Of a DNA stretch of 64,000 nucleotides, positions 1 through 64,000 are shown piece by piece. The translations under genes and the position numbers were made by a program. Position 1 is the first letter of the stretch. Each line of letters begins with the position of its first letter. Under the pieces are notes generated by a model, which was not told the DNA's origin, made no database searches, and was given only the letters and a program-made list of their open reading frames with translations. This DNA is from Leclercia adecarboxylata (lineage in GTDB: Bacteria; Pseudomonadota; Gammaproteobacteria; Enterobacterales; Enterobacteriaceae): NCBI RefSeq assembly GCF_023639785.1, contig NZ_CP098325.1, forward strand, positions 2,542,001-2,606,000, given 5' to 3'.

Positions 1-495
1 CAGTAGCGCCAGACCCATCGCCCGGGCGCGGCCCGTCAGGCGCGGCAGCAGCCAGGTACCGCCAGAATCCGGCACCAGACCGAGCTTGCTGAAGGCCATC
101 ACAAAGTTAGCCGAGCGGGCGGCGATGACGATATCGCAGCCCAGCGCCAGCGTGGCCCCGGCACCGGCAGCCACGCCGTTCACCGCGCAGATCACGGGCT
201 TGGGCAGTGTTGCCAGACGACGCACCAGCGGGTTGTAAAATTTCTCCACCGACATGCCGAGATCCGGTGCCGGGCTGTTCGGGTCGACGTTACGGTCGTT
301 CAGATCCTGTCCGGCGCAAAAACCGCGACCGGCACCGGTGAACAGCAGGCAGCGAACGGTATCGTCGCGCTCCGCCTGCTTCAGGCACGCTGCCAGCTGC
401 TGGTGCATCTCCTCATTGAAGCTGTTGAGTCGCTCCGGGCGGTTCAGGGTAATGGTCATTACGCCCTGCTCAACGTGACTCAGAATGAAATCCAT
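1..495 (-). CDS. paaG: PaaG, 1,2-epoxyphenylacetyl-CoA isomerase (3' part beyond window)
   Basis: Isomerises ring-1,2-epoxyphenylacetyl-CoA to the seven-membered oxepin-CoA in aerobic phenylacetate breakdown. The first 165 codons are present, starting MDFILSHVEQG; the rest lies beyond the left edge. Crotonase-fold signatures are visible: an oxyanion-hole segment AGRGFCAGQDLNDRN and a second loop ANGVAAGAGATLALG-like stretch read as AVNGVAAGAG. It matches E. coli PaaG almost residue for residue over this stretch, except that E. coli begins with one extra Met. It lies two bases downstream of paaF as part of the paaABCDEFG operon and is presumably co-transcribed from the promoter region near 4.9 kb. 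Confidence 0.96.
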   Translation of the reverse strand, partial: MDFILSHVEQGVMTITLNRPERLNSFNEEMHQQLAACLKQAERDDTVRCLLFTGAGRGFCAGQDLNDRNVDPNSPAPDLGMSVEKFYNPLVRRLATLPKPVICAVNGVAAGAGATLALGCDIVIAARSANFVMAFSKLGLVPDSGGTWLLPRLTGRARAMGLALL

Positions 496-497
496 GG

Positions 498-1265
498 TTA
501 GCGTCCTTTAAATTCGGGGGTGCGTTTTTGCAAAAAGGCGTTGATCCCTTCCCGGCGATCCTCGGTGGCCGCCAGCAGGCTAAACAGCTGGCGCTCCTGA
601 GCCAGTCCGGCGTTCAGCGGCATCTCCTGAGACTGGCGCAGCGCCTGCTTCGCCGCCTGCAATGCCAGCGGGGAGTGGCGCGCCATCAGCACCGCCTGCT
701 GCAGGGCATATTCCAGGGTCAGGGATTCAGGATGAACATCGCTCACCAGCCCGGCCGCCAGCGCCTGACGGGCAGTGATGCTCTCTCCGGTCAGCACCAT
801 TTTGCTGGCAAGGGATTTGCCAACGCTGCGGATCAGGCGCTGGGTGCCGCCTGCGCCCGGCATAATGCCTAAGGTAATTTCCGGCAGGCCGAAACGGGCG
901 TTTTCCCCGGCGATGACCAGATCGCAGAGCAGCGCCAGCTCGCAGCCCGCCCCGAGGGCATAGCCGTTAACGGCGGCAATCAGCGGCTTGTTGAAGGCGT
1001 TGATCCGCGCCCAAAGCTGGGGGCGAATGTCGTTCAGGGTGGCGGGAAGATCTTTTTCCGCCATCTCGTTCAGATCGGCCCCGGCGGCGAAGACGCGCTC
1101 GTTGCCAGAGATCACGCACACCGCGATCTCGCTGTCCGTCGCGGCAGCTTCGAGGGTGGTTGCCAGCTCGCTCAGCAGGGCATTGTTCAGGGCGTTGCGG
1201 GCCGCCGGACGGTTAAGTGTCAGGTGCAGCACCCGTCCGTGACGGGCGATAATCAGATCGCTCAT
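498..1265 (-). CDS. paaF: PaaF, 2,3-dehydroadipyl-CoA hydratase
   Basis: Enoyl-CoA hydratase of the crotonase superfamily that hydrates 2,3-dehydroadipyl-CoA in the lower, beta-oxidation-like part of phenylacetate catabolism. The 255 residues equal the E. coli length. Visible family signatures are the N-terminal [13 protein letters not shown], the oxyanion-hole segment [10 protein letters not shown] near residue 60, and the [19 protein letters not shown] active-site stretch containing the glutamate used by hydratases. The start ATG overlaps the end of paaE by 4 bases, so translation is probably coupled. It is a paralogue of the neighbouring paaG but keeps the hydratase-type glutamates. Confidence 0.96.
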
Positions 1266-2332
1266 GCCATCCCCTTCGCGTCAAAGTCCACTACCACGTC
1301 GGGGGTGAGCGGCAGAGCCTGACAGCTCAGCACGTAGCCCGCCGCCAGTTCGTCCGGCTCGAGGCTGTAGTTGGTGACCATATCCACCTTGCCGCGCACC
1401 ACTTTGCACTTGCAGGTGGCGCAGACCCCGCCCTTGCAGGCGTAAGGCAGATCCGCCCCCTGACGCAGGGCCGCGTCGAGAATGCTCTCGTCGTCGGCGG
1501 TGAGGACGATCTCGCGGTCGCGTCCGTCCTGGCGCACCGTCACTTTCTGCCCCTCGGTCTGTACCGTATGGGTCCGTTTGACGGTCGTTCCCGGCGTGTT
1601 GAAGCGCTCGAGGTGCAGGGACTTTTCCGGCATGCCCAGCGCTTTCAGCGTCTGTTCCGCTTCGTCCATCATCGCCGCCGGACCGCAGATAAAGGCTTCG
1701 TCAAACTGGCTGAAGTCGATGAGGTGTTTTCCCAGCGCCTGGAGTTTTTCACCGTCGATGCGCCCGTGCAGGAGATCGCTGTCCAGCGTCTCCTGGCTGA
1801 AGATGTTGATCACCTGCAGGCGGGTCGGATAGCTGTCCTTCAGGTCGGCCAGCGCCTGGCGAAACATCATGCTCTGGCTGCTGCGGTTGCCGTAGATCAG
1901 GGTGAAGTGGCTGTTCGGTTCGGTGGCCAGGGTGGTGGCGATGATCGCCAGCATCGGGGTGATGCCGGAGCCTGCGGCAATCGCCAGATAGCAGCCTTCA
2001 CGCCCGGCCAGCGGCTGATAGCCGAAGTGGCCCTGGGGCACCATCACCTCCAGCGCCATCCCCTGTTTGATCTCATCCCGGGCGTAGCGCGAGAAGCGGC
2101 CGCCGTCGATGGCTTTCACCGCCACGCTGATTTCGCCTGTGCGGGCGCTGCGGCAGATGGAGTAGCAGCGGCGCAGCTCTTCGCCCGCTAAATGGGCTTT
2201 CAGCGTCAGATGCTGGCCCGGACGGAAACGGTACGCCTCCTGTAAAGCCTGGGGAACCGCGAAGGTGATGGTCACCGCATCGCGGGTTTCGGGTTCCACT
2301 TTTGCCACCGTTAAGGAATGAAACGTTGTCAT
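1262..2332 (-). CDS. paaE: PaaE, reductase subunit of phenylacetyl-CoA 1,2-epoxidase
   Basis: Electron-transfer subunit that passes electrons from NADPH through FAD and a [2Fe-2S] cluster to the diiron centre in PaaA. From the chosen ATG ([15 protein letters not shown]) it has 356 residues, the E. coli length; the frame is open 30 codons further upstream but those overlap paaD and lack family similarity. Domain order: FAD-binding domain ([18 protein letters not shown]), NAD(P)-binding domain ([12 protein letters not shown]), then a C-terminal plant-type ferredoxin domain with the cysteine pattern [14 protein letters not shown] and a later Cys (LSCQAL). It lies 7 bases after paaD. Confidence 0.96.
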
Positions 2333-2339
2333 GGCGACC

Positions 2340-2834
2340 TCAGATACATTTGAAATAGTCGAAGGGTTCCCGGCAGCTGTCGCAGCGATAAAGCGCTTTG
2401 CAGGCCGTGGAGCCAAATTCACTGATAAGCGTGGTACGGGTGCTGGCGCAGCGCGGACAGGTCACTTCGCCCGGCAGATGCGCATGGCAGCTGTGTCCGG
2501 CCGGGGGGCTGATGCCGTACTGACGCAGGCGCTCCCGGGCGTCCGGCGTCATCCAGTCGGTGGTCCAGGCCGGGTCGAGCTGAATGGTGATCTGCACCGG
2601 GGCATAGCCATGGGCGGTCAGCGTGTCGCGGATCGCCCCCATCAGATGGTCGGTGGCCGGACAGCCGGAATAGGTTGGCGTAAAGCCGATGGCCCAGCCT
2701 TCCCCCTGAGGAGTAACGCTGCGCACCATCCCTAAGTCGGTAATGGTCAGCACCGGGATCTCCGGGTCCGGGATCTGGCTCAACAGAGACCAGATCTGCG
2801 GGACGGCGGCGGGGGTGAGTTCGACGTGCTGCAT
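2340..2834 (-). CDS. paaD: PaaD, Fe-S maturation factor for the phenylacetyl-CoA epoxidase
   Basis: MIP18/DUF59-type protein needed for a functional epoxidase; the known role in the family is Fe-S cluster assembly on the PaaE reductase. The N-terminal half has the DUF59 core (IPDPEIPVLTITDLGMVR, then YSGCPAT). The C-terminal half is a zinc-ribbon-like domain with paired cysteines (CPRCAST and YRCDSCREPFDYFKCI). The start chosen is the ATG at 2834, preceded by AGGAG with 6-base spacing, giving 164 residues against 165 in E. coli; a start seven codons upstream is possible. Part of the paaABCDEFG operon. Confidence 0.94.
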   Translation of the reverse strand: MQHVELTPAAVPQIWSLLSQIPDPEIPVLTITDLGMVRSVTPQGEGWAIGFTPTYSGCPATDHLMGAIRDTLTAHGYAPVQITIQLDPAWTTDWMTPDARERLRQYGISPPAGHSCHAHLPGEVTCPRCASTRTTLISEFGSTACKALYRCDSCREPFDYFKCI

Positions 2835-2848
2835 GGCGCTCTCCTGCT

Positions 2849-3595
2849 CTACCACTGCTGGCCGGGGTAGACGCGCTGCAGATATTGCATCTCTGCCAGC
2901 ATCGGTCCCAGATGTTCGGTGTGCAGCCCTTTACGGCCACCGCTGCGATACGCAGACTCTGACGGCACGCTCAGCGTTGCCTCGTTCAGCCCGGCAAAGA
3001 CCTCCGCTTCCCATTCGTCGCGCAGGATGCGCGGGTCGACGGCAATACCCTCTGCGGCCAGGGCCAGATCAATCTCGTCGGCCTCGAACAGCTCCGCGGT
3101 GAAGCGCCACAGGTCGTTCACCGCCTGCTGCATTTTTTGCCCGGACACGTCGGTGCCGTTGCCCAGACGTTCCAGCCAGCCGCGGCTGAAGCGCAGGTGG
3201 TAGCGGGCTTCTTTAATGGATTTGGCGGCGATGGCGGCAAGCTGGGCGTCGCGGCTCTGAGTCAGTCGGGTAAACAGCGCCACGTGCCAGACGTCGATAA
3301 AGTACTGGCGGGCGATGGTGTCGGCGAAGTTACCGTTCGGCTGCTCAACCAGCAGCAGGTTGCTGAACTGGCGCTCGTCGCGCTGGAACGCCAGCGTATC
3401 CTCGTCCCCCGCGCCTTCCAGCCCGGCAGCGTAGGTTAAGAAGTTGCGCGCCTGGCCCAGCAGGTCGAGGCCGATATTGGCCAGCGCGAGGTCGATCTCC
3501 AGCTCCGGGGCATGGCCACACCAGGCGCCCAGACGCTGGGAAAGCACCAGCCCGTTATCACCCAGGCGCAGAACATATTGCGTTAACGTTTTCAT
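2849..3595 (-). CDS. paaC: PaaC, structural subunit of phenylacetyl-CoA epoxidase
   Basis: Ferritin-like helical subunit that pairs with catalytic PaaA in the multicomponent monooxygenase but lacks a working diiron site; it supports assembly of the complex. 248 residues from MKTLTQYVLRLGDNG, equal to E. coli PaaC; an upstream in-frame start 9 codons earlier would overlap the end of paaB and is not supported by the family. Conserved blocks seen include APELEIDLALANIGLDLLGQ, RDERQFSNLLLVEQPNG and IKEARYHLRFSRGWLERL. It lies 7 bases after paaB and 14 before paaD. Confidence 0.96.
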   Translation of the reverse strand: MKTLTQYVLRLGDNGLVLSQRLGAWCGHAPELEIDLALANIGLDLLGQARNFLTYAAGLEGAGDEDTLAFQRDERQFSNLLLVEQPNGNFADTIARQYFIDVWHVALFTRLTQSRDAQLAAIAAKSIKEARYHLRFSRGWLERLGNGTDVSGQKMQQAVNDLWRFTAELFEADEIDLALAAEGIAVDPRILRDEWEAEVFAGLNEATLSVPSESAYRSGGRKGLHTEHLGPMLAEMQYLQRVYPGQQW

Positions 3596-3602
3596 CCCTG
3601 CC

Positions 3603-3890
3603 TCACATGTGCTCGATGCCATCAGGGATGGTGTAGAAGGTCGGATGGCGGTAGACCTTGCTTTCCGCCGGGTCGAAGAACTCGCCGCGCTCTTCCGGCT
3701 GGGAGGCGACGATTTCGCTCGCCTTCACCACCCAGATGGAGCAGCCTTCGCTGCGGCGGGTGTAAGCGTCACGGGCGTTTTCCAGCGCCATGCGGTCATC
3801 GGCGGCGTGCAGGCTGCCCACGTGACGGTGGGATAACCCCTGTTTGCTGCGGACAAAAACTTCGTACAACGGCCAGTATGTTTTGCTCAT
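3603..3890 (-). CDS. paaB: PaaB, small subunit of phenylacetyl-CoA epoxidase
   Basis: Small bridging component of the PaaABCE monooxygenase. 95 residues from MSKTYWPLYEVFVRSKQG, matching E. coli PaaB in length and nearly in sequence; the frame is open a further 24 codons upstream but that stretch overlaps the end of paaA and has no family support. Conserved features are GLSHRHVGSLHAADDRMALE and the C-terminal YRHPTFYTIPDGIEHM. No cofactor-binding motifs are visible, which fits a structural role. Located 11 bases after the paaA stop. Confidence 0.95.
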   Translation of the reverse strand: MSKTYWPLYEVFVRSKQGLSHRHVGSLHAADDRMALENARDAYTRRSEGCSIWVVKASEIVASQPEERGEFFDPAESKVYRHPTFYTIPDGIEHM

Positions 3891-3901
3891 CTTGATTCCC
3901 C

Positions 3902-4831
3902 TTACGCGACTTTGCGGGCGTGTTGTTTTTCTGCGTGCGCCAGGGCGGCCTCGCGCACCCACGCCCCCTCTTCCCAGGCTTTGTTTTTGGCGGCCAGGCG
4001 CTCGTGATTGCAGATGCCGCGGCCGTTAATGACCTCGTCAAACTCCTGCCAGTCGATCTCACCGAAACGGTAGTGACCGCTTTCGGCGTCGAACTGCAGA
4101 TCCGGATCCGGAACGGTCATGCCCAGCATTTCCACCTGCGGGACGGTGTTGTCGACGAAGCGCTGACGCAGCTCGTCATTGCCAAAACGTTTGATCTTCC
4201 AGGCCAGGCTGCGGGCGCTGTTCGGCGAGTTGTCGTCGTTGGGGCCAAACATCATCAGGGCCGGCCACCAGAAGCGGTTGATGGCGTCCTGCAACATCTG
4301 ACGCTGGGCTTCGCTGCCCTGAGCCAGCGCCATGCAGGCCTCAAAGCCCTGACGCTGGTGGAAGCTCTCTTCCTTACAGATTTTCACCATCGCGCGGGCA
4401 TAGGGGCCGTAGGAGGTGCGGCACAGCGCCACCTGGTTAACGATGGCCGCGCCATCCACCAGCCAGCCGATCACGCCGATATCCGCCCAGCTCAGGGTTG
4501 GGTAGTTGAAGATGGAGGAGTATTTCATCTTGCCGTCGAGCATCTTCTGGTAGATGTCTTCCCGGGCGCAGCCCAGCGTTTCCGCCGCGCTGTAGAGATA
4601 GAGTCCGTGCCCGGCTTCGTCCTGCACTTTCGCCAGCAGAATGGCCTTGCGGCGCAGCGTCGGGGCGCGGGTGATCCAGTTACCTTCCGGCAGCATGCCG
4701 ACAATTTCGGAGTGCGCATGCTGCCCAATCTGGCGGATCAGCGTTTTACGGTACGCGTCAGGCATCCAGTCCTGGGGCTCGATGGCCGTCTCTTGCGCGA
4801 TGCGCTGCTCAAAGCGTTGTTCTTCCGTCAC
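3902..4831 (-). CDS. paaA: PaaA, catalytic oxygenase subunit of phenylacetyl-CoA 1,2-epoxidase
   Basis: Carboxylate-bridged diiron oxygenase that inserts one oxygen atom into the aromatic ring of phenylacetyl-CoA, the committed step of the pathway. The 309 residues equal E. coli PaaA. Diiron-ligand helices are visible as [17 protein letters not shown] and [16 protein letters not shown], each with the Glu-x-x-His spacing expected for bacterial multicomponent monooxygenases. First gene of the minus-strand paa operon; its 5' end faces the divergent paaZ promoter region at 4832-5113, and a TGATTC element about 15 bases upstream may be bound by the PaaX repressor. Confidence 0.97.
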
Positions 4832-5113
4832 GTCATCACCCTTTTGATTCGTTTATCTGGTAATTAGCATTCAATGATGAATCACTTTGTTTTATAAAAG
4901 TTACACAAAGGTTAATGATTAACCCAAGGATCCTTTACTCATTTTGTGATGAGGCTCGCAAGACATTTCTGCAGCCCAGATACAGCGCGGGATGCGCTTA
5001 CAGAGAAGATATAGCGAGATCACAATGTTAATAAATCATTAACAAGAAACTTGCTTTTTATGATTCACAAACGAACTATCTATAGTGAAATCACGAACCA
5101 TCTGGAGAGAGAG
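4832..5113. promoter_or_regulatory. Divergent paaA/paaZ promoter region with PaaX-like and CRP-like sites
   Basis: A 282-base AT-rich gap between the divergent paaA and paaZ genes. Two TGATTC cores occur close to the two genes: TTTTGATTCGTTTA near 4844-4857 (next to paaA) and TTTATGATTCACAAA at 5057-5071 (next to paaZ). Both resemble the PaaX operator core recalled from E. coli. A TTTTGTGATGAGGCTCGCAAGA stretch near 4939 looks like a weak CRP site (TGTGA half plus a poor second half). In E. coli this promoter pair is repressed by PaaX, relieved by phenylacetyl-CoA, and activated by CRP and IHF. The paaX gene itself is not in the window. Confidence 0.55.
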
Positions 5114-7159
5114 ATGCAGCAGTTAGCCAGCTTCTTATCCGGCACCTGGCAGTCTGGCCGGGGCCGTGAGCGCACCATTCAACACGCCATCAGCGGGGAA
5201 TCCCTCTGGTCCGTCACCAGCGAAGGGCTGGACATGGCCGCCGCGCGTCGCTACGCCATTGAGAAAGGCGGCGAAGCGCTTCACGCCATGACCTTCATTG
5301 AGCGCGCCGCGATGCTGAAAGCGGTAGCCAGACATCTGTTGAGCCAGAAAGAGACCTTCTATGCCCTGTCGGCACAAACCGGGGCCACCCGCGCCGACAG
5401 CTGGGTGGATATCGAGGGCGGGATCGGGACGCTGTTCACCTTCGCGAGCCTCGGCAGCCGCGAACTGCCGGACGATACCCTGTGGCCGGAAGATGAACTG
5501 ATTCCCCTCTCTAAAGAGGGCGGATTCGCCGCGCGCCACGTGCTGACCTCCAAATCCGGCGTCGCGGTGCACATCAACGCCTTTAACTTCCCCTGCTGGG
5601 GGATGCTGGAAAAACTGGCCCCCACCTGGCTGGCGGGGATGCCGGCGATCATCAAACCGGCCACCGCCACCGCCCAGGTGACCCAGGCGATGGTGAAAGC
5701 CATTGTCGACAGCGGCCTGGTGCCGGACGGCGCCATTAATCTTATCTGCGGCGGCGCGGGGGATCTGCTTGACCAGCTCGACCATCAGGACGTGGTGACC
5801 TTTACCGGCTCTGCCGTTACCGGCCAGTCCCTGCGCGTACACCCGAACATCGTGGCGAAATCCATTCCGTTTACCATGGAAGCCGACTCCCTGAACTGCT
5901 GCGTGCTGGGGGATGACGTTACCCCGGAGCAGCCAGAGTTTGCGCTGTTTATCCGGGAGGTGGTGCGGGAGATGACCGCCAAAGCCGGGCAGAAATGCAC
6001 CGCAATCCGCCGCATCATGGTGCCGCAGGCGCAGGTGGAGGCCGTCAGCCAGGCGCTGATCGCCCGTCTTGAAAAAGCGGCGGTTGGCGACCCGGCGCAG
6101 GAAGGGATCAAAATGGGTGCCCTGGTCAACGCCGAGCAGCGTGCCGACGTGCAGGAGAAAGTGGATGCCCTGATCTCCGCAGGCTGCCAGGCGCTGTTGG
6201 GCGGTAAAGCCGACCTGAATGCCGTCGGGGCCTTCTTCCCGCCGACGCTGCTGTTCTGCCCGCAGCCGGACGAAACCCCTGCGGTCCACGCCACCGAAGC
6301 CTTTGGCCCGGTAGCGACCCTGATGCCGTATCAGTCCCGGGAACACGCCATGGCTCTGGCCCGCGCCGGGGAAGGCAGCCTCGCCGGAACGCTGGTGACC
6401 GCCGATCTGCGCCTGGCGCGTCAGTTTATCACCGGGGCCGCCCGCGCCCACGGTCGTATCCAGATCCTTAACGAGGAGTCGGCTAAAGAGTCCACCGGCC
6501 ACGGCTCTCCGCTGCCGCAGCTGGTACACGGCGGCCCGGGCCGCGCGGGGGGCGGCGAAGAGCTGGGGGGCCTGCGGGCGGTGAAGCACTATCTGCAACG
6601 CACCGCCATCCAGGGCAGCCCGAGCATGCTGGCCGCCATCAGCCAGCAGTGGGTGCGCGGCGCCCGGGTGCAGGAAGATCGCGTTCATCCGTTCCGCAAA
6701 TACTTCGAGGAGCTGCAGCCGGGCGACAGCCTGCTGACCCCGCGCCGCACCCTGACCGAGACCGATATCGTCAACTTTGCCTGCCTGAGCGGGGATCATT
6801 TCTACGCCCACATGGACAAGATCGGCGCGGCGGAGTCCATCTTCGGCGAGCGCGTGGTGCACGGTTACTTCCTGATCTCCGCCGCGGCGGGGCTGTTCGT
6901 CGACGCGGGCGTCGGGCCGGTGATCGCCAACTACGGCATGGAGAACCTGCGCTTTATCGAGCCGGTGAAGCCGGGCGATACCATCCAGGTGCGGCTGACC
7001 TGCAAGCGCAAGACGCTGAAGAAGCAGCGCACGGCGGAAGAGAAACCGACCGGCGTGGTGGAATGGGCGGTTGAGATCGTCAACCAGCACCAGCAGCCGG
7101 TGGCGCTCTACTCCATCCTGACCCTCGTCTCTCGTCAGCACGGAGATTTTGGCGCCTGA
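5114..7159 (+). CDS. paaZ: PaaZ, bifunctional oxepin-CoA hydrolase / aldehyde dehydrogenase
   Basis: Opens the oxepin-CoA ring and oxidises the resulting semialdehyde to 3-oxo-5,6-dehydrosuberyl-CoA with NADP+. 681 residues from [15 protein letters not shown], the E. coli length; the start is preceded by GGAGAGAG, and an in-frame upstream start would add 21 codons without family support. The N-terminal two thirds is an aldehyde dehydrogenase domain with the nucleophile Cys295 (GQKCTAIRR). The C-terminal part is a MaoC/(R)-hydratase domain with Asp561 and His566 in [11 protein letters not shown]. Transcribed divergently from paaA. A perfect 10-bp hairpin follows the stop (7171-7195). Confidence 0.97.
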
Positions 7160-7170
7160 TCCCTTCCCTG

Positions 7171-7195
7171 CGGGTAACGTCGCGCACGTTACCCG
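7171..7195 (+). terminator. Hairpin after paaZ, possible terminator
   Basis: Perfect 10-bp inverted repeat CGGGTAACGT / ACGTTACCCG with a 5-base loop, 12 bases after the paaZ stop. There is no T-run after it, so it may act as a weak or Rho-aided terminator or as an mRNA 3'-end stabiliser between paaZ and tynA. Confidence 0.5.
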
Positions 7196-7200
7196 GCTTC

Positions 7201-7228
7201 TGGCACATCTGACAAAACATCTGGCAAA
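7201..7228 (+). promoter_or_regulatory. Candidate FeaR operator upstream of tynA
   Basis: Direct repeat TGGCACA (7201-7207) and TGGCAAA (7222-7228), start-to-start 21 bases, that is two helical turns, as is usual for AraC-family activators. An extra TGACAAA lies between them at 7210. The same TGNCANA-N14-TGNCANA pattern occurs upstream of feaB, and both genes belong to the FeaR regulon in E. coli. Assignment to FeaR is inference from shared pattern and regulon. Confidence 0.5.
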
Positions 7229-7334
7229 TGCAGGCAAACGCTACGCACAGCGATATTGCTATGTTGGCAATGAATAAACCGCGCGCAGAACAGCGGTCCC
7301 GAGTGGATAACAACACAAACAACAGAGGTTAATC

Positions 7335-9602
7335 ATGGGAAGCTCCTCAATTTTTTCTCCACGTAAAACGGCGCTGGCGTTGGCCGTTGCCTGTCTCTTT
7401 TCCGGTCAGGTGCTGGCTCACGGTGGCGCAGCGCATATGGTCGAGATGGACAAAACCCTGACCGAATTTGGCGCTGATGTGCAGTGGGACGACTACGCCC
7501 AGATGTACACCATCAGCAAAGACGGGGCCTTCATCAAAGTGAAGCCGGGCGCAACGACCGCCATGGTTAACGGCAAGCCGCTCACCCTGCAGGCGCCGGT
7601 GGTGATGAAAGACAACAAGGCCTGGATCTCCGATACCTTTGTCAACGATGTGTTCCAGTCCGGTCTTGACCAGACCTTCCAGGTAGAGAAGACCCCGCAC
7701 CCGCTGAATGCCCTCTCCGCAGATGAGATCAAACAGGCCGTCGAGATTGTCAAAGCCTCGCCGGATTTTAAACCGAACACCCGCTTTACCCAGATCGCCC
7801 TGGCCGAGCCGGAAAAAGCCAAGGTGTGGGATTTCGTGCTGAACGGCACGGCGGTGGACGCCCCGCGTCAGGCCAATATCACCATGCTGGACGGCAAATT
7901 TATTATCGAAGCGCTGGTCGATCTGAATGATAAGAAAATCCTGCACTGGGAGCCGATCAAGGACGCCCACGGCATGGTGCTGCTGGATGACTTTATGGCG
8001 GTGCAGAAGATCGTCATCGGTAGCCCGGAGTATGTCGATGCGCTGAAAAAACGCGGCATCAACGATCCAAGTAAGGTCATGACCACCCCGCTGACCGTCG
8101 GCTTTTTTGACGGTAAGGATGGCCTGAAGCAGGAAGACAGGCTGCTGAAAGTGGTGAGCTACCTGGATACCGGCGACGGCAACTACTGGGCGCACCCGAT
8201 TGAAAACCTGGTGGCGGTCGTCGACCTGGTTGAGAAGAAAATCGTCAAAATTGAAGAAGGCGCCGTTGTGCCGGTGCCGATGCAGTCCCGTCCGTATGAC
8301 GGCCGCGATCGCGAGCCGGTAGAGCATAAACCGCTGGAGATCGTGGAGCCGGAAGGCAAGAACTACACCATTACCGGCAATATGATCCACTGGCAGAACT
8401 GGGATTTCCACCTGAGCCTCGACTCCCGCGTCGGGCCCATTATCTCCACCGTCACCTTTAACGATAATGGCAAAAAACGCCAGGTGATGTACGAAGGGTC
8501 GCTGGGCGGGATGATCGTCCCTTACGGCGACCCGGACGTGGGCTGGTACTTCAAGGCCTATCTGGATTCCGGCGATTACGGCATGGGCACCCTGACCTCT
8601 CCGCTGGTGCGCGGCAAGGATGTGCCATCCAACGCCGTGCTGCTGAATCAGACCATCCCGGACTACACCGGTGCGCCGATGGAGATCCCGCGGGCCATGG
8701 CGATTTTCGAGCGTTACGCCGGGCCGGAGTATAAGCACCAGGAGATGAATCAGCCGAACGTCAGCACCGAACGTCGCGAGCTGGTGGTGCGCTGGATCAG
8801 TACCGTGGGGAACTACGACTACATCTTCGACTGGGTGTTCCACGAAAACGGCACCATCGGCATTGATGCCGGGGCGACCGGTATCGAAGCAGTGAAAGGG
8901 GTGATGGCGAAAACCATGCACGATCCGAGCGCCAAAGACGATACGAAGTACGGCACGCTGATTGACCACAACATCGTCGGCACCACCCACCAGCACATCT
9001 ATAACTTCCGTCTGGATATGGACGTGGATGGTACCAACAACACCCTGGTGGCGATGGATCCGGAAGTGAAGCCGAACACCGCGGGCGGCCCGCGTACCAG
9101 TACCATGCAGATCAACCAGTACAACATCGACAGCGAGCAGCAGGCGGCGCAAAAATTTGACCCGGGCACCATTCGTCTGCTGAGCAATACCAGCAAAGAG
9201 AACCGCATGGGCAATCCGGTCTCCTACCAGATCATCCCATACGCGGGCGGCACGCACCCGGTGGCCACCGGCGCGAAATTCGCCCCGGACGAGTGGATCT
9301 ATCACCGCCTGAGCTTTATGGATAAACAGCTGTGGGTGACCCGCTACCATCCGAACGAGATGTACCCGGAAGGCAAATTCCCGAACCGTTCCGCCCACGA
9401 CCAGGGGCTGGGGCAGTTCAGCAAGGATAATGAGTCGCTGAATAACCAGGATGACGTGGTGTGGATGACCACCGGCACGACCCACGTGGCCCGTGCGGAA
9501 GAGTGGCCGATCATGCCGACCGAGTGGGTGCATACCCTGCTCAAACCCTGGAACTTCTTCGACGAGACGCCGTCTCTGGGTAAGAAGAAAGAGGCGCAGT
9601 AA
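7335..9602 (+). CDS. tynA: TynA, periplasmic copper amine oxidase (tyramine/phenylethylamine oxidase)
   Basis: Oxidatively deaminates phenylethylamine and tyramine to the aldehydes, releasing ammonia and hydrogen peroxide in the periplasm. 755 residues; E. coli TynA has 757. An N-terminal signal peptide is visible (hydrophobic ALALAVACLFSG, cleavage likely after VLA before HGG). The tyrosine converted to topaquinone is Tyr494 in STVGNYDYIFDW, and copper-ligand His regions follow (GTTHQHIYNFRLDMD, VTRYHPNEM). The aldehyde product feeds FeaB, encoded 3.4 kb downstream. The upstream 21-bp direct repeat suggests activation by FeaR. Confidence 0.97.
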   Translation: MGSSSIFSPRKTALALAVACLFSGQVLAHGGAAHMVEMDKTLTEFGADVQWDDYAQMYTISKDGAFIKVKPGATTAMVNGKPLTLQAPVVMKDNKAWISDTFVNDVFQSGLDQTFQVEKTPHPLNALSADEIKQAVEIVKASPDFKPNTRFTQIALAEPEKAKVWDFVLNGTAVDAPRQANITMLDGKFIIEALVDLNDKKILHWEPIKDAHGMVLLDDFMAVQKIVIGSPEYVDALKKRGINDPSKVMTTPLTVGFFDGKDGLKQEDRLLKVVSYLDTGDGNYWAHPIENLVAVVDLVEKKIVKIEEGAVVPVPMQSRPYDGRDREPVEHKPLEIVEPEGKNYTITGNMIHWQNWDFHLSLDSRVGPIISTVTFNDNGKKRQVMYEGSLGGMIVPYGDPDVGWYFKAYLDSGDYGMGTLTSPLVRGKDVPSNAVLLNQTIPDYTGAPMEIPRAMAIFERYAGPEYKHQEMNQPNVSTERRELVVRWISTVGNYDYIFDWVFHENGTIGIDAGATGIEAVKGVMAKTMHDPSAKDDTKYGTLIDHNIVGTTHQHIYNFRLDMDVDGTNNTLVAMDPEVKPNTAGGPRTSTMQINQYNIDSEQQAAQKFDPGTIRLLSNTSKENRMGNPVSYQIIPYAGGTHPVATGAKFAPDEWIYHRLSFMDKQLWVTRYHPNEMYPEGKFPNRSAHDQGLGQFSKDNESLNNQDDVVWMTTGTTHVARAEEWPIMPTEWVHTLLKPWNFFDETPSLGKKKEAQ

Positions 9603-9607
9603 ATCCG

Positions 9608-9670
9608 TAGGCCCGCACAAGCATAGCGCCGCCGGGCATTGTCGGGTGGCGCTTCGCTTACCCGACCTAC
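9608..9670. repeat. REP-type palindromic element pair
   Basis: Two facing copies of the enterobacterial REP pattern after tynA: GTAGGCCCGCACAAGC...GCCGCCGGGC and GTCGGGTGGCGCTTCGCTTA-CCCGACCTAC. The second forms a strong stem-loop. Probably protects the 3' end of the tynA transcript. The remaining bases up to 9832 hold no gene; they must include the promoter of the next gene. Confidence 0.75.
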
Positions 9671-9832
9671 ACAACTATTTTATTTCGCTTAAGTGATTTA
9701 TTTGCTGAACAGGTTTCCTTGCTTATAGTTGATCATACCCTTAAAGACCGGGTTGCCTTTCTTTAAACGTTTTTTTGGACATCATGCGAAGTTTTCCCGA
9801 CGCCATTGTATGCACATTGAGAGGTTTTCAGG

Positions 9833-11809
9833 ATGAGATTCAACTTGATAGCAAGAAGCCTTGCGCTTGCAGGGTTCCTGGTTTCTGCCAGCAGCGCAAC
9901 CTACGCAGCCGAAGGGCCTAAAGAGGCCGCCGCCGCCACTCAGCAAGCCAATAATGCGCTGTTCAGCCAGCTGCCTTTCTCCGATAACGCCGACTTCACC
10001 GATGCCCATAAAGGCTTTATCGCCGCGCTTCCCACAGAGGTGATCAAAGGCGAACAGGGGAATGTGGTCTGGAACCCGCAACAATACGCCTTTATTAAAG
10101 AGGGCGAAAAAGCGCCGGATACCGTCAACCCGAGCTTATGGCGCCAGGCGCAGCTGATTAATATCAGCGGCCTGTTTGAGGTCACGGACGGGGTGTACCA
10201 GATCCGCAACCTCGACCTGTCGAATATGACCATTATCGAAGGGGCGACCGGTATTACCGTGGTTGACCCGCTGGTCTCAGCGGAAACGGCAAAAGTCGGG
10301 ATGGATCTCTACTACAAAAACCGCGGGCAAAAACCGGTGGTCGCGGTGATCTACACGCACAGCCACGTTGACCACTACGGCGGCGTGCGCGGCGTGGTGG
10401 ACGAAGCCGACGTTAAATCCGGCAAGGTGAAGATCTACGCCCCGGCGGGCTTTATGGAGGCCGCAGTAGCAGAGAACATTATGGCCGGCAACGTGATGAG
10501 CCGTCGCGCCAGCTATATGTACGGTAACCTGCTGAAACCCGATCCAAAAGGCCAGGTGGGCGCGGGGCTTGGTACAACGACTTCCGCCGGTACCGTAACC
10601 CTGCTTGCCCCGACTAACATCATCGAAAAAGATGGCCAGAAGGAGACCATCGACGGCCTGACCTATGACTTTATGCTGGCACCGGGCTCGGAAGCGCCGT
10701 CAGAAATGCTCTGGTATATCGAAGAGAAAAAACTGATCGAATCCGCCGAGGATGTGACCCATACCCTGCATAACACCTACTCCCTGCGCGGGGCGAAAAT
10801 CCGCGAGCCGCTGCCGTGGTCGAAATACATCAACGAAGCCATCGTGCGCTGGGGTGACAAAGCCGAAGTGCTGATGGCCCAGCACCACTGGCCGACCTGG
10901 GGTAATGACAACGTGGTTAAGCTGCTGAAGAGCCAGCGTGACCTGTATCGTTACATCAACGACCAGACCCTGCGCATGGCGAACCAGGGTATGACCCGGG
11001 ACGAAATTGCCGCCAACTTTAAACTGCCGGATTCACTGGCGCACACCTGGGCTAACCGCGGTTACTACGGCTCGGTGAGCCACGACGTGAAAGCCACCTA
11101 CGTGCTCTACCTTGGCTGGTTCGACGGCAACCCGGCCGCCCTGGATGAACTGCCGCCGGAAGAGGCTGCGAAGAAATACGTAGATTACATGGGCGGTGCG
11201 GACACCATTCTGCAGAAGGCCAAAACCGACTTCGACCAGGGGAACTACCGCTGGGTGGCGCAGGTGGTAAGCAAGGTGGTGTTTGCCGATCCGAACAACC
11301 AGGCGGCGCGTAATCTGGAGGCGGACGCGCTCGAGCAACTGGGCTATCAGGCGGAATCGGGTCCGTGGCGTAACTTCTACCTTACCGGCGCGCAGGAGCT
11401 GCGTAACGGCGTGGTGAAAGGGCCGACCCCGAACACCGCCAGCCCGGATACGGTGCGGGCGATGACGCCGGAGATGTTCTTCGACTATCTGGCGGTTCAC
11501 ATTAACGGCGAAAAAGCCGGGACGGCAAAATCGGTGTTTAACATCGACCTGGGCAGCGACGGCGGCAAATACAAACTGGAGCTGGAGAACGGGGTGCTGA
11601 ACCACACCGCGAACGCTGAGGCAAAAGATGCCGATGCGACCATTACCCTGAACCGCGATACGCTGAATAAAATTATCCTCAAGGAGACCACCCTGAAACA
11701 GGCTGAGGAGAGCGGCGCGGTAAAAGTAACTGGCGACGGCACCAAACTTGATACTATGCTGAGTTATATGGATAAATTTGAGTTCTGGTTCAACATTGTT
11801 ACACCGTAA
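9833..11809 (+). CDS. Exported alkylsulfatase-type metallo-beta-lactamase-fold hydrolase (YjcS/SdsA1-like)
   Basis: Probable linear alkylsulfatase that releases sulfate from long-chain alkyl sulfates. 658 residues with a signal peptide (LARSLALAGFLVSASS-like core, cleavage near TYA/AEG). The zinc-binding motif is T175-H-S-H-V-D-H-Y-G-G. A dimerisation region follows (residues about 440-530), then a C-terminal SCP-2-like domain ending KFEFWFNIVTP. Length and layout match E. coli YjcS (661 aa), but the sequence is clearly diverged from it, so orthology is not asserted. Its placement between tynA and feaB differs from E. coli and suggests an insertion into the aromatic-amine cluster. Substrate is inferred from the family. 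Confidence 0.87.
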   Translation: MRFNLIARSLALAGFLVSASSATYAAEGPKEAAAATQQANNALFSQLPFSDNADFTDAHKGFIAALPTEVIKGEQGNVVWNPQQYAFIKEGEKAPDTVNPSLWRQAQLINISGLFEVTDGVYQIRNLDLSNMTIIEGATGITVVDPLVSAETAKVGMDLYYKNRGQKPVVAVIYTHSHVDHYGGVRGVVDEADVKSGKVKIYAPAGFMEAAVAENIMAGNVMSRRASYMYGNLLKPDPKGQVGAGLGTTTSAGTVTLLAPTNIIEKDGQKETIDGLTYDFMLAPGSEAPSEMLWYIEEKKLIESAEDVTHTLHNTYSLRGAKIREPLPWSKYINEAIVRWGDKAEVLMAQHHWPTWGNDNVVKLLKSQRDLYRYINDQTLRMANQGMTRDEIAANFKLPDSLAHTWANRGYYGSVSHDVKATYVLYLGWFDGNPAALDELPPEEAAKKYVDYMGGADTILQKAKTDFDQGNYRWVAQVVSKVVFADPNNQAARNLEADALEQLGYQAESGPWRNFYLTGAQELRNGVVKGPTPNTASPDTVRAMTPEMFFDYLAVHINGEKAGTAKSVFNIDLGSDGGKYKLELENGVLNHTANAEAKDADATITLNRDTLNKIILKETTLKQAEESGAVKVTGDGTKLDTMLSYMDKFEFWFNIVTP

Positions 11810-11849
11810 ACCAACAAGTCTGCGGGCGGAACCTTTCGCCCGCAGTGAT

Positions 11850-12899
11850 ATGGTCACCCGCGGGCTGGCCATTAGTATTCCGTGGCTGACCCTCGTTAAC
11901 ATTGGCTTTGCGCTGATAGTGCTGTTGCGTAACGGGCTGTTCGACGGCATTGACGCCCTGTACCAGGTCAGTGCCATCAGCGCCAGCATCATAGACACGC
12001 TGATGCTGGCGGTAATCATTCTGTTTGGTCTCTCCCTGCTGCTGGTCTGGCGAAAAATCCCGGGGCTGAGTCTGCTGCTGTTGCTGGCAGGGCTTATCTG
12101 GGCCTGCTGCAGCGTCTGGTTTATCGCGCATCTGCAGCTCCCGTTTGCCTGGCCGCTCTGTACCACCCTGCTGATGACCTCGCTGGCGGCACTCTATTTT
12201 TATCCCGTCGGTCTTGTCTGCTATACGCTGCCGCTGTGGATTGCGATGCCCGTTGCCAGCGCGGTGCTGAACCAGGGCATCAGCATGCGCTTCCTGGTGG
12301 TGTGGCTTATCTTTACGGCGATCCTGGTCTACGGACGGTTCATTTTATTGCGCTGGTTCGATGAAGCCTGGCTGCGCCACCAGCAGAACCAGGCGCTGAT
12401 TGCCCGCCTGGATGCGCTGGCGCATCAGGATCCCCTCACCGCCACCGCGAACCGCCGGGCAATGGAGTCGGTGCTGATGCAGGCTGTAGAACAAGGAAGG
12501 GATTTTGCGCTGATCATGCTCGATGTCGATGAGTTTAAGCGCTACAACGATTTTTACGGACACCAGGCCGGGGATGAGTGTCTGGCGGCGGTGGCGCAGA
12601 CGCTTAAACAGGTGGTGCGCAGCCCGGACGATCTGGTGTCGCGCTATGGCGGCGAGGAGTTTCTGCTGATCCTGTTTGATGCGACGCAAAAAGTGGCGGA
12701 ACAGGTGGCGGCGCGCATTCAGAAGGGTCTGCACGCTGCGGCTATTCCGCATGCTGCCTCAACGGTCAGCGACAGCGTCACGGTCAGCATGGGGATCGCT
12801 TCGATGACCGATGGTCAGACGGCCAGCGAGCTGATTGCCCAGGCCGACGCCGCGCTGTACCGGGCGAAAAATGCAGGACGAAACCGCTGGTCCTGCTAA
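11850..12899 (+). CDS. Membrane diguanylate cyclase with intact GGEEF motif
   Basis: Makes cyclic di-GMP from GTP. From the ATG at 11850 it has 349 residues: five or six hydrophobic segments over residues 5-165 (for example LTLVNIGFALIVLLR and LLLLLAGLIWACCSVWFIA), then a GGDEF domain from about residue 190. The active-site motif is GGEEF at 267-271, and the substrate-binding segment DVDEFKRYNDFYGHQAGDECL is conserved. The frame is open upstream to a TTG at 11778 inside the preceding gene; if that is the start, the two genes overlap by 32 bases and are coupled. The membrane sensor part belongs to no family I can name with confidence. Confidence 0.85.
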   Translation: MVTRGLAISIPWLTLVNIGFALIVLLRNGLFDGIDALYQVSAISASIIDTLMLAVIILFGLSLLLVWRKIPGLSLLLLLAGLIWACCSVWFIAHLQLPFAWPLCTTLLMTSLAALYFYPVGLVCYTLPLWIAMPVASAVLNQGISMRFLVVWLIFTAILVYGRFILLRWFDEAWLRHQQNQALIARLDALAHQDPLTATANRRAMESVLMQAVEQGRDFALIMLDVDEFKRYNDFYGHQAGDECLAAVAQTLKQVVRSPDDLVSRYGGEEFLLILFDATQKVAEQVAARIQKGLHAAAIPHAASTVSDSVTVSMGIASMTDGQTASELIAQADAALYRAKNAGRNRWSC

Positions 12900-12930
12900 G
12901 GGTGCGGATTATTTGTCAGGTGCGGCCTGA

Positions 12931-12966
12931 TGCCCTCACCCCGACCCTCTCCCACAGGGAGAGGGA
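12931..12966. repeat. Short dispersed enterobacterial repeat (CCCTCTCCC...GGGAGAGGG)
   Basis: A GC-rich palindrome, CCCTCACCCCGACCCTCTCC followed by CACAGGGAGAGGG, sits just after the diguanylate cyclase gene. This pattern is common between genes in Enterobacter and relatives. No coding capacity is seen here. Confidence 0.5.
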
Positions 12967-12976
12967 GCAAACACTA

Positions 12977-13002
12977 AAAACGGTCACCGCGGTGACCGTT
13001 TT
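12977..13002. terminator. Bidirectional terminator between diguanylate cyclase gene and feaB
   Basis: Perfect 26-base palindrome: AAAACGGTCACCG on the left arm and its complement on the right, flanked by A/T tracts on both sides. It sits between two convergent genes (stops at 12899 and 13011), as expected for a shared terminator. Confidence 0.85.
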
Positions 13003-13010
13003 ACTTTTGC

Positions 13011-14510
13011 CTAATAGCGCACGCACACCGATTTGGTTTCACACCAGCCATCCAGCCAGTCCGGGCCGAAATCACGGCCGGTGCCGGACTGCTTCATGCC
13101 GCCAAACGGCAGGTTGGCGTCGATCAGGGTATGGCTGTTCACCCACACGGTACCGGCCTGCAAACGGTCGGTGTACTCCAGCGCTTTACTGATGTTTTGC
13201 GTCCAGACGCTGGCGGTCAGCCCGTATTCGGTATCGTTCGCCAGGCGTAATGCCTCTTCCCCATCTGCGACGCGCACCAGGTTCACCACCGGGCCAAACA
13301 CCTCTTCGCGGGTCAGGCGCAGGCTGGCGTCCGGGTTCACCACCAGGGTCGGCGATACATAATACCCTTCCCCGTTCGGGCCGCGGTTGCCGCTAATCAG
13401 CTCCGCCTGACGCGACTGCGCTTCGTCGAGGAAGGTCTGCACCTTATCGCAGTGGGCGCGGGAAACCAGCGGGTTGATGTGCGCCGTCTGGGACATGCCC
13501 GGCCCGACGCTCAGGGATTTCACCGCCTGCTCAAAGCCGCTTACCAGGGTATCAAAGAGCGGCGCTTCGATGTAAATGCGCGAGCTGGCGGCGCACACCT
13601 GGCCCTGATTGAGGAAGCTGCCGGTCATCAGCCCTTCGATCACCCAGGCCGGATCGGCATCTTTCAGTACGATGGCCGGGTTTTTACCGCCCAGCTCCAG
13701 GGTCACGCCCATCAGTCGGTCGGCGGCGGCGCGCGCAATCTGCTTGCCGGTGGCGGTGGAGCCGGTAAAGCTCACTTTGGCGATATGCGGATGGTTAGTC
13801 AGCGCCGCGCCACACACCGCACCGCTGCCGGTGACCACGTTAAAGACGCCGTCCGGGATCCCGGCCTCACTTGCCAGTTCGGCCACGCGCAGCAGGGTCA
13901 GCGGCGTGGTTTCGGACGGTTTGATGACGATTGAGCAGCCTGCCGCCAGGGCGGGCATCACTTTCCACATGCCGATCAGCAGCGGGAAGTTCCACGGCAC
14001 GATCCCGGCCACCACGCCAATCGGCTCTTTGCGGGTCCAGGCCTGGTAGCGGGCCCCCTGCGGCATCGGAATGGAGAGATCCAGCGTCTTACCGGAAATT
14101 TTAGTCGTCAGCCCGGCGGTGTAGCGCATCCAGTTCAGGGTGCAGCCCACCTCAAAGGCGCGGGAGATGTTAATGGATTTGCCCTGCTCCAGGGTTTCGA
14201 GCTGGGCCAGCTCCTCGGTGTGCTGCTCCACCAGATCGGCGAAGCGCAGCAGAATACGTTCCCGCTCAGCGGGCAGTTTACCGGACCAGCTCCGGGCCAC
14301 GAAGGCGCGCCAGCCGGACATTACCGCGCGGTCGACATCCTGGGCGCTGGCATCGGCGGTAGAGGCGATCGCCTGCCCGGTGGCCGGGTTAAAGATATCC
14401 AGACGCTTTTCGCTGTCGGAGGCGGACTGTTGTCCCTCAATCCAGAGGCCGTGCTGGCGATCCAGAAATTGCTGCACGCTGTGCAGTACTGCGACCTGTG
14501 TATCAGACAT
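13011..14510 (-). CDS. feaB: FeaB, phenylacetaldehyde dehydrogenase
   Basis: NAD-dependent aldehyde dehydrogenase that converts the phenylacetaldehyde made by TynA to phenylacetate, the substrate of the paa pathway. 499 residues, same length as E. coli FeaB and nearly collinear with it. Family motifs: [32 protein letters not shown], the NAD-site [12 protein letters not shown], the general-base segment [12 protein letters not shown] and the nucleophile in [11 protein letters not shown]. Divergent from feaR; its promoter carries the same 21-bp direct repeat as tynA, pointing to activation by FeaR. Confidence 0.97.
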
Positions 14511-14579
14511 AGCGATTCCTTATTATTCGCAGGGTGTCATCGCAGTCTAAGATGGGTTTCGGCAATGCGCTTTTATCTC

Positions 14580-14607
14580 TGTGACATTCGCTTTGTGGGC
14601 TGTGACA
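14580..14607 (-). promoter_or_regulatory. Candidate FeaR operator upstream of feaB
   Basis: On the minus strand TGTCACA occurs at 14607-14601 and again at 14586-14580, exactly 21 bases apart, centred about 83 bases upstream of the feaB start. The arrangement matches the TGGCACA/TGGCAAA pair in front of tynA. Binding by FeaR is inference. Confidence 0.5.
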
Positions 14608-14745
14608 GGCTCCGCAAAACACGACATTACCGCCGTTTCGCTCACCCGTGCCGCCGGTTTTTTTACAGGATTTCGCCCTGTGTCACGGGCAATTAGAAAC
14701 ATAAATGCAACAATGTTTAAACATTCATGACATGGCAGGTAAGAC

Positions 14746-15651
14746 ATGCGTGCAAACGAAACGGACCATTATCAGCAGTGGCTGGCGCAGATAAACCAGG
14801 TTTGCGGGAGTTTTGCGGCCCGGCCGATGAGCGGCGAGTTTTACGGCGAGCTGGAATCGACCTGGACCGGCAACCTGAAGCTCAGCACCGTTACCGCTGG
14901 CGGCGTGAATCTGTTTCGTACTCACCAGGAGATCAAAACCAGCAACGACGCCTGGTTCTACACCGTGTTTCAGCTGGAAGGTGAAGCCGGGCTGGAGCAG
15001 GACGACCGGCAGATTGTGCTGAACGCGGGGGATATCACCCTGATTGACGCCTCCCGCCCCTGCTCGATCTACTGGCCGGAAAAATCACGCCAGATTTCAT
15101 TGCTGCTGCCGCGCCAGATCCTTGAGCAGCACTTCCGCTTTCAGGAAGTCAGCTGCGCGCAGAAACTTTCCCACAGCCTGCCCACCGTGCAGCTTAGCTA
15201 CCGTCTGCTGCAGGACAGCATGAACAACCCGACATTGAGCGAGACCGAAAGCGAAGCCGCGCTGGAGGCGATGGTCTGCCTGCTGCGCCCGGTATTGCAG
15301 CAGCGTGAAACCGTCCAGCCGCGCAAGGCGCGTCAGTTTACTCAGGTGCTGACCCTCATCGATGACCATATTCAGGCTGAACACCTGCGCCCGGAGTGGA
15401 TTGCGGCGGAATGCGGTATGTCGGTACGGAGCCTGTACCGGATGTTTGCCGGGAAAGGGCTGGTGGTGGCGCAGTACATAAAAAATCGCCGTCTGGATCT
15501 GTGCGCGCAGATGCTGCGTGGTGCCCGCGACGACGAAAAACTGGCCGGGATTGGCTACAGCTGGGGCTTTACTGACCATAGCCACTTCTCTACGGCGTTT
15601 AAGCAGCGCTTCGGGATTTCACCTGGCGAATACCGCAAGCGCCACCGCTGA
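14746..15651 (+). CDS. feaR: FeaR, AraC-family activator of tynA and feaB
   Basis: 301 residues, as in E. coli. The N-terminal part (about 1-190) is an AraC-type sensing domain; the C-terminal 100 residues hold two helix-turn-helix units (EWIAAECGMSVRSLYRMF and IGYSWGFTDHSHFSTAFKQRFGISPG, the AraC signature). In E. coli FeaR activates tynA and feaB in response to aromatic amine metabolites, and its divergent position to feaB here supports that. It begins 235 bases from feaB; that gap holds the shared regulatory DNA. Confidence 0.95.
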   Translation: MRANETDHYQQWLAQINQVCGSFAARPMSGEFYGELESTWTGNLKLSTVTAGGVNLFRTHQEIKTSNDAWFYTVFQLEGEAGLEQDDRQIVLNAGDITLIDASRPCSIYWPEKSRQISLLLPRQILEQHFRFQEVSCAQKLSHSLPTVQLSYRLLQDSMNNPTLSETESEAALEAMVCLLRPVLQQRETVQPRKARQFTQVLTLIDDHIQAEHLRPEWIAAECGMSVRSLYRMFAGKGLVVAQYIKNRRLDLCAQMLRGARDDEKLAGIGYSWGFTDHSHFSTAFKQRFGISPGEYRKRHR

Positions 15652-15972
15652 TCACTTCTGCATCCACTTGCCGTTGATCCCCTTGACGTATTCACCGGGG
15701 CGGGCGCGCTCGACCAGTTTTGTCCCGGCCATCTTCGCCACTTCATCCACCGGAATGTTATTACTGTCCGCCAGTTTCTGATAGCTCTCGGTGCGCGCCC
15801 TGTTGATCTGCTCCACCAGCATCAGGGTTTCCCTGTCCTGACTGCGCGGCGCAATATACCCGCTCAGCGTCTCCCCGACGCGCCCTTCGGTGCGGGCTTC
15901 ACTCAGGGTCAGCGCCAGCGCGGGCGCGCTGAGTCCCAGGATGAACACAAGCAGCACGATCAATTTTTTCAT
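15652..15972 (-). CDS. ydbL: YdbL, periplasmic DUF1318 protein, partner of YdbH-YnbE
   Basis: 106 residues with a clear signal peptide (KKLIVLLVFILGLSAPALA) followed by a DUF1318 domain (SEARTEGRVGETLSGYIAPR and the conserved NNIPVDEVAKMAG). In E. coli YdbL is the periplasmic helper of the YdbH-YnbE bridge that moves phospholipids to the outer membrane. Last gene of the ydbH-ynbE-ydbL operon, 7 bases after ynbE. Its stop abuts the convergent feaR stop without any spacer. Confidence 0.92.
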   Translation of the reverse strand: MKKLIVLLVFILGLSAPALALTLSEARTEGRVGETLSGYIAPRSQDRETLMLVEQINRARTESYQKLADSNNIPVDEVAKMAGTKLVERARPGEYVKGINGKWMQK

Positions 15973-15979
15973 GGCGGCC

Positions 15980-16171
15980 TCAGAAGAGATCGCTGCGGGA
16001 TTTCAGCAGCGATTCCACGTCTTTATCCACTTTGATGTGGATTTCATGTTCAATTTTGACGTTCATGTTGATGGTGATAGGCTCCTTCGACGCCGCCACT
16101 TCGATCCTCGGCGTGCAGCCTGTGAGCGTCAGAATCACAATCGCGGTGAAGCCACCGGCCAGCTTTTTCAT
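15980..16171 (-). CDS. ynbE: YnbE, outer-membrane lipoprotein of the YdbH lipid-transport bridge
   Basis: 63-residue lipoprotein; the lipobox LTLTGC places the lipidated cysteine at position 19, and the mature part has ITINMNVKIEHEIHIKVDKDVE. The family is known to form beta-strand oligomers that extend the YdbH groove to the outer membrane. The start ATG overlaps the ydbH stop as ATGA, so translation is coupled. Confidence 0.92.
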   Translation of the reverse strand: MKKLAGGFTAIVILTLTGCTPRIEVAASKEPITINMNVKIEHEIHIKVDKDVESLLKSRSDLF

Positions 16172-18807
16172 GGTTGTTCCTTACATTCCTTGCCTGTCGG
16201 ACAGCGGTTATCCGGTAGTGCTGCGTGCTCCTCCAGCCAGGTCTGCAGATTGTCGCCAAAACGCAGGCTGCGCCAGAGGGTAAACACGTTCTCCTGATGG
16301 GTGTAGTTGAGGTTAACGGCCTGAGTCTGGCCCTCCACGCGGCTCGCGCCACGCAGGGTCGACGCCAGGGTTAATTCCCCCAGGTTATCTAAATTGAGTT
16401 TCGTCCACGACTGCGAAATTTCCATGTAGCGAAGCCAGTTAATCGCGCCCCCCGCAGCCCCGTTCTCCTTGACCAGCGCATCGGCAGTCTCTTTATCGAG
16501 ACGCAGGGTCATCGGGCCCGCGTTGGTCAGCCAGCCATCTTTGATGATCCACTTGTCGTTGTCCAGCCACAAAGGCAGCGCCCCGCTGAACGGCCCGGAC
16601 AGAGCAAACTGTTTGGGGTTAATGGCACTGATAAGCTCGCTGGAGGAGATGTTCTGCACCCGGAGTAGCGCCGCATCGTGCTGGGGCATGCGCAGCTGCT
16701 GGAGGGTCACTTTGCCCCCCAGCAGGTCGACGCTGACGTCACTCAGCAGCAGCGGAGTTTTATCGCTCCAGGGGTACTCACCCTGCAGATCCGCGGTGAT
16801 ATTGCGGGCGGTGACCTGGTTTATCACTTCATCAATGCGCAGCGTCACCGGACCGTGGGTACCCAGCGACCAGGTGCCCTGGCTGAAGCGGAACGGCAGG
16901 ACAAAATCGACGCCGTTAATTTTGTTGTCCGGCATCCAGACGCTGCCGCTTTTCAGCACCCCGTGACCTCCGGCCTCAAAGCCCTGATCGGCTGCTGCGG
17001 ACCAGGCCACCTGAGCATAAAGCTCGCCGTCCTTGAGGGTCATTTTCCAGTCCGGTGGGATCAGCGGCTGGAAGACGGTTAACGACTGCTTCGGCCACCA
17101 CGCCTGGCCGCGCAGACGCTCCCCGTCCCAGCGCCCGTTCAGCTGCACCGGGCCAATGGCTCTGGCATTGAGCGTGCCTTTGTACTGGAAAAACGTCGGA
17201 TCGCTGCCATCCACGCTGAATTTGATTGTTGAAGGCGGTAACACGCTACCGCCGGTGAAGGTGGTTTCTCCGGCGTCAAAGGACAACGCACCGCTGAAGT
17301 GCGGCTTCGCAGGATCGCGCTGCCAGCGGATCGGCTGCTCCAGCACCATGCGCGGCGCGCTGGCATGCATAGTGCCGTACTTCAGCTGGTCGAACCCGGT
17401 GGAAAGTTCGCTGAGCGTAATGACGCTGTCGCGCCACTCGCCCCTGCCCGCAACGTCCCAGCGGGCCTGCATCGGGGTGAAGTTGCCCTCGCCCCAGTAG
17501 CGCCATTGCCACAGCCCGTTGTCCGGCAGGAAGTCATTGGCCCGGCCGTCGAGATGGAGGGTGAAATCCCCCATCTCCTGTTCGTGAGCGCGCAAAATGG
17601 CCTGCAAACGTCCGTCGATGCCTTTACGGGTGAGCGCCACGCCAGCCAGCGGCCAGCGTACCTCGTCGATATTCAGGGTGTCGATGATTCGCCCGCGTGA
17701 GCGCAGCAGCGCCCCCGGTGCAAACGCCAGCCGGGGATCAGCGAGGCTGCCGGTCAGCGTGGCGGGCAGCTTCGCGTACAGCGTCAGGTCGTCCTGTTTG
17801 GCGATGCCGGTGAGCTGCATCGGCATGGCGCTGTTATCCATGCTCAGCCTGCCGGGGCCAAAGGTCAGCACCGCGTTGCCCTTCCCGGCATCGCCCTGGG
17901 TGAGCACGTTCATCCGCCCGCTGATAACGGCGTTCTCCGTCCCCTGCTGCCAGTTGTCGATCCTAAGCCCTACACGCCCGCTCAGCGGGATGCCAGCCTG
18001 TTCCCAGCGCCAGCGTCCGTCGCTGATGGTGAACTGTTCCGCCGTGATCTGCCAGGGAAGATCCAGCAGCGGCTCGCCGCTCTCCCGGGCAATCATCACC
18101 AGCTGGCCCTGATTGTCCTGCCACGTCAGCTCGCCGTCCACCAGCGTTGGGATCTGCGGCACCGAGAAGGTCGCCACCGTATGCCCCTGCACCGGCAGGC
18201 CATCCGGCACCAGCGGCAGGGTAAATTCTCCCACCAGTTTTACCGGCTGGGGATTATCGGGGAGATGCAGCGTAACGTCGGTAACGGTCAGCGACCGCCC
18301 GCGTAGTTTCCCTCGCAGGCTAAACTTATCGCCGTGGTAGACAATTTCCTGCAGCGACGGCGTGAGCGAGGCGGTTAATTTTCCCTCCCACGCCTGCCAG
18401 GGGGAGAGCGTCAGGCGGTCGACGGTCAGCCAGGTATTGGGCAGCAGGGATTGCCATTCAGCCAGGGTGCGGGGCGCGGCGGGCGTGGACTCGCTGGCGG
18501 GGATTTTACCCAGGCAGGCGCTGTTGAGATCCAGCGAACCGATGTTAATTTTCCAGCGGCTGGGGTGGCTGAGGGTGGCATCCTCGATGCGGGCAATCTC
18601 GCAGTCATCCACCAGGTAGCGCAGATCGGCTATTACCAGCGCGTTGCGGGTGAGACGCGGGCTCTTCTCAAAGGCGATGCGGGTCCCGGCGGGTAGCCAG
18701 ATCCCGGCGAGCGTTGGCACCCACTGCCCAAGGGTCAGCAGCAGCGTTAACGGCAGAAGCGTGATGAGCAGCAGTAGCGCAATCGCGGCTTTGTATGTAC
18801 CCCTCAT
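16168..18807 (-). CDS. ydbH: YdbH, AsmA-like intermembrane phospholipid transport protein
   Basis: 879 residues: one N-terminal transmembrane anchor (AAIALLLLITLLPLTLLLTLG) followed by a long, beta-rich periplasmic part typical of AsmA-like proteins (TamB, YhdP, YdbH), which form hydrophobic grooves for phospholipids between the two membranes. Length is that of E. coli YdbH. First gene of the ydbH-ynbE-ydbL operon and divergent from ldhA. The 209-base gap to ldhA (18808-19016) is AT-rich and must hold both promoters; I see no further gene there. Confidence 0.93.
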   Translation of the reverse strand: MRGTYKAAIALLLLITLLPLTLLLTLGQWVPTLAGIWLPAGTRIAFEKSPRLTRNALVIADLRYLVDDCEIARIEDATLSHPSRWKINIGSLDLNSACLGKIPASESTPAAPRTLAEWQSLLPNTWLTVDRLTLSPWQAWEGKLTASLTPSLQEIVYHGDKFSLRGKLRGRSLTVTDVTLHLPDNPQPVKLVGEFTLPLVPDGLPVQGHTVATFSVPQIPTLVDGELTWQDNQGQLVMIARESGEPLLDLPWQITAEQFTISDGRWRWEQAGIPLSGRVGLRIDNWQQGTENAVISGRMNVLTQGDAGKGNAVLTFGPGRLSMDNSAMPMQLTGIAKQDDLTLYAKLPATLTGSLADPRLAFAPGALLRSRGRIIDTLNIDEVRWPLAGVALTRKGIDGRLQAILRAHEQEMGDFTLHLDGRANDFLPDNGLWQWRYWGEGNFTPMQARWDVAGRGEWRDSVITLSELSTGFDQLKYGTMHASAPRMVLEQPIRWQRDPAKPHFSGALSFDAGETTFTGGSVLPPSTIKFSVDGSDPTFFQYKGTLNARAIGPVQLNGRWDGERLRGQAWWPKQSLTVFQPLIPPDWKMTLKDGELYAQVAWSAAADQGFEAGGHGVLKSGSVWMPDNKINGVDFVLPFRFSQGTWSLGTHGPVTLRIDEVINQVTARNITADLQGEYPWSDKTPLLLSDVSVDLLGGKVTLQQLRMPQHDAALLRVQNISSSELISAINPKQFALSGPFSGALPLWLDNDKWIIKDGWLTNAGPMTLRLDKETADALVKENGAAGGAINWLRYMEISQSWTKLNLDNLGELTLASTLRGASRVEGQTQAVNLNYTHQENVFTLWRSLRFGDNLQTWLEEHAALPDNRCPTGKECKEQP

Positions 18808-19016
18808 GGGCAGTTAATATCCTGATTTAGCGAAAAAATTAGCCGACAGTGCCGAATATTGTGGCATGTTTAGCCCGCCAGTTGAAGCGAACGCCATTTT
18901 TAAGGATAGTTGCTACATAATTATTCAGAGAACTTCTTGATTTCAATAATATTTTATAAATTGTAAGATTATTTTAAACATGCTAACGTAATTGAAAAAT
19001 CACTGGAGAAAGTCTT

Positions 19017-20006
19017 ATGAAACTCGCTGTATACAGTACAAAGCAATACGACAAAAAGTATCTGCAGCATGTTAACGAGGAGTATGGCTTCGAACTTGAA
19101 TTTTTCGACTTTCTGCTTAACGAAAAAACCGCTAAAACTGCCCATGGCTGTGATGCAGTCTGTATTTTCGTTAACGATGACGGTAGTCGTCCAGTGCTGG
19201 AAGAGTTGAAAAAGCAGGGTGTGAAGTACATCGCGCTGCGCTGCGCGGGCTTCAATAACGTGGATCTGGATGCAGCGAAGGAGCTGGGTCTGCAGGTGGT
19301 ACGCGTCCCGGCCTACTCGCCGGAAGCGGTGGCTGAACATGCCATCGGCCTGATGATGTCCCTGAACCGCCGTATCCACCGCGCATACCAACGCACCCGT
19401 GATGCGAACTTCTCTCTGGAAGGTCTGACCGGATTTACCATGTACGGCAAAACCGCCGGGGTGATCGGCACCGGTAAAATCGGCGTGGCGGCACTGCGGA
19501 TCCTGAAAGGATTTGGTATGCGTCTGCTGGCCTTTGACCCCTACCCAAGTGCAGCCGCGCTGGATCTGGGCGTGGAGTATGTCGACCTGCCGACCCTGTA
19601 CGCGGAGTCTGACGTGATCTCCCTGCACTGCCCGCTGACCGCAGACAACTACCATCTGCTGAACCAGAGCGCTTTCGACCAGATGAAAGATGGCGTGATG
19701 ATCGTTAACACCAGCCGCGGCGGCCTGGTGGATTCACAGGCGGCCATCGAAGCCCTGAAAACCCAAAAAATCGGCGCGCTGGGGATGGACGTTTATGAGA
19801 ACGAACGCGATCTGTTCTTTGAAGACAAGTCTAACGACGTGATTCAGGATGACGTGTTCCGCCGCCTGTCCGCCTGTCACAACGTGCTCTTCACCGGCCA
19901 CCAGGCGTTCCTGACCGCCGAAGCGCTGATCAGCATTTCAGAAACCACGCTCGGCAACCTGAAACAGCTGGAGAAAGGCGAAAAGAGCCCGAACGCGCTG
20001 TTTTAA
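19017..20006 (+). CDS. ldhA: LdhA, fermentative D-lactate dehydrogenase
   Basis: NADH-dependent reduction of pyruvate to D-lactate during fermentation. 329 residues, equal to E. coli LdhA. The Rossmann fingerprint is GVIGTGKIGVAAL; the substrate arginine lies in NTSRGGLVDSQAAI, the catalytic glutamate in DVYENERDLF and the catalytic histidine in FTGHQAFLT. An AGGAG-like GGAGAAAG ribosome site precedes the ATG. Confidence 0.97.
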   Translation: MKLAVYSTKQYDKKYLQHVNEEYGFELEFFDFLLNEKTAKTAHGCDAVCIFVNDDGSRPVLEELKKQGVKYIALRCAGFNNVDLDAAKELGLQVVRVPAYSPEAVAEHAIGLMMSLNRRIHRAYQRTRDANFSLEGLTGFTMYGKTAGVIGTGKIGVAALRILKGFGMRLLAFDPYPSAAALDLGVEYVDLPTLYAESDVISLHCPLTADNYHLLNQSAFDQMKDGVMIVNTSRGGLVDSQAAIEALKTQKIGALGMDVYENERDLFFEDKSNDVIQDDVFRRLSACHNVLFTGHQAFLTAEALISISETTLGNLKQLEKGEKSPNALF

Positions 20007-20059
20007 AAGCTACATCTAAAACAATGAATCAGCTTCAGGATAATAAAAGGCTAACAGCG

Positions 20060-20280
20060 GCGCCAATGTCCGGCTGAAAATCGCTGAGGCGTTGACCGCA
20101 GGCCGGGGCGAGGCGCAGGGACGCCCGACCCGATAGCCGGAGGGAAGAAGCCGAAGGGACCGCGAAGCGGCGATTTTCTTGCCGGGAGCCCGGGTTGCCA
20201 GGGTGGTGGCGGTTGAGCCACCCTGGCACGTTCACGGGTTACTTTGTACCAAAGAAGCAGCGTACATAAAGTGAACGGAA
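20060..20280. repeat. GC-rich intergenic element with 10-bp inverted repeat, probable dispersed repeat
   Basis: The 450-base gap between ldhA and hslJ holds no gene I can support. About 220 bases are GC-rich and low in coding signal, with purine-rich stretches (GCCGGAGGGAAGAAGCCGAA) and a perfect inverted repeat GCCAGGGTGG / CCACCCTGGC at 20197-20206 and 20218-20227. It reads like a multi-copy intergenic element seen in enterobacterial genomes, but I cannot confirm copy number from one window. Confidence 0.4.
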
Positions 20281-20326
20281 CCTTCTCAACAGCTGCATGT
20301 TACTTGCCACAGGCGCATTAAGCCTC

Positions 20327-20357
20327 GCCCGGCGGCGCTTCGCTTGCACGGGCCTAC
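20327..20357. repeat. REP-type element upstream of hslJ
   Basis: GCCCGGCGGCGCTTCGCTTG followed by CACGGGCCTAC matches the enterobacterial REP consensus and resembles the second half of the element at 9641-9670. It lies about 100 bases upstream of hslJ. Confidence 0.65.
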
Positions 20358-20456
20358 AACCCCAACCCACATTTCAGATTTGCCCGCAAGACAATCCCAC
20401 CCAGCGCAATACACTATCCAGTAGCTATTTACGAAGTGAATATATTGAGAAGAAAC

Positions 20457-20870
20457 ATGAAAACGCTCGTCGCAGTAACACTCCTCAGCATGGCGCTGAC
20501 AGGCTGTGTCAATCCAGGGAAAGCCTCTGTACAGGAAGAACAGCTCCAGCAGCACCGATTTGTGCTGCAAAGCATCAATGGCAGCGTCGTTGCCCCGGTC
20601 ACCACACCACCGGAAATCACCTTTGGCGAAAAAATGGCGGTATCAGGCGTGATGTGCAACCGCTTCAGTGGCCAGGGTAAGCTTTCTGACGGCGAGCTTA
20701 AGGTTAAATCACTCGCCATGACGCGTAAGCTGTGCACCGAGCCTCAGCTTAACGAACTGGATCACGCCATTGGAACGATGCTGCGCAGCGGTACGCAGGT
20801 CGATCTGACGGAAGACGTATTAACCCTGGCGACGGCCGAGACGACGCTGGTCTTTAAGCGGGCAGAGTAA
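20457..20870 (+). CDS. hslJ: HslJ, META-domain heat-inducible lipoprotein
   Basis: 137-residue lipoprotein: signal sequence with lipobox MALTGC (Cys17) and a META domain (HRFVLQSINGSVV, FGEKMAVSGVMCNRFSG, two conserved cysteines with LCTEPQLNELD). E. coli HslJ (140 aa) is linked to heat response and novobiocin resistance; molecular activity is unknown. Start chosen at the ATG of MKTLVAVTLL; a GTG seven codons upstream is possible. Converges directly on ydbJ with adjacent stops. Confidence 0.92.
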   Translation: MKTLVAVTLLSMALTGCVNPGKASVQEEQLQQHRFVLQSINGSVVAPVTTPPEITFGEKMAVSGVMCNRFSGQGKLSDGELKVKSLAMTRKLCTEPQLNELDHAIGTMLRSGTQVDLTEDVLTLATAETTLVFKRAE

Positions 20871-21137
20871 TCAGTAACTACCGCACGAACCTACGGCAAG
20901 CGACTGTTCACTGCAGCGTTTGCCGTTGGGCAGCGCGCACATGCCGATAGCGGAACCATCCAGCTGGCGCGCAACGGACAGCGAGCCGCCAATCATGGCA
21001 CAGTTGGCCTCGCCTGAACTGGACATTGCCGCTCTCATTCCCGGCGCGACGTGCGCGGCGGTTGCCTGTTGGACAGGTTCATTGCTGCAGGCCGACAGTA
21101 ACAAAACGGCACACCCAACCCATAATGCTGCGCGCAT
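20871..21137 (-). CDS. ydbJ: YdbJ, DUF333 lipoprotein
   Basis: 88-residue lipoprotein: lipobox LLLSAC (Cys17) and a DUF333 domain with six more cysteines after position 45 in pairs that look disulfide-bonded (ANCAMIGGSLSVARQLDG, MCALPNGKRCSEQSLAVGSC). It matches E. coli YdbJ in length and sequence. The frame is open 31 codons upstream, but the chosen ATG gives a proper lipoprotein signal. Function unknown. Its stop touches the hslJ stop. Confidence 0.9.
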   Translation of the reverse strand: MRAALWVGCAVLLLSACSNEPVQQATAAHVAPGMRAAMSSSGEANCAMIGGSLSVARQLDGSAIGMCALPNGKRCSEQSLAVGSCGSY

Positions 21138-21404
21138 AATCTCTCCCCATGTTGAATTGCAAAACCTATGCATAATAGGCACCACACGCCCTGCCGTCGA
21201 GAGCCGAAGCGCAGTTTTCTGCGTTGTCAAAACAATTGCAGACTATTTTCAGGCAAAAGTTTGATCAAACCCTGAATGACGCGAGCAGGCAGGACACAAA
21301 AGCGAAAATCGTTTCAGCGCCCCTTTGCTAAACTGAAAAGATAATTACAGGACGCGTCGATGTGTCACGGGTCCCTCTTTCTTTGCGCAATGTAAGGGTG
21401 TCAT

Positions 21405-24400
21405 ATGCAAACTATTGACGGCAATGGCGCAGTCGCGTCCGTCGCGTTTCGCACCAGTGAAGTGATCGCCATCTACCCCATTACACCCAGCTCGACCATG
21501 GCGGAACAGGCCGACGCCTGGGCCGGTAACGGGCTGAAAAACGTCTGGGGTGATACGCCTCGCGTGGTCGAAATGCAGTCGGAGGCCGGGGCGATCGCCA
21601 CCGTCCACGGCGCGTTGCAGACCGGGGCGCTTTCCACCTCGTTTACCTCGTCCCAGGGGCTGCTGCTGATGATCCCGACGCTGTATAAGCTCGCGGGACA
21701 ACTCACTCCGTTCGTGCTGCACGTGGCGGCACGCACCATCGCCACCCATGCCCTGTCGATTTTTGGCGATCACTCCGACGTGATGGCCGTACGCCAGACC
21801 GGTTGCGCCCTGCTCTGCTCCGGCAGCGTGCAGGAGGCGCAGGATATGGCGCTAATCTCCCACATGGCGACGCTGAAAAGCCGCGTGCCGTTTATTCATT
21901 TCTTCGACGGTTTCCGCACCTCCCATGAGATTAATAAGATTAAGTCGATCTCCGATGACACCATCTTAACGCTGCTGCCTCAGGCGGAGATTGACGCCCA
22001 CCGTGCCCGCGCGCTGAACCCGGAACACCCGGTGATCCGCGGCACCTCCGCCAACCCGGACACCTATTTCCAGTCCCGGGAGGCGACCAACCCGTGGTAC
22101 GACGCGGTGTACGACCACGTGGACCAGGCGATGGCCGATTTTGCCGCCGAAACCGGGCGCGAGTACAAGCCGTTTGAGTTTTACGGCCATCCGCAGGCGG
22201 AACGCGTCATTGTGATCATGGGTTCCGCGATTGGCACCTGTGAAGAGGTGGTGGACGAACTGCTGCGTCGGGGCGAAAAAGTGGGCGTGCTGAAGGTGCG
22301 TCTCTACCGGCCGTTCTCGGCAAAACACCTGCTGGCGGCGCTGCCGGAAAGCGCGAAATCGGTGGCGGTGCTGGATCGCACCAAAGAGCCCGGCGCCCAG
22401 GCCGAGCCGCTCTATCTGGACGTGATGACCGCCCTGGCAGAAGCCTTTAACAGCGGTGAGCGCGAGACGCTGCCGCGGGTCATTGGCGGGCGCTATGGGC
22501 TGTCATCCAAAGAGTTTGGCCCGGACTGCGTGCTGGCCATCTTTAACGAGCTGAGCGCCGCAAAACCGAAACCACGTTTTACCGTCGGCATCTATGACGA
22601 TGTCACCCATCTTTCCCTGCCGCTGCCGGAAAATACGCTGCCGTCAACCGCGAAGCTGGAAGCGCTGTTTTACGGCCTGGGCAGCGACGGCAGCGTGTCG
22701 GCGACGAAAAACAACATCAAGATTATCGGTAACTCCACGCCGTGGTATGCCCAGGGTTATTTCGTCTATGACTCGAAAAAAGCCGGGGGGCTGACGGTAT
22801 CCCATCTGCGTGTCAGCGAACAGCCAATCCGCTCAGCGTATCTGGTGTCGCAGGCCGATTTCGTCGGCTGCCACCAGCTGCAGTTTATCGATAAATACCA
22901 GATGGCCGAACGCCTGAAACCCGGCGGGATTTTCCTGCTCAACACGCCATACAGCGCCGATGAGGTGTGGGCGCGCCTGCCGCAGGAAGTGCAGGCGGTG
23001 TTGAACCAGAAAAAAGCGAAGTTCTATGTTGTTAACGCGGCCAAAATCGCCCGCGAATGTGGCCTGGCGGCACGTATTAATACCGTTATGCAGATGGCGT
23101 TTTTCCATCTGACCCACATTTTGCCAGGCGACAGCGCCCTGATGGAACTGCAGGGCGCCATTGCCAAAAGTTACAGCAGCAAGGGCCAGGAGCTGGTGGA
23201 GCGCAACTGGCAGGCCCTGGCGCTGGCCCGGGAATCGCTGGCGGAAGTGCCGTTGCAGCCGGTGAATGCCCACAGCCCGAACCGCCCGCCGGTGGTGTCG
23301 GACGCGGCACCAGACTTTGTCAAAACCGTTACCGCCGCGATGCTGGCCGGTCTGGGCGATGCCCTGCCCGTTTCGGCCCTGCCGCCGGACGGCACCTGGC
23401 CGATGGGCACCACCCGCTGGGAAAAACGCAATATCGCCGAGGCGATCCCCATCTGGAAAGAGGAGCTGTGCACCCAGTGTAACCACTGCGTGGCGGCCTG
23501 CCCGCATTCGGCCATTCGCGCCAAAGTGGTGTCCCCGGAGGCCATGGAGAGCGCCCCGGCCAGCCTGCACTCGCTGGATGTGAAATCCCGCGACATGCGC
23601 GGGCAGAAATACGTGCTGCAGGTGGCGCCGGAAGACTGCACCGGCTGTAACCTCTGCGTGGAAGTTTGCCCGGCCAAAGACAGACAGAACCCGGAGATCA
23701 AGGCCATCAACATGATGTCGCGCCTTGAGCATGTGGAAGAGGAGAAAGTCAATTACGACTTCTTCCTCGATCTGCCGGAGATCGATCGCACCAGCCTGGA
23801 GCGCATCGATATTCGTACCTCGCAGCTGATCACCCCGCTGTTCGAATATTCGGGTGCCTGCTCCGGCTGCGGCGAGACGCCGTACATCAAGCTTCTGACC
23901 CAGCTGTACGGTGACCGGATGCTGATCGCCAACGCCACCGGCTGTTCGTCGATTTACGGCGGCAACCTGCCGTCAACGCCGTACACGACCGACGCCAATG
24001 GCCGTGGTCCGGCATGGGCGAACTCCTTGTTCGAGGATAACGCCGAGTTTGGTCTGGGCTTCCGCCTGACGGTGGATCAGCACCGCGTCCGGGTGATGCG
24101 TTTGCTGGAGCAGTTTGCCGATAAGATCCCGGCCGAGCTGAATACCGCCCTGCACAGCGAGGCGACGCCGGACGTGCGCCGTCAGCAGGTGGCCGAGCTG
24201 CGCCAGGCGCTGGCGGGTGCAGAAGGTGCAGAGCAGCTTTTGACCGATGCTGATGCGCTGGTCGAGAAGTCGATCTGGCTGATTGGCGGCGACGGCTGGG
24301 CCTATGACATCGGCTTTGGCGGCCTGGATCATGTCCTGAGCCTCACCGAGAACGTCAATATTCTGGTGCTGGATACCCAGTGTTATTCCAATACCGGCGG

Positions 24401-24929
24401 TCAGGCATCGAAGGCGACGCCGCTGGGCGCAGTGACCAAGTTTGGCGAGCATGGCAAACGCAAGGCGCGTAAAGATTTGGGCGTCAGCATGATGATGTAC
24501 GGTCATGTTTATGTGGCGCAAATCTCGCTGGGTGCGCAGCTAAACCAGACGGTGAAGGCGATTCAGGAGGCGGAAGCCTATCCCGGCCCGTCGTTGATCA
24601 TCGCCTACAGTCCTTGCGAAGAGCATGGCTACGATCTGGCGCTCAGCCACGATCAGATGCGCCAGCTGACCGCGACCGGCTTCTGGCCGCTGTATCGCTT
24701 TGACCCGCGCCGCGCCGATGAGGGCAAACTGCTGCTGGCCCTGGACTCGCGTCCACCATCAGATGCGCTGGCAGAAACGCTGATGCAGGAACAACGCTTC
24801 CGTAGGCTCAACGCCCAGCAGCCTGAAGTGGCAGAGCAGCTGTGGAAAGATGCCGCCGCGGACCTGCAAAAACGTTACGACTTCCTGGCGCAGATGGCCG
24901 GAAAAGCCGAGAAATCGGTAAGCGAATAG
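21405..24929 (+). CDS. nifJ: Pyruvate:flavodoxin oxidoreductase (YdbK/NifJ type)
   Basis: Converts pyruvate and CoA to acetyl-CoA and CO2 while reducing flavodoxin or ferredoxin. 1174 residues, the E. coli YdbK length. Domain order: pyruvate-binding N-terminus (AIYPITPSSTMAEQAD), gamma domain, two [4Fe-4S] clusters (C689-x2-C-x2-C-x3-CP and C745-x2-C-x2-C-x3-CP), then the thiamine-diphosphate domain with ACSGCGETPYIK and GDGWAYDIG at 962-970. In E. coli it links to oxidative-stress tolerance via reduced flavodoxin. In diazotrophs nifJ sits with nif genes; here it has the ydbK context, so the symbol follows the family name only. Confidence 0.96.
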   Translation: MQTIDGNGAVASVAFRTSEVIAIYPITPSSTMAEQADAWAGNGLKNVWGDTPRVVEMQSEAGAIATVHGALQTGALSTSFTSSQGLLLMIPTLYKLAGQLTPFVLHVAARTIATHALSIFGDHSDVMAVRQTGCALLCSGSVQEAQDMALISHMATLKSRVPFIHFFDGFRTSHEINKIKSISDDTILTLLPQAEIDAHRARALNPEHPVIRGTSANPDTYFQSREATNPWYDAVYDHVDQAMADFAAETGREYKPFEFYGHPQAERVIVIMGSAIGTCEEVVDELLRRGEKVGVLKVRLYRPFSAKHLLAALPESAKSVAVLDRTKEPGAQAEPLYLDVMTALAEAFNSGERETLPRVIGGRYGLSSKEFGPDCVLAIFNELSAAKPKPRFTVGIYDDVTHLSLPLPENTLPSTAKLEALFYGLGSDGSVSATKNNIKIIGNSTPWYAQGYFVYDSKKAGGLTVSHLRVSEQPIRSAYLVSQADFVGCHQLQFIDKYQMAERLKPGGIFLLNTPYSADEVWARLPQEVQAVLNQKKAKFYVVNAAKIARECGLAARINTVMQMAFFHLTHILPGDSALMELQGAIAKSYSSKGQELVERNWQALALARESLAEVPLQPVNAHSPNRPPVVSDAAPDFVKTVTAAMLAGLGDALPVSALPPDGTWPMGTTRWEKRNIAEAIPIWKEELCTQCNHCVAACPHSAIRAKVVSPEAMESAPASLHSLDVKSRDMRGQKYVLQVAPEDCTGCNLCVEVCPAKDRQNPEIKAINMMSRLEHVEEEKVNYDFFLDLPEIDRTSLERIDIRTSQLITPLFEYSGACSGCGETPYIKLLTQLYGDRMLIANATGCSSIYGGNLPSTPYTTDANGRGPAWANSLFEDNAEFGLGFRLTVDQHRVRVMRLLEQFADKIPAELNTALHSEATPDVRRQQVAELRQALAGAEGAEQLLTDADALVEKSIWLIGGDGWAYDIGFGGLDHVLSLTENVNILVLDTQCYSNTGGQASKATPLGAVTKFGEHGKRKARKDLGVSMMMYGHVYVAQISLGAQLNQTVKAIQEAEAYPGPSLIIAYSPCEEHGYDLALSHDQMRQLTATGFWPLYRFDPRRADEGKLLLALDSRPPSDALAETLMQEQRFRRLNAQQPEVAEQLWKDAAADLQKRYDFLAQMAGKAEKSVSE

Positions 24930-24936
24930 CCCGTTT

Positions 24937-24963
24937 AAGCCCGGCATGACCGGGCTTTTTTAT
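24937..24963 (+). terminator. Rho-independent terminator of nifJ
   Basis: AAGCCCGG-CATGA-CCGGGCTT stem-loop directly followed by TTTTTAT, eight bases after the nifJ stop. Confidence 0.92.
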
Positions 24964-24967
24964 TCAT

Positions 24968-25083
24968 AAAAAAAGGCCCGCCAGAATATTCAGGCGGGCC
25001 GCTTCCATTAATGAATAAATAACAGCTCAGCTAGTTAAACTCTATTTAATCAATTAGCGAAAAAAACACTACAGACATATAAC
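24968..25083 (-). ncRNA. micC: MicC small RNA (Hfq-dependent repressor of ompC)
   Basis: A minus-strand transcript of about 116 bases can be read antisense in the gap between nifJ and ompN. It begins GTTATATGTCTGTAGTG; E. coli MicC begins GTTATATGCCTTTATTG from the same gap and strand. It ends with GGCCCGCC-loop-GGCGGGCC and a T-run (24968-25000). A TACACT -10-like hexamer lies at 25095-25090, correctly spaced from the 5' end. In E. coli the 5' GUUAUAUG region pairs with the ompC leader and blocks translation. The middle part is diverged from E. coli. A leftward terminator with no other leftward gene upstream supports the call. Confidence 0.8.
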
Positions 25084-25332
25084 GTGCTGAGTGTACTGAT
25101 TTCGACCGACAAAAAGTAATTTTTATTTCGTATGAAATCGCCTAATACATTCACCAAAATTATGACTATTTCCACCGCAGTAATTTCTTTAGATTTTACT
25201 TACCTGGTAACAATTATGTTTTATCGCCTGGTGAGAGTAGTGATTTAGCATGTGACCACTTTCCAGCGCAGAAAGTTCCACGGAAAGTACAACAATATTT
25301 AAAATATAAAAACAGCAGAAGGATTAGTCACA

Positions 25333-26442
25333 ATGCAAAGAAAAGTACTGGCTCTGATGATCCCGGCCCTGTTAATGGCTGGCGCAGCACACGCAGCGGA
25401 AATTTATAATAAAGACGGCAACAAATTAGATCTGTACGGTAAAGTAGACGGTCTGCATTATTTCTCTGACGACAGCAATGCTGACGGCGATCAGACGTAT
25501 ATGCGTCTCGGCTTTAAGGGCGAAACCCAGATCAACGATATGCTCACCGGCTATGGCCAGTGGGAATATAATATCCAGGCAAACAATACCGAAGGTTCTG
25601 AAAAGCAGTCCTGGACCCGTCTGGCCTTTGCCGGTCTGAAATTCGGCGATTACGGTTCATTCGACTATGGCCGTAACTACGGCGTGTTGTACGACGTGGA
25701 AGGCTGGACCGATATGCTGCCAGAGTTCGGCGGCGACTCCTACAGCAAAGCCGACAACTTTATGACCGGTCGTGCGAACGGTGTGGCGACCTACCGTAAT
25801 AACGATTTCTTCGGCATGGTTGAAGGCCTGAACTTCGCGCTGCAGTACCAGGGCAACAACGAAGATGCCGGTAACGGTAATGAAGGCACCAACAATGGCC
25901 GTGACGTGCGTAATGAGAACGGTGATGGTTTCGGTATCTCCACCTCTTATGACTTCGGCATGGGCATCAGCGCAGCCGCGGCCTACGCCTCTTCCGATCG
26001 TACCAACGCTCAGATTAACGAAACTACCGCAGGTGGCGACAAAGCTGACGCGTGGACGACGGGTCTGAAATACGACGCCAACAACATCTACCTGGCGGCG
26101 ATGTACTCTGAAACCCGTAACATGACCCCGTACGGTAATAATGACCACGCGGTAGCTAACAAAACCCAGAACTTCGAAGTGACTGCGCAATACCAGTTCG
26201 ATTCAGGTCTGCGTCCGGTGGTTTCTTACCTGCAGTCCAAAGGTAAAGATCTGGGCAACGGTCAGGGCGATCAGGATCTGGTTAAATATGCTGAAGTTGG
26301 TGCGGCTTACTACTTCAACAAAAATATGTCCACCTACGTTGATTATAAAATCAACCTGCTGGACGAAGACGACCAGTTCTACAAAGATAATGGTATCGGC
26401 ACCGATGACATCGTAGCATTGGGTCTGGTTTACCAGTTCTGA
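25333..26442 (+). CDS. ompN: OmpN-type general porin
   Basis: Trimeric 16-strand outer-membrane porin. 369 residues with a signal peptide ([16 protein letters not shown], cleavage before AEIYNKDGN). Porin hallmarks: [13 protein letters not shown], the constriction loop 3 region with [15 protein letters not shown], alternating strands and the terminal Phe of GLVYQF. Placement next to nifJ/ydbK and micC is that of ompN in E. coli (OmpK37 in Klebsiella); sequence is also close to OmpC, so the call rests partly on synteny. Followed by a strong hairpin. Confidence 0.9.
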
Positions 26443-26448
26443 TGAAAT

Positions 26449-26480
26449 TAGCCCGCGTTTCGACGCGGGCTAACTCTTTA
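26449..26480 (+). terminator. Terminator of ompN
   Basis: TAGCCCGCG-TTTCGA-CGCGGGCTA stem-loop seven bases after the ompN stop, followed by the short T-rich ACTCTTTAT. Confidence 0.8.
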
Positions 26481-26638
26481 TATTTCTGAACCATTCTGCT
26501 TTATTAATATTCCTGCCAGCATGTCGTTCAAATATCCTTACTTTACCCTCACCTCTTTTACACACTTTTTGTTGCACCAGCTGGGCTATCTGATACAAGA
26601 TTAATCGCATGTCTGCCTGGCTGTAAGGACTCGCTATT

Positions 26639-26851
26639 ATGAATCATCATACCGTTAAATCTTCGCGCATCGCCTCGATTGCCTATGACAAATGCAATGA
26701 AACGCTGGAGATCCGTTTTCTGGATCGCAGCGCCTGGCAATACCAGCCGGTTCCGGTACGGATTTTTAACGATTTTTTGAACGTGGTTTCAAAAGGTCGT
26801 TTTTATGATGGCGTCGTAAAGGGCAAATTTAAAGAGAAAAGAGTCGCCTGA
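26639..26851 (+). CDS. Small KTSC-domain protein
   Basis: 70 residues. The order Ser-Ser-Arg-Ile-x-Ser-Ile-x-Tyr-Asp, the central LEIRFLDRSAWQYQPVP and the C-terminal KGRFYDGVVKGKF fit the KTSC domain, a short domain found alone or fused to enzymes; its role is unknown. ATG preceded by AAGGA. It stands alone between ompN and the convergent GFA gene and is probably monocistronic. Confidence 0.75.
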   Translation: MNHHTVKSSRIASIAYDKCNETLEIRFLDRSAWQYQPVPVRIFNDFLNVVSKGRFYDGVVKGKFKEKRVA

Positions 26852-26870
26852 CCCCCTCTCAACCGGGCCT

Positions 26871-27287
26871 TTACTCGTCCGGGGTGGCGCGGTAGCTCAA
26901 CACGCCAGCCACGCCGCCACCGCCATCATTGGGGTGAACCCTGCCTTCCATCACCAGCACTTCCGGGAAATCAAACGGCGAGACGCCTTCAATGCAGGCG
27001 ACGTTGACGCCATACTGGTTCGGATTTGAACGCCGCTGGTGGAAAGTGTAAATCCCGCATACTGAACAGAAGTAGTGCGCCGCTGCCTGAGTATTAAAAC
27101 GGTACTCGGTCAACAACGCCTCTCCCTGAATAATTTTGATACCGGATAACGGCGCAGAGAACGCGACCGCCCCGCGCATCCGACAGTATGAACAGTTGCA
27201 GCGCCGGATAGTGTTGAACCCGTCGGTGAGTTCGACGGTAAAGCGAACCGCGCCGCAGTGACACTGAGCAGTGACATTATTCGCCAT
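26871..27287 (-). CDS. GFA-family (CENP-V/formaldehyde-activating-like) zinc protein
   Basis: 138 residues from MANNVTAQCHCGAVRF. The GFA fold is recognised by its cysteine sets: CHCGAVRF, CNCSYCRMRG and FCSVCGIYTFHQ, which bind two zinc ions. Some relatives bind glutathione-formaldehyde adducts, but many have unknown substrates, so no reaction is claimed. An in-frame start eight codons upstream is possible. Convergent with the KTSC gene. Confidence 0.85.
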   Translation of the reverse strand: MANNVTAQCHCGAVRFTVELTDGFNTIRRCNCSYCRMRGAVAFSAPLSGIKIIQGEALLTEYRFNTQAAAHYFCSVCGIYTFHQRRSNPNQYGVNVACIEGVSPFDFPEVLVMEGRVHPNDGGGGVAGVLSYRATPDE

Positions 27288-27372
27288 TGCAGGCTCCTTT
27301 AAGATAAGCATACCCTACACGAGCAGCGTCAATTCACGCTGCGTACCGGCTAAGTGTATGCCAGACGCCCCA

Positions 27373-27879
27373 TCAGCGGCGGATATTTTCCTCCGCGATC
27401 TTTTTCAGGTAGGCCTCCTGAAAGAGTTGTTCTGAGTAGGTGAGCTTCATCAGCGGCGATAAATAGGGTGCATCAAGTTCGATTAAATCGTCATCATTCT
27501 GGTATCTGGCATATTTATCGCCGGCAAAGGAGATCTGTTTTTTCTGCACGACATATTTATGCGCCAGCATACTTTCGACTTCATCGAACCGACTCTTATC
27601 CAGCTCGAGCATAATGGCAGTGATCCTGCCGGCCTTATTGAAGATCACGGCGTTGTTTTTTACCCCCTCTAATCCCAGCTCCCGATTGGGGATAGAGAAT
27701 ATATCGCCGTCGCTCCACTTACTGCGCCCTTCATGCAGGGATGAGGGATAAGCCTTAATAAATTGCTGTAACGTGGTTTCGCCTAACGTCAATCCCATCG
27801 CGGTGGTGTTCGCCCGGGCAGATGAAAACACAGTCAGTAAAATGAAAATACCTACCAGTACTTGCCACTGTTTACGCAT
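27373..27879 (-). CDS. Small exported protein of unknown function
   Basis: 168 residues from MRKQWQVLVGIFILL, with a signal peptide likely cut after SSARA (before NTTAMGLTLGETTLQQF). The mature part has a GLTLGETTLQQFIKAYP opening, reminiscent of small periplasmic proteins that start with a MGLxLG motif, and a C-terminal KLTYSEQLFQEAYLKKIAEE helix. The frame is open 27 codons upstream, but that stretch lacks a ribosome site and would hide the signal peptide. I do not recognise the family. Confidence 0.75.
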   Translation of the reverse strand: MRKQWQVLVGIFILLTVFSSARANTTAMGLTLGETTLQQFIKAYPSSLHEGRSKWSDGDIFSIPNRELGLEGVKNNAVIFNKAGRITAIMLELDKSRFDEVESMLAHKYVVQKKQISFAGDKYARYQNDDDLIELDAPYLSPLMKLTYSEQLFQEAYLKKIAEENIRR

Positions 27880-28044
27880 CGTTATCACCTCATTGTAATC
27901 GTCCTGTTTTTGTCCACCATCGTCTTTATTACCTGTCTCTTCTCTATCGTACAGGGTCAATTATTAACGGCCTATGCGCCTTTCTGGTGAGAGAGTGGCG
28001 TTGAAACAGCACGACTTACTGAGTGAGGAGACGGCGAAAAAAGC

Positions 28045-28074
28045 ATAAAAAAGCCACCCGTAAAAACGGGTGGC
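28045..28074 (-). terminator. Rho-independent terminator reading leftwards
   Basis: On the minus strand GCCACCCG-TTTTTA-CGGGTGGC followed by TTTTTTAT. It lies 21 bases after the stop of the 25-codon reading frame at 28095-28172 and appears to end that transcript. Confidence 0.85.
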
Positions 28075-28094
28075 GGGGTATGACTCACGGTCAG

Positions 28095-28172
28095 CTATTT
28101 TTTAACAGGTTGGGGCTTCTTATCACCCGATTCCGGCGCTTCGCGCGGGTCATCTTTTTCAACAAACTGCAT
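28095..28172 (-). CDS. Candidate 25-residue small protein
   Basis: Reads MQFVEKDDPREAPESGDKKP plus QPVKK. Support: an excellent ribosome site (GGGAGG, 5-base spacing before ATG), a strong intrinsic terminator 21 bases after the stop, and location in an otherwise empty 536-base gap (27880-28415) before ttcA. It is highly charged, without a membrane segment. I do not recognise it. It could also be the coding part of a small regulatory RNA. The rest of the gap shows only the ttcA promoter region. Confidence 0.55.
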   Translation of the reverse strand: MQFVEKDDPREAPESGDKKPQPVKK

Positions 28173-28415
28173 GAGTACCTCCCTTTTTTATGGATGGACT
28201 ACAACTATAGCGTTGTTTACCGAAATTCAGCCAGGCGGCAGCGGCGAAAATACCGGCGCACTGGAACACGCGCGTTTGCTGCAAAACGTGCTGACATTCA
28301 TCGCCGTAATCCGTACCATACACGCCATACTTTTTCATGTTGATCTGCAGCCCGCCTTATCAAAGTGTGAGCCGCCTGAGCTGCTTTAGCCACAAACGAA
28401 TTGAGCCACTATTAA

Positions 28416-29351
28416 ATGTCGCAAAATCAAGATATTACCAAGAAAGAACAGTATAACCTGAACAAACTTCAGAAGCGTCTGCGCCGTAACGTTGGCGAAG
28501 CTATTGCCGATTACAACATGATTGAAGAAGGCGACCGCATCATGGTCTGCCTGTCTGGCGGCAAAGACAGCTACACCTTACTGGAAATTTTGCGCAATCT
28601 TCAGCAAAGCGCGCCGGTAAACTTCTCCCTCGTTGCCGTTAACCTGGATCAGAAGCAGCCGGGCTTCCCGGAGCATATTCTGCCGGAATATCTGGAGAAG
28701 CAGGGCGTCGAGTACAAGATTGTTGAAGAGAACACCTACGGCATCGTTAAAGAGAAGATCCCGGAAGGGAAAACCACCTGCTCGCTCTGCTCCCGCCTGC
28801 GCCGCGGCATTCTGTACCGTACGGCTACCGAGCTGGGATGCACCAAGATTGCCCTGGGTCACCACCGGGACGACATTTTACAGACGCTGTTCCTGAACAT
28901 GTTCTACGGCGGCAAAATGAAAGGTATGCCACCGAAGCTGATGAGCGACGACGGGAAACACATCGTGATCCGCCCTCTCGCCTACTGTCGCGAGAAGGAT
29001 ATCGAGCGCTTCTCCGAGGCCAAAGCCTTCCCGATCATTCCATGCAACCTGTGCGGCTCGCAGCCAAACCTGCAGCGTCAGGTGATTGCCGACATGCTGC
29101 GCGACTGGGACAAACGCTATCCTGGCCGGATTGAAACCATGTTCAGCGCGATGCAGAACGTGGTGCCTTCGCACCTGTGCGATATCAACCTGTTTGATTT
29201 CAAAGGCATTAAGCACGGTTCGGAAGTGGTGAATGGCGGCGATCTGGCGTTTGACCGGGAAGAGATCCCAATGCAGCCGGCGGGCTGGCAGCCAGAAGAA
29301 GATGACACTCAGCTGGATGAGATGCGTCTGAACGTTATTGAAGTGAAGTGA
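28416..29351 (+). CDS. ttcA: TtcA, tRNA 2-thiocytidine32 synthetase
   Basis: Thiolates C32 of certain tRNAs using ATP and a [4Fe-4S] cluster. 311 residues, the E. coli length. The PP-loop ATP motif is SGGKDS at 47-52; cluster cysteines are in CSLCSR and CNLCGS. In E. coli K-12 this gene is the integration target of the Rac prophage; here it is intact with no prophage next to it. Convergent with dbpA across a shared hairpin. Confidence 0.97.
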
Positions 29352-29358
29352 TTTTAAC

Positions 29359-29387
29359 GCGTCTCAGCGTGAATGCTGAGACGCTTT
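29359..29387. terminator. Shared terminator between ttcA and dbpA
   Basis: GCGTCTCAGC-GTGAAT-GCTGAGACGC perfect 10-bp stem followed by TTT, between convergent stops at 29351 and 29397. Confidence 0.8.
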
Positions 29388-29396
29388 CCCGCCCGC

Positions 29397-30770
29397 TTAT
29401 TTCAGCAGACGAACCCGGCAGCTTTTGCCTTTGATCTTTCCGTTTTGCAGCTGTTTCCACGCCTTTTGTGCCACAGACTGTCGCACCGCCACATACACGT
29501 GCGCAGGATGCACGGCGATTTTACCGATATCTGCACCGTCCAGCCCAATGTCCCCTGTCAGCGCCCCCAGCACATCACCCGGACGCATTTTGGCTTTTTT
29601 ACCGCCGTCGATGCACAGCGTTGCCATCTCTGCTGCCAGCGGCGTAATGCTGACGTTTGCCGGGGCATCCACCCAGTTCAGCTTAATTTGCAGCATTTCA
29701 GCCAGAATATTGGCGCGCTGCGCCTCTTCCGGCGCGCAGAAGCTGATCGCCAGACCGCTGTTACCGGCACGTGCGGTACGGCCAATACGGTGAACGTGCA
29801 CTTCCGGATCCCAGGCCAGTTCGTAGTTCACCACCAGCTCCAGGGATTTGATGTCCAGACCGCGGGCGGCGACGTCGGTGGCAACCAGCACACGGGCGCT
29901 GCCGTTGGCGAAACGCACCAGGGTCTGATCGCGATCGCGCTGTTCCAGGTCGCCATGCAGCGCCAGTGCGCTCTGACCCGCCCCGGCCAGGGCATCACAT
30001 ACCGCCTGACAATCCTTTTTGGTGTTACAGAACACCACGCAGGAGGCGGGCTGATGAATGCTGAGCAGCTTTTGCAGAAGCGGGATTTTGCCACGCTGGG
30101 TGGTATCAAAGAACTGCTGCTCAATGGCCGGCAGCGCGTCGACGGAATCAATTTCAATGGCAAGCGGATTTTGCTGCACGCGACCGCTGATAGCGGCGAT
30201 CGCCTCCGGCCAGGTGGCGGAGAAAAGTAACGTCTGGCGCGTTGGCGGCGCAAAACGGGTCACTTCGTCAATGGCGTCGCTGAAGCCCATATCCAGCATG
30301 CGGTCGGCCTCATCCAGCACCAGGGTTTGCAGCGCATCCAGAGACACCGTGCCCTTCTGCAGGTGGTCGAGCAGTCGCCCGGGGGTGGCGACGATAATGT
30401 GTGGGGCATGCTGCAGAGAATCACGCTGCGCGCCGAACGGCTGTCCGCCGCACAAAGTTAAAATTTTGGTGTTCGGCAGAAAACGTGCCAGGCGACGTAG
30501 CTCCCCCGCGACCTGATCTGCCAGCTCGCGCGTCGGGCAGAGCACCAGGGACTGCGTCTGAAACAGCGTGGCGTCTATCTGCTGCAACAGCCCAAGGCCA
30601 AAGGCAGCCGTCTTACCACTGCCGGTTTTCGCCTGCACACGGACATCGCGTCCTTCCAGGATCGCTGGCAGCGCGGCAGCTTGTACAGGGGTCATCGTCA
30701 GGTAGCCCAACTCGTTAAGGTTATCGAGTTGGGCGGCAGGCAGTACGTTCAGCGTTGAAAAAGCAGTCAC
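29397..30770 (-). CDS. dbpA: DbpA, 23S rRNA-specific DEAD-box RNA helicase
   Basis: ATP-dependent helicase acting in large ribosomal subunit assembly. 457 residues as in E. coli. Motifs in order: AKTGSGKTAAF (I), PTRELADQV (Ia), TPGRLLDHL (Ib), VLDEADRMLD (II), LLFSATWPE (III), ATDVAARGLDIK (V), HRIGRTARAG (VI). The C-terminal 75 residues form the RNA-binding domain that recognises hairpin 92 of 23S rRNA in this family. Upstream lies a short proline-rich gene and fnrS on the same strand. Confidence 0.96.
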   Translation of the reverse strand: MTAFSTLNVLPAAQLDNLNELGYLTMTPVQAAALPAILEGRDVRVQAKTGSGKTAAFGLGLLQQIDATLFQTQSLVLCPTRELADQVAGELRRLARFLPNTKILTLCGGQPFGAQRDSLQHAPHIIVATPGRLLDHLQKGTVSLDALQTLVLDEADRMLDMGFSDAIDEVTRFAPPTRQTLLFSATWPEAIAAISGRVQQNPLAIEIDSVDALPAIEQQFFDTTQRGKIPLLQKLLSIHQPASCVVFCNTKKDCQAVCDALAGAGQSALALHGDLEQRDRDQTLVRFANGSARVLVATDVAARGLDIKSLELVVNYELAWDPEVHVHRIGRTARAGNSGLAISFCAPEEAQRANILAEMLQIKLNWVDAPANVSITPLAAEMATLCIDGGKKAKMRPGDVLGALTGDIGLDGADIGKIAVHPAHVYVAVRQSVAQKAWKQLQNGKIKGKSCRVRLLK

Positions 30771-30798
30771 AGTTATTCTCGCGGTAAAAGACTCACAG

Positions 30799-30981
30799 TC
30801 AGCAGGCGCGTATCCTCGCAGATCTCCGCCTCTGATGCGACATTTTAATCGGCACTTCGTCAGGCGGTGGGTCCGGCATCGGCTGTGGACGGGGGATCGG
30901 ATCGGGAACGGGCACAGGATCGGTTGGCACCGGGTCCGATAGCCGCGTGGGTTGCAGCAGCAGTGTTAAGAGCATGGCCAT
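30799..30981 (-). CDS. Small hydrophobic/proline-rich protein between fnrS and dbpA
   Basis: 60 residues: a short hydrophobic start (MAMLLTLLLQP) and then a proline repeat with alternating Val/Pro/Asp (TDPVPVPDPIPRPQPMPDPP), ending in a basic tail. GGAGG stands 5 bases before the ATG, a near-ideal ribosome site, which makes translation likely despite the odd composition. It ends 28 bases before the dbpA start on the same strand and could be a leader peptide or a small envelope protein. I cannot name the family with confidence. Confidence 0.6.
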   Translation of the reverse strand: MAMLLTLLLQPTRLSDPVPTDPVPVPDPIPRPQPMPDPPPDEVPIKMSHQRRRSARIRAC

Positions 30982-31039
30982 ATTACCCTCCAGAAAACGC
31001 GTTTGTCTCTTTTAGGGTAGTCGCTGCTGGGTTGCAGGC

Positions 31040-31161
31040 AAAAAAAAGCCGACTTATTTAAGTCGGCGTCGTACGAATCAATTTTGCTATGCAGTAATTC
31101 AAAAAAGGAAGTAAGACAATATGGAGCGCAACGCCCATCGCTTGACGTTGCATTCACCTGC
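31040..31161 (-). ncRNA. fnrS: FnrS, anaerobically induced Hfq-binding small RNA
   Basis: The minus strand from 31161 reads GCAGGTGAATGCAACGTCAA... and ends in GCCGACTTAAATAAGTCGGC with an 8-T run, 122 bases, matching E. coli FnrS from memory with only a few changes near the terminator loop. It lies between zntB and dbpA, the same place as in E. coli. FnrS represses many aerobic-metabolism mRNAs when oxygen is absent. A CAATAT -10 box at 31174-31169 and an FNR site about 42 bases upstream complete the promoter. Confidence 0.96.
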
Positions 31162-31196
31162 GAGAGAGATATTGCACCTTATGGGTAAATCGTTTT

Positions 31197-31210
31197 TTGA
31201 CTTCGCTCAA
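31197..31210 (-). promoter_or_regulatory. FNR-binding site of fnrS
   Basis: TTGAC-TTCG-CTCAA, a near match to the FNR consensus TTGAT-N4-ATCAA with one change per half-site, centred about 42 bases upstream of the fnrS start. That is the position of a class II activator site. Confidence 0.85.
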
Positions 31211-31256
31211 GTAAAATGGCGTTTTAAGAAACTTACAGCGCCGAAAAAACGTAAAT

Positions 31257-32240
31257 TTACAGCCATTTACTGCGATGTAACCACCATGCAACACCACCAA
31301 TCAAAACCACTAACATGATGCAGAACAGCGAAAAGCCGAAGCGGAAATCCCCGCCGGGGATGCCCCCAAGGTTGACGCCAAAAAGCCCGGTCAGGAAGGT
31401 GCTGGGCAAAAAGACCATCGCCATCAGTGACATGGTGTAGGTTCGTCGGGAGAGCGACTCCTGCATCACCTGCGCAATTTCGTCGGTCATGACCGCTGTT
31501 CGGGCGATACAGGCGTCAATTTCATCCAGCCCGCGCCCCAGCCGCTCGGCGATATCCTGCATTCTGCGGCGCTGATCGTCGCTCATCCAGGGCAGCCGCT
31601 CGCTTGCCAGTCGGGCATACACATCGCGCTGGGGCGCCATATAGCGGCGCATCACGATAAGTTGCTTGCGCAACAGCGCCAGAAAGCCCCGGGGCGGTAT
31701 CTGCTGATCGATAAGATTGTCTTCCAGGTCGATGATTTTATCGTGCAGCTCTTCAATAAACTCACTGGCGTGATCGGTGAGCGCGTCACAGACATCCACC
31801 AGCCAGCCCCCGCAATCTTGCGGGCCGGTGCCCTCTTTCAAATCGCCGATAACATCGTCCAGCGCCAGCACTTTTCGCTGCCGGGTTGAGACAATCAGCC
31901 GCTCGTCCATATAGAGACGCATCGCCACCAGCTGATCCGGCCGCTCATCGGTACTGCCGTTGATGCAGCGCAGCGTAATTAATGTTCCCTCGCCCATGCG
32001 GGTGACGCGTGGACGCAGGCTCTCTCCCGCCAGGGCGTCGCGCACATTGTTGGGTAATAGCGGCGTCGATGCCAGCCAGTGGGCGCTCTCCGGGTGGGTG
32101 TAATTCAGGTGCAGCCAGCAGGGATGCTCCCTATCGATATTATCATCGTTGGTAAGCGGCCTTGCCCCGCCCTTACCGTCCAGTACCCACGCAAAAACTG
32201 CGTCAGGAACGTTAACTTCCGATCCTTTTATGCCTTCCAC
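31257..32240 (-). CDS. zntB: ZntB, zinc transporter of the CorA superfamily
   Basis: 327 residues, as in enterobacterial ZntB. A large cytoplasmic domain (residues 1-265) precedes two transmembrane helices. The pore signature GVN lies in [15 protein letters not shown] between the helices ([19 protein letters not shown] and [19 protein letters not shown]). The family imports Zn2+ driven by the proton gradient. Neighbours fnrS and dgcM are the same as in E. coli, apart from the chemoreceptor gene inserted upstream. Confidence 0.95.
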
Positions 32241-32365
32241 AGCGCCTCCGCCAGTAGCTGTTCTTTGCTGTCAGTCTAGCCACCCTGGCAGCTTAAGCAA
32301 CACTTTCTCCCGGCATCGCGCTGAATTTATTCATAAAAGAGACTATTCCTGAACGCTACTCGCCA

Positions 32366-32392
32366 TAAAAAAAGCCTGGCGAACCAGGCTTT
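32366..32392 (-). terminator. Terminator of the chemoreceptor gene
   Basis: On the minus strand AAAGCCTGG-TTCG-CCAGGCTTTTTTTAT: a 7-bp stem with a T-run, immediately after the stop at 32397. Confidence 0.9.
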
Positions 32393-32396
32393 AGTT

Positions 32397-33524
32397 TCAG
32401 GCACGGGCGGGATAGCTTCGCCCGTCAAAGGTGGGCGCAGAAGTGCCCTGATCCAGATGGAAGTTTCGGGTGCGGGTTTGCAGTTCAACGACCTGATTCT
32501 TCAGCACCGCCGACGAGCCCGACAGCTCCTCCACCATCACCACGTTGCTCTGGGTCACCTGCTCCAGATCGCTCAGCGCCTGGGTGATCTGTGCGATACC
32601 TCTCTCCTGCTCGTAGGTGGAGGTGGAGATTTCGTCCATCAACTTGCTGACCTGCCCGGAGCCGCTAACGATCTCGTGCATGTTTTTCTCGGCTTCAGCC
32701 ACGACCATCGCCCCCTGGCTGACGTTGCTGCTGGTAACATCGATCAGGGATTTGATATTTTTTGCCGCTTCGGCGCTGCGATGGGCCAGGCTGCGTACTT
32801 CCCCCGCAACAACGGAGAAGCCTTTGCCATGATCGCCGGCACGGGCGGCTTCGACCGCGGCATTCAGCGCCAGGATATTGGTCTGGAAAGCGATGCCATC
32901 AATCAGCGTGATAATTTCCGTCATCTGCTGGGCGCATTCAGTAATGGAGTGCATGTTGTTGGCAACCTGCCCCATCAGCTCGCCGCCTTTTTTTGCCTGA
33001 TGTGTGGCGATACTGGCTTTCTCATTGGCGAGACGGGTGTTATCAGCGGTATTTTTGGTGGTGGCGGCCATCTGTTCCATGCTGGCTGAGGTCTGGATCA
33101 GAGACGCCGACTGCAGTTCGGTTTTAGAGGCCAGCGCCGTACTACGGGCGGCAAGTTGTTCGGAAAGCGTCATCGCGGTATGGGATGAAGAACGGATCTC
33201 GCGCACCAGAGTAGCGAGATTGCTCGACAGCGTGTTGATGCCCGGAATCAGTCTGCCTGCACAGTTATTACCAAACTCCGGGATCGTGACCCCCAGGTTG
33301 CCAGAGACGACCTCTTCGATACTCTTTTTCACCGTATTGATTGGCACGACCAGATATTGCGTCATGTAGACCCACAAGAAAATCAAAGCGCCGACAAATA
33401 AACAGTTAAGCAAAATTAACAGAGATGTTTGCGGTGCTAAAAATATGGCCAGAACATCAATGACAACAAACACAACTACCAGATAACTCAGAATAAAAGT
33501 CCTCACACTTATATTTCTAAGCAT
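32397..33524 (-). CDS. Methyl-accepting chemotaxis protein without a large periplasmic sensor domain
   Basis: 375 residues from MLRNISVRTFILSYL (AGGA 7-8 bases upstream; a start 12 codons earlier is possible). Two transmembrane segments (residues about 8-28 and 33-55) are separated by only a few residues, so there is no real ligand-binding domain. A HAMP-like region follows, then a long helical signalling domain with the conserved CheA/CheW-binding tip IDGIAFQTNILALNAAVEAA and flanking methylation helices. No C-terminal NWETF-like CheR tether is present. It probably senses membrane or cytoplasmic conditions; stimulus unknown. Inserted between zntB and dgcM relative to E. coli. Confidence 0.88.
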   Translation of the reverse strand: MLRNISVRTFILSYLVVVFVVIDVLAIFLAPQTSLLILLNCLFVGALIFLWVYMTQYLVVPINTVKKSIEEVVSGNLGVTIPEFGNNCAGRLIPGINTLSSNLATLVREIRSSSHTAMTLSEQLAARSTALASKTELQSASLIQTSASMEQMAATTKNTADNTRLANEKASIATHQAKKGGELMGQVANNMHSITECAQQMTEIITLIDGIAFQTNILALNAAVEAARAGDHGKGFSVVAGEVRSLAHRSAEAAKNIKSLIDVTSSNVSQGAMVVAEAEKNMHEIVSGSGQVSKLMDEISTSTYEQERGIAQITQALSDLEQVTQSNVVMVEELSGSSAVLKNQVVELQTRTRNFHLDQGTSAPTFDGRSYPARA

Positions 33525-33850
33525 AATAGATCCTACAACAGTATTTTCAGAAGGTAACAACTATATAGCATTCAGGTTTTAGTTTTTCACTCACATTTCG
33601 CACAGACAATTTATTAATATCAAAACCTCAGAAATTTGCGTTAAGTGAGTACACGACACCATTCAGAACCTGATTTAACAAACTAATCTCCAAAAAGGCA
33701 CCAAACAACACCATGGCGCACTACAATTGCGTCACTTATCAATTTGATTTTTTTATACTTAACTCACGCCGCCTTTGCAGGCAGTGATTATTTTTCCATG
33801 CTCAAAATACGCACGATTAAATATACCTTACGATTTTACTGAAAAAATAT

Positions 33851-33877
33851 TAATGTTTTCCGGCGTCGGTCCGATAC
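33851..33877 (+). promoter_or_regulatory. Sigma28 (FliA)-like promoter facing dgcM
   Basis: TAATGTTT at 33851-33858, 11 bases, then TCCGATAC at 33870-33877. The sigma28 consensus is TAAAGTTT-N11-GCCGATAA, so 13 of 16 positions match with exact spacing. It points toward dgcM about 255 bases away. The rest of the 607-base gap 33525-34131 is AT-rich without a supported gene. Confidence 0.5.
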
Positions 33878-34131
33878 TGAATTAAATAGATGCCATAGTG
33901 TCCGGGCAGTTTCCTGTAACGCCGTCAGGGTGTCTGTATAGTTTTCAACACATAAAGAGTGCCAGTGAATAAAAAACTATTCCAGCTGGTAAAATTAATT
34001 CGAATTTCAGGCTGAAATCACAAAAAAATCCTGTCCGATCGAATGAACTAGAGTATGTTTCAGAGAAGCCCACGCGTGCCGCTCCGTTGTGGCCCTCAGG
34101 TATTTTATGTGCCGAAAATTGAGACTAACCT

Positions 34132-35364
34132 ATGTCGCTTTCAGGGTTTGATGCACTGGATATGCTTATAACGCCCGTATGGTTGGTATCCCCGGTAACG
34201 GAGGATGTGCTTTTCGCCAATACGGCAGCAAAAACGATTATGCAGGGCGCAACGCTGGACATGCTGCGTAAAGGTGTCTGCTCCGCCCATGCGCAAGCCA
34301 CACTCGCGATGTACGTGCCTGATTTAAAAAACCGCCAGGATATCGTCGAAATCTGGAGCGTAGTGATAGATCGCCAGCAGACCAGCCTGACCTGCCGGCT
34401 CTCACTGGCCGTTTTTGCATCTCTCGGTGAAGTGATTGTTTTTGAGGGGGTTGCCCGCCAGCCGGTAACGGGATTAAAAGCGACCCGTTCAGGCACCTAT
34501 CAGCGCAAGAAACAGGGCTTCTACGCCCGATTTTTCCAGACTAACAGCGCCCCGATGCTGTTAATCGATCCCGCCCGGGACGGCCTGATCGTGGATGCGA
34601 ATCTCGCAGCCCTCAACTTTTACGGCTATATCCATGAGGAGATATGCAGCAAGCACACCTGGGAGATCAACACCCTGGGACGCAATATCATGCCGGTGAT
34701 GATGGAGATTGCACGTCTGCCGGGCGGTCATAAGCCCCTCAACTTTGTTCATCGCCTGGCCGATGGCTCCACCCGGCACGTACAAACCTATGCCGGGCCG
34801 ATTGAGATCTACGGCGATAAACTGATGCTCTGCATTATTCATGATATTACCGAGCAAAAGCGTCTTGAACAGGAGCTTGAATATGCCGCGCTGCGCGACT
34901 CATTAACCGGACTGCTCAATCGCCGTCAGTTTTATAATCTTACCGACCAGACCTCACCGAACCATCTTCCGGCCCAGCAGGAGTTCAGCCTGCTGCTGGT
35001 GGATACCGATCACTTCAAGGGTATTAATGATGTGTTTGGGCATCAGAAAGGCGACGAGGTGTTGATTGCCCTCGCAAGGACGCTGGAAAACAGCAGTCGA
35101 AAAGACGATTACGTGTTCCGCTGGGGGGGTGAGGAATTTGTGCTGCTCCTGCCACGCACCTCGCTGGATGCGGCGATGCAGATTGCAGAGACCCTGCGCG
35201 CAGCCATCGCCCGCATTGCTATTCCCGGTTTGCCCCGCTTTACTGTGAGTATTGGCGTTGCGCGGCATAACCCGGATGAAAGCATCGACGATCTGTTTAA
35301 ACGCGTGGACGATGCGCTGTATCGCGCCAGGAGTGATGGTCGTAATAAAGTGCTGGCGGCCTGA
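34132..35364 (+). CDS. dgcM: DgcM, PAS-PAS-GGDEF diguanylate cyclase
   Basis: 410 residues, the length of E. coli DgcM (YdaM), with strong similarity from the second PAS domain onward ([37 protein letters not shown]). Layout: first PAS region 1-115 (more diverged), second PAS 135-245, GGDEF domain 255-408. The active-site motif is GGEEF at 332-336, and [21 protein letters not shown] is the substrate pocket. In E. coli DgcM makes the local c-di-GMP that, with PdeR and MlrA, switches on csgD and curli. A possible sigma28 promoter lies upstream. Confidence 0.93.
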
Positions 35365-35411
35365 CAGCGCCTGCCGGCGTCCTCTGTCAATTGATTCATT
35401 TAGGAGTGGCG

Positions 35412-35981
35412 ATGATGAGCAAGAAAATCCTGATGCTGGTTGGCGATTACGCTGAAGATTACGAAACCATGGTGCCCTTTCAGGCATTGCAGATGATAGG
35501 TCATCAGGTTGATGCGGTCTGTCCTGATAAAAGCAAAGGCGATTTTATCATGACGGCGATCCATGATTTCGACGGTGCCCAGACATACAGCGAAAAGCCC
35601 GGTCACCGCTTTGTACTTAACGCCGATTTTACCGGGGCGAAAGAGGCGGATTACGACGCATTGCTCATTCCGGGCGGACGCGCACCGGAATATCTGCGTC
35701 TGAATGAGAAGGTACTTGAACTGGTACGCGCCTTTGACCAGGCAGGAAAACCGATCGCCGCCGTTTGTCATGGCCCGCAGCTGCTGGCCGCCGCTGGCGT
35801 CCTGAAAGGACGAACCTGTAGCGCCTACCCTGCCTGCGCCCCGGAAGTCCGTCTCAGCGGCGGAGAGTACGCCGACATTGGTATAGACCAGGCGCACGTC
35901 GACGGCAATCTGGTTACGGCTCCGGCCTGGCCTGCCCATCCGCAATGGCTGGCGAAATTTGCTGAGGTATTGCAGAAGTAA
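35412..35981 (+). CDS. DJ-1/PfpI superfamily protein
   Basis: 189 residues from an ATG with AGGAG five bases upstream (a second ATG follows at once). Class I glutamine-amidotransferase-like fold: [28 protein letters not shown] and the nucleophile elbow [10 protein letters not shown] with Cys119-His120. Members include proteases, glyoxalases and chaperones of the DJ-1 group; the exact activity cannot be told from sequence. Only about 45 bases after dgcM on the same strand, so it may be co-transcribed. Confidence 0.87.
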
Positions 35982-36008
35982 GAGGTGAATTACCGACAGG
36001 CTGAGCGT

Positions 36009-36488
36009 TCAGGCCAGCCTGTCGACAGCCTGAAAAAAGCGCTCCTCGGTCATGATGACATTGTCTTTTAAGCTCTGATGTTCCCGACGGATAAACCAGC
36101 CTGTTTCCGGCGCCATGCTCAGACAAAACACCTGGGTGGTGCCGTAAGCCTCCACACGCATCGTCACAACACCTCTCTCTTCGCCCTGACAGAGCTGTTT
36201 CGGGAGTATAGTGACGCTGCGGTCACCGTTCTGTAACTGGATGGTGGTAATGTCGTAACGGCTTATCCCACTCCTGAGGCTGTAGCCAATCGTGCTCAGG
36301 TCATGGATATGTTTGGTTGAATACCTGACCTCGATTCCCGATCCTGCAAACCACTGATCCAGTTGTTGCGCAAGCGCATTCATACGTGCGCAGAATGCCC
36401 TGACTTCTGCCTCAACCGAATGCTTGCCAGAAGGTACACTGGCACTATTGTGCTGCACTTTTTTGAAGAAACGCTCTCTGGCTGACAC
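36009..36488 (-). CDS. Uncharacterised protein at the end of the T6SS operon
   Basis: 159 residues, GTG start with AGGGG seven bases upstream. The N-terminal part is helical (VRAFCARMNALAQQLDQWFAGSG), the rest appears beta-rich (DITTIQLQNGDRSVTILPKQLC). No signal peptide or membrane segment. It is the last minus-strand gene, 37 bases after the VasL-type gene, so it probably belongs to the type VI operon. I do not recognise the family. Confidence 0.75.
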   Translation of the reverse strand: MSARERFFKKVQHNSASVPSGKHSVEAEVRAFCARMNALAQQLDQWFAGSGIEVRYSTKHIHDLSTIGYSLRSGISRYDITTIQLQNGDRSVTILPKQLCQGEERGVVTMRVEAYGTTQVFCLSMAPETGWFIRREHQSLKDNVIMTEERFFQAVDRLA

Positions 36489-36525
36489 GTTGTCGCCCCT
36501 GTAATTTCTGTTTGCCCGAACGGTT

Positions 36526-37827
36526 TTATTCAGCCGGGGTATTTTTCAGCACAGCATAAGACGCAATGAGCTGCTGCAGATGTTGTTCGAGCTGGTTCTG
36601 CCGGATGGCTGTGCTGGCTTGTCCTGATGGGATGACGGAGAGCTGGCGAAGTTGTTCCTCTGCCGGAACGGTGCGGTTAAGCGACTGCAGAACGGCGAAT
36701 ACCGCTGATTTCAGCTCACTGACGGTCATATATTTGCCCTTCTGTTCGTCCAGCGCGTTGAGCCGGGCCGCCAGTTGCTCAAGTTGCGTCACCCCCTCGT
36801 ACCAGCCGGTCAGATTTTCTGGTGCCAGTGCAACAGACACCTTCTGCTGTTGCCACTTCTGCGCCAGGCTCTTCCCCTGTTCCGGCCATAGCCTGAGCGC
36901 CTCTTCTACCAGATAATCGCCATAGCTTAACGACCAGTCTGGTTTTAAGGCCATTAACCGCGCCAGCTGCTGCTGCGTCTCAATAATTCCATTTTCAGCT
37001 GAGTGAGGAGACTGATGCAGCTGCTCACCAGTAAGCGCCGTGGGTAAAGGGGTAAGCGGCTTCTGTACAGGTTCAGGCTGCTGCATGACCCGCCATCCTC
37101 CTGCCAGGATCCCTCCCAGCACCAGCATGGCCACCATACCGGCAGCAAACGGCTTCCAGGGCTTCGCGGGTGGCGGAGGCTCAGTCATCCTTGTCGGCCG
37201 CGATTCAGGCTGAACGACGGGCTCGGACTTAATGTGCTCTGTTGGTTCACTCAGGGTTTCAGCCGGTACGGCAACGTGCTCAGGCAGCTTACTATCCAGC
37301 CCATCTGTCTGTCCTGAACGTATTCCCGCACTATGTATCTGTGCTCGCAAGGCGTCGAGTTGGCTGACGCGCATCACGTCCAGACGCTGCAATATGTCGT
37401 CCAACAGATTCAGATGTCCTTCCGCCTGCAACAGCTGGCTGTGGTCGGCAGATGTCAGGGACTGGCTACGCAAGACCCGCTGAAGCCTTTGGATCAGGGT
37501 GTTGAGGATTTCCATCCGGGCCTGCACTGATTGTGGCCACAGATTGTCCCATTCACGCGTGACCAGCGCGGTGACGATCGCTAACCCCTGGTTCAGTCCA
37601 GACACTCCCGACAGGTGGACGCGGGCCAGGGAAAACCAGGCGGCGGTTTGCAGATCTACGCCGTTGTGTTCAAACAGGGACAGGCACCGTTTTTCCACAT
37701 GCTGCCAGTTCACGTCCGGCCGCGCCGGATGGGTCAGCTTGTTCATCTCATTACGCAGGGCGACATAGTCCGCAAGCGTGCGCGGGTCGCCCCCGGTTTT
37801 AAGGGGACGTTCAGAAAGTGTTGTCAT
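36526..37827 (-). CDS. T6SS VasL-type TssA relative with transmembrane segment
   Basis: 433 residues. An ImpA/TssA N-terminal domain (about 10-130, with GGDPRTLADYVALRNEMNKL and VTREWDNLWPQS) is followed by a linker and one transmembrane helix (AGMVAMLVLGGILAGGW, about 232-248). The C-terminal region carries the VasL-type helical domain. It is distinct from the longer, soluble TssA at 50033-51640, so this locus has two TssA-family proteins. TssA proteins prime or cap the growing sheath; the membrane-anchored class probably works at the membrane or the distal end (inference). Confidence 0.8.
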   Translation of the reverse strand: MTTLSERPLKTGGDPRTLADYVALRNEMNKLTHPARPDVNWQHVEKRCLSLFEHNGVDLQTAAWFSLARVHLSGVSGLNQGLAIVTALVTREWDNLWPQSVQARMEILNTLIQRLQRVLRSQSLTSADHSQLLQAEGHLNLLDDILQRLDVMRVSQLDALRAQIHSAGIRSGQTDGLDSKLPEHVAVPAETLSEPTEHIKSEPVVQPESRPTRMTEPPPPAKPWKPFAAGMVAMLVLGGILAGGWRVMQQPEPVQKPLTPLPTALTGEQLHQSPHSAENGIIETQQQLARLMALKPDWSLSYGDYLVEEALRLWPEQGKSLAQKWQQQKVSVALAPENLTGWYEGVTQLEQLAARLNALDEQKGKYMTVSELKSAVFAVLQSLNRTVPAEEQLRQLSVIPSGQASTAIRQNQLEQHLQQLIASYAVLKNTPAE

Positions 37828-37850
37828 GGTATTTTTAGTCTGAAGAAGGG

Positions 37851-38300
37851 CTAAATTGCGGAACGGGCGTCCAGGTACTGCTGTTGTTTAAGGTGGCGGA
37901 TAAGCACCCTGCCCTCGGGCATAAAATCCGTGCCGTAGCGTACGAGACCGATGCCTTTGAGTTCGGCATCAATAGCGTAGCGCAGTTCCCCAGGCTGGGT
38001 CTGATCAAGCATCACTACCGTGATTCTACTCAGACGGGGCTCATATTTCAGCAGCACCGTCGAGAGCGTGGATATTAACTGGTGCGCCGATCCCGGCATT
38101 CCCTGGAGAATTCTGGTCATATCCGGCAGACCGTAATCGGGGAGATGTGCCAGCGTACCGGCACGGGTGTTCAAAATACGCTGAATGTTATCTAACACTG
38201 ACAAAATGACCTGTTCTTCTTCGTTTACAACTTCAAGAGAAAGGTCACCTGTGAAATTTCCGGTAAGAACTTCGTATAGAGAAGGTGATTTATAGTTCAT
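37851..38300 (-). CDS. tssE: TssE, T6SS baseplate protein (gp25-like)
   Basis: 149 residues of the GpW/gp25 family: SPSLYEVLTGNF, VILSVLDNIQRILNTRAGTLAHLPDYGLPD, then the ELRYAIDAELKGIG beta region. It is a wedge component of the T6SS baseplate. It lies 23 bases upstream of the VasL-type gene and is followed on its 5' side by gene fragments, one of them a second, truncated tssE at about 39526-39676 that differs from it in many positions. Confidence 0.9.
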   Translation of the reverse strand: MNYKSPSLYEVLTGNFTGDLSLEVVNEEEQVILSVLDNIQRILNTRAGTLAHLPDYGLPDMTRILQGMPGSAHQLISTLSTVLLKYEPRLSRITVVMLDQTQPGELRYAIDAELKGIGLVRYGTDFMPEGRVLIRHLKQQQYLDARSAI

Positions 38301-38500
38301 TTATTGCTATCCAATATATTTCAGGCCAAATATTATTGAAGCTTCTGTGTTATGAATATGTCTTTTCCATAATTAACAATGAAATTACTGATGTATTCAT
38401 CCAGCACAGTATGAAAAAATTATTAAGCCCTCACATTGTGAATTTTTTGTCAAAGCTTACTTGCAAAAAAATCATGCTTACTATTCATGAATAATGTATA

Positions 38501-38880
38501 TGGAAGAAATGCCCCAGAGCATCAAGTGCAGACAGATATCACGGGCTTTACGAAAGGTCACCAGAGTGAGTATAACGCCCTCTTTAAGGTCGGTAATCAC
38601 ATCGCCCTGCGGCTCCAGCACCTGCCCGGGCGCGAGGTGTGAAGCGTTGCTGAACAGGTGGATACGGGCTGATTTGTTGAGCTCCCGCTCGTGGTGAAGC
38701 CGGGCATAGAACGCACCGGATTCCGTTTCCAGTTCAGAGCCGGCGTCATCACCCGCCTGAACTAAATGTCCCCCTTGAAAGGCTCACTCAGTGCTTCCCG
38801 GCCGCGAAAGCGCAGGACATCCGGCCTCACGGTACTGTCATTAATATCCAGAAAGTATCGGGTCTGTCCGTCAAAATAAT
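38501..38880 (-). pseudogene. vgrG remnant (two joined fragments)
   Basis: Two stretches align with the intact vgrG at 44298-46619. 38765-38880 matches its 5' region (PDVLRF...REALSEPF, TRYxLDIND). About 38503-38760 matches an internal part (FYARLHHERELNKSARIHLFSNASHL-type sequence, ALAPGQVLEPQGDVITDLKEG). The section between them is deleted and no complete frame remains. Similarity at the DNA level is high but not perfect, so the copy has aged or came from a related locus. Bases 38301-38500 beyond it are AT-rich and hold nothing recognisable. Confidence 0.85.
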
Positions 38881-39495
38881 ATCTTTGTAATCTTTAAAAA
38901 TTTTTCTGAAATACTTGCAACTTATAGGTTGCATAAATATCCAGACAACCTTTAAGGGTTGATTAACTGACGCAACCGCCTGATGACGGGATGCCTGATT
39001 GATTGCACTTTGATTGCCAGTCCACCAAGGTTTCTTCGAACTATCAACCCTGAAAAACTGATCATATCGCGCCTTCGCCTCCCAGAACTGACACAGCTTA
39101 TCTTTCCAGCCATCAAACGACACGCCACAGTACTTATATTCCTGTATCTGTTTTGTTTCGGGATTATAAAATGTGCCGCAGATACGCGTCTGGTAGCTGA
39201 TTGTAACCATACTCCAGCGCGAGCAACGCCTCACCCTCGGCATCACTTTCCCTTCAGGTGGGCAGTTTTCACAGGTCTTTTCATCCGTCTTCGCCTGTGC
39301 TCCTGCTCTGGTATCAACACCTTCATATGTCACTGTTTTTGAGTAGTCCATATCGTCTTCCCAGAAATCGCCGTGCGTCTCTGCACTGACCGCCATGGGA
39401 TTATTCAGCATCGAATCATAGGGTTTTCCCTGATAATCAAACCCTCCGGCCCCCTGACGCGATCCATTGCCTGAGTCAGGATATGTAGTGGTCAA
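38827..39495 (-). pseudogene. 5'-truncated second copy of the Tox-REase-5 nuclease gene
   Basis: The frame (222 residues) is nearly identical over about 150 residues to the intact nuclease at 42693-43463, from PDSGNGSRQGAGGFDYQ through the FDGW...WEAKARYDQF active-site region. It diverges at the C-terminus (SSKKPWWTGNQSA) and then runs on into vgrG remnant sequence in a wrong frame. The first 48 residues of the intact protein are missing, and it has no adjacent Imm52 gene of its own. Catalytic residues look intact, so toxicity if expressed cannot be ruled out. Confidence 0.8.
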
Positions 39496-39525
39496 GTAAT
39501 ATTGGCCACGGTTTTACTGTAAAAA

Positions 39526-39676
39526 TGGTACCGGCCCGAGCGTTCAAAATACCCTGGATATTATCCAGTACAGATAAAATGACCTGGTCTTCTTTGTTTA
39601 CAACTTCAAGGGGAAGATCCCCTGTAAAGTTGCCAGTAAGAATTTCGTATAAAGATGGTGATTTTCTATCGGGCAT
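39526..39676 (-). pseudogene. tssE 5' fragment
   Basis: About 50 codons beginning MPDRKSPSLYEILTGNF, aligned with TssE residues 1-50 (up to the ARAGT motif), but with many synonymous and a few amino-acid differences. Similarity ends abruptly at 39525, where unrelated bases (TTTTTACAGTAAAACCGTGG) and then the nuclease fragment follow. It is a scar of rearrangement, diverged enough that it may derive from a related T6SS locus. Confidence 0.85.
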
Positions 39677-39769
39677 TTTGACCTCAGGAATTTTGCTGAA
39701 ATGATCGACTTCTATTTTCAATAAATGTTGAAGAGTTCATGTATTGAACTCTATCATTACAATGCCTAA

Positions 39770-40201
39770 TCAATAAAATAATGAGTAAAAAACGCTCCAC
39801 CATTTTTTGTTTTTTACTGGGATTGTGTAACCTTCGGTAAAATCATTTACACCGTTAAGAGATAATGATTTTTCTGCTCCATCCGAATCGTCAGGGAAAA
39901 GTATATCATTTCCAAAGATAGTATATTGGTCTGTAAATCCAAATGGTGAACTTTGGCCTAAATAGTTGTTTTTTGAATCATACAACACCAAAAAAACATC
40001 ATCTTCGAAAGCCCATTGAAAAAATGATACTGGGGTAGTGGGCAAGACATAGTAAGCCACAGCTTTATATTTCCCATCCTCACTAATTTTTTCATGTGTT
40101 TTGTTGAAATCTCCAAAGAAGGCTGTGGGTGATAGAATCATCCACACTATTACAAATGGTGTGATTAATAGATATGTTTTCAACTTTTTTATTTTGCTCA
40201 T
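39770..40201 (-). CDS. Small membrane/periplasmic protein next to the DUF6402 gene, possible immunity protein (DUF6201-like)
   Basis: 143 residues with one N-terminal hydrophobic segment (TYLLITPFVIVWMILSPTAFF) that is a signal anchor or signal peptide, then a polar domain with DGKYKAVAYYVLPTTPVSFFQW. This opening resembles the DUF6201 proteins that accompany DUF6402 genes in enterobacterial T6SS loci; the match is from memory and tentative. It follows the DUF6402-type gene by 22 bases, and that toxin-like/partner order suggests immunity. AT-rich compared with the structural genes. Confidence 0.6.
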   Translation of the reverse strand: MSKIKKLKTYLLITPFVIVWMILSPTAFFGDFNKTHEKISEDGKYKAVAYYVLPTTPVSFFQWAFEDDVFLVLYDSKNNYLGQSSPFGFTDQYTIFGNDILFPDDSDGAEKSLSLNGVNDFTEGYTIPVKNKKWWSVFYSLFY

Positions 40202-40223
40202 AGAATCACCAAGCGGTCTTTAT

Positions 40224-41079
40224 CTAATGGTGGCATCCAAAATTAATCAGAAAAACTATATAGTCATTACCAGTACCACGCTTATTTTGCCATTTTCTGA
40301 AGCCGGAGTTAAATACCGGAACAAAGCCGGAAAACATTCGAACTAAAAGACCAAATGCACCTGATGTGTAAGATGACATATACGAAACTGTTTCTGCCTT
40401 ATTTAGAATTCGATCCTTTCCCCAAACACCCAAAGATTCCGGTATGTCGATGCTAAATTTATCATCATCTAGAAAGTCATATGTATCTTTAATATAAAAC
40501 CCTAAAGACTCAATGGTTAGCGTATGTTTGCTATTAAGCAGGCTAACTGTCCCTCGCACGCATACTTTTAAATTACAATTACCAATTGCGCCATACCAAT
40601 CATTTACTGTATCGAATTTACTGCCGATTATAAGAAAGTTGGCCTGAGCAGTTGCATCTAATTCTTTTACATTATCCGAAAAACCAAACTTAACCGTTTC
40701 GCCTTCTGAGATTTTTATTTTTGAGAAATGCTTTTTTAATATCTTTCTGCTATTTATGGTGTTCCACGTTGACCTAAGCTCATTGATGCCAGTTTTAACT
40801 TGAGAATACTGAATCGCCCATGCCATTTTCACGATGTTATCATTAACTTTAGAAGGGGGGATACTTCTTGCATCGCAGTTTAGAAGTTCAGTTTTTGATT
40901 CTTTGTTAAATGAGTAAGCAGGGGAAATACTGAACCAATGTTCCATTAGCTTGGGTGCCATTTCCCAGCCCATGTTTCTCATTGCATTGGGAATGCATAT
41001 CAATGTGGAAGAAATCAACACTGACCTTCTTTTCCTGCTGCTCCTGCTCTTTTGTTGTGGTTGTTGATGAAACTGCCAT
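40224..41079 (-). pseudogene. DUF6402-type T6SS-associated gene with a frameshift near its start
   Basis: The natural start appears to be the ATG at 41079, which overlaps the stop of the preceding vgrG remnant as TAATG and encodes MAVSSTTTTKEQEQQEKKVS then VDFFHID. After about 27 codons the frame must change to continue into IPNAMRNMGWEMAPKLMEHWFS and the remaining 250 residues. Four extra bases (ATGC near 40994-41000) would explain the break. The long part has the GFYIKDTYDF...ESLGVWG block I associate with DUF6402 proteins. As read, the product is truncated unless translation restarts internally. Confidence 0.7.
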
Positions 41080-41961
41080 TACCTTGTCCCCGCTCTGATC
41101 TGGAAAACATAGTTCAAATTTACATTTTCTTCGGTTTCTGAATTTATTGCATGCGTCAGAGCTGAATCAGTTCTTCCAACCACTGTACCGGTAGGTGTCT
41201 GCAATTGATATGCAAATTCCATATCTTCAGATCCTGTTAAAGAATCCAGGACCCTGAAACACGCTGTATTTGGACCGCATGATAAATTTGGTAATGGAGC
41301 GGGCATTCTAGCAATACCCTGACCCAGGGTACTGCTTCCCGCTGCCATCGTCCTTTTCGTCCTGCGCAGATACGTCGCCGTCGTGCCATACTCGATTATT
41401 CCGGCCTCCAGCCGCAGATAGCTCCCGCCACCAATCAGCGTGATACGTTTCTTCCCGGCAAACGAGATGTCACTGGCTGAGCTCAGCGTCAGCTTCTTCT
41501 CTGCAAACAGCCGCATTGCCGCATTCTGCGCCTGGACCTCCACCGGCCCTTCGCCGGACTTCAGGCTCAGTTGGCCGGTGCGGGCAAAGAGCCCCAGCGT
41601 CTCCCCGGCCAGCAGCGTCGTATTACCCATGGTGCCGGCGCTGATATCCTCCCCGGCGTTAATGGCAACGTTTTTTGCGGCTGTCAACTGCAGATGCTGG
41701 TTAAGCCGGTCGATTTACTTCAGCGTAGCGCTCATCCCAGCGGTTTCGTCTGCACTTCCGCGCTGACAAACAGCCCCTATGGCTCGCGGTACGACATGCG
41801 GACCTCAAACGGGTAGTTAAGCTGACTGTCGACCAGGATGTACACATCCATTTCGCGGGTGTCATCCCTCCCGTGCGCCAGTAAATCCCCACCTCGGACA
41901 GAATGCGCTGGATAAACTGCAAGTCCGTTTCCCGCCAATGGGTGATCAGTTCACGCTGCAA
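41079..41961 (-). pseudogene. Deleted vgrG copy with DUF2345 domain and variable tail
   Basis: 41701-41961 matches an N-terminal piece of vgrG (RELITHWRETDLQFIQRILS, then out of frame). 41079-41687 is an open 202-codon stretch with the C-terminal DUF2345 domain (AINAGEDISAGTMGNTTLLAGE) followed by a tail absent from the intact VgrG: PAPLPNLSCGPNTACFRVLD and on to NYVFQIRAGTR. The gp5-like centre is gone. The tail may be the adaptor that once loaded the DUF6402-type effector. Stop and next start overlap (TAATG). Confidence 0.85.
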
Positions 41962-41967
41962 GGCAGA

Positions 41968-42690
41968 TTAAAGCTCCGTCATCAACGGTAACAGACCAAG
42001 ATCCAGAAGCTTAATTTCTATATCGTTAGCTTTTCCGATATGTTCTTTGTTGTTACCATCAAATATTTCCTCAGTAGACACAATAATAGTGCCTTTCTGT
42101 TTCTCGCCATCCATTACTGGTACAACTCTGGCTGCTTCTGGAATTAATTCTGTTAAGAGTATGTGTGGAATGTATAACATCCAACCTACAGCCAGTCTTT
42201 CCGGGAAAACATTACGCTCCAACAGATTGTATCCATTTGAATCGATGCTCATATAAGAACAATCAAAAGACAAAGCCAGTTGGGATACGAATGATATAAA
42301 TCGACTAAATAGGTTTTCTTCATTATTTACAACTAAACTCACCTCTACTGAAGCTCTATTTCTCTCATCATAAAACATTTTTCTATAAGAGATGCCGCAG
42401 CTATGTTCATCATCATTGGCATCCCACACGCCATCAACAAACATTGGTATATTTTTCTTATATCGGCGTTCCCATTTCAAACGAGTATTATCTGTTATAT
42501 TTCCATTCTGAAACGCCACCTCATTTAGAGCTTGCTTTCTGGAGTGACCTGTTTCATACCAATCTTTTTTTACCTGAGATAAGTTGTTAATTTGCACTAT
42601 GATAAAAGTAAAATGCTCAATTATTTGTGAAAGCTGAATGTCAGAATTTTTGATGCGAAAATCAAAGTTTACTATAAAACGTGCACCCAT
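41968..42690 (-). CDS. Imm52-family immunity protein for the Tox-REase-5 nuclease
   Basis: 240 residues from the ATG at 42690, three bases after the nuclease stop, with GGGAG eight bases upstream; a start five codons earlier overlapping the nuclease is also possible. No signal peptide, as expected for protection against a cytoplasmic nuclease. Features such as YYETGHSRKQAL-like (read DWYETGHSRKQAL) and ERLAVGWMLYIPH fit the Imm52 family, which is known to pair with Tox-REase-5 toxins. AT-rich. The family call is from memory of the toxin-immunity pairing. Confidence 0.75.
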   Translation of the reverse strand: MGARFIVNFDFRIKNSDIQLSQIIEHFTFIIVQINNLSQVKKDWYETGHSRKQALNEVAFQNGNITDNTRLKWERRYKKNIPMFVDGVWDANDDEHSCGISYRKMFYDERNRASVEVSLVVNNEENLFSRFISFVSQLALSFDCSYMSIDSNGYNLLERNVFPERLAVGWMLYIPHILLTELIPEAARVVPVMDGEKQKGTIIVSTEEIFDGNNKEHIGKANDIEIKLLDLGLLPLMTEL

Positions 42691-42692
42691 AA

Positions 42693-43463
42693 TCAAGGCT
42701 CCCATCTAACAATAATATCTTTAAATCTTTTGAAGATTTTCGAAAAGTAGTAGCAACTCATCGGCTGCATAAAAACCCAGACGACTTTTAATGGATTATT
42801 AACTGTCGCAACAGCTTGATGACGCCCGGCTTGATTAATTGCACTGCTATCCCCTCGCCACCAATCTTTCTTTGTTCCATCAACCCTGAAAAACTGATCA
42901 TACCGCGCCTTCGCCTCCCAGAACTGACACAGCTTATCTTTCCAGCCATCAAACGACACGCCACAGTACTTATATTCCTGTATCTGTTTTGTTTCGGGAT
43001 TATAAAATGTGCCGCAGATACGCGTCTGGTAGCTGATTGTAACCATACTCCAGCGCGAGCAACGCCTCACCATCGGCATCACTTTCCCTTCCGGTGGGCA
43101 GTTTTCACAGGTTTTTTCATCCGTCTTCGCCTGTGCTCCTGCTCTGGTATCAACACCTTCATAGGTCACTGTTTCTGAGTAGTCCATATCGTCTTCCCAG
43201 AAATCGCCGTGCGTCTCTGCACTGACCGCCATGGGATCATTCAGCATCGAATCATAGGGTTTTCCCTGATAATCAAACCCTCCGGCCCCCTGACGCGATC
43301 CATTGCCTGAGTCAGGATAAAACATATTCTCATCTTCCCAGCCTCCATGGCTGCCTCCTGCTCCGGGAAAGGTTGACGATCCGCTTGAACTGCCTGCCAT
43401 ACCGACACTTCCGGTTGCAGCCCCGCCCATTCCCCCTGATATCACCGGTGGGATCATGACCAT
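42693..43463 (-). CDS. T6SS effector with Tox-REase-5 nuclease domain (TseT-like)
   Basis: 256 residues. A glycine/serine-rich N-terminus (residues 1-45) precedes the toxin domain. The restriction-endonuclase-fold core is D172 in FDGWKD and E183-A-K185 in FWEAKARYDQFF; a structural CENCPPEG motif lies at about 119-126. Predicted DNA-cutting effector delivered into competitor cells. The start overlaps the previous stop as TAATG, and the gene order chaperone, small partner, nuclease, Imm52 parallels tecT, co-tecT, tseT and tsiT of Pseudomonas aeruginosa. A truncated second copy lies at 38827-39495. Confidence 0.85.
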   Translation of the reverse strand: MVMIPPVISGGMGGAATGSVGMAGSSSGSSTFPGAGGSHGGWEDENMFYPDSGNGSRQGAGGFDYQGKPYDSMLNDPMAVSAETHGDFWEDDMDYSETVTYEGVDTRAGAQAKTDEKTCENCPPEGKVMPMVRRCSRWSMVTISYQTRICGTFYNPETKQIQEYKYCGVSFDGWKDKLCQFWEAKARYDQFFRVDGTKKDWWRGDSSAINQAGRHQAVATVNNPLKVVWVFMQPMSCYYFSKIFKRFKDIIVRWEP

Positions 43464-43807
43464 TACAGTCCCCTCCTTTCCCTGTTAATCATCACATGCT
43501 TATAATCTTCAACTCTCTGATCCACTGAATAACCGTTTGGCGTTCTCAGCCATTTATCCACTTCGGGCTTCAGATAAAAACCAGGCCAGAACGCTTCCAG
43601 GAATAAAAAGTCTCGCTTCACATTCTTCTCTTTCAGCGCAAGGGTATTGGCATAATCCAGTGCTTTTCTCAGGCGAACATGGAACGTGTCATCCGGTTCG
43701 TTAATCCCCGGAAATTTCTTCTTCAGTCTTTGCGCGGTATCGCGAACAAAATCATCATTTTCCATTTTGTCCACACCGGCACACTGCTCTTCAGACAGCT
43801 TCAGCAT
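43463..43807 (-). CDS. Small partner of the DUF4123 chaperone (co-TecT-like position)
   Basis: 114 residues, no signal peptide, charged and helical (VRDTAQRLKKKFPG, LRKALDYANTLALKEKN). It overlaps the chaperone gene by 7 bases upstream and the nuclease gene (TAATG) downstream, so all three are translated together. In P. aeruginosa a small co-chaperone gene holds the same place between tecT and tseT; I infer a similar role in effector loading. I see no family motif that proves it. Confidence 0.7.
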   Translation of the reverse strand: MLKLSEEQCAGVDKMENDDFVRDTAQRLKKKFPGINEPDDTFHVRLRKALDYANTLALKEKNVKRDFLFLEAFWPGFYLKPEVDKWLRTPNGYSVDQRVEDYKHVMINRERRGL

Positions 43808-44301
43808 ATGAATTCCCTTTGTTTAAATGACCAGACTTTCCCGTCCACCGTTGTCAGCCATTCACGCATTAAACCTGTCATTTCCCTGTGCTGCTTGCTG
43901 TTCAGCATCGTTCCCAGGCGGAACTGAACACGCGGGTCCTGGAAACGCAGTAAAGCAGCCCTTCCATCCGGAAGCCCTGCGTTCATATATGCCTGTAAAT
44001 GTGCGACCAGCTTCTGCGGTCCGAAGCCTGACACCACCCAGGACACGCCGGGTAGTGCCATTTCCAGGGCCTCCAGTTGTTCTCTCATTTCCATTGCTGC
44101 ATTCATACTGATTAACAACGGTCCGGCAAAGGCAATGCGCGAATCCGGCCAGGTATTAAATAAAGGAAAGACAACATCCGGTTTGATTTTAAGTTCATAG
44201 CCAGTAAAACGCTCATATTGCAGTCCATCCACCAGAGCAAATACTGAGACGTCTGATGAATGAATCAGATGCTGAATTGCAAGACTAAAGCTGTGGTTCA
44301 T
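43801..44301 (-). CDS. DUF4123 effector-loading chaperone
   Basis: 166 residues from MNHSFSLAIQHLI; the ATG overlaps the vgrG stop as ATGA. DUF4123 hallmarks are the FALVDGLQYE opening, an AGPLLISM segment and the later LLRFQDPRVQFRLGTML block. These chaperones bind an effector and place it on the VgrG or PAAR spike, then leave before secretion. Position between vgrG and the nuclease gene fits. In-frame codons upstream overlap vgrG and lack family support. Confidence 0.85.
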   Translation of the reverse strand: MNHSFSLAIQHLIHSSDVSVFALVDGLQYERFTGYELKIKPDVVFPLFNTWPDSRIAFAGPLLISMNAAMEMREQLEALEMALPGVSWVVSGFGPQKLVAHLQAYMNAGLPDGRAALLRFQDPRVQFRLGTMLNSKQHREMTGLMREWLTTVDGKVWSFKQREFIC

Positions 44302-46619
44302 GACTCGCTCCTGATAACAAAGGTGTCGCCATTCATCGCGGCCTTCATCAGACAACTGAGGCAAATCCCTCCGCCCGTCACGGCCTTAACCGGCATACTC
44401 GCCGCACCCGCTGCCATCATCCTTTTCGTCCTGCGTATATACGTCGCCGTCGTACCATACTCGACCTTCCCCGCCTCCAGCCGCAGGTAGCTCCCGCCAC
44501 CAATCAGGGTGATACGTTTCTTTCCGGCAAAAGAGATGTTACTCGCCGAGCTCAGTGTCATTTTCTTCTCAGCGAACAGACGCATACTGGCCTTCTGCGC
44601 CTGCACTTCTACCGGGCCCTCTCCGGATTTGACGCTCAGCTGGCCGGTCCGCGCAAACAGCCCCAGCTTCTCCCCGGCCAGCAGCGTCGTATTGCCCATG
44701 GTGCCTGTGCTAATATCGCCCCCGGCATTAATGGCCACGTTTTTTGTGGCTGTCATCTGCAGGTGCTCCCCGCTGGTCATCGCCATCCCTTCCGGTGCGG
44801 ACATCAGCAGCGCTTCATTGAGGGGCTTCAGCCGTTGCTCAAACATCGCTATCTGGCTGCCCACATCCGCCTTCAGGGCCTGCGCCTGTTCTGCTGCCAT
44901 CTCCAGCTGCTGCAGCTGCTGATTAAGTCTGTCGATTTCCTTCAGCGCCGCATCCATGTCCAGCGCCTCACCCTGGGCTTTCGCCTGCGCATCCGCAGCG
45001 ACAAAGAGTCCCTTCCCTGCTCTCAGGGTTCCCCACTCATCGGTGCGCAGCTCAGTGCCTTTACCGCGAAGCTGCCCCTTGCTGTTTACCAGGTTCCCGC
45101 TGTTGAGCTGCGTCTTACTGTATTCCGTGGCGAGTTTGATGTGCTCTTCACCACGCCTGTCTTCCATCCGCAGCTTGTTGTTCGCCGGGGTTCTGAGTAC
45201 GTTGCGGGTGTGGTTGTCGCGGGCCACGTGGTCGGGATGTTCAGCGTCATGCAGGGCATACGCGATGTAAGGCAGGTCAATATCACCATTGCTGTAGGCT
45301 ATCGCCACTTCGGTGCCGTCGGTGAGCGGCGTATGCCAGCCGTATGTATTACCAGAGTACGGCTTCGCCATCCGCAGCCACAGGTAGCCGTAGCCCGGCT
45401 CTGTCCCCTCCCGGTCGAAGTCCGGCTTCACCCGGTAGCGTCCCTGTTCATCCAGATGAGCGTGGATATCATTCCTCTGCCGGCTCTCGACCCGGGCCGG
45501 TAGCGTGCCGTGAATTTCCGGACGCGGGATTTCCGCCGGGCGGTAACAGTAACGTTCGATGTAGGGCATCCCCCAGAGCGACACATGCAGACGGGAATCA
45601 CGGGCTCCCCGGAAGGTCACAAGCGTAAGGATAACGCCCTCTTTCAGGTCAGCAATGACATCGCCCTGCGGCTCCAGCACCTGCCCGGGCGCGAGGTGTG
45701 AAGCGTTGCTGAACAGGTGGATGCGGACTGATTTATTGAGCTCCCGCTCGTGGTGAAGCCGGGCGTAGAATGCGCCGGATTCGGTTTCCGGCTCCGGGCT
45801 GGCGTCATCGCCTGCGTCACGGTAAGGCGCTGCGTAGCGGTAATGCTCCCCGGTGGTGACCGCATTACTGCGCACGCTGACCGTCGCATCCATCGGCGTG
45901 GTGGCGGTCCGGTAGTTGTAATCCCGCGTGGCAACGGTGCCGGGGGCAATCCTGTGCCAGGTCCGCACGTCCCAGACCGATTCTGCCGCGCCGTCAAACA
46001 GGCCCGATGGCTCGCGGTACGGCAGCCGCACGTCAAACCGGTAGTTAAGCTGGCTGTCGGCCAGGATGTACGTATCCAGACCGCGCGCGTCGTCCATCTC
46101 CGTGCGCCAGTAAATCCCCACCTCAGACAGAATGCGCCGGATGAACTGTAAATCCGTTTCCCGCCACTGGGTGATAATTTCACGCGGCGGGTAGGTGCGC
46201 TCCAGCCTGAATTCAAAATCAGCTCCCTCCAGGCCGTGCCGGCGTAACACCTGCTCCACCACCTCCGGCACGGACTGGTTCTGAAATACGGCGCACTGCC
46301 GGGTATATCCCAGCAGCGCCAGGCGCGATCTGAGCGTAAGCCGGTAATGGGACTGATCCTTTGAGGTCGAAAGCCATTCCAGGCGGGTCACAATGCCGTG
46401 AACACTTTTACCGCTCCGCATCCGGAAAGAGGCATATTTCATCAGCACCTGTTCTGGGGGAATGTTTGCCTGCAGGGAGGTGAACTCGATGTCCCAACTG
46501 AACGGCTCGCTCAGTGCTTCCCTGCCGTAAAAGCGCAGGACATCCGGCCTCACGGTACTGTCATTAATATCCAGAGAGTATCGGGTCTGTCCGTTAAAAA
46601 GCGCTGACCAGTTATCCAT
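44298..46619 (-). CDS. vgrG: VgrG (TssI) spike protein
   Basis: 773 residues. N-terminal gp27-like domain (1 to about 330, including WRETDLQFIRRILSEVGIYW), gp5-like OB domain (about 370-460, PYSGNTYGWHTPLTDGTEVA), a helical insert around 575-615 (MDAALKEIDRLNQQLQQLEM), and a DUF2345 C-terminal needle with a short tail ending NGDTFVIRSES. It forms the trimeric tip of the T6SS needle. No enzymatic extension is fused. Followed by coupled DUF4123/nuclease/immunity genes; two broken vgrG copies lie downstream. Confidence 0.95.
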   Translation of the reverse strand: MDNWSALFNGQTRYSLDINDSTVRPDVLRFYGREALSEPFSWDIEFTSLQANIPPEQVLMKYASFRMRSGKSVHGIVTRLEWLSTSKDQSHYRLTLRSRLALLGYTRQCAVFQNQSVPEVVEQVLRRHGLEGADFEFRLERTYPPREIITQWRETDLQFIRRILSEVGIYWRTEMDDARGLDTYILADSQLNYRFDVRLPYREPSGLFDGAAESVWDVRTWHRIAPGTVATRDYNYRTATTPMDATVSVRSNAVTTGEHYRYAAPYRDAGDDASPEPETESGAFYARLHHERELNKSVRIHLFSNASHLAPGQVLEPQGDVIADLKEGVILTLVTFRGARDSRLHVSLWGMPYIERYCYRPAEIPRPEIHGTLPARVESRQRNDIHAHLDEQGRYRVKPDFDREGTEPGYGYLWLRMAKPYSGNTYGWHTPLTDGTEVAIAYSNGDIDLPYIAYALHDAEHPDHVARDNHTRNVLRTPANNKLRMEDRRGEEHIKLATEYSKTQLNSGNLVNSKGQLRGKGTELRTDEWGTLRAGKGLFVAADAQAKAQGEALDMDAALKEIDRLNQQLQQLEMAAEQAQALKADVGSQIAMFEQRLKPLNEALLMSAPEGMAMTSGEHLQMTATKNVAINAGGDISTGTMGNTTLLAGEKLGLFARTGQLSVKSGEGPVEVQAQKASMRLFAEKKMTLSSASNISFAGKKRITLIGGGSYLRLEAGKVEYGTTATYIRRTKRMMAAGAASMPVKAVTGGGICLSCLMKAAMNGDTFVIRSES

Positions 46620-46623
46620 CGCG

Positions 46624-47148
46624 TCACTCCTTTACCGGCACAAGGCTGAGCCAGCCATCACCCAGTTCAATCGTGCGGGGTGTGTCCGGGTCAAGATCGT
46701 CACGGGTTAGCACCAGCCGCCAGCGGTTGTCCTGCATATCCGGTCGGTTAAACAGCCCCACCACCGCCACGAACCGGGCGTCTTCATCCAGGGGCATATT
46801 GAGCGTCACGCTGCCGCCGGGCATCACCAGCTGCTCTTTTGATGCCAGCACGTCGTCCTTAAGTACCGTATCGGCCTTGCGCAGCAGCGTTTGGTAATCG
46901 GTGGCATCAACCGCTTTACGATCCCTGAGCTGATAAACCCGCACCATGGTCGCCAGCGGCGTCTGTGCGCCATCGGCGTTAATGGCCGTGCGCGGGGTAA
47001 AATCCAGATGCAGCGTTTTAATTTTCTTGTAGAAGATGGATTTGGTGATGCTGACCGTACCGTCCGTAACGGTCTGCGTCAGACCGCAGCCTGCAAGCAG
47101 ACCACAGGCGATAAGCGTCAGCGCCCGCCAGCGGGTTACTGTTGCCAT
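46624..47148 (-). CDS. tssJ: TssJ, T6SS outer-membrane lipoprotein
   Basis: 174 residues with signal and lipobox GLLAGC (Cys21). The mature part has the TssJ beta-sandwich features (LATMVRVYQLRDRKAV, FNRPDMQDNRWRLVL). TssJ anchors the TssM-TssL membrane complex to the outer membrane. An AAGGA site precedes the ATG. Located between tssG and vgrG. Confidence 0.93.
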   Translation of the reverse strand: MATVTRWRALTLIACGLLAGCGLTQTVTDGTVSITKSIFYKKIKTLHLDFTPRTAINADGAQTPLATMVRVYQLRDRKAVDATDYQTLLRKADTVLKDDVLASKEQLVMPGGSVTLNMPLDEDARFVAVVGLFNRPDMQDNRWRLVLTRDDLDPDTPRTIELGDGWLSLVPVKE

Positions 47149-47183
47149 TCAAAAGTTCCTTTATTGAAAGTGGGAGTACGTAT

Positions 47184-48266
47184 TTAATCGAAGCGGTAAT
47201 GCCCGTCTTCAGCAGGCGATAACACAGACCATTGCAACCCTTCATAGCAGCCCAGACTGACGGTCAGTCTCTCCCGGTTATTGCTGAGTTTGCCTGCTTT
47301 CAGGCCCAGCAAACCGGTACGGCCCAGCAGGATACGCTTGCCTTTACTAAGGCGCGGCTCAGGCAGCAACCGCACGGGTACGGTAAGGCGCAGTCGTGCG
47401 TCACTGCGATAACCGAGATAGACGCGCATCAGGACCAGCAAATCTGTACGGAGGACACCACCGGGTAACCAGCCTTCCGCCTCGTCCGGATCCGATGTCT
47501 CCAGCGTCACCAGTACCCGGCTGCAGGCTTCCCTTGCCGTTTTACCCAGCGTGGCCCGCTGTGAAAGACGGACGCGGTTTATTCCTCCCAGCCCACTGCG
47601 GTTATCAATATGGACTTTAACTGGATCGGGTTCGGTGATAAATGCCCGGGTATTCGGTGCCAGCAGGCTCACCAGGGCCCGGATGCCTTCGGCGTTACGG
47701 GTGGGTAATCGCATGGTGCCCAGCAGGGCCAGGAAACGAGAAACCGGTGTAGCCACCTGTTCCGACGTGCCCGGTATACCGAGCCCCACCAGCCCCAACA
47801 GACATTGTGATGTAGCATCGCGACCACCAGCCTCGAAGGTCGCCGGCCAGGCGTATTTTCGCCAGATCCGGTAATACTGTGTGGTGATGCGGTGGCTGAA
47901 AATATCCAGAAATGAGGTGACCGCCTCATGGCCTTCGCGGCGCTGCGCAATGTCATCCAGATAGGACGTCGGCAGAGGGGAGTCCACCCCATACACACCA
48001 AGAAATGTCGTTCGGACCGTCGGGGGTAATGACGGATGGTCTTCGTCGGTCTCCACCGTTTTCAGGGTACTGACCGGGAAACCCATACCAGGCCAGGGTC
48101 TGAATCGTACAGGATCGTCGCCAGGATGGCTTGTAGTGCCCAGTTTCGCCGCATCCGGACTTTCCTGTTCCAGCAACTGGCAGAAACGATAGAAATTGGC
48201 CCGCCAGATATCATTTTTAAGGGCCAGCGTCAGCCCGGTACGTGCAGGCTGTGATTCTCGCGCCAT
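47184..48266 (-). CDS. tssG: TssG, T6SS baseplate protein
   Basis: 360 residues; a usual length for TssG is about 330-360. Conserved parts are FYRFCQLLEQ near the start, RFRPWPGMGFPVSTL, LGVYGVDSPLPTSYLDDI, and the C-terminal LGRTGLLG. With TssF it forms the baseplate wedge around VgrG. The ATG lies 37 bases inside the end of tssF, so translation is coupled. Confidence 0.94.
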   Translation of the reverse strand: MARESQPARTGLTLALKNDIWRANFYRFCQLLEQESPDAAKLGTTSHPGDDPVRFRPWPGMGFPVSTLKTVETDEDHPSLPPTVRTTFLGVYGVDSPLPTSYLDDIAQRREGHEAVTSFLDIFSHRITTQYYRIWRKYAWPATFEAGGRDATSQCLLGLVGLGIPGTSEQVATPVSRFLALLGTMRLPTRNAEGIRALVSLLAPNTRAFITEPDPVKVHIDNRSGLGGINRVRLSQRATLGKTAREACSRVLVTLETSDPDEAEGWLPGGVLRTDLLVLMRVYLGYRSDARLRLTVPVRLLPEPRLSKGKRILLGRTGLLGLKAGKLSNNRERLTVSLGCYEGLQWSVLSPAEDGHYRFD

Positions 48267-49999
48267 CTCAGTCGTTTCCCTGTCGGTTGCAATACCAGCG
48301 TAAGCTGGTTAAAAAGGTGAATATCGGCATAGAGCGCAAAGAACCGGTGCAGCATTTCACCAAAGAGATTCACATCGCCCTCGCCTGCAAAATTATCCAT
48401 ATTCAGCGTGACCTCAATGTCCACGCCCCTGCGCATAAAGCCCTTCTCAAAACGACGGATCAGGGTGTGCTTCACTGCGACGATTGCTTCAAGCCGACGA
48501 CGGTTCATTTCATCGTCGGTCCAGTCATAGAGCGCCAGCGTGCCCCGAAGCACCTCCGGATTGTCCATCATGCTAAGGAAGTTTGATCCGAGGTGACTCA
48601 TCACCCGCCAGTGAAAACGGTCGTTTGCCGGGGGATATAGCGGCATCGTCGGTGCAGTGACGTTCAGTACTCTGACGGGCACTTTGCCGGTTTTAACCAC
48701 TCTGTCGAGGAGCGTACTTTCCAGCGCTTTGCGCGGAAGCTGGCCATTGGTGCCGGTTATTCGCATCGTGAGTGACTCTGGTTTATCTGACAGCTGCTCC
48801 AGTTCGAACGAGCGCCCCCCGAGTATTAACCAGGTGTCATACAGCCCGGAGGGACCGCGTTTAACGCGGGTGTGGTAATAACGTTCAGGGGCATCGTGGC
48901 GCATCATACCGCCCCTGTGCCGGAAGCTGGTAAAGGGTACATAGGGGTGTTTGCCATTCTTCACCGCGCCGTGGATGTTATCGACGCTGTAAATCTCGGT
49001 ATGACCATCCTGAAGACGCAGCGGCCTGAGCAGATATTCGTTATCCAGTGGCTCAAGAGTCAGAGGATCGGCTTCCAGGGTAAAGAGATTGATTACCGGC
49101 GCACAGTGCAGACGTAAATTTTCTGTCTCAAAAGGCAGATCGGATGACCAGGCTTCACTGAGTACAATGTCGATTTCAAACCAGGTGCTGACCGAGGTGA
49201 GCCCGATGGAGTCAAGGCCGCGCAGCTCAACAAACATGAACTTTGGACGGAAGCTGAAATACTCCAGCAGCAATTGGTAACCACTGAAGGCTGTGTCAGC
49301 TTTCTTCCACAGGACGTCATTGTCGTCAAAGCCCATGGGTTTGCACCAGCCGTCAAACTTATGACGTTCGGTATGCGTCCCGGCATGACGGGCGTACATG
49401 GCGTGGACTCGTCGGGTCATTGCCAGATGTAGCGCTGAACTGATGGGACTCTCTGCGTTAAGAAAGATAGAGACTCTGTCTATCCCGGTTTCAATCCAGT
49501 CCACTTTTTCAGGGCATTCGAAGCGCAAACGGATAGCTGAGCGGCCATCGGTCTCAGTATGGAGGCGAGCATCTGCAAGGTGCAGCGGTTGTAATGTAAT
49601 GTCTCGGGTGGTCCGGTACTGGCAGGCGGTTTTATGTGGTCCGACGGGACGTGACAGAACTGAAAAACCTTCAGCCAGTATTTCGGCCTGACGCAGACTG
49701 CGCCAGTCAGGTGAGAACTCGACGATGGCCAGCGACGGTATAGTCCGCATATAGTGCGGCCACAGAAGACTCACCAGCCCTTCGGTCAGTTCCGGTAAAT
49801 CATCATCCAGCTTTTCGCGCAGGCGGCCCATCAGGAAGGCAAAACCTTCGAGAAGACGTTCCACATAGGGATCGCGAGCGCCAGGTTTATCCAGATTAAG
49901 CATCGCTGCACGATCCGGATGAGCCCGGGCAAACTCTTTACCGGCCTCACGCAGATATCGCATCTCTGCTTCGTAATAGCGCAGGGTTAAATCATCCAT
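48230..49999 (-). CDS. tssF: TssF, T6SS baseplate protein
   Basis: 589 residues from the second ATG (MDDLTLRYYEAEMRYLREAG), which has AGGA nine bases upstream; the earlier ATG at 50008 sits right on the ribosome site. Family signatures: YYEAEMRYLREAGKEFA, ERLLEGFAFLMGRLREKLDD and a C-terminal GEMLHRFFALYADIHLFNQL. Forms the TssF2G baseplate wedge with TssE. Confidence 0.94.
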   Translation of the reverse strand: MDDLTLRYYEAEMRYLREAGKEFARAHPDRAAMLNLDKPGARDPYVERLLEGFAFLMGRLREKLDDDLPELTEGLVSLLWPHYMRTIPSLAIVEFSPDWRSLRQAEILAEGFSVLSRPVGPHKTACQYRTTRDITLQPLHLADARLHTETDGRSAIRLRFECPEKVDWIETGIDRVSIFLNAESPISSALHLAMTRRVHAMYARHAGTHTERHKFDGWCKPMGFDDNDVLWKKADTAFSGYQLLLEYFSFRPKFMFVELRGLDSIGLTSVSTWFEIDIVLSEAWSSDLPFETENLRLHCAPVINLFTLEADPLTLEPLDNEYLLRPLRLQDGHTEIYSVDNIHGAVKNGKHPYVPFTSFRHRGGMMRHDAPERYYHTRVKRGPSGLYDTWLILGGRSFELEQLSDKPESLTMRITGTNGQLPRKALESTLLDRVVKTGKVPVRVLNVTAPTMPLYPPANDRFHWRVMSHLGSNFLSMMDNPEVLRGTLALYDWTDDEMNRRRLEAIVAVKHTLIRRFEKGFMRRGVDIEVTLNMDNFAGEGDVNLFGEMLHRFFALYADIHLFNQLTLVLQPTGKRLRWRENHSLHVPG

Positions 50000-50032
50000 G
50001 AACGACATTCCTGAAAATTGTTAATGAAAACT

Positions 50033-51640
50033 TTAGCCACAAAGCACCATGGCACGGGCAGGGTCGATAGCAATAAGTCCGGCAAGTAAGGACTCCATCT
50101 CAGGCATCAGACGGGCTTTATCAGATTCGCTACGACCGGCTTTCATGCGTAACAGCTTCAGACGTCGAGCCTGAACTTCAAACAACAGAGCCGGTTCCCA
50201 GTCTCCGAGCGTCAGCAGTGGTGCTCTGGAGGTAAGTTCACCAAGCAGATGAAGCGCCATATCGTTTCGGCCATACTGCTCTGCCACCCGGGCCATTAGC
50301 AGGCGAATCAGCCAGCGATGGCGTGGTGTATCCATTCCCGGGCGGGACTGGAGCCAGGCCAGTGCCGCTTCGGGCCCTTCCGTGTCTCCCTTCTCCATGG
50401 CTTCGGACTCAAGGAGCAGCACATCATCAGCCTGACCATTAACAACGGTTGCGGGTTCATCGCCGTACATCAGGCCTTCTTCATTCACTTTTTCAGCGAT
50501 CCAGGCGATGGTAACTTCATCAGCGAAGGGGATGCCGTCATTCCATGCCAGTCCCTCAAGACCCGGAAGACGCCGAAGTAGTAGCCGCAAATCGAGAAGA
50601 ACGGAGTCTGACCAGGCATCCCAGGGTTGTCCGGCATGGCTGAGCCCCTGCCACAGATACCACTGGAGATCGAGCCAAAAATGATTCACGCCTTCGCAAA
50701 ACATCTGGCTGGCCTGCTCAACGAGTTCAGTCCAGTTTTTCTGAAGATATAGCCGCTTGAGTTGAGCGCGATACTCGGGTTTCGGCGGTACCAGACGGGT
50801 GCGACCGTTATTGTCGAGCGGCGGGATCTGGTCCACAGTATCCCACCGCACAGTCTTTATCAGCCGGTGAGAGGCAAGCCAGCCCTGGGGCTGCTCGCTC
50901 AGCCAGCGGGAAAGTAACCTGGTCTGGTCGAGTAAATCGCGACCCGATTTCACCGGTGACAGTTGTGGAAAATCAGCATGAGCTGATTCACGCCCGTACT
51001 CACAGGCGCTGCTGTTCTGAGGGACGAGTGTTTCCATACCACCTGAACGTGCAAGGCGGTTTTCAAGAGCAGTACAAAGGCCTGTAAAATACGGTTTCTC
51101 AGCTTCCGGCCACTCTGCCACGGCGGATTCAAGCAGGTTTAGGGCGCCAATCGTCAGACCGGCATCATTGCTGTCTACCTCGGGCCATAACAGCAACGCA
51201 TCAATAACTTTTGCGCTGTTCAGCCACTCCAGCGCAGCTTTACGGGCAGCGGGACGATGGGGATGACATGCCTGCCCGTAGCGGGTCAGCATCGCAACGA
51301 GTAGCAGTAAGCCTTCGGACAACCCTTTTTCGCCGTCGCGGCTGAGACGCGCCTGAACGTACCAGGTCACCACGCGAATATCTTTGGCGCATTCGTAAAG
51401 ACACTTCTGTGCCAAATCGCACAACAGCCCTGAATCGGTACCCGAAAGCTTATTGATCTCTTCACGCATTAGCTGGAAATTATCGTCGTATGCGGGATCG
51501 TCTCCGGTTTCAGGCCCAGTGGTGAAAGGATGCAGCCAGCTATCCCAGAGCGACAGGGCGTCAATTGCCCGGGTGATAAGGCGCTGCCTTTCTTCCTGGC
51601 TGGTGGTGCAGGCGGTTAACAGATCTTCCGATGAACTCAT
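50033..51640 (-). CDS. tssA: TssA, T6SS sheath-assembly protein
   Basis: 535 residues, soluble (no membrane helix). The ImpA N-terminal domain covers about 15-150 (LSLWDSWLHPFTTGPETGDDPAYDD), and the C-terminal half is a long helical VasJ-type domain with MDTPRHRWLIRLLMARVAEQYGR. TssA recruits baseplate and sheath parts and stays at the distal end in several systems. Located between tssM and tssF. The 81-base gap to tssM holds no supported gene. Confidence 0.88.
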   Translation of the reverse strand: MSSSEDLLTACTTSQEERQRLITRAIDALSLWDSWLHPFTTGPETGDDPAYDDNFQLMREEINKLSGTDSGLLCDLAQKCLYECAKDIRVVTWYVQARLSRDGEKGLSEGLLLLVAMLTRYGQACHPHRPAARKAALEWLNSAKVIDALLLWPEVDSNDAGLTIGALNLLESAVAEWPEAEKPYFTGLCTALENRLARSGGMETLVPQNSSACEYGRESAHADFPQLSPVKSGRDLLDQTRLLSRWLSEQPQGWLASHRLIKTVRWDTVDQIPPLDNNGRTRLVPPKPEYRAQLKRLYLQKNWTELVEQASQMFCEGVNHFWLDLQWYLWQGLSHAGQPWDAWSDSVLLDLRLLLRRLPGLEGLAWNDGIPFADEVTIAWIAEKVNEEGLMYGDEPATVVNGQADDVLLLESEAMEKGDTEGPEAALAWLQSRPGMDTPRHRWLIRLLMARVAEQYGRNDMALHLLGELTSRAPLLTLGDWEPALLFEVQARRLKLLRMKAGRSESDKARLMPEMESLLAGLIAIDPARAMVLCG

Positions 51641-51721
51641 TCTTTTTCCCGTTTGTTAGTCTCTTCCATAAAACTCCCGACTGCTTTAAGAAAAGCGTCG
51701 TTATGGGCTGATTCCCCATCG

Positions 51722-54700
51722 TCACTGCAGTTCTTCTGCACCACCGGCAACGTTAAAGATAGCGTCGGGAAGCGTAAATCCCTGTAGCTTCAGTAAGGCA
51801 AGCGGACCTTCACCAAGCTCGCTACGCATCACAAACTTCAGAGGATTGCCGTCGCCGGAGATCCACACCAGTTGCGTCCGGCTGGCATCAAGAGGGGTAA
51901 TGAGGGCCTTGTCCAGCAGGCGAATGAATCCCCAGTTGCCCTGGTTGTTGGCATAAAGCTGCATACCGCTGTTTACACTGCGCCAGCTGAGCGACACGCC
52001 TGGATAGTAGGTATTACCAGGCCAGGTAAAGCTCTGCCAGCTTTCCATCTGGTTGAAATAATCCAGGTTTTGCTCATCAAGGGTAAGTTGCACTCTGGCT
52101 ACATCCCGAGAAGGACGCGCCATCAGTTCAAAGTGAACCCCTGCATCGCCCTGAGAGAACGCGATATCTGACAGTTCTGCCAGTTGGTTAATCGCACGAA
52201 GGAAATCCGGGCTGACAACCATACCCTGACTTGCGGAAGGGTCAACGACCCAGCGGTTTCCTTCCTGATGAAGGATCCCGCCAAGGTTAGTTTTCAGGAA
52301 GGTTGTGATTCGACCTGAGTCGCTACGAAGGAAATGAGCCAGTAACGGCAAGGAGGCGTCGCTACCTGTCGCTTTAAAGGGATACCGTCCCGAAAAAGCC
52401 TTATTCCATTGGTCGACAATGGTTGTCTGCCAGCGGGCATTTAGGCTATCTGCTGCCGGGGCAAGTACTTGCCGCCAGGCCAGATCCAGTGGTTGCACAA
52501 ACAGCGACTGACCAAATCCGTTCCACTCCTGCCCCAGGCTTGCCGCAACCAGACTGCTATAATCGCGGGTGTCAGTCAGATCGATGGCTTTACCCTGGAA
52601 CACGGTCTGGGCCAGCATCCGGGACATCGCCTGCGGATCCGGCGCGCTGGTGACCTGCTGAAGTTTCAGCCGCACCTGGGTAACGCGGGCCAGCCAGGAC
52701 TGGAAACTGAGGTTACCGTTGGTACCAGTACCCTCTTTACCTTCCATAAATCCCGTAAGTGGTCCAAAAACGTCCTCCAGTGGACCTTTCGGCCCCTGCG
52801 CCTGCTCAATGAACTGTCGGGTATATTTTTTTCGACCAACCAGTTTTTTCGCTGAATCCACTATCGAATCAGCCAGTGCCTCGCCCTTCTCCCCTGTTTT
52901 CCCCTGCCAGGCCAGCGTATTCATTAAGGCTACAAGCGGAGACTGACGGATATCGCCAATCAGACTGAGCTGGGCAATGGCTTCAGAAAGAGAGGTCGCA
53001 TCCTGCCACTGAATGCTGTTGACCATGTTCAGCCAGGCATTACCAAAATCGGTGAAATACCGTTCTGTCAGTCGGACCTTCAGCGCCTCCGGGCCGATAT
53101 CGCTCCCTGTCTGGTGCGTCTTATCCGTCAGGACCCAGTCAATTTCATCGCGGCGGGTTTTAACGACCTCGTTAATCGCATCCTGTACCTGCTCTTCCCA
53201 GGCCTGACGTGTAAACATTCCCGGGACGACTTCATCAGTACTGAATACCGTTGAAGCATCGGTATCGCCGGTCATATCGGCAAGCGTTAAATCAGGCCAG
53301 TTACTGGCCACACGCTTAAGCATGTCCTGATAGAGACCAGATTCGGCGTTCCGCTGACCTATTTGCTTGAGCAAGATCTGACGGACCGTGCCGATTAATT
53401 CAGTGTCAGGCTTAATTTTCCATTCCGGATGGGCCGGGAGGTTTTGCGCAAAAAAGCCCAGCAGTTTCGGTGCTATGTCCTGCCAGGTACCATCCGGCAC
53501 ATTCTGGCGTTTCGGCCAGGTTATTAGCACGTTTTTCGCCAGCCATCCTGCATCGGCTTTGTCCGGCCTGGCCATCATCAGGTAAGCTTTCAGGACATCG
53601 TAGGTCCGTTGCGTTCCCTGCATCCGGGCATCACTGGCAGGAGGTAGTTGCACAAAGGCATTCAAGTGCTGCTTCAGATGATCTGCTGCGGCATCCCTCA
53701 TCAACTGTGCGTTATTTTTTGCATACAGCGGCCAGAGTGCGGCCAGCGTGTCGCTGTCCTGGTTAAGACCAAAGCGGGTGTACCACGGAGCACCGGTCGC
53801 CTCACGATGTTGCAGACGAGCAATGGCTTGCTGGAGTACGAGCTGGTTGTGCAGGCGTTCAGCCAAGGGTTTTGCGGTATCCGCTGCTTGCCTTGCCGTT
53901 TCCTGCGCCTGATAAATCTGGGCACGGTTAACGATGAGGGACAGCAGTGTACCAGCCCCCCACAGGATTATCAGGGAAAGCAAAATTAACCGCAGAATCT
54001 TCAGCCAGTCGAAACCCAGTTTTCTGGCGCGAACCGTGGCACAGTCATCAATGACGGCTTTCCATGTCGGTGTGTCGAGACGAGTGTTAGGCACCGTTCC
54101 GGCAACAGCCAGTTCTGGACTGAACATCGCCCCACGTAAACGCCAGGCTGCAGATCCCTGCATCAGCCCGCCGAGCAAAACGGTCAGGCTGGCTTTCAAT
54201 TCGTGTTGCAGACGGGAGGACAGCTGAAGCAGACCGAAATCAGCTGGATTATTCAGTATCTGTGCCATTCCGGTTTTTTGCAGGCGCTGAGACAGCGTAG
54301 TCAATGCCTTATCCGCCTCTTTTACAGTGCCTTCCGGCCCGATAATGACTCCTGTAGCAACCATTTGCGCATCCTGCTGAGCACCGGTGGCGTTGTCAGT
54401 CAGCCACAGCCAGACAGGCGCTTGCCAGCCCAGCTGATGGTCGGCTTTCTGGTGGCAACGCAAAAAAGCATCCCGTTCACTATCCGTCGGGAGGGTTGAG
54501 GTACTCATCACCTGAATGATGCCATCAACCGGTTGGCCGGATCGCAGGCGCGTCAGCTTTGAAAGGAAGATCTCATCCGGAAGTGACTGCCCATCACCGC
54601 CATAAATCAGTACGTTACCGTCGCCTTCCTGCCAGAGGTCATGACACAGGCTCGGGGCCGCTTTCTGGACGTCGTCCGGATTCCCCATCACCAGCAGGAG

Positions 54701-55093
54701 TCGCACCTTACGCTGCCAGCGACGCCCATAGCGAAAGCGCAGGTGTTCGGACACGGCGGCTTCGCTGAAGACCGGTTCATCGTCGTCTTCTTCGCTGGCA
54801 ATGGTATTCGTCACCGGAACGGTAATCTGAGACTTTTTCTGCCCCAAGTGGAAGTACAACCCGGACTTACCGGCGATGTCGAAAGCCTTTTCTGTCAGCC
54901 AGCCGAGTAAAAACAGCGCGGCAGCCAGCATGGCGCAGAATGTGAGTATGCGCTGGCCGTCATACGGACCGAATCCGGTAGCCGAGGCCACGCTTTCCGG
55001 AAAGGCATAAAACAGAAAAGCCACGATGACCGTCAGAAAAAACGCGACAGTCACAACGGAGCCGATGAGTGTTTTGACTTTTACCTTAGACAT
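51722..55093 (-). CDS. tssM: TssM (IcmF), T6SS inner-membrane channel protein
   Basis: 1123 residues from MSKVKVKTLIGSVV; the frame is open 61 codons upstream, but that overlaps the previous gene and lacks similarity. Two N-terminal transmembrane helices (about 8-30 and 44-64), a cytoplasmic domain, a third helix near 362-388 and a large periplasmic domain that contacts TssJ (ending PDAIFNVAGGAEELQ). The cytoplasmic domain shows no P-loop where many TssM proteins have one (sequence LLLVMGNPDDVQKAAPS), so it is probably not an NTPase. Confidence 0.94.
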   Translation of the reverse strand: MSKVKVKTLIGSVVTVAFFLTVIVAFLFYAFPESVASATGFGPYDGQRILTFCAMLAAALFLLGWLTEKAFDIAGKSGLYFHLGQKKSQITVPVTNTIASEEDDDEPVFSEAAVSEHLRFRYGRRWQRKVRLLLVMGNPDDVQKAAPSLCHDLWQEGDGNVLIYGGDGQSLPDEIFLSKLTRLRSGQPVDGIIQVMSTSTLPTDSERDAFLRCHQKADHQLGWQAPVWLWLTDNATGAQQDAQMVATGVIIGPEGTVKEADKALTTLSQRLQKTGMAQILNNPADFGLLQLSSRLQHELKASLTVLLGGLMQGSAAWRLRGAMFSPELAVAGTVPNTRLDTPTWKAVIDDCATVRARKLGFDWLKILRLILLSLIILWGAGTLLSLIVNRAQIYQAQETARQAADTAKPLAERLHNQLVLQQAIARLQHREATGAPWYTRFGLNQDSDTLAALWPLYAKNNAQLMRDAAADHLKQHLNAFVQLPPASDARMQGTQRTYDVLKAYLMMARPDKADAGWLAKNVLITWPKRQNVPDGTWQDIAPKLLGFFAQNLPAHPEWKIKPDTELIGTVRQILLKQIGQRNAESGLYQDMLKRVASNWPDLTLADMTGDTDASTVFSTDEVVPGMFTRQAWEEQVQDAINEVVKTRRDEIDWVLTDKTHQTGSDIGPEALKVRLTERYFTDFGNAWLNMVNSIQWQDATSLSEAIAQLSLIGDIRQSPLVALMNTLAWQGKTGEKGEALADSIVDSAKKLVGRKKYTRQFIEQAQGPKGPLEDVFGPLTGFMEGKEGTGTNGNLSFQSWLARVTQVRLKLQQVTSAPDPQAMSRMLAQTVFQGKAIDLTDTRDYSSLVAASLGQEWNGFGQSLFVQPLDLAWRQVLAPAADSLNARWQTTIVDQWNKAFSGRYPFKATGSDASLPLLAHFLRSDSGRITTFLKTNLGGILHQEGNRWVVDPSASQGMVVSPDFLRAINQLAELSDIAFSQGDAGVHFELMARPSRDVARVQLTLDEQNLDYFNQMESWQSFTWPGNTYYPGVSLSWRSVNSGMQLYANNQGNWGFIRLLDKALITPLDASRTQLVWISGDGNPLKFVMRSELGEGPLALLKLQGFTLPDAIFNVAGGAEELQ

Positions 55094-56294
55094 TCTTAGG
55101 CGATTCCTTGCGAACTTCTTCTTTGGTGATGACGGCGATCCAGACGTCGTCCTTGTCAGCGGTGGGTTGTGCGGCGATAACCTGCGGGCCATTATCGCTA
55201 CATGCAGCAGAGGCAAGAATAATAGCAAGCCAGGGGGCGGCGCGTCTGGCATATCCCAGAGCGGGATCAATACCATGATTGTCTTTTGACAAGCTGAATG
55301 TCACCCCATTATCTTCACAAGCCATATTCCATCCACTTCCGCTTGAAAGGACCGGACCTGTATACCAGGCAGTTTTTAGTGTCCCAGGGGCTGTTGCGGC
55401 CCATAAAAGTGCCCTGTCCAGCGTTTTTACAAGCCGGGTTTCCTGGCCCTTTTCAGGGCGATGGAGACATACGGCATCAGGATAACCAACAGCCTTACGG
55501 TTGCTGAGCACCACAAGGGTAATGGCATCGGCGTCACCTTCATCAGGCTGAGCTGGCAATGAAAACGTCACTCCTGCAAGAATGCCTGGAGTGTTCCAGC
55601 GCTGGTCCAGCCAGGCATCAAACCCAGCCAGACCTTTGCCCGCAAGGAGTCTGAAGACCCGCCCGGTTCTGGCAGTGAGTTCATTTCTGAAGTGCTCCTC
55701 CAGTCTGGGTCGGATATCGTCGTCACAGTCCAGCATCAGGCAGCAAGGAATATCCTTCGACAGGGTGTCGGTAATTTTTTGTACATGGGCGACGAGTGTT
55801 GACGTCGCGGAGATGAATTCTGTATCCAGATCTGTCTGAAAACCGGCTAAGGCTGCATATCTGACAGCGGTTCTGGAACCCCGTGGCGTTGAGGCCTCTG
55901 AAGCTGGAACGGTATGATTAAGTGCTTTCACCAGTGCACCGGGGCTATTTCCTGAAACGTGTTGAACGCATGTATCGAGTATCCAGGCACAGCGCTGACC
56001 CCGACGAGTTTCGCGATCAATAAGCGCTTCGCGCTCCATATTCCGGGACTCAGCCCCTACCTGCTCTGCTTTGTATGCAAACCGGCGCAGGGAGAAAAGC
56101 AGTCCCCAGAGACAGAAAGGTAATCCCAGCGCAGTAAACCAGAAAATAAAACCAGTGCGTTCTGTCGTCCAGTTCCATAGCGTTACCGCAATCCCACCTG
56201 ACATGACAAATGCCAGGAACAGCAGCCAGCGGCGGGTATCAGGTCGTGGAACCTTCGCCGCCTTTTCAGGGATGGTATCCAGCAGGACAGGCAT
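55086..56294 (-). CDS. Uncharacterised T6SS-linked inner-membrane protein
   Basis: 402 residues from MPVLLDTIPEKAAK (ATG two bases after the PAAR stop). Two transmembrane helices near the N-terminus (WLLFLAFVMSGGIAVTLW and IFWFTALGLPFCLWGLLFSL), a cytoplasmic middle, and a third hydrophobic stretch near residue 350 (APWLAIILASAA). It overlaps tssM by 8 bases, so its product is probably made together with TssM. I recall an unnamed gene in this place in Klebsiella/Enterobacter T6SS loci; no motif reveals its task. Confidence 0.75.
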   Translation of the reverse strand: MPVLLDTIPEKAAKVPRPDTRRWLLFLAFVMSGGIAVTLWNWTTERTGFIFWFTALGLPFCLWGLLFSLRRFAYKAEQVGAESRNMEREALIDRETRRGQRCAWILDTCVQHVSGNSPGALVKALNHTVPASEASTPRGSRTAVRYAALAGFQTDLDTEFISATSTLVAHVQKITDTLSKDIPCCLMLDCDDDIRPRLEEHFRNELTARTGRVFRLLAGKGLAGFDAWLDQRWNTPGILAGVTFSLPAQPDEGDADAITLVVLSNRKAVGYPDAVCLHRPEKGQETRLVKTLDRALLWAATAPGTLKTAWYTGPVLSSGSGWNMACEDNGVTFSLSKDNHGIDPALGYARRAAPWLAIILASAACSDNGPQVIAAQPTADKDDVWIAVITKEEVRKESPKNV

Positions 56295-56296
56295 AC

Positions 56297-56560
56297 TCAG
56301 GCAACCTTTGCAGGAGCAAAAGAACTGATCAATGTGCAGCCACAACCACATTTATGACCGTGAAAAGCAACAGGGATCCCGTTATCAAGATAATCAGGGT
56401 TACCTTCTATGATAGTTGTCGGACCATGTCCCGGTATAGGGCAGGAAACCCTGTCACCTTTACGCGCCACGCCAATCCCCCCAAATATCATGGTGCCAGA
56501 GCAGGTCATCACTGAACCGCCGTGAGTTGTTTTGTCGCCTTTTCGAATAATCTGCAACAT
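56297..56560 (-). CDS. PAAR-domain spike-tip protein
   Basis: 87 residues covering a single PAAR domain: IRKGDKTTHGGSVMTCSGTM, ARKGDRVSCPIPGHGP and VAFHGHKCGCGC, with the His and Cys residues that bind zinc at the cone base. It sharpens the VgrG tip and can carry effectors. No fused toxin. GGAG lies 7 bases before the ATG. Next gene starts two bases after the stop. Confidence 0.92.
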   Translation of the reverse strand: MLQIIRKGDKTTHGGSVMTCSGTMIFGGIGVARKGDRVSCPIPGHGPTTIIEGNPDYLDNGIPVAFHGHKCGCGCTLISSFAPAKVA

Positions 56561-56666
56561 TTATATCTCCATCAATTTATTGTATACAAGGCAGAATAAA
56601 TTAATATTTATTACTCAAGTAGTTTCAGAATCTTGACCAATGCAGCCAGAGGGTTGTTATGCCTGT

Positions 56667-57626
56667 TTACTGAATTAGCTTCATATAAAAGGTGAAAGGA
56701 TATTTTTTATTCCCTGCTGCATTTGACCATACTCCTTTAAACTGCCCTTTCTCCAACAGACCATCAAACGTCTCCATTCCCTCAGGGACAGAGGCTGACA
56801 GCGTCAACCTATCACCGTCCCGACGACCAGTTACATTTATTTTTTTCTTCATTTTTTCATAAAAATAAAAACCAGAAGCATTATTATCATTATATTCGAG
56901 GTGCAAACCCATTCTAAATTTATCGTTCAACCTCCCGATATAATTAACTGAATCAAAGTCTATATCACAACTACTTAAACAGCCAATATCATTCAAATTT
57001 ATAGCATCAATATCTTTACTATCAAGAGCAATCACAGAAAGCTGATTTTTTTCAACACCATCAGTAATTTGTGACAGATAAAATAAGATGTCATTTCCGG
57101 TATATTTATTTGGGCCGTATGATAACTTATTTTGATTGACACATAATTCTGAAGCTACTTGTAATAGTAAGCCATCTTTTTTTTCAGGCATTTTCCCTGC
57201 TGATGTATCACATTCCTTGCCAGACTATTTCTTCACGTTGTTATTAAAATCAATAGAACTCTCAATGTAATAATAGTTAACAGGTGAAAGGTGTTTATTG
57301 TGATACTTAAACGAAATAAACTCTATAGCTTTGGTGCTAACAAGATACACTTTTGAAAAAACATCTCTTTCTCCATACTTTTGCAAAGAGACACTTTCTG
57401 TTGTTTCATTCATATCAAAATAAGGGAATATGTTTTTCCCATTTTCAGTATCTGCCAATTCAACTTTGTAAGATACATCATCAACATTTCGTTCCATTTT
57501 CAAGAAAACATCGCAAGAAATACTTTCCTTTAGAGAACAGTTCGTGACATCTAAGTCAGCGTTTGCATGTACATAAAAGGAACATACTGATAAAAGAAAA
57601 CACCACACATTACTAAATTGTTTCAT
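56667..57626 (-). pseudogene. Periplasmic immunity-type gene split by an in-frame amber codon
   Basis: Two open stretches lie in the same frame: 57626-57228 (133 codons; signal peptide VWCFLLSVCSFYVHANA) and 57224-56667, separated only by TAG at 57227-57225. The second part, SGKECDTSAGKMPEKKDG onward through GVWSNAAGNKKYPFTFYMK, has cysteine pairs but no signal of its own. This supports a single former protein of about 319 residues. The start overlaps the preceding hydrolase by 14 bases, the usual immunity position. Alternatively the first part alone is the immunity protein. AT-rich; I do not recognise either domain. Confidence 0.65.
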
Positions 57627-58587
57627 TTATTATCACTTCAAATAATTCAGCATAATCCTTAAACTCATCAGCCTTATCAGGAATACCATGTCGATAGCCA
57701 TTGATGATTAACCTTGCATTAAAGTAATCCTTTTTACCTGATCCCAAATAAATATCTAATGTATGCCCGGCCCTGAAACCACCATCTTTCCTACCTATCA
57801 TCATAATTGAAACAGCTGTGCTGATCTCAAGACAGAGATCTGGACTGGTAACAATGTCTATACCTGTAATGGATTTAAATTTCTCATAGGAAATTTTCCA
57901 TGTTAACTGAACTAAACCACGTCCGCGATATTTATACCCATCACCAATATTTGTATTGTGGTTCAACATAGCTCTTTGTCGGTTAGATGCCGTTGGACCT
58001 GAACCATAATCGACTTCCGTCTTGCCATATGAAATATTTTCACTGATTGGTTTAAAGAACAACCTTTGCCTGTAGTCATAAGACTCTATTCTTATTTGTA
58101 GCAAGCATATACGAGAAAAATTCTTCATTAAAATCGTCAAAATAATTATAATACTGCTTCTTCATTTCATTTAGAAGCTTTTGCAATGACTCTTCAGAGT
58201 CCTGAGTCAATGCTGGGATGGTTATTTTGTTTCCTCGATCATAGAACCCAAAAACTGCAGTATGTTTTTCTTTATACTTTTGAATAAATTTTTCAATGTC
58301 AAACCATTTAGATGAACTGTTCATCGCCTCCAAAAATACTATAGGATGCATATGCCACGGTTCCGGCCCCAGTGCCACATCCTTTTCGGACACTGCCTTC
58401 ATCCATGTCATCTTATCCAGAAACTCTTCCAGATACGTTTTCCACAACGGTGCATCCGTGGTTAACGTATCCAGGTATGTATTCCAGAGCGGATCATCCT
58501 TGCCGTAGTACCATTCACTGGCGTGTTTTGCAATTACATGGTATAAGCGGTCACGGTAAGAGATATTATGGACCACCTGAAGATAAT
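57613..58587 (-). pseudogene. Third peptidoglycan-hydrolase cassette, 5'-truncated and frameshifted
   Basis: The first part (58576-58076) repeats a short piece of the shared trunk (YRDRLYHVIAKHASEWYYGK, LDKMTWMKAVSEKDVAL, PWHMHPIVFLEA) and then a new tip. At about 58080-58090 the frame breaks; the next frame continues with ESYDYRQRLFFKPISENISY, SGPTASNRQRAML and GDGYKYRGRGLVQLTW, typical of GH19/chitinase-like lysozymes. Removing AG from the AGAG at the junction gives ATNKNESYDY, close to the usual ATAKHESYDY active-site start. No upstream trunk or proper start is present. Confidence 0.8.
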
Positions 58588-58599
58588 TGAGAAATAAGC

Positions 58600-59077
58600 C
58601 TATGGAAAATTAAACCCCTCCTCATTTACATAAGGAATGTCAACTATATAATCACTTACAACACTATCACTTCTATATGAGTTCGGCAAACAATCACTAG
58701 ATTGAATAATCTTTCCATTTTTTTTGATATCAAACGACATTGTGTATTCATTTTTTTCAGAACCTTCGATTACATCAATGACATAACTGTATTTGCCGCG
58801 TTTGAAGCCATAATAAGTAACACCCATCTTGCTATCTTTGGTGCGTCTCAGTTTATTCTCTTCGTTGAAAACAACTTTTAACTCTATTTTACTATCCCTT
58901 TTAAAACCATAATTAATTTCTTTTGTAATATTATCAATGAGGAATGAAACTTCTTTACCTCCCTCTCCAGGTAATGAGCAAGTAATGATTTTAGTCACAT
59001 TCTGTTCAACTGCCAAAGCGCCTGCCGACAAAAAAAACAAAGCCCCCCCCCGCTAAAAACATCTTATGTTTTCTCAT
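58600..59077 (-). pseudogene. Periplasmic immunity-type gene put out of frame by a 9-C/G tract
   Basis: The ATG at 59077 overlaps the preceding hydrolase stop as ATGA and encodes MRKHKMFLAG. The run of nine G on the coding strand (C at 59043-59051) then shifts the frame. With eight G the peptide would read MRKHKMFLAGGALFFLSAGA followed by LA and VEQNVTK, a textbook signal peptide joined to the 58600 frame. The mature part (about 135 residues, with YYGFKRGKYSYVIDVIEG and a Cys pair) is a likely periplasmic inhibitor of the GH19 hydrolase. I do not recognise the family. Confidence 0.7.
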
Positions 59078-60648
59078 TGTAATACCGTTTCGCATAATGA
59101 ATAAGCCTCTTGTCGCTCTGCCAATCCCATATCCCCACCGTTTACTCTTTTTGTAACAGCAACAACATCACTATAACCGTTGCCTTGATCTAATGAATAG
59201 ACCTCGTAATGCAACCAAAACCATAAAGCGCTTCGAATAGCATAAGGCATTGTATTTATTGTTTCAGGATCCGAAACGGTGTCAGGTGCTTCATCATGCC
59301 AATGATCATGATACCCCTCCATAAACCCATTATATTTTTCATATCCAGTAACTTGAATTAGCCCTAGCCCTCTAAAATTATAGCCATCATCAGGATTGCT
59401 CTGTCTATTCCCATTCAATCTTAAGTAATGCTTACGGCCTATAGCTTGTTCATCAGCACGACGAATTATTCTTCCAGCAGAATTCTTCAGATAGCCATCA
59501 GTTTCTGACTCCGTTGGATGTTCTCGGTAATATCGGCTAAACGACCTTAAAGTTGCTGGTGAAAATTGAAACCCTTCCGTTTTTCCTTTCATTTGAGGAC
59601 CAACTTCCCCTTTAATTTGGGAGAAGAAATGTCGTAATCTCGTTGAGGTATCTAACTTAAACTCCTCCAACCTCCCTTGTAGTTCAACAACGACTGTATT
59701 TAAATTATCATCAGAAGCTTGTGGGAAAATAGTTTTTAACTGAGTATAAGTAACACCATCACTAGTACTAACAGCCTTAAGAAAAACAATAGGATGCATA
59801 TGCCACGGATCCGGCCCCATTATCACGCCCTTTTCCGACACAGCCTTCATCCATGTCATCTTATCCAGAAACGCTTCCAGGTACGTTTTCCATAACGGTG
59901 CGTCCGTGGTTAATGTATCCAGGTAGTTCTTCCAGAGCGAGTCATCCTTGCCGTAATACCATTCACTGGCGTGCTTCGCTATCACACGGTACAGATGGTC
60001 GCGATACGACACATTATGAACCGCCTGAAGATACTCCTGCTCCGAGTAATGTCCGTCCTGGTTACTGTCTATCAACTCCAGCAGGCGTTTATAGTTATAC
60101 TTGTTCAGCGCGTGAGTGGTCCGGGATTCCTCCTGTGCTGCTTTATACAACTGCTCCAGAATACCCTTCACCACGTTATTCGGTTGTTTTATCCCATCAA
60201 TCAGGTCAAAACTCTCTGGTGTCTTATCCAGCGTAACAAAGCCAAGCTCACCAAGCGCATACTGCGACACTTTCTGAACACTGGCTGCGGCCAGCCAGCC
60301 ACCTTCAGGCCGTATCTGATAATATGCCGCATCCCTATTACTGGTCAGCGTCTTCCCCTCAGCATCAGCGCCAGGGACTTTTGCCAGTGTCAGAATACCC
60401 GCGGCCCTTGTTTTACGACTGCCCGCAACCATTCCCCGCTCACCCTTTTCAAACAACGGTGTATCGGTTTTCCAGGTCAGATAAACAGGCGCATCCTCTT
60501 CCGCATGTCCGGGATTAGTGATGAACTTCTCCATATCATCCATGCTCAGGCACTCTATGTGTACCTGGTAGCGCGAGCGTTTGCCATTTTCTTCTGGTAG
60601 CTGATAAAAACCCATATGCCCGAGACTGTCTCCCGCACTGACAGGCAC
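59074..60648 (-). CDS. Second peptidoglycan-hydrolase cassette: shared trunk with GH19 tip, 5'-truncated
   Basis: 524 codons. Residues 1-290 repeat residues 88-377 of the hydrolase at 61724-64000, almost identically, including the EF-hand loop. From there a different tip follows: LRHFFSQIKGEVGPQMKG and NFRGLGLIQVTGYEKYN are GH19-type lysozyme features, with the Glu of KGEVG a likely acid. The N-terminal part before PVSAGDSLGHMG is missing; the only start is a GTG without a ribosome site, after an in-frame TAG. Probably a silent cassette that becomes active only if joined to a full trunk. Confidence 0.8.
   Translation of the reverse strand: MPVSAGDSLGHMGFYQLPEENGKRSRYQVHIECLSMDDMEKFITNPGHAEEDAPVYLTWKTDTPLFEKGERGMVAGSRKTRAAGILTLAKVPGADAEGKTLTSNRDAAYYQIRPEGGWLAAASVQKVSQYALGELGFVTLDKTPESFDLIDGIKQPNNVVKGILEQLYKAAQEESRTTHALNKYNYKRLLELIDSNQDGHYSEQEYLQAVHNVSYRDHLYRVIAKHASEWYYGKDDSLWKNYLDTLTTDAPLWKTYLEAFLDKMTWMKAVSEKGVIMGPDPWHMHPIVFLKAVSTSDGVTYTQLKTIFPQASDDNLNTVVVELQGRLEEFKLDTSTRLRHFFSQIKGEVGPQMKGKTEGFQFSPATLRSFSRYYREHPTESETDGYLKNSAGRIIRRADEQAIGRKHYLRLNGNRQSNPDDGYNFRGLGLIQVTGYEKYNGFMEGYHDHWHDEAPDTVSDPETINTMPYAIRSALWFWLHYEVYSLDQGNGYSDVVAVTKRVNGGDMGLAERQEAYSLCETVLQ
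59796..60645. repeat. Trunk direct repeat, downstream copy
   Basis: Pairs with 62839-63688, offset 3043 bases, same orientation. About 0.73 kb (59852-60579) appears identical to the other copy by reading; the flanks carry scattered differences. It encodes the shared trunk of two T6SS hydrolases. Confidence 0.9.
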
Positions 60649-60860
60649 ATCAGTATATTCATAACACTATCCGGATAAGCATATTTCAGCCCATGTCACC
60701 ATCTGCCATCATTAGTATATACCCTTATGTTGTACTAATCAGATGCATCGCCCTCTTCCTCTGAGAATGGCCTCTGTATTTATTGATATTAATAAAAACA
60801 ACGAATTATCTTATTAATAAAACCAGATATCAGGCGTTTTTTGTGACACGACTAAGGCAA

Positions 60861-61697
60861 CTAATATTGTGTATCCGATTCGATTACTACGTCAGCACTA
60901 TTATTTTTAGACTTAACGGAATAGCGGACAGACTCATTTTCTTGTTCAATTATTATCTCGAGCGTGTTGCGATCAGTCCATTGATAAATGATATATCCCC
61001 CATCAACAGGGTATTTAATATTTTTACTCGGCAACTTTTCCTTTAATGCATGCTGATAATGACTGAGCGCACGAATATTGGAATATACTTCAGCTATAGA
61101 TTTATTACTAAACTGACAGCTATATTTACTTCTTCCATCGTAGGCCACGCCTTCCGCAACGTCTTTACAGTATTGCCAAAAATCAATTTTATCTTTATTC
61201 CCCGAAGTTACATTCCCAGTTTTTTTCTTCATGAACACCACATAGTCTTGTTCGGAGAAAAACAAATTCCCGTTAGCTTCTATGAGTTCACTGTACGGTT
61301 CGGGACATTCTTCACCAGGCCTGAGAGATGTCAGGACAACAACATCATCCGTCAGAGGCATTTCTTCCTGTGAAAATAGTGCCTTATACATTGCCACCGT
61401 AGCTTTAGAGTAAAAATAAGAAAGCAATGTTTTGTTTATTCTGACGAAGTCGATAGAGCAGATATTTCCTTTTTCCAGTAGGGAATTCTGAATGGTGAGA
61501 ATGTTTGAATCAGTGACGATCTCGACCTGTCGAAACTGCGTTGTCAGATTGCGAACCCTGTCCGCATCCGTCATTCCTAAGACAGTAGAACTGGAGACTT
61601 TATCAAAAACCCATACATCTTTTGCCTCACTCACCTGGATGCTAGCGGTAAATGATAAAACAAAGAGGATGTAAATCCATAATAGCTTTTTATTCAC
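60861..61697 (-). CDS. Exported immunity-type protein for the M23/GH24 hydrolase
   Basis: 278 residues from a GTG with AAGGA 8 bases upstream; the signal peptide reads KKLLWIYILFVLSFTASIQV then SEA. A TTG ten codons earlier, overlapping the hydrolase stop, is another possible start. The mature protein is polar with four or five cysteines and no known motif. Position directly after a T6SS cell-wall hydrolase and periplasmic targeting suggest immunity. AT-rich. The next 212 bases (60649-60860) hold nothing I can name. Confidence 0.7.
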   Translation of the reverse strand: MNKKLLWIYILFVLSFTASIQVSEAKDVWVFDKVSSSTVLGMTDADRVRNLTTQFRQVEIVTDSNILTIQNSLLEKGNICSIDFVRINKTLLSYFYSKATVAMYKALFSQEEMPLTDDVVVLTSLRPGEECPEPYSELIEANGNLFFSEQDYVVFMKKKTGNVTSGNKDKIDFWQYCKDVAEGVAYDGRSKYSCQFSNKSIAEVYSNIRALSHYQHALKEKLPSKNIKYPVDGGYIIYQWTDRNTLEIIIEQENESVRYSVKSKNNSADVVIESDTQY

Positions 61698-61723
61698 AAT
61701 AGCATTCCTTGTTTTACATTCTG

Positions 61724-64000
61724 TCAATGAGAAGAATCATAAACATTATTATTGAATAAATCCCACTCTTTCCTCCGGCGCGTCACCAGGCCAGTTTTAC
61801 CGTCATTGGTAATATCGAGAAATTCGTCCGCTGCACCAGCATAATCTCCGCTATTAAGTTTCGATTTGAGTAAAGGTGCTTTGCGTAATGAACCGAGATT
61901 GAACAAAAGGCTTACCAACGCATCAAACTCGTACTGATAGAGATTCACCATTACTGAACTCTTAAGTTCATTTACATATGTGGGCAGTCTTTCTTCAAAA
62001 AGTTCATCAGCGCGGGCACGCGTGATGCCGTCTTTGAATTCGTCTGACAGAACGATATCCTCACACTTGCGCCTTGCAATTAAGTGACCATAACCAATGG
62101 TGCAATAGCCCTCTGAATCATTATAAGGTTTTGACTTAAATGACTCCCATCCTTTGATAAACGCTTTTCCTTCATCTGAAACCTGTAACTGGTTTATATC
62201 AACCCGGTTTCTATTTTTGACATTTTCACTGAAAGTGTTCTCGTAACCTTCGCGCAATATTTCCAACGGATCACGTAAGTCACTTCGTCGTCTGTAAGGG
62301 AGATTTGATGTATTGTTTGGAGGCGATTCAGACTCATTTCCAGGATAGTATTCAAAATGTAGCATATAAACGGTCTGCCCCGCTATAATGCAGGGATGCT
62401 TGTTTGTTTCTGGAGAAATCATTAAACCTGTTTTAGCTATTATACTACCTTGACTCACTTTATCTCCTACATTAACAGTAATACTATTAGGATCAACCTC
62501 TCCATAACGTGCAAAAAAACGTCTGTTATCATTCGTTTTATGCTCGATTGTTATTTGTGATGTCCCCATATAATAAGCTGTAATGCTTTTGACTGTTCCG
62601 TTACAAACAGCAACAATTTCTGTCGAAGGTTCGGTATATAAATCACGAGCAGCATGTTTACGACTCCCTCCGCTTCGATTTCGACCAAATATGGCCTGAG
62701 AGGCATTGCTGTCACTTAAAAATGCAGCCCAGTAATAATTTTTCCAGACTCCATTAATATCATTCTTCGGTTTGACTTTAAGCGGAAATATAATCAATTT
62801 CTGATCGTTTGAGACAGCATCTAAAAACACTACCGGATGCATATGCCACGGATCCGGCCCCAGTACCACACCCTTTTCCGACACTGCCTTCATCCATGTC
62901 ATCTTATCCAGAAACGCTTCCAGGTACGTTTTCCATAACGGTGCGTCCGTGGTTAATGTATCCAGGTAGTTCTTCCAGAGCGAGTCATCCTTGCCGTAAT
63001 ACCATTCACTGGCGTGCTTCGCTATCACACGGTACAGATGGTCGCGATACGACACATTATGAACCGCCTGAAGATACTCCTGCTCCGAGTAATGTCCGTC
63101 CTGGTTACTGTCTATCAACTCCAGCAGGCGTTTATAGTTATACTTGTTCAGCGCGTGAGTGGTCCGGGATTCCTCCTGTGCTGCTTTATACAACTGCTCC
63201 AGAATACCCTTCACCACGTTATTCGGTTGTTTTATCCCATCAATCAGGTCAAAACTCTCTGGTGTCTTATCCAGCGTAACAAAGCCAAGCTCACCAAGCG
63301 CATACTGCGACACTTTCTGAACACTGGCTGCGGCCAGCCAGCCACCTTCAGGCCGTATCTGATAATATGCCGCATCCCTATTACTGGTCAGCGTCTTCCC
63401 CTCAGCATCAGCGCCAGGGACTTTTGCCAGTGTCAGAATACCCGCGGCCCTTGTTTTACGACTGCCCGCAACCATTCCCCGCTCACCCTTTTCAAACAAC
63501 GGTGTATCGGTTTTCCAGGTCAGATAAACAGGCGCATCCTCTTCCGCATGTCCGGGATTAGTGATGAACTTCTCCATATCATCCATGCTCAGGCACTCTA
63601 TGTGTACCTGGTAGCGCGAGCGTTTCCCGTTTTCTTCCGGTAGCTGATAAAAACCCATATGCCCGAGACTGTCTCCGGCATTGACCGGTACAGGCGCTGA
63701 AGGTACATACACATCATTAAAAACGGGTTCACTACCGGATGCTGCCGGTGCAACCGACGTCAGACTGTCGCCGTCTGACACCACCCATACCCGGTCGCCC
63801 TTCTTCGGGCTATGCTTGAGATTATCCTTATCTTGCCCCAGGGTTACCAGACTGAAGGTTCTTGCAGCATCGCCATCATTCTTACCCGGACGGGTAACCT
63901 GCTGCAAAGTGTTACCGGGTTCGTAAGAAAGCGGGAAACCTGCCACCAGGTTGCCTGCATTTTTATATTGCAGTACATCGTCACGGCTCAGATAGTATGA
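61724..64000 (-). CDS. T6SS cell-wall hydrolase: trunk with EF-hand, M23 and GH24 lysozyme domains (5' end beyond window)
   Basis: The frame is open to the right edge (758 codons seen; residue numbers below count from the GTG at 63946). A trunk of about 375 residues carries an EF-hand loop, D279-x-N-x-D-G-x-Y-S-x-x-E290. Residues 420-540 resemble an M23 endopeptidase (H431-x3-D435), but the second motif reads M528-L-H530-F-E rather than HxH. Residues 590-735 are a T4-like GH24 lysozyme with E601, D610 and T616 at the same spacing as T4 E11/D20/T26. Predicted to cut peptidoglycan of target cells. First member of the tandem cassettes; the immunity-type gene follows at once. Confidence 0.85.
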   Translation of the reverse strand, partial: SYYLSRDDVLQYKNAGNLVAGFPLSYEPGNTLQQVTRPGKNDGDAARTFSLVTLGQDKDNLKHSPKKGDRVWVVSDGDSLTSVAPAASGSEPVFNDVYVPSAPVPVNAGDSLGHMGFYQLPEENGKRSRYQVHIECLSMDDMEKFITNPGHAEEDAPVYLTWKTDTPLFEKGERGMVAGSRKTRAAGILTLAKVPGADAEGKTLTSNRDAAYYQIRPEGGWLAAASVQKVSQYALGELGFVTLDKTPESFDLIDGIKQPNNVVKGILEQLYKAAQEESRTTHALNKYNYKRLLELIDSNQDGHYSEQEYLQAVHNVSYRDHLYRVIAKHASEWYYGKDDSLWKNYLDTLTTDAPLWKTYLEAFLDKMTWMKAVSEKGVVLGPDPWHMHPVVFLDAVSNDQKLIIFPLKVKPKNDINGVWKNYYWAAFLSDSNASQAIFGRNRSGGSRKHAARDLYTEPSTEIVAVCNGTVKSITAYYMGTSQITIEHKTNDNRRFFARYGEVDPNSITVNVGDKVSQGSIIAKTGLMISPETNKHPCIIAGQTVYMLHFEYYPGNESESPPNNTSNLPYRRRSDLRDPLEILREGYENTFSENVKNRNRVDINQLQVSDEGKAFIKGWESFKSKPYNDSEGYCTIGYGHLIARRKCEDIVLSDEFKDGITRARADELFEERLPTYVNELKSSVMVNLYQYEFDALVSLLFNLGSLRKAPLLKSKLNSGDYAGAADEFLDITNDGKTGLVTRRRKEWDLFNNNVYDSSH
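62839..63688. repeat. Trunk direct repeat, upstream copy
   Basis: Partner of 59796-60645. It lies inside the longer hydrolase gene and covers the trunk up to the point where the M23/GH24 tip begins. Confidence 0.9.

Follow-up and report, generated by a model that had tools for sequence, protein, structure and literature searches.

The window analysed here, a 64,000-nucleotide stretch of the Leclercia adecarboxylata genome, reaches into a slot between the vgrG and PAAR genes of a T6SS cluster that holds a front effector gene and two further modules, orphan 2 and orphan 3, each with its own antidote-type gene and all on the minus strand. A repeat search of the window recovered the effector trunk in three copies. 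The PAAR gene (56297..56560, minus strand; E 1.8e-25) forms the right border of the slot. The front trunk (62792..64000) is cut by the window edge, but the gene is intact beyond it, encoding 1031 amino acids at 7724-10819 (minus strand) of the extracted locus, L003, with vgrG lying 15 bp upstream. Its tip, tip 1 (61724..62791), combines an M23 peptidase domain with a phage-lysozyme-type (GH24) domain (Pfam M23, E 3.6e-8; Phage_lysozyme, E 5.5e-28). The immunity-type gene imm1 (60861..61727) starts at a GTG at 61697 or a TTG at 61727 and overlaps or adjoins the front effector stop, and its product has a hydrophobic, signal-peptide-like N-terminus; a PDB comparison of its structural model (pLDDT 77) gave nothing at or below E 0.001. 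Behind it lies a spacer (60650..60860), the first 121 bp of which are 97% identical in Citrobacter sedlakii behind the same cassette of tip 1 and imm1.

The front trunk fits a WHIX-type secretion and delivery domain, an assignment made from the motif and layout of WHIX T6SS cargo effectors (Fridman et al. 2025, PMC12135965) and not from a profile. The WHxxxH motif appears as WHGGIH at residues 47-52, within the first of two conserved trunk blocks, and these blocks, defined by sequence and not by the WHIX profile, occur together in 62 open front genes. The resemblance to the effectors described in that report extends to an apparently two-part trunk, the C-terminal cell-wall hydrolase, the downstream signal-peptide gene predicted from sequence, and the vgrG and PAAR neighbours, from which T6SS secretion with loading on VgrG would be predicted; the tips are likewise of kinds listed there, chitinase-like and lysozyme-like. 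No CdiA or Rhs family match was listed for the front protein in Pfam or NCBIfam, the Pfam search covering the 758 amino acids inside the window, and Pfam, NCBIfam and PDB sequence searches of the trunk and immunity proteins named no family, their listed matches falling below cut-off. Tip divergence in the family studied here begins behind a WHMHP motif. By eye, one stretch of the trunk is EF-hand-like.

Orphan 2 (59074-60648) shares 879 bp with the front trunk at 97.8% DNA identity, beginning at trunk residue 376 (59771..60649), and then continues into a different tip. Within this fragment a run of 740 bp (59843..60582) is identical to front trunk positions 62886-63625, and the ends on either side have diverged. 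A Pfam search of orphan 2 gave no match, but tip 2 (59074..59770) is GH19-like by profile: comparison with solved GH19-type structures matched 8xcl, the C-terminal lysozyme of TseP (E 1.1e-32), and 4ok7 (E 6.8e-30), with a class I chitinase, 4tx7, at E 1.8e-7. The reading frame is open through the tip, with a possible GTG start, and the dN/dS of this intact tip frame against the front copy is 0.12, a value that would also suit a degree of continued use, although the larger part of that history may be older than the displacement. The ATG of imm2 (58600..59077) overlaps the orphan 2 stop, and its signal-peptide start and its body (58600-59040) lie in different frames at a tract of nine G (59043-59051). 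This tract was found in one genome only and is absent from the three relatives compared; phase variation is one option and an assembly error is possible.

Orphan 3 has a shorter trunk fragment, 260 bp at 86% DNA identity from trunk residue 581 (58326..58585). Its tip 3 (57613..58325) is broken, being spread over two frames (57613-58140 and 58076-58576) with the change falling between 58140 and 58076, and its GH19-like label comes from a Pfam match under the curated cut-off (20.8 against 25.5 bits). The imm3 gene (56667..57626) is a single immunity gene of 319 codons split by an in-frame TAG at 57225-57227, which separates a piece at 57225-57626 from a small gene at 56667-57191; we rejected the reading of these as two genes, as the gene is whole in two relatives (318-319 codons). 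The first-pass annotation had described a hydrolase with an M23 and GH24 tip running off the right edge, followed by a trunk-plus-GH19 copy lacking its 5' end, and both descriptions hold. The shorter copy that it described does carry trunk sequence, with a disrupted tip and a sub-threshold GH19 match, and its proposal of a distinct signal-peptide gene at each stop agrees with imm1 and with the position of the imm2 ATG, while the imm2 frame breaks and the third gene is part of a split one.

Each of the three tips is found on a full-length trunk in another enterobacterium, next to a related immunity gene. Tip 1 also sits on full trunks in Escherichia coli, C. sedlakii, Trabulsiella and others; tip 2 does so in Pseudenterobacter timonensis (tip 90% identical), and a full-length protein of Cronobacter muytjensii matches orphan 2 at 94% identity over 99%; tip 3 is open on a full trunk in genome G038 (L109). 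Klebsiella, Enterobacter ludwigii and Cronobacter are among the taxa with close relatives listed. At the DNA level the window's front cassette is collinear with the front modules of L034, L041 and L042, orphan 2 with that of P. timonensis (L044; 84% over 2005 bp), and orphan 3 with that of G038 (87% over 1927 bp). The layout is not due to chance, given the three copies that the repeat search recovered and the collinearity of orphans 2 and 3 with single modules elsewhere. The expectations of the first-pass annotation that tips would prove exchangeable, that the GH19 tip would occur fused to a full trunk elsewhere, and that cassette numbers would differ across relatives were supported.

Three E. 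coli genomes represent the donor-type, before and after states of a displacement: SW070919 (L035), GZ2408P (L036) and SY038 (L034), respectively. SY038 corresponds to a GH108-tip strain with an inserted cassette of tip 1 and its immunity gene, in which approximately 535 bp of trunk is duplicated and the old module is left behind. Its orphan GH108 module is collinear with the front module of GZ2408P (98.1% over 3012 bp), and its front cassette with SW070919 (97.7% over 3794 bp). SW070919 shows traces of an old cassette that has been lost, and cassettes placed ahead of old ones were seen. Intermediate states as in V. cholerae-type displacement arrays are present in these three E. coli genomes. 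Transfer of the cassette is also evident between the window's locus and that of C. sedlakii (L041), where tip 1, immunity gene and spacer are approximately 97% identical (95-99% through tip 1 and imm1) and the trunk approximately 87%. The orphan tip behind the C. sedlakii cassette differs from the window's, and a front tip in E. coli matches it at 80% identity. Yersinia vastinensis (L047) has whole copies in tandem, which displacement does not predict and which count against it.

We surveyed 49 loci of vgrG-front-PAAR arrangement, drawn not as a random sample but from seven E. coli strains (7 of 18 matching genomes opened), a pattern scan in which each species was represented by one genome, and chosen relatives. 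At 17 of the 49, trunk fragments were present on the downstream side of the front gene, and at none on the upstream side; the automated tally was 18, from which L099 was removed because its fragment was its own interrupted front. Altogether 46 fragments were found and 39 passed on, the seven omitted belonging to broken or interrupted front genes or to lookalike pieces. From these 39 we set aside seven at or near contig ends (L077, one of four; L078; L091, one of two; L095, one of two; L100; L103; L105) and two more with their own 5' piece upstream (L074 and L108), keeping 30, including the second L095 fragment, the left edge of which is uncertain. Eighteen of the 30 retain a tip that covers at least half of a front tip present at a different locus, with identity of 60% or more in 12 of these 18, and the remaining 12 fragments carry no tip covering half of any known front tip. 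Seven of the 18 tip-bearing orphans are out of frame, compared to 7 of 69 front genes (Fisher p 0.007), a difference that is only a hint, since broken fronts were picked by eye and the loci are not independent.

The edges of the fragments bear on how such stacks grow. One junction between immunity gene and trunk is common to E. coli and Trabulsiella, and another to Lelliottia and Pantoea, each ahead of different orphan tips. Among 26 junctions tested, spanning matches beyond these two were found only for L090 and the L095 fragment, which fit trunk homology continuing upstream of the assigned edge. Several fragments begin near trunk residues 488-503, but three of these inherit one junction and two another, so that we do not argue for a single breakpoint hot spot there. 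In some cassettes the immunity gene is followed by a tail of trunk sequence, which recurs in different genera ahead of differing tips. We give even odds to the idea that this tail is the leftover of an earlier displacement and acts as a second homology arm, by which a cassette would enter any WHIX trunk through ordinary homologous recombination at both ends. It would always land ahead of the tip already in place, which would never be replaced, and stacks would grow like a ratchet and spread across genera.

We propose, with a probability of roughly 0.86, that displacement with decay explains the locus. The vgrG-PAAR slot would hold one working cargo effector, a WHIX-type delivery trunk with a cell-wall hydrolase tip, and new cassettes of tip and immunity gene would arrive from other strains or species, probably entering where the 3' half of the trunk is conserved, through homologous recombination. 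Instead of being replaced, the tip and immunity gene already there would then move downstream together with a trunk fragment that has lost its 5' end, and repeated rounds would leave the newest module in front and older ones behind, where they decay. Without the first half of the WHIX domain, such fragments would not be expected to load on the spike. The anatomy of the locus, the match of each window orphan to a front module elsewhere, the E. coli before and after states, the cassette transfer and the decay are observed; the order of events, the part played by homologous recombination, a working front effector and a failure to deliver the orphans are inferred. What lies behind the front toxin gene is thus very probably a stack of displaced modules, older and partly broken tips with their antidote genes.

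The first-pass annotation had viewed the locus as a store of alternative tips. A working store of this kind, with orphan tips reloaded through recombination between front and orphan trunks as in Salmonella rhs, seems unlikely to us, even though the 879 bp at 97.8% with its 740-bp identical run exceeds the 522 bp at 95% reported to have recombined there (PMC3967940) and the frame of orphan 2 stays open to the end of its tip. Of the two orphan tips in the window, tip 2 alone is open; the imm2 start is out of frame, the tip and immunity gene of orphan 3 are broken, return of an orphan would also delete imm1, and no orphan returned to the front was noticed among the loci, in the course of a survey not dedicated to that search. 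The identical run makes recombination between the front and orphan 2 trunks possible, which would not in itself amount to tip swapping, and it could also mean a very recent local duplication. The close similarity of these two trunks would suit tandem duplication followed by divergence, and small lesions could be sequencing errors, but we consider duplication or assembly artefact barely credible as the source of the layout: tips and immunity genes are unlike one another across the three modules and have their matches in separate front modules of other genomes, which rules out local duplication of whole modules, and many assemblies contribute to the 17 of 49 loci that show this layout.

Two further readings grant the orphans a function. 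Stacks might be kept as a bank in which orphan immunity protects against kin still using the old tip, an idea that we hold as tentative and somewhat doubtful. A lone immunity-type gene is present in all four opened E. coli genomes with a GH19-group front (six found) and is 73% identical to a gene 31 bp behind the front effector of Erwinia psidii (L086), and in the E. coli GH108 immunity protein an imm2-like domain is fused to an immunity domain that is elsewhere front-linked; against this, both orphan immunity genes in the window are damaged, and that of the C. sedlakii orphan is split into three ORFs though the tip frame is open. Highly improbable is a role for the orphans as split effectors, each expressed on its own and delivered in trans. 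According to PMC12135965, a WHIX protein lacking a C-terminal domain may be encoded upstream of a gene for a cell-wall enzyme, and orphan 2 has its possible GTG start, but trunk residues 1-375 and 1-580, WHxxxH among them, are missing from orphans 2 and 3 of the window, respectively, and the tipless and out-of-frame fragments of the survey argue in the same direction.

The displacement reading places the locus among known systems. As the first-pass annotation had recognised, it shares the layout of orphan cdiA-CT/cdiI and rhs-CT/rhsI arrays (Poole et al. 2011, PMC3150448; Koskiniemi et al. 2014, PMC3967940), in which 5'-truncated C-terminal fragments, accompanied by immunity genes and homologous to the main gene, lie after it, and in which orphan tips are fused to full-length genes in other genomes. 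It differs from the arrays described there in protein family, in its cell-wall hydrolase tips, in divergence behind WHMHP instead of VENN, and in that no reloading was seen here. Sequential displacement of T6SS effector modules in V. cholerae (Kirchberger et al. 2017, PMC5361080) likewise places the new module in front and the old one behind, with horizontal transfer; in that account mainly immunity genes remain, whereas here tips with a trunk piece often do, and its model invokes illegitimate joining at each step, where the shared trunk tail seen here would offer a second homology arm. Tip 2 matches the C-terminal lysozyme of TseP, a two-activity effector of Aeromonas dhakensis (Wang et al. 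2025, PMC11893102) for which EF-hands are also predicted, but the parts of that account considered here mention no module stack. The corresponding parts of the WHIX report deal with effectors and their tips; they describe no array in which displaced tips carry truncated trunks, and they class 163 proteins as 'no domain/truncated' with no more detail. The orphan-module layout, known for other toxin families, is apparently new for WHIX-type effectors.

For annotation, a 'glycoside hydrolase' fragment that follows vgrG can be a displaced tip, and displacement may give rise to immunity proteins that are fused. With these results the orphan-module layout, so far that of CDI and Rhs toxins, extends to enterobacterial WHIX effectors directed at the cell wall, and the E. 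coli set, all from the same species, makes the displacement step readable base by base. The shared junctions between immunity genes and trunks further suggest that stacks may grow without the new illegitimate join each time that the V. cholerae model, as presented in PMC5361080, assumes.

The genome from which the window is taken (4.74 Mb in two contigs) carries on the minus strand hcp, clpV and vgrG, named after the gene order in annotated E. coli loci, followed by a complete "front" effector gene of 1031 amino acids, which is cut by the window edge and was taken whole from the adjoining stretch. Residues 1-676 of the front effector form the trunk, and the remainder is an M23 plus phage-lysozyme tip (tip 1). 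Its 3' neighbors are, in order, the immunity-type gene imm1, two 5'-truncated modules (orphans 2 and 3), and PAAR; orphan 2 comprises the trunk from residue 376 and a GH19-like tip (tip 2), followed by imm2, and orphan 3 the trunk from residue 581 and a second GH19-like tip split over two frames (tip 3), followed by imm3. CDI and Rhs toxins arrange their orphan modules in this way too (PMC3150448). The imm3 of the first-pass annotation and the next small gene are a single immunity gene, which is whole in genome G038 and in Salmonella diarizonae (L106) and carries one TAG in the window. The start and body of imm2 lie in different frames at a 9-G tract that is absent from three other loci with this gene (L044, L046 and L052). 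The large contig contains three tracts of at least 9 G, one of them at imm2, and the end of the small contig (G000:C2:41902-42004) contains three 9-G tracts inside about 100 bases.

The trunk carries a WHxxxH motif (residues 47-52) and, at about 365-670, a second conserved block, which in most aligned sequences ends in WHMHP[IV]xFL, the point at which the tips diverge. By motif and layout the trunk fits WHIX, described as a domain for T6SS secretion that bears exchangeable C-termini, most of them acting on the cell wall (PMC12135965). A chitinase-like WHIX protein named in the same study has the accession WP_061356769.1; directly behind the GH19 front gene of two E. coli loci (L037 and L040) the annotation places WP_061356770.1 and WP_061356771.1, and the consecutive accessions are suggestive, by number only, of a tie between WP_061356769.1 and that front gene. 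The word WHIX is absent from the passages of a Salmonella survey that we drew on (PMC12994826), and a search by title and abstract start, with most subscription papers and all preprints outside its scope, found no treatment of displaced WHIX tips; among the papers searched, the term WHIX turned up in three. A profile of ten tips matched tip 2 to the C-terminal lysozyme of TseP (PDB code 8xcl; PMC11893102) with an E-value of 1.1e-32; for tip 3, the sole GH19 support is a Pfam match below cut-off. Genes whose trunks are related (29-40% identity) also occur on very small (4-9 kb) plasmid records of Enterobacter and E. coli (NZ_CP074164 to NZ_CP074167, NZ_CP074180, CP057065 and CP057986), unusual carriers for such effectors; the annotated tips of some of these genes are of the pesticin or glucosaminidase type.

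All three tips of the window occur on front trunks in other genomes. Tip 1 and imm1 are found on full trunks in E. coli (L034 and L035), Citrobacter sedlakii (L041) and Trabulsiella (L042), with 88-96% (tip 1) and 78-94% (imm1) identity to the window; more distant versions are present in G046 (L112; tip 68%, trunk about 30%) and in Yersinia vastinensis, where two full-length effectors of this kind (tips 68 and 51%) stand in tandem at L047:5998-13096, so whole effector copies too can be arranged in this way. Tip 2 and imm2 are found in Pseudenterobacter timonensis (L044; 90 and 77%), Ewingella (L046) and Intestinirhabdus (L052), the last with a trunk cut by the contig end, and tip 3 and imm3 are on a full trunk in G038 (L109). 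The DNA of both orphans is collinear with those front modules through tip and immunity, and a full-length 896-aa protein of Cronobacter muytjensii is 94% identical over 99% of orphan 2.

Across 49 loci in which vgrG is followed by a front trunk and then PAAR, one or more 5'-truncated trunk fragments lie between front and PAAR in 17, excluding L099, where the fragment is its own interrupted front; none of the 49 has trunk fragments upstream of the front. Once fragments at or near contig ends (7) or with a 5' piece of their own upstream (2) had been set aside, 30 remained. The tips of 18 of these span half or more of another locus's front tip, 12 of them with at least 60% identity to it; frames are open for at least 150 residues past the trunk in 11 of the 18 and not in seven. 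The open front tips (n = 62) form 15 clusters. A Hafnia alvei contig (L077) has four successive modules, the first at the contig end, and the frames of all four close before reaching 150 residues beyond the trunk. The window's T6SS has its other effector slot at 38155-46619; this slot is displaced-looking too, with a whole vgrG (44298-46619), a partial second vgrG copy, and a partial second copy of a region annotated in E. coli relatives as a Tox-REase-5 effector with DUF4123 and Imm52; its repeats are 81-90% identical.

Comparison with C. sedlakii bears on how such tips move. Its vgrG and trunk are 77-95% identical to those of the window; over tip 1 and imm1, starting at the trunk end, identity is 95-99% (dS 0.04 for tip 1 and 0.08 for imm1); a common spacer extends 121 bp beyond imm1 before the sequences diverge, and behind it C. 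sedlakii carries a GH19 orphan unlike those of the window. As judged from these sequences, tip and immunity cassettes travel as units. The window and Trabulsiella show no identity jump at the cassette, as would be expected from an older exchange or from no exchange.

The displacement step itself, an idea we applied from V. cholerae T6SS arrays (PMC5361080), can be followed in E. coli, where a near-match search recovered 18 of 5426 genomes, seven of them examined in detail. By annotation and match pattern, ten fronts are GH108, six GH19-group (one annotated merely as a hypothetical protein) and two M23/GH24. Strain SY038 (L034) has an M23/GH24 cassette in front, its gene interrupted by an IS66-type element, and then a GH108 module; the front cassette is collinear with that of SW070919 (L035) over 3794 bp (97.7%), the orphan module with GZ2408P (L036) over 3012 bp (98.1%), and about 535 bp of trunk is duplicated. 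A 115-bp trunk relic lies at this junction in SW070919, which therefore probably once had an orphan there.

The junction between imm1 and trunk, near residue 488, is identical in SY038, SW070919 and Trabulsiella, and is followed by a GH108 tip, the relic alone and a GH19-like tip, respectively. A second common junction links Lelliottia (L067) and Pantoea (L071), which are 96% identical over 161 bp with different tips behind, and collinear for 3243 bp as far as the orphan's trunk end. We propose that such a trunk tail can serve as a second homology arm for cassette entry: a trunk-tailed cassette would undergo homologous recombination on both sides, and the resident tip would stay behind. No further clear common junction appeared among 26 tested, which is expected where a tail first forms, and also if tails are seldom used.

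The fate of the displaced modules fits neither simple description. Values of dN/dS are low for orphan tips (0.11-0.15) and orphan immunities (0.15-0.25), so that selection acted on both for the larger part of their history, a period that may be older than their displacement. Tip 3, imm3 and the start of imm2 have decayed in the window, and the store of alternative tips proposed in the first-pass annotation does not, as a working store, describe the loci seen. Nor does a scheme in which toxins decay and immunity stays, because decay affects tips and immunities alike (the C. sedlakii orphan has an open tip and an immunity gene broken into three ORFs). On the other side, lone immunity-type genes exist: E. 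coli L037-L040 carry an extra one, 73% identical to a gene 31 bp behind the front effector of Erwinia psidii (L086), and lone immunity genes are reported in an Enterobacter survey (PMC10763514). In E. coli strain MEW a 44-T run, possibly an assembly artefact, lies directly 5' of the extra gene (L037:12789). In the GH108 immunity protein (L034:16589-17383 and L036:11559-12353), two immunity domains appear to be fused, its N-part standing directly behind the front gene in L045, L080 and L102 and its C-part being imm2-like; two-domain immunity proteins may arise through displacement.

Front and orphan 2 trunks of the window share a 740-bp run with zero differences, flanked by 7 differences in 67 columns before and 30 in 105 after; given these diverged ends, the run resembles what a recent conversion or a recent recombination event would leave. 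Since 522 bp at 95% is enough to load an orphan onto the main gene in Salmonella rhs (PMC3967940), it is conceivable by analogy that this run would allow tip 2 to return to the front, at the cost of deleting imm1 and relying upon a damaged imm2.
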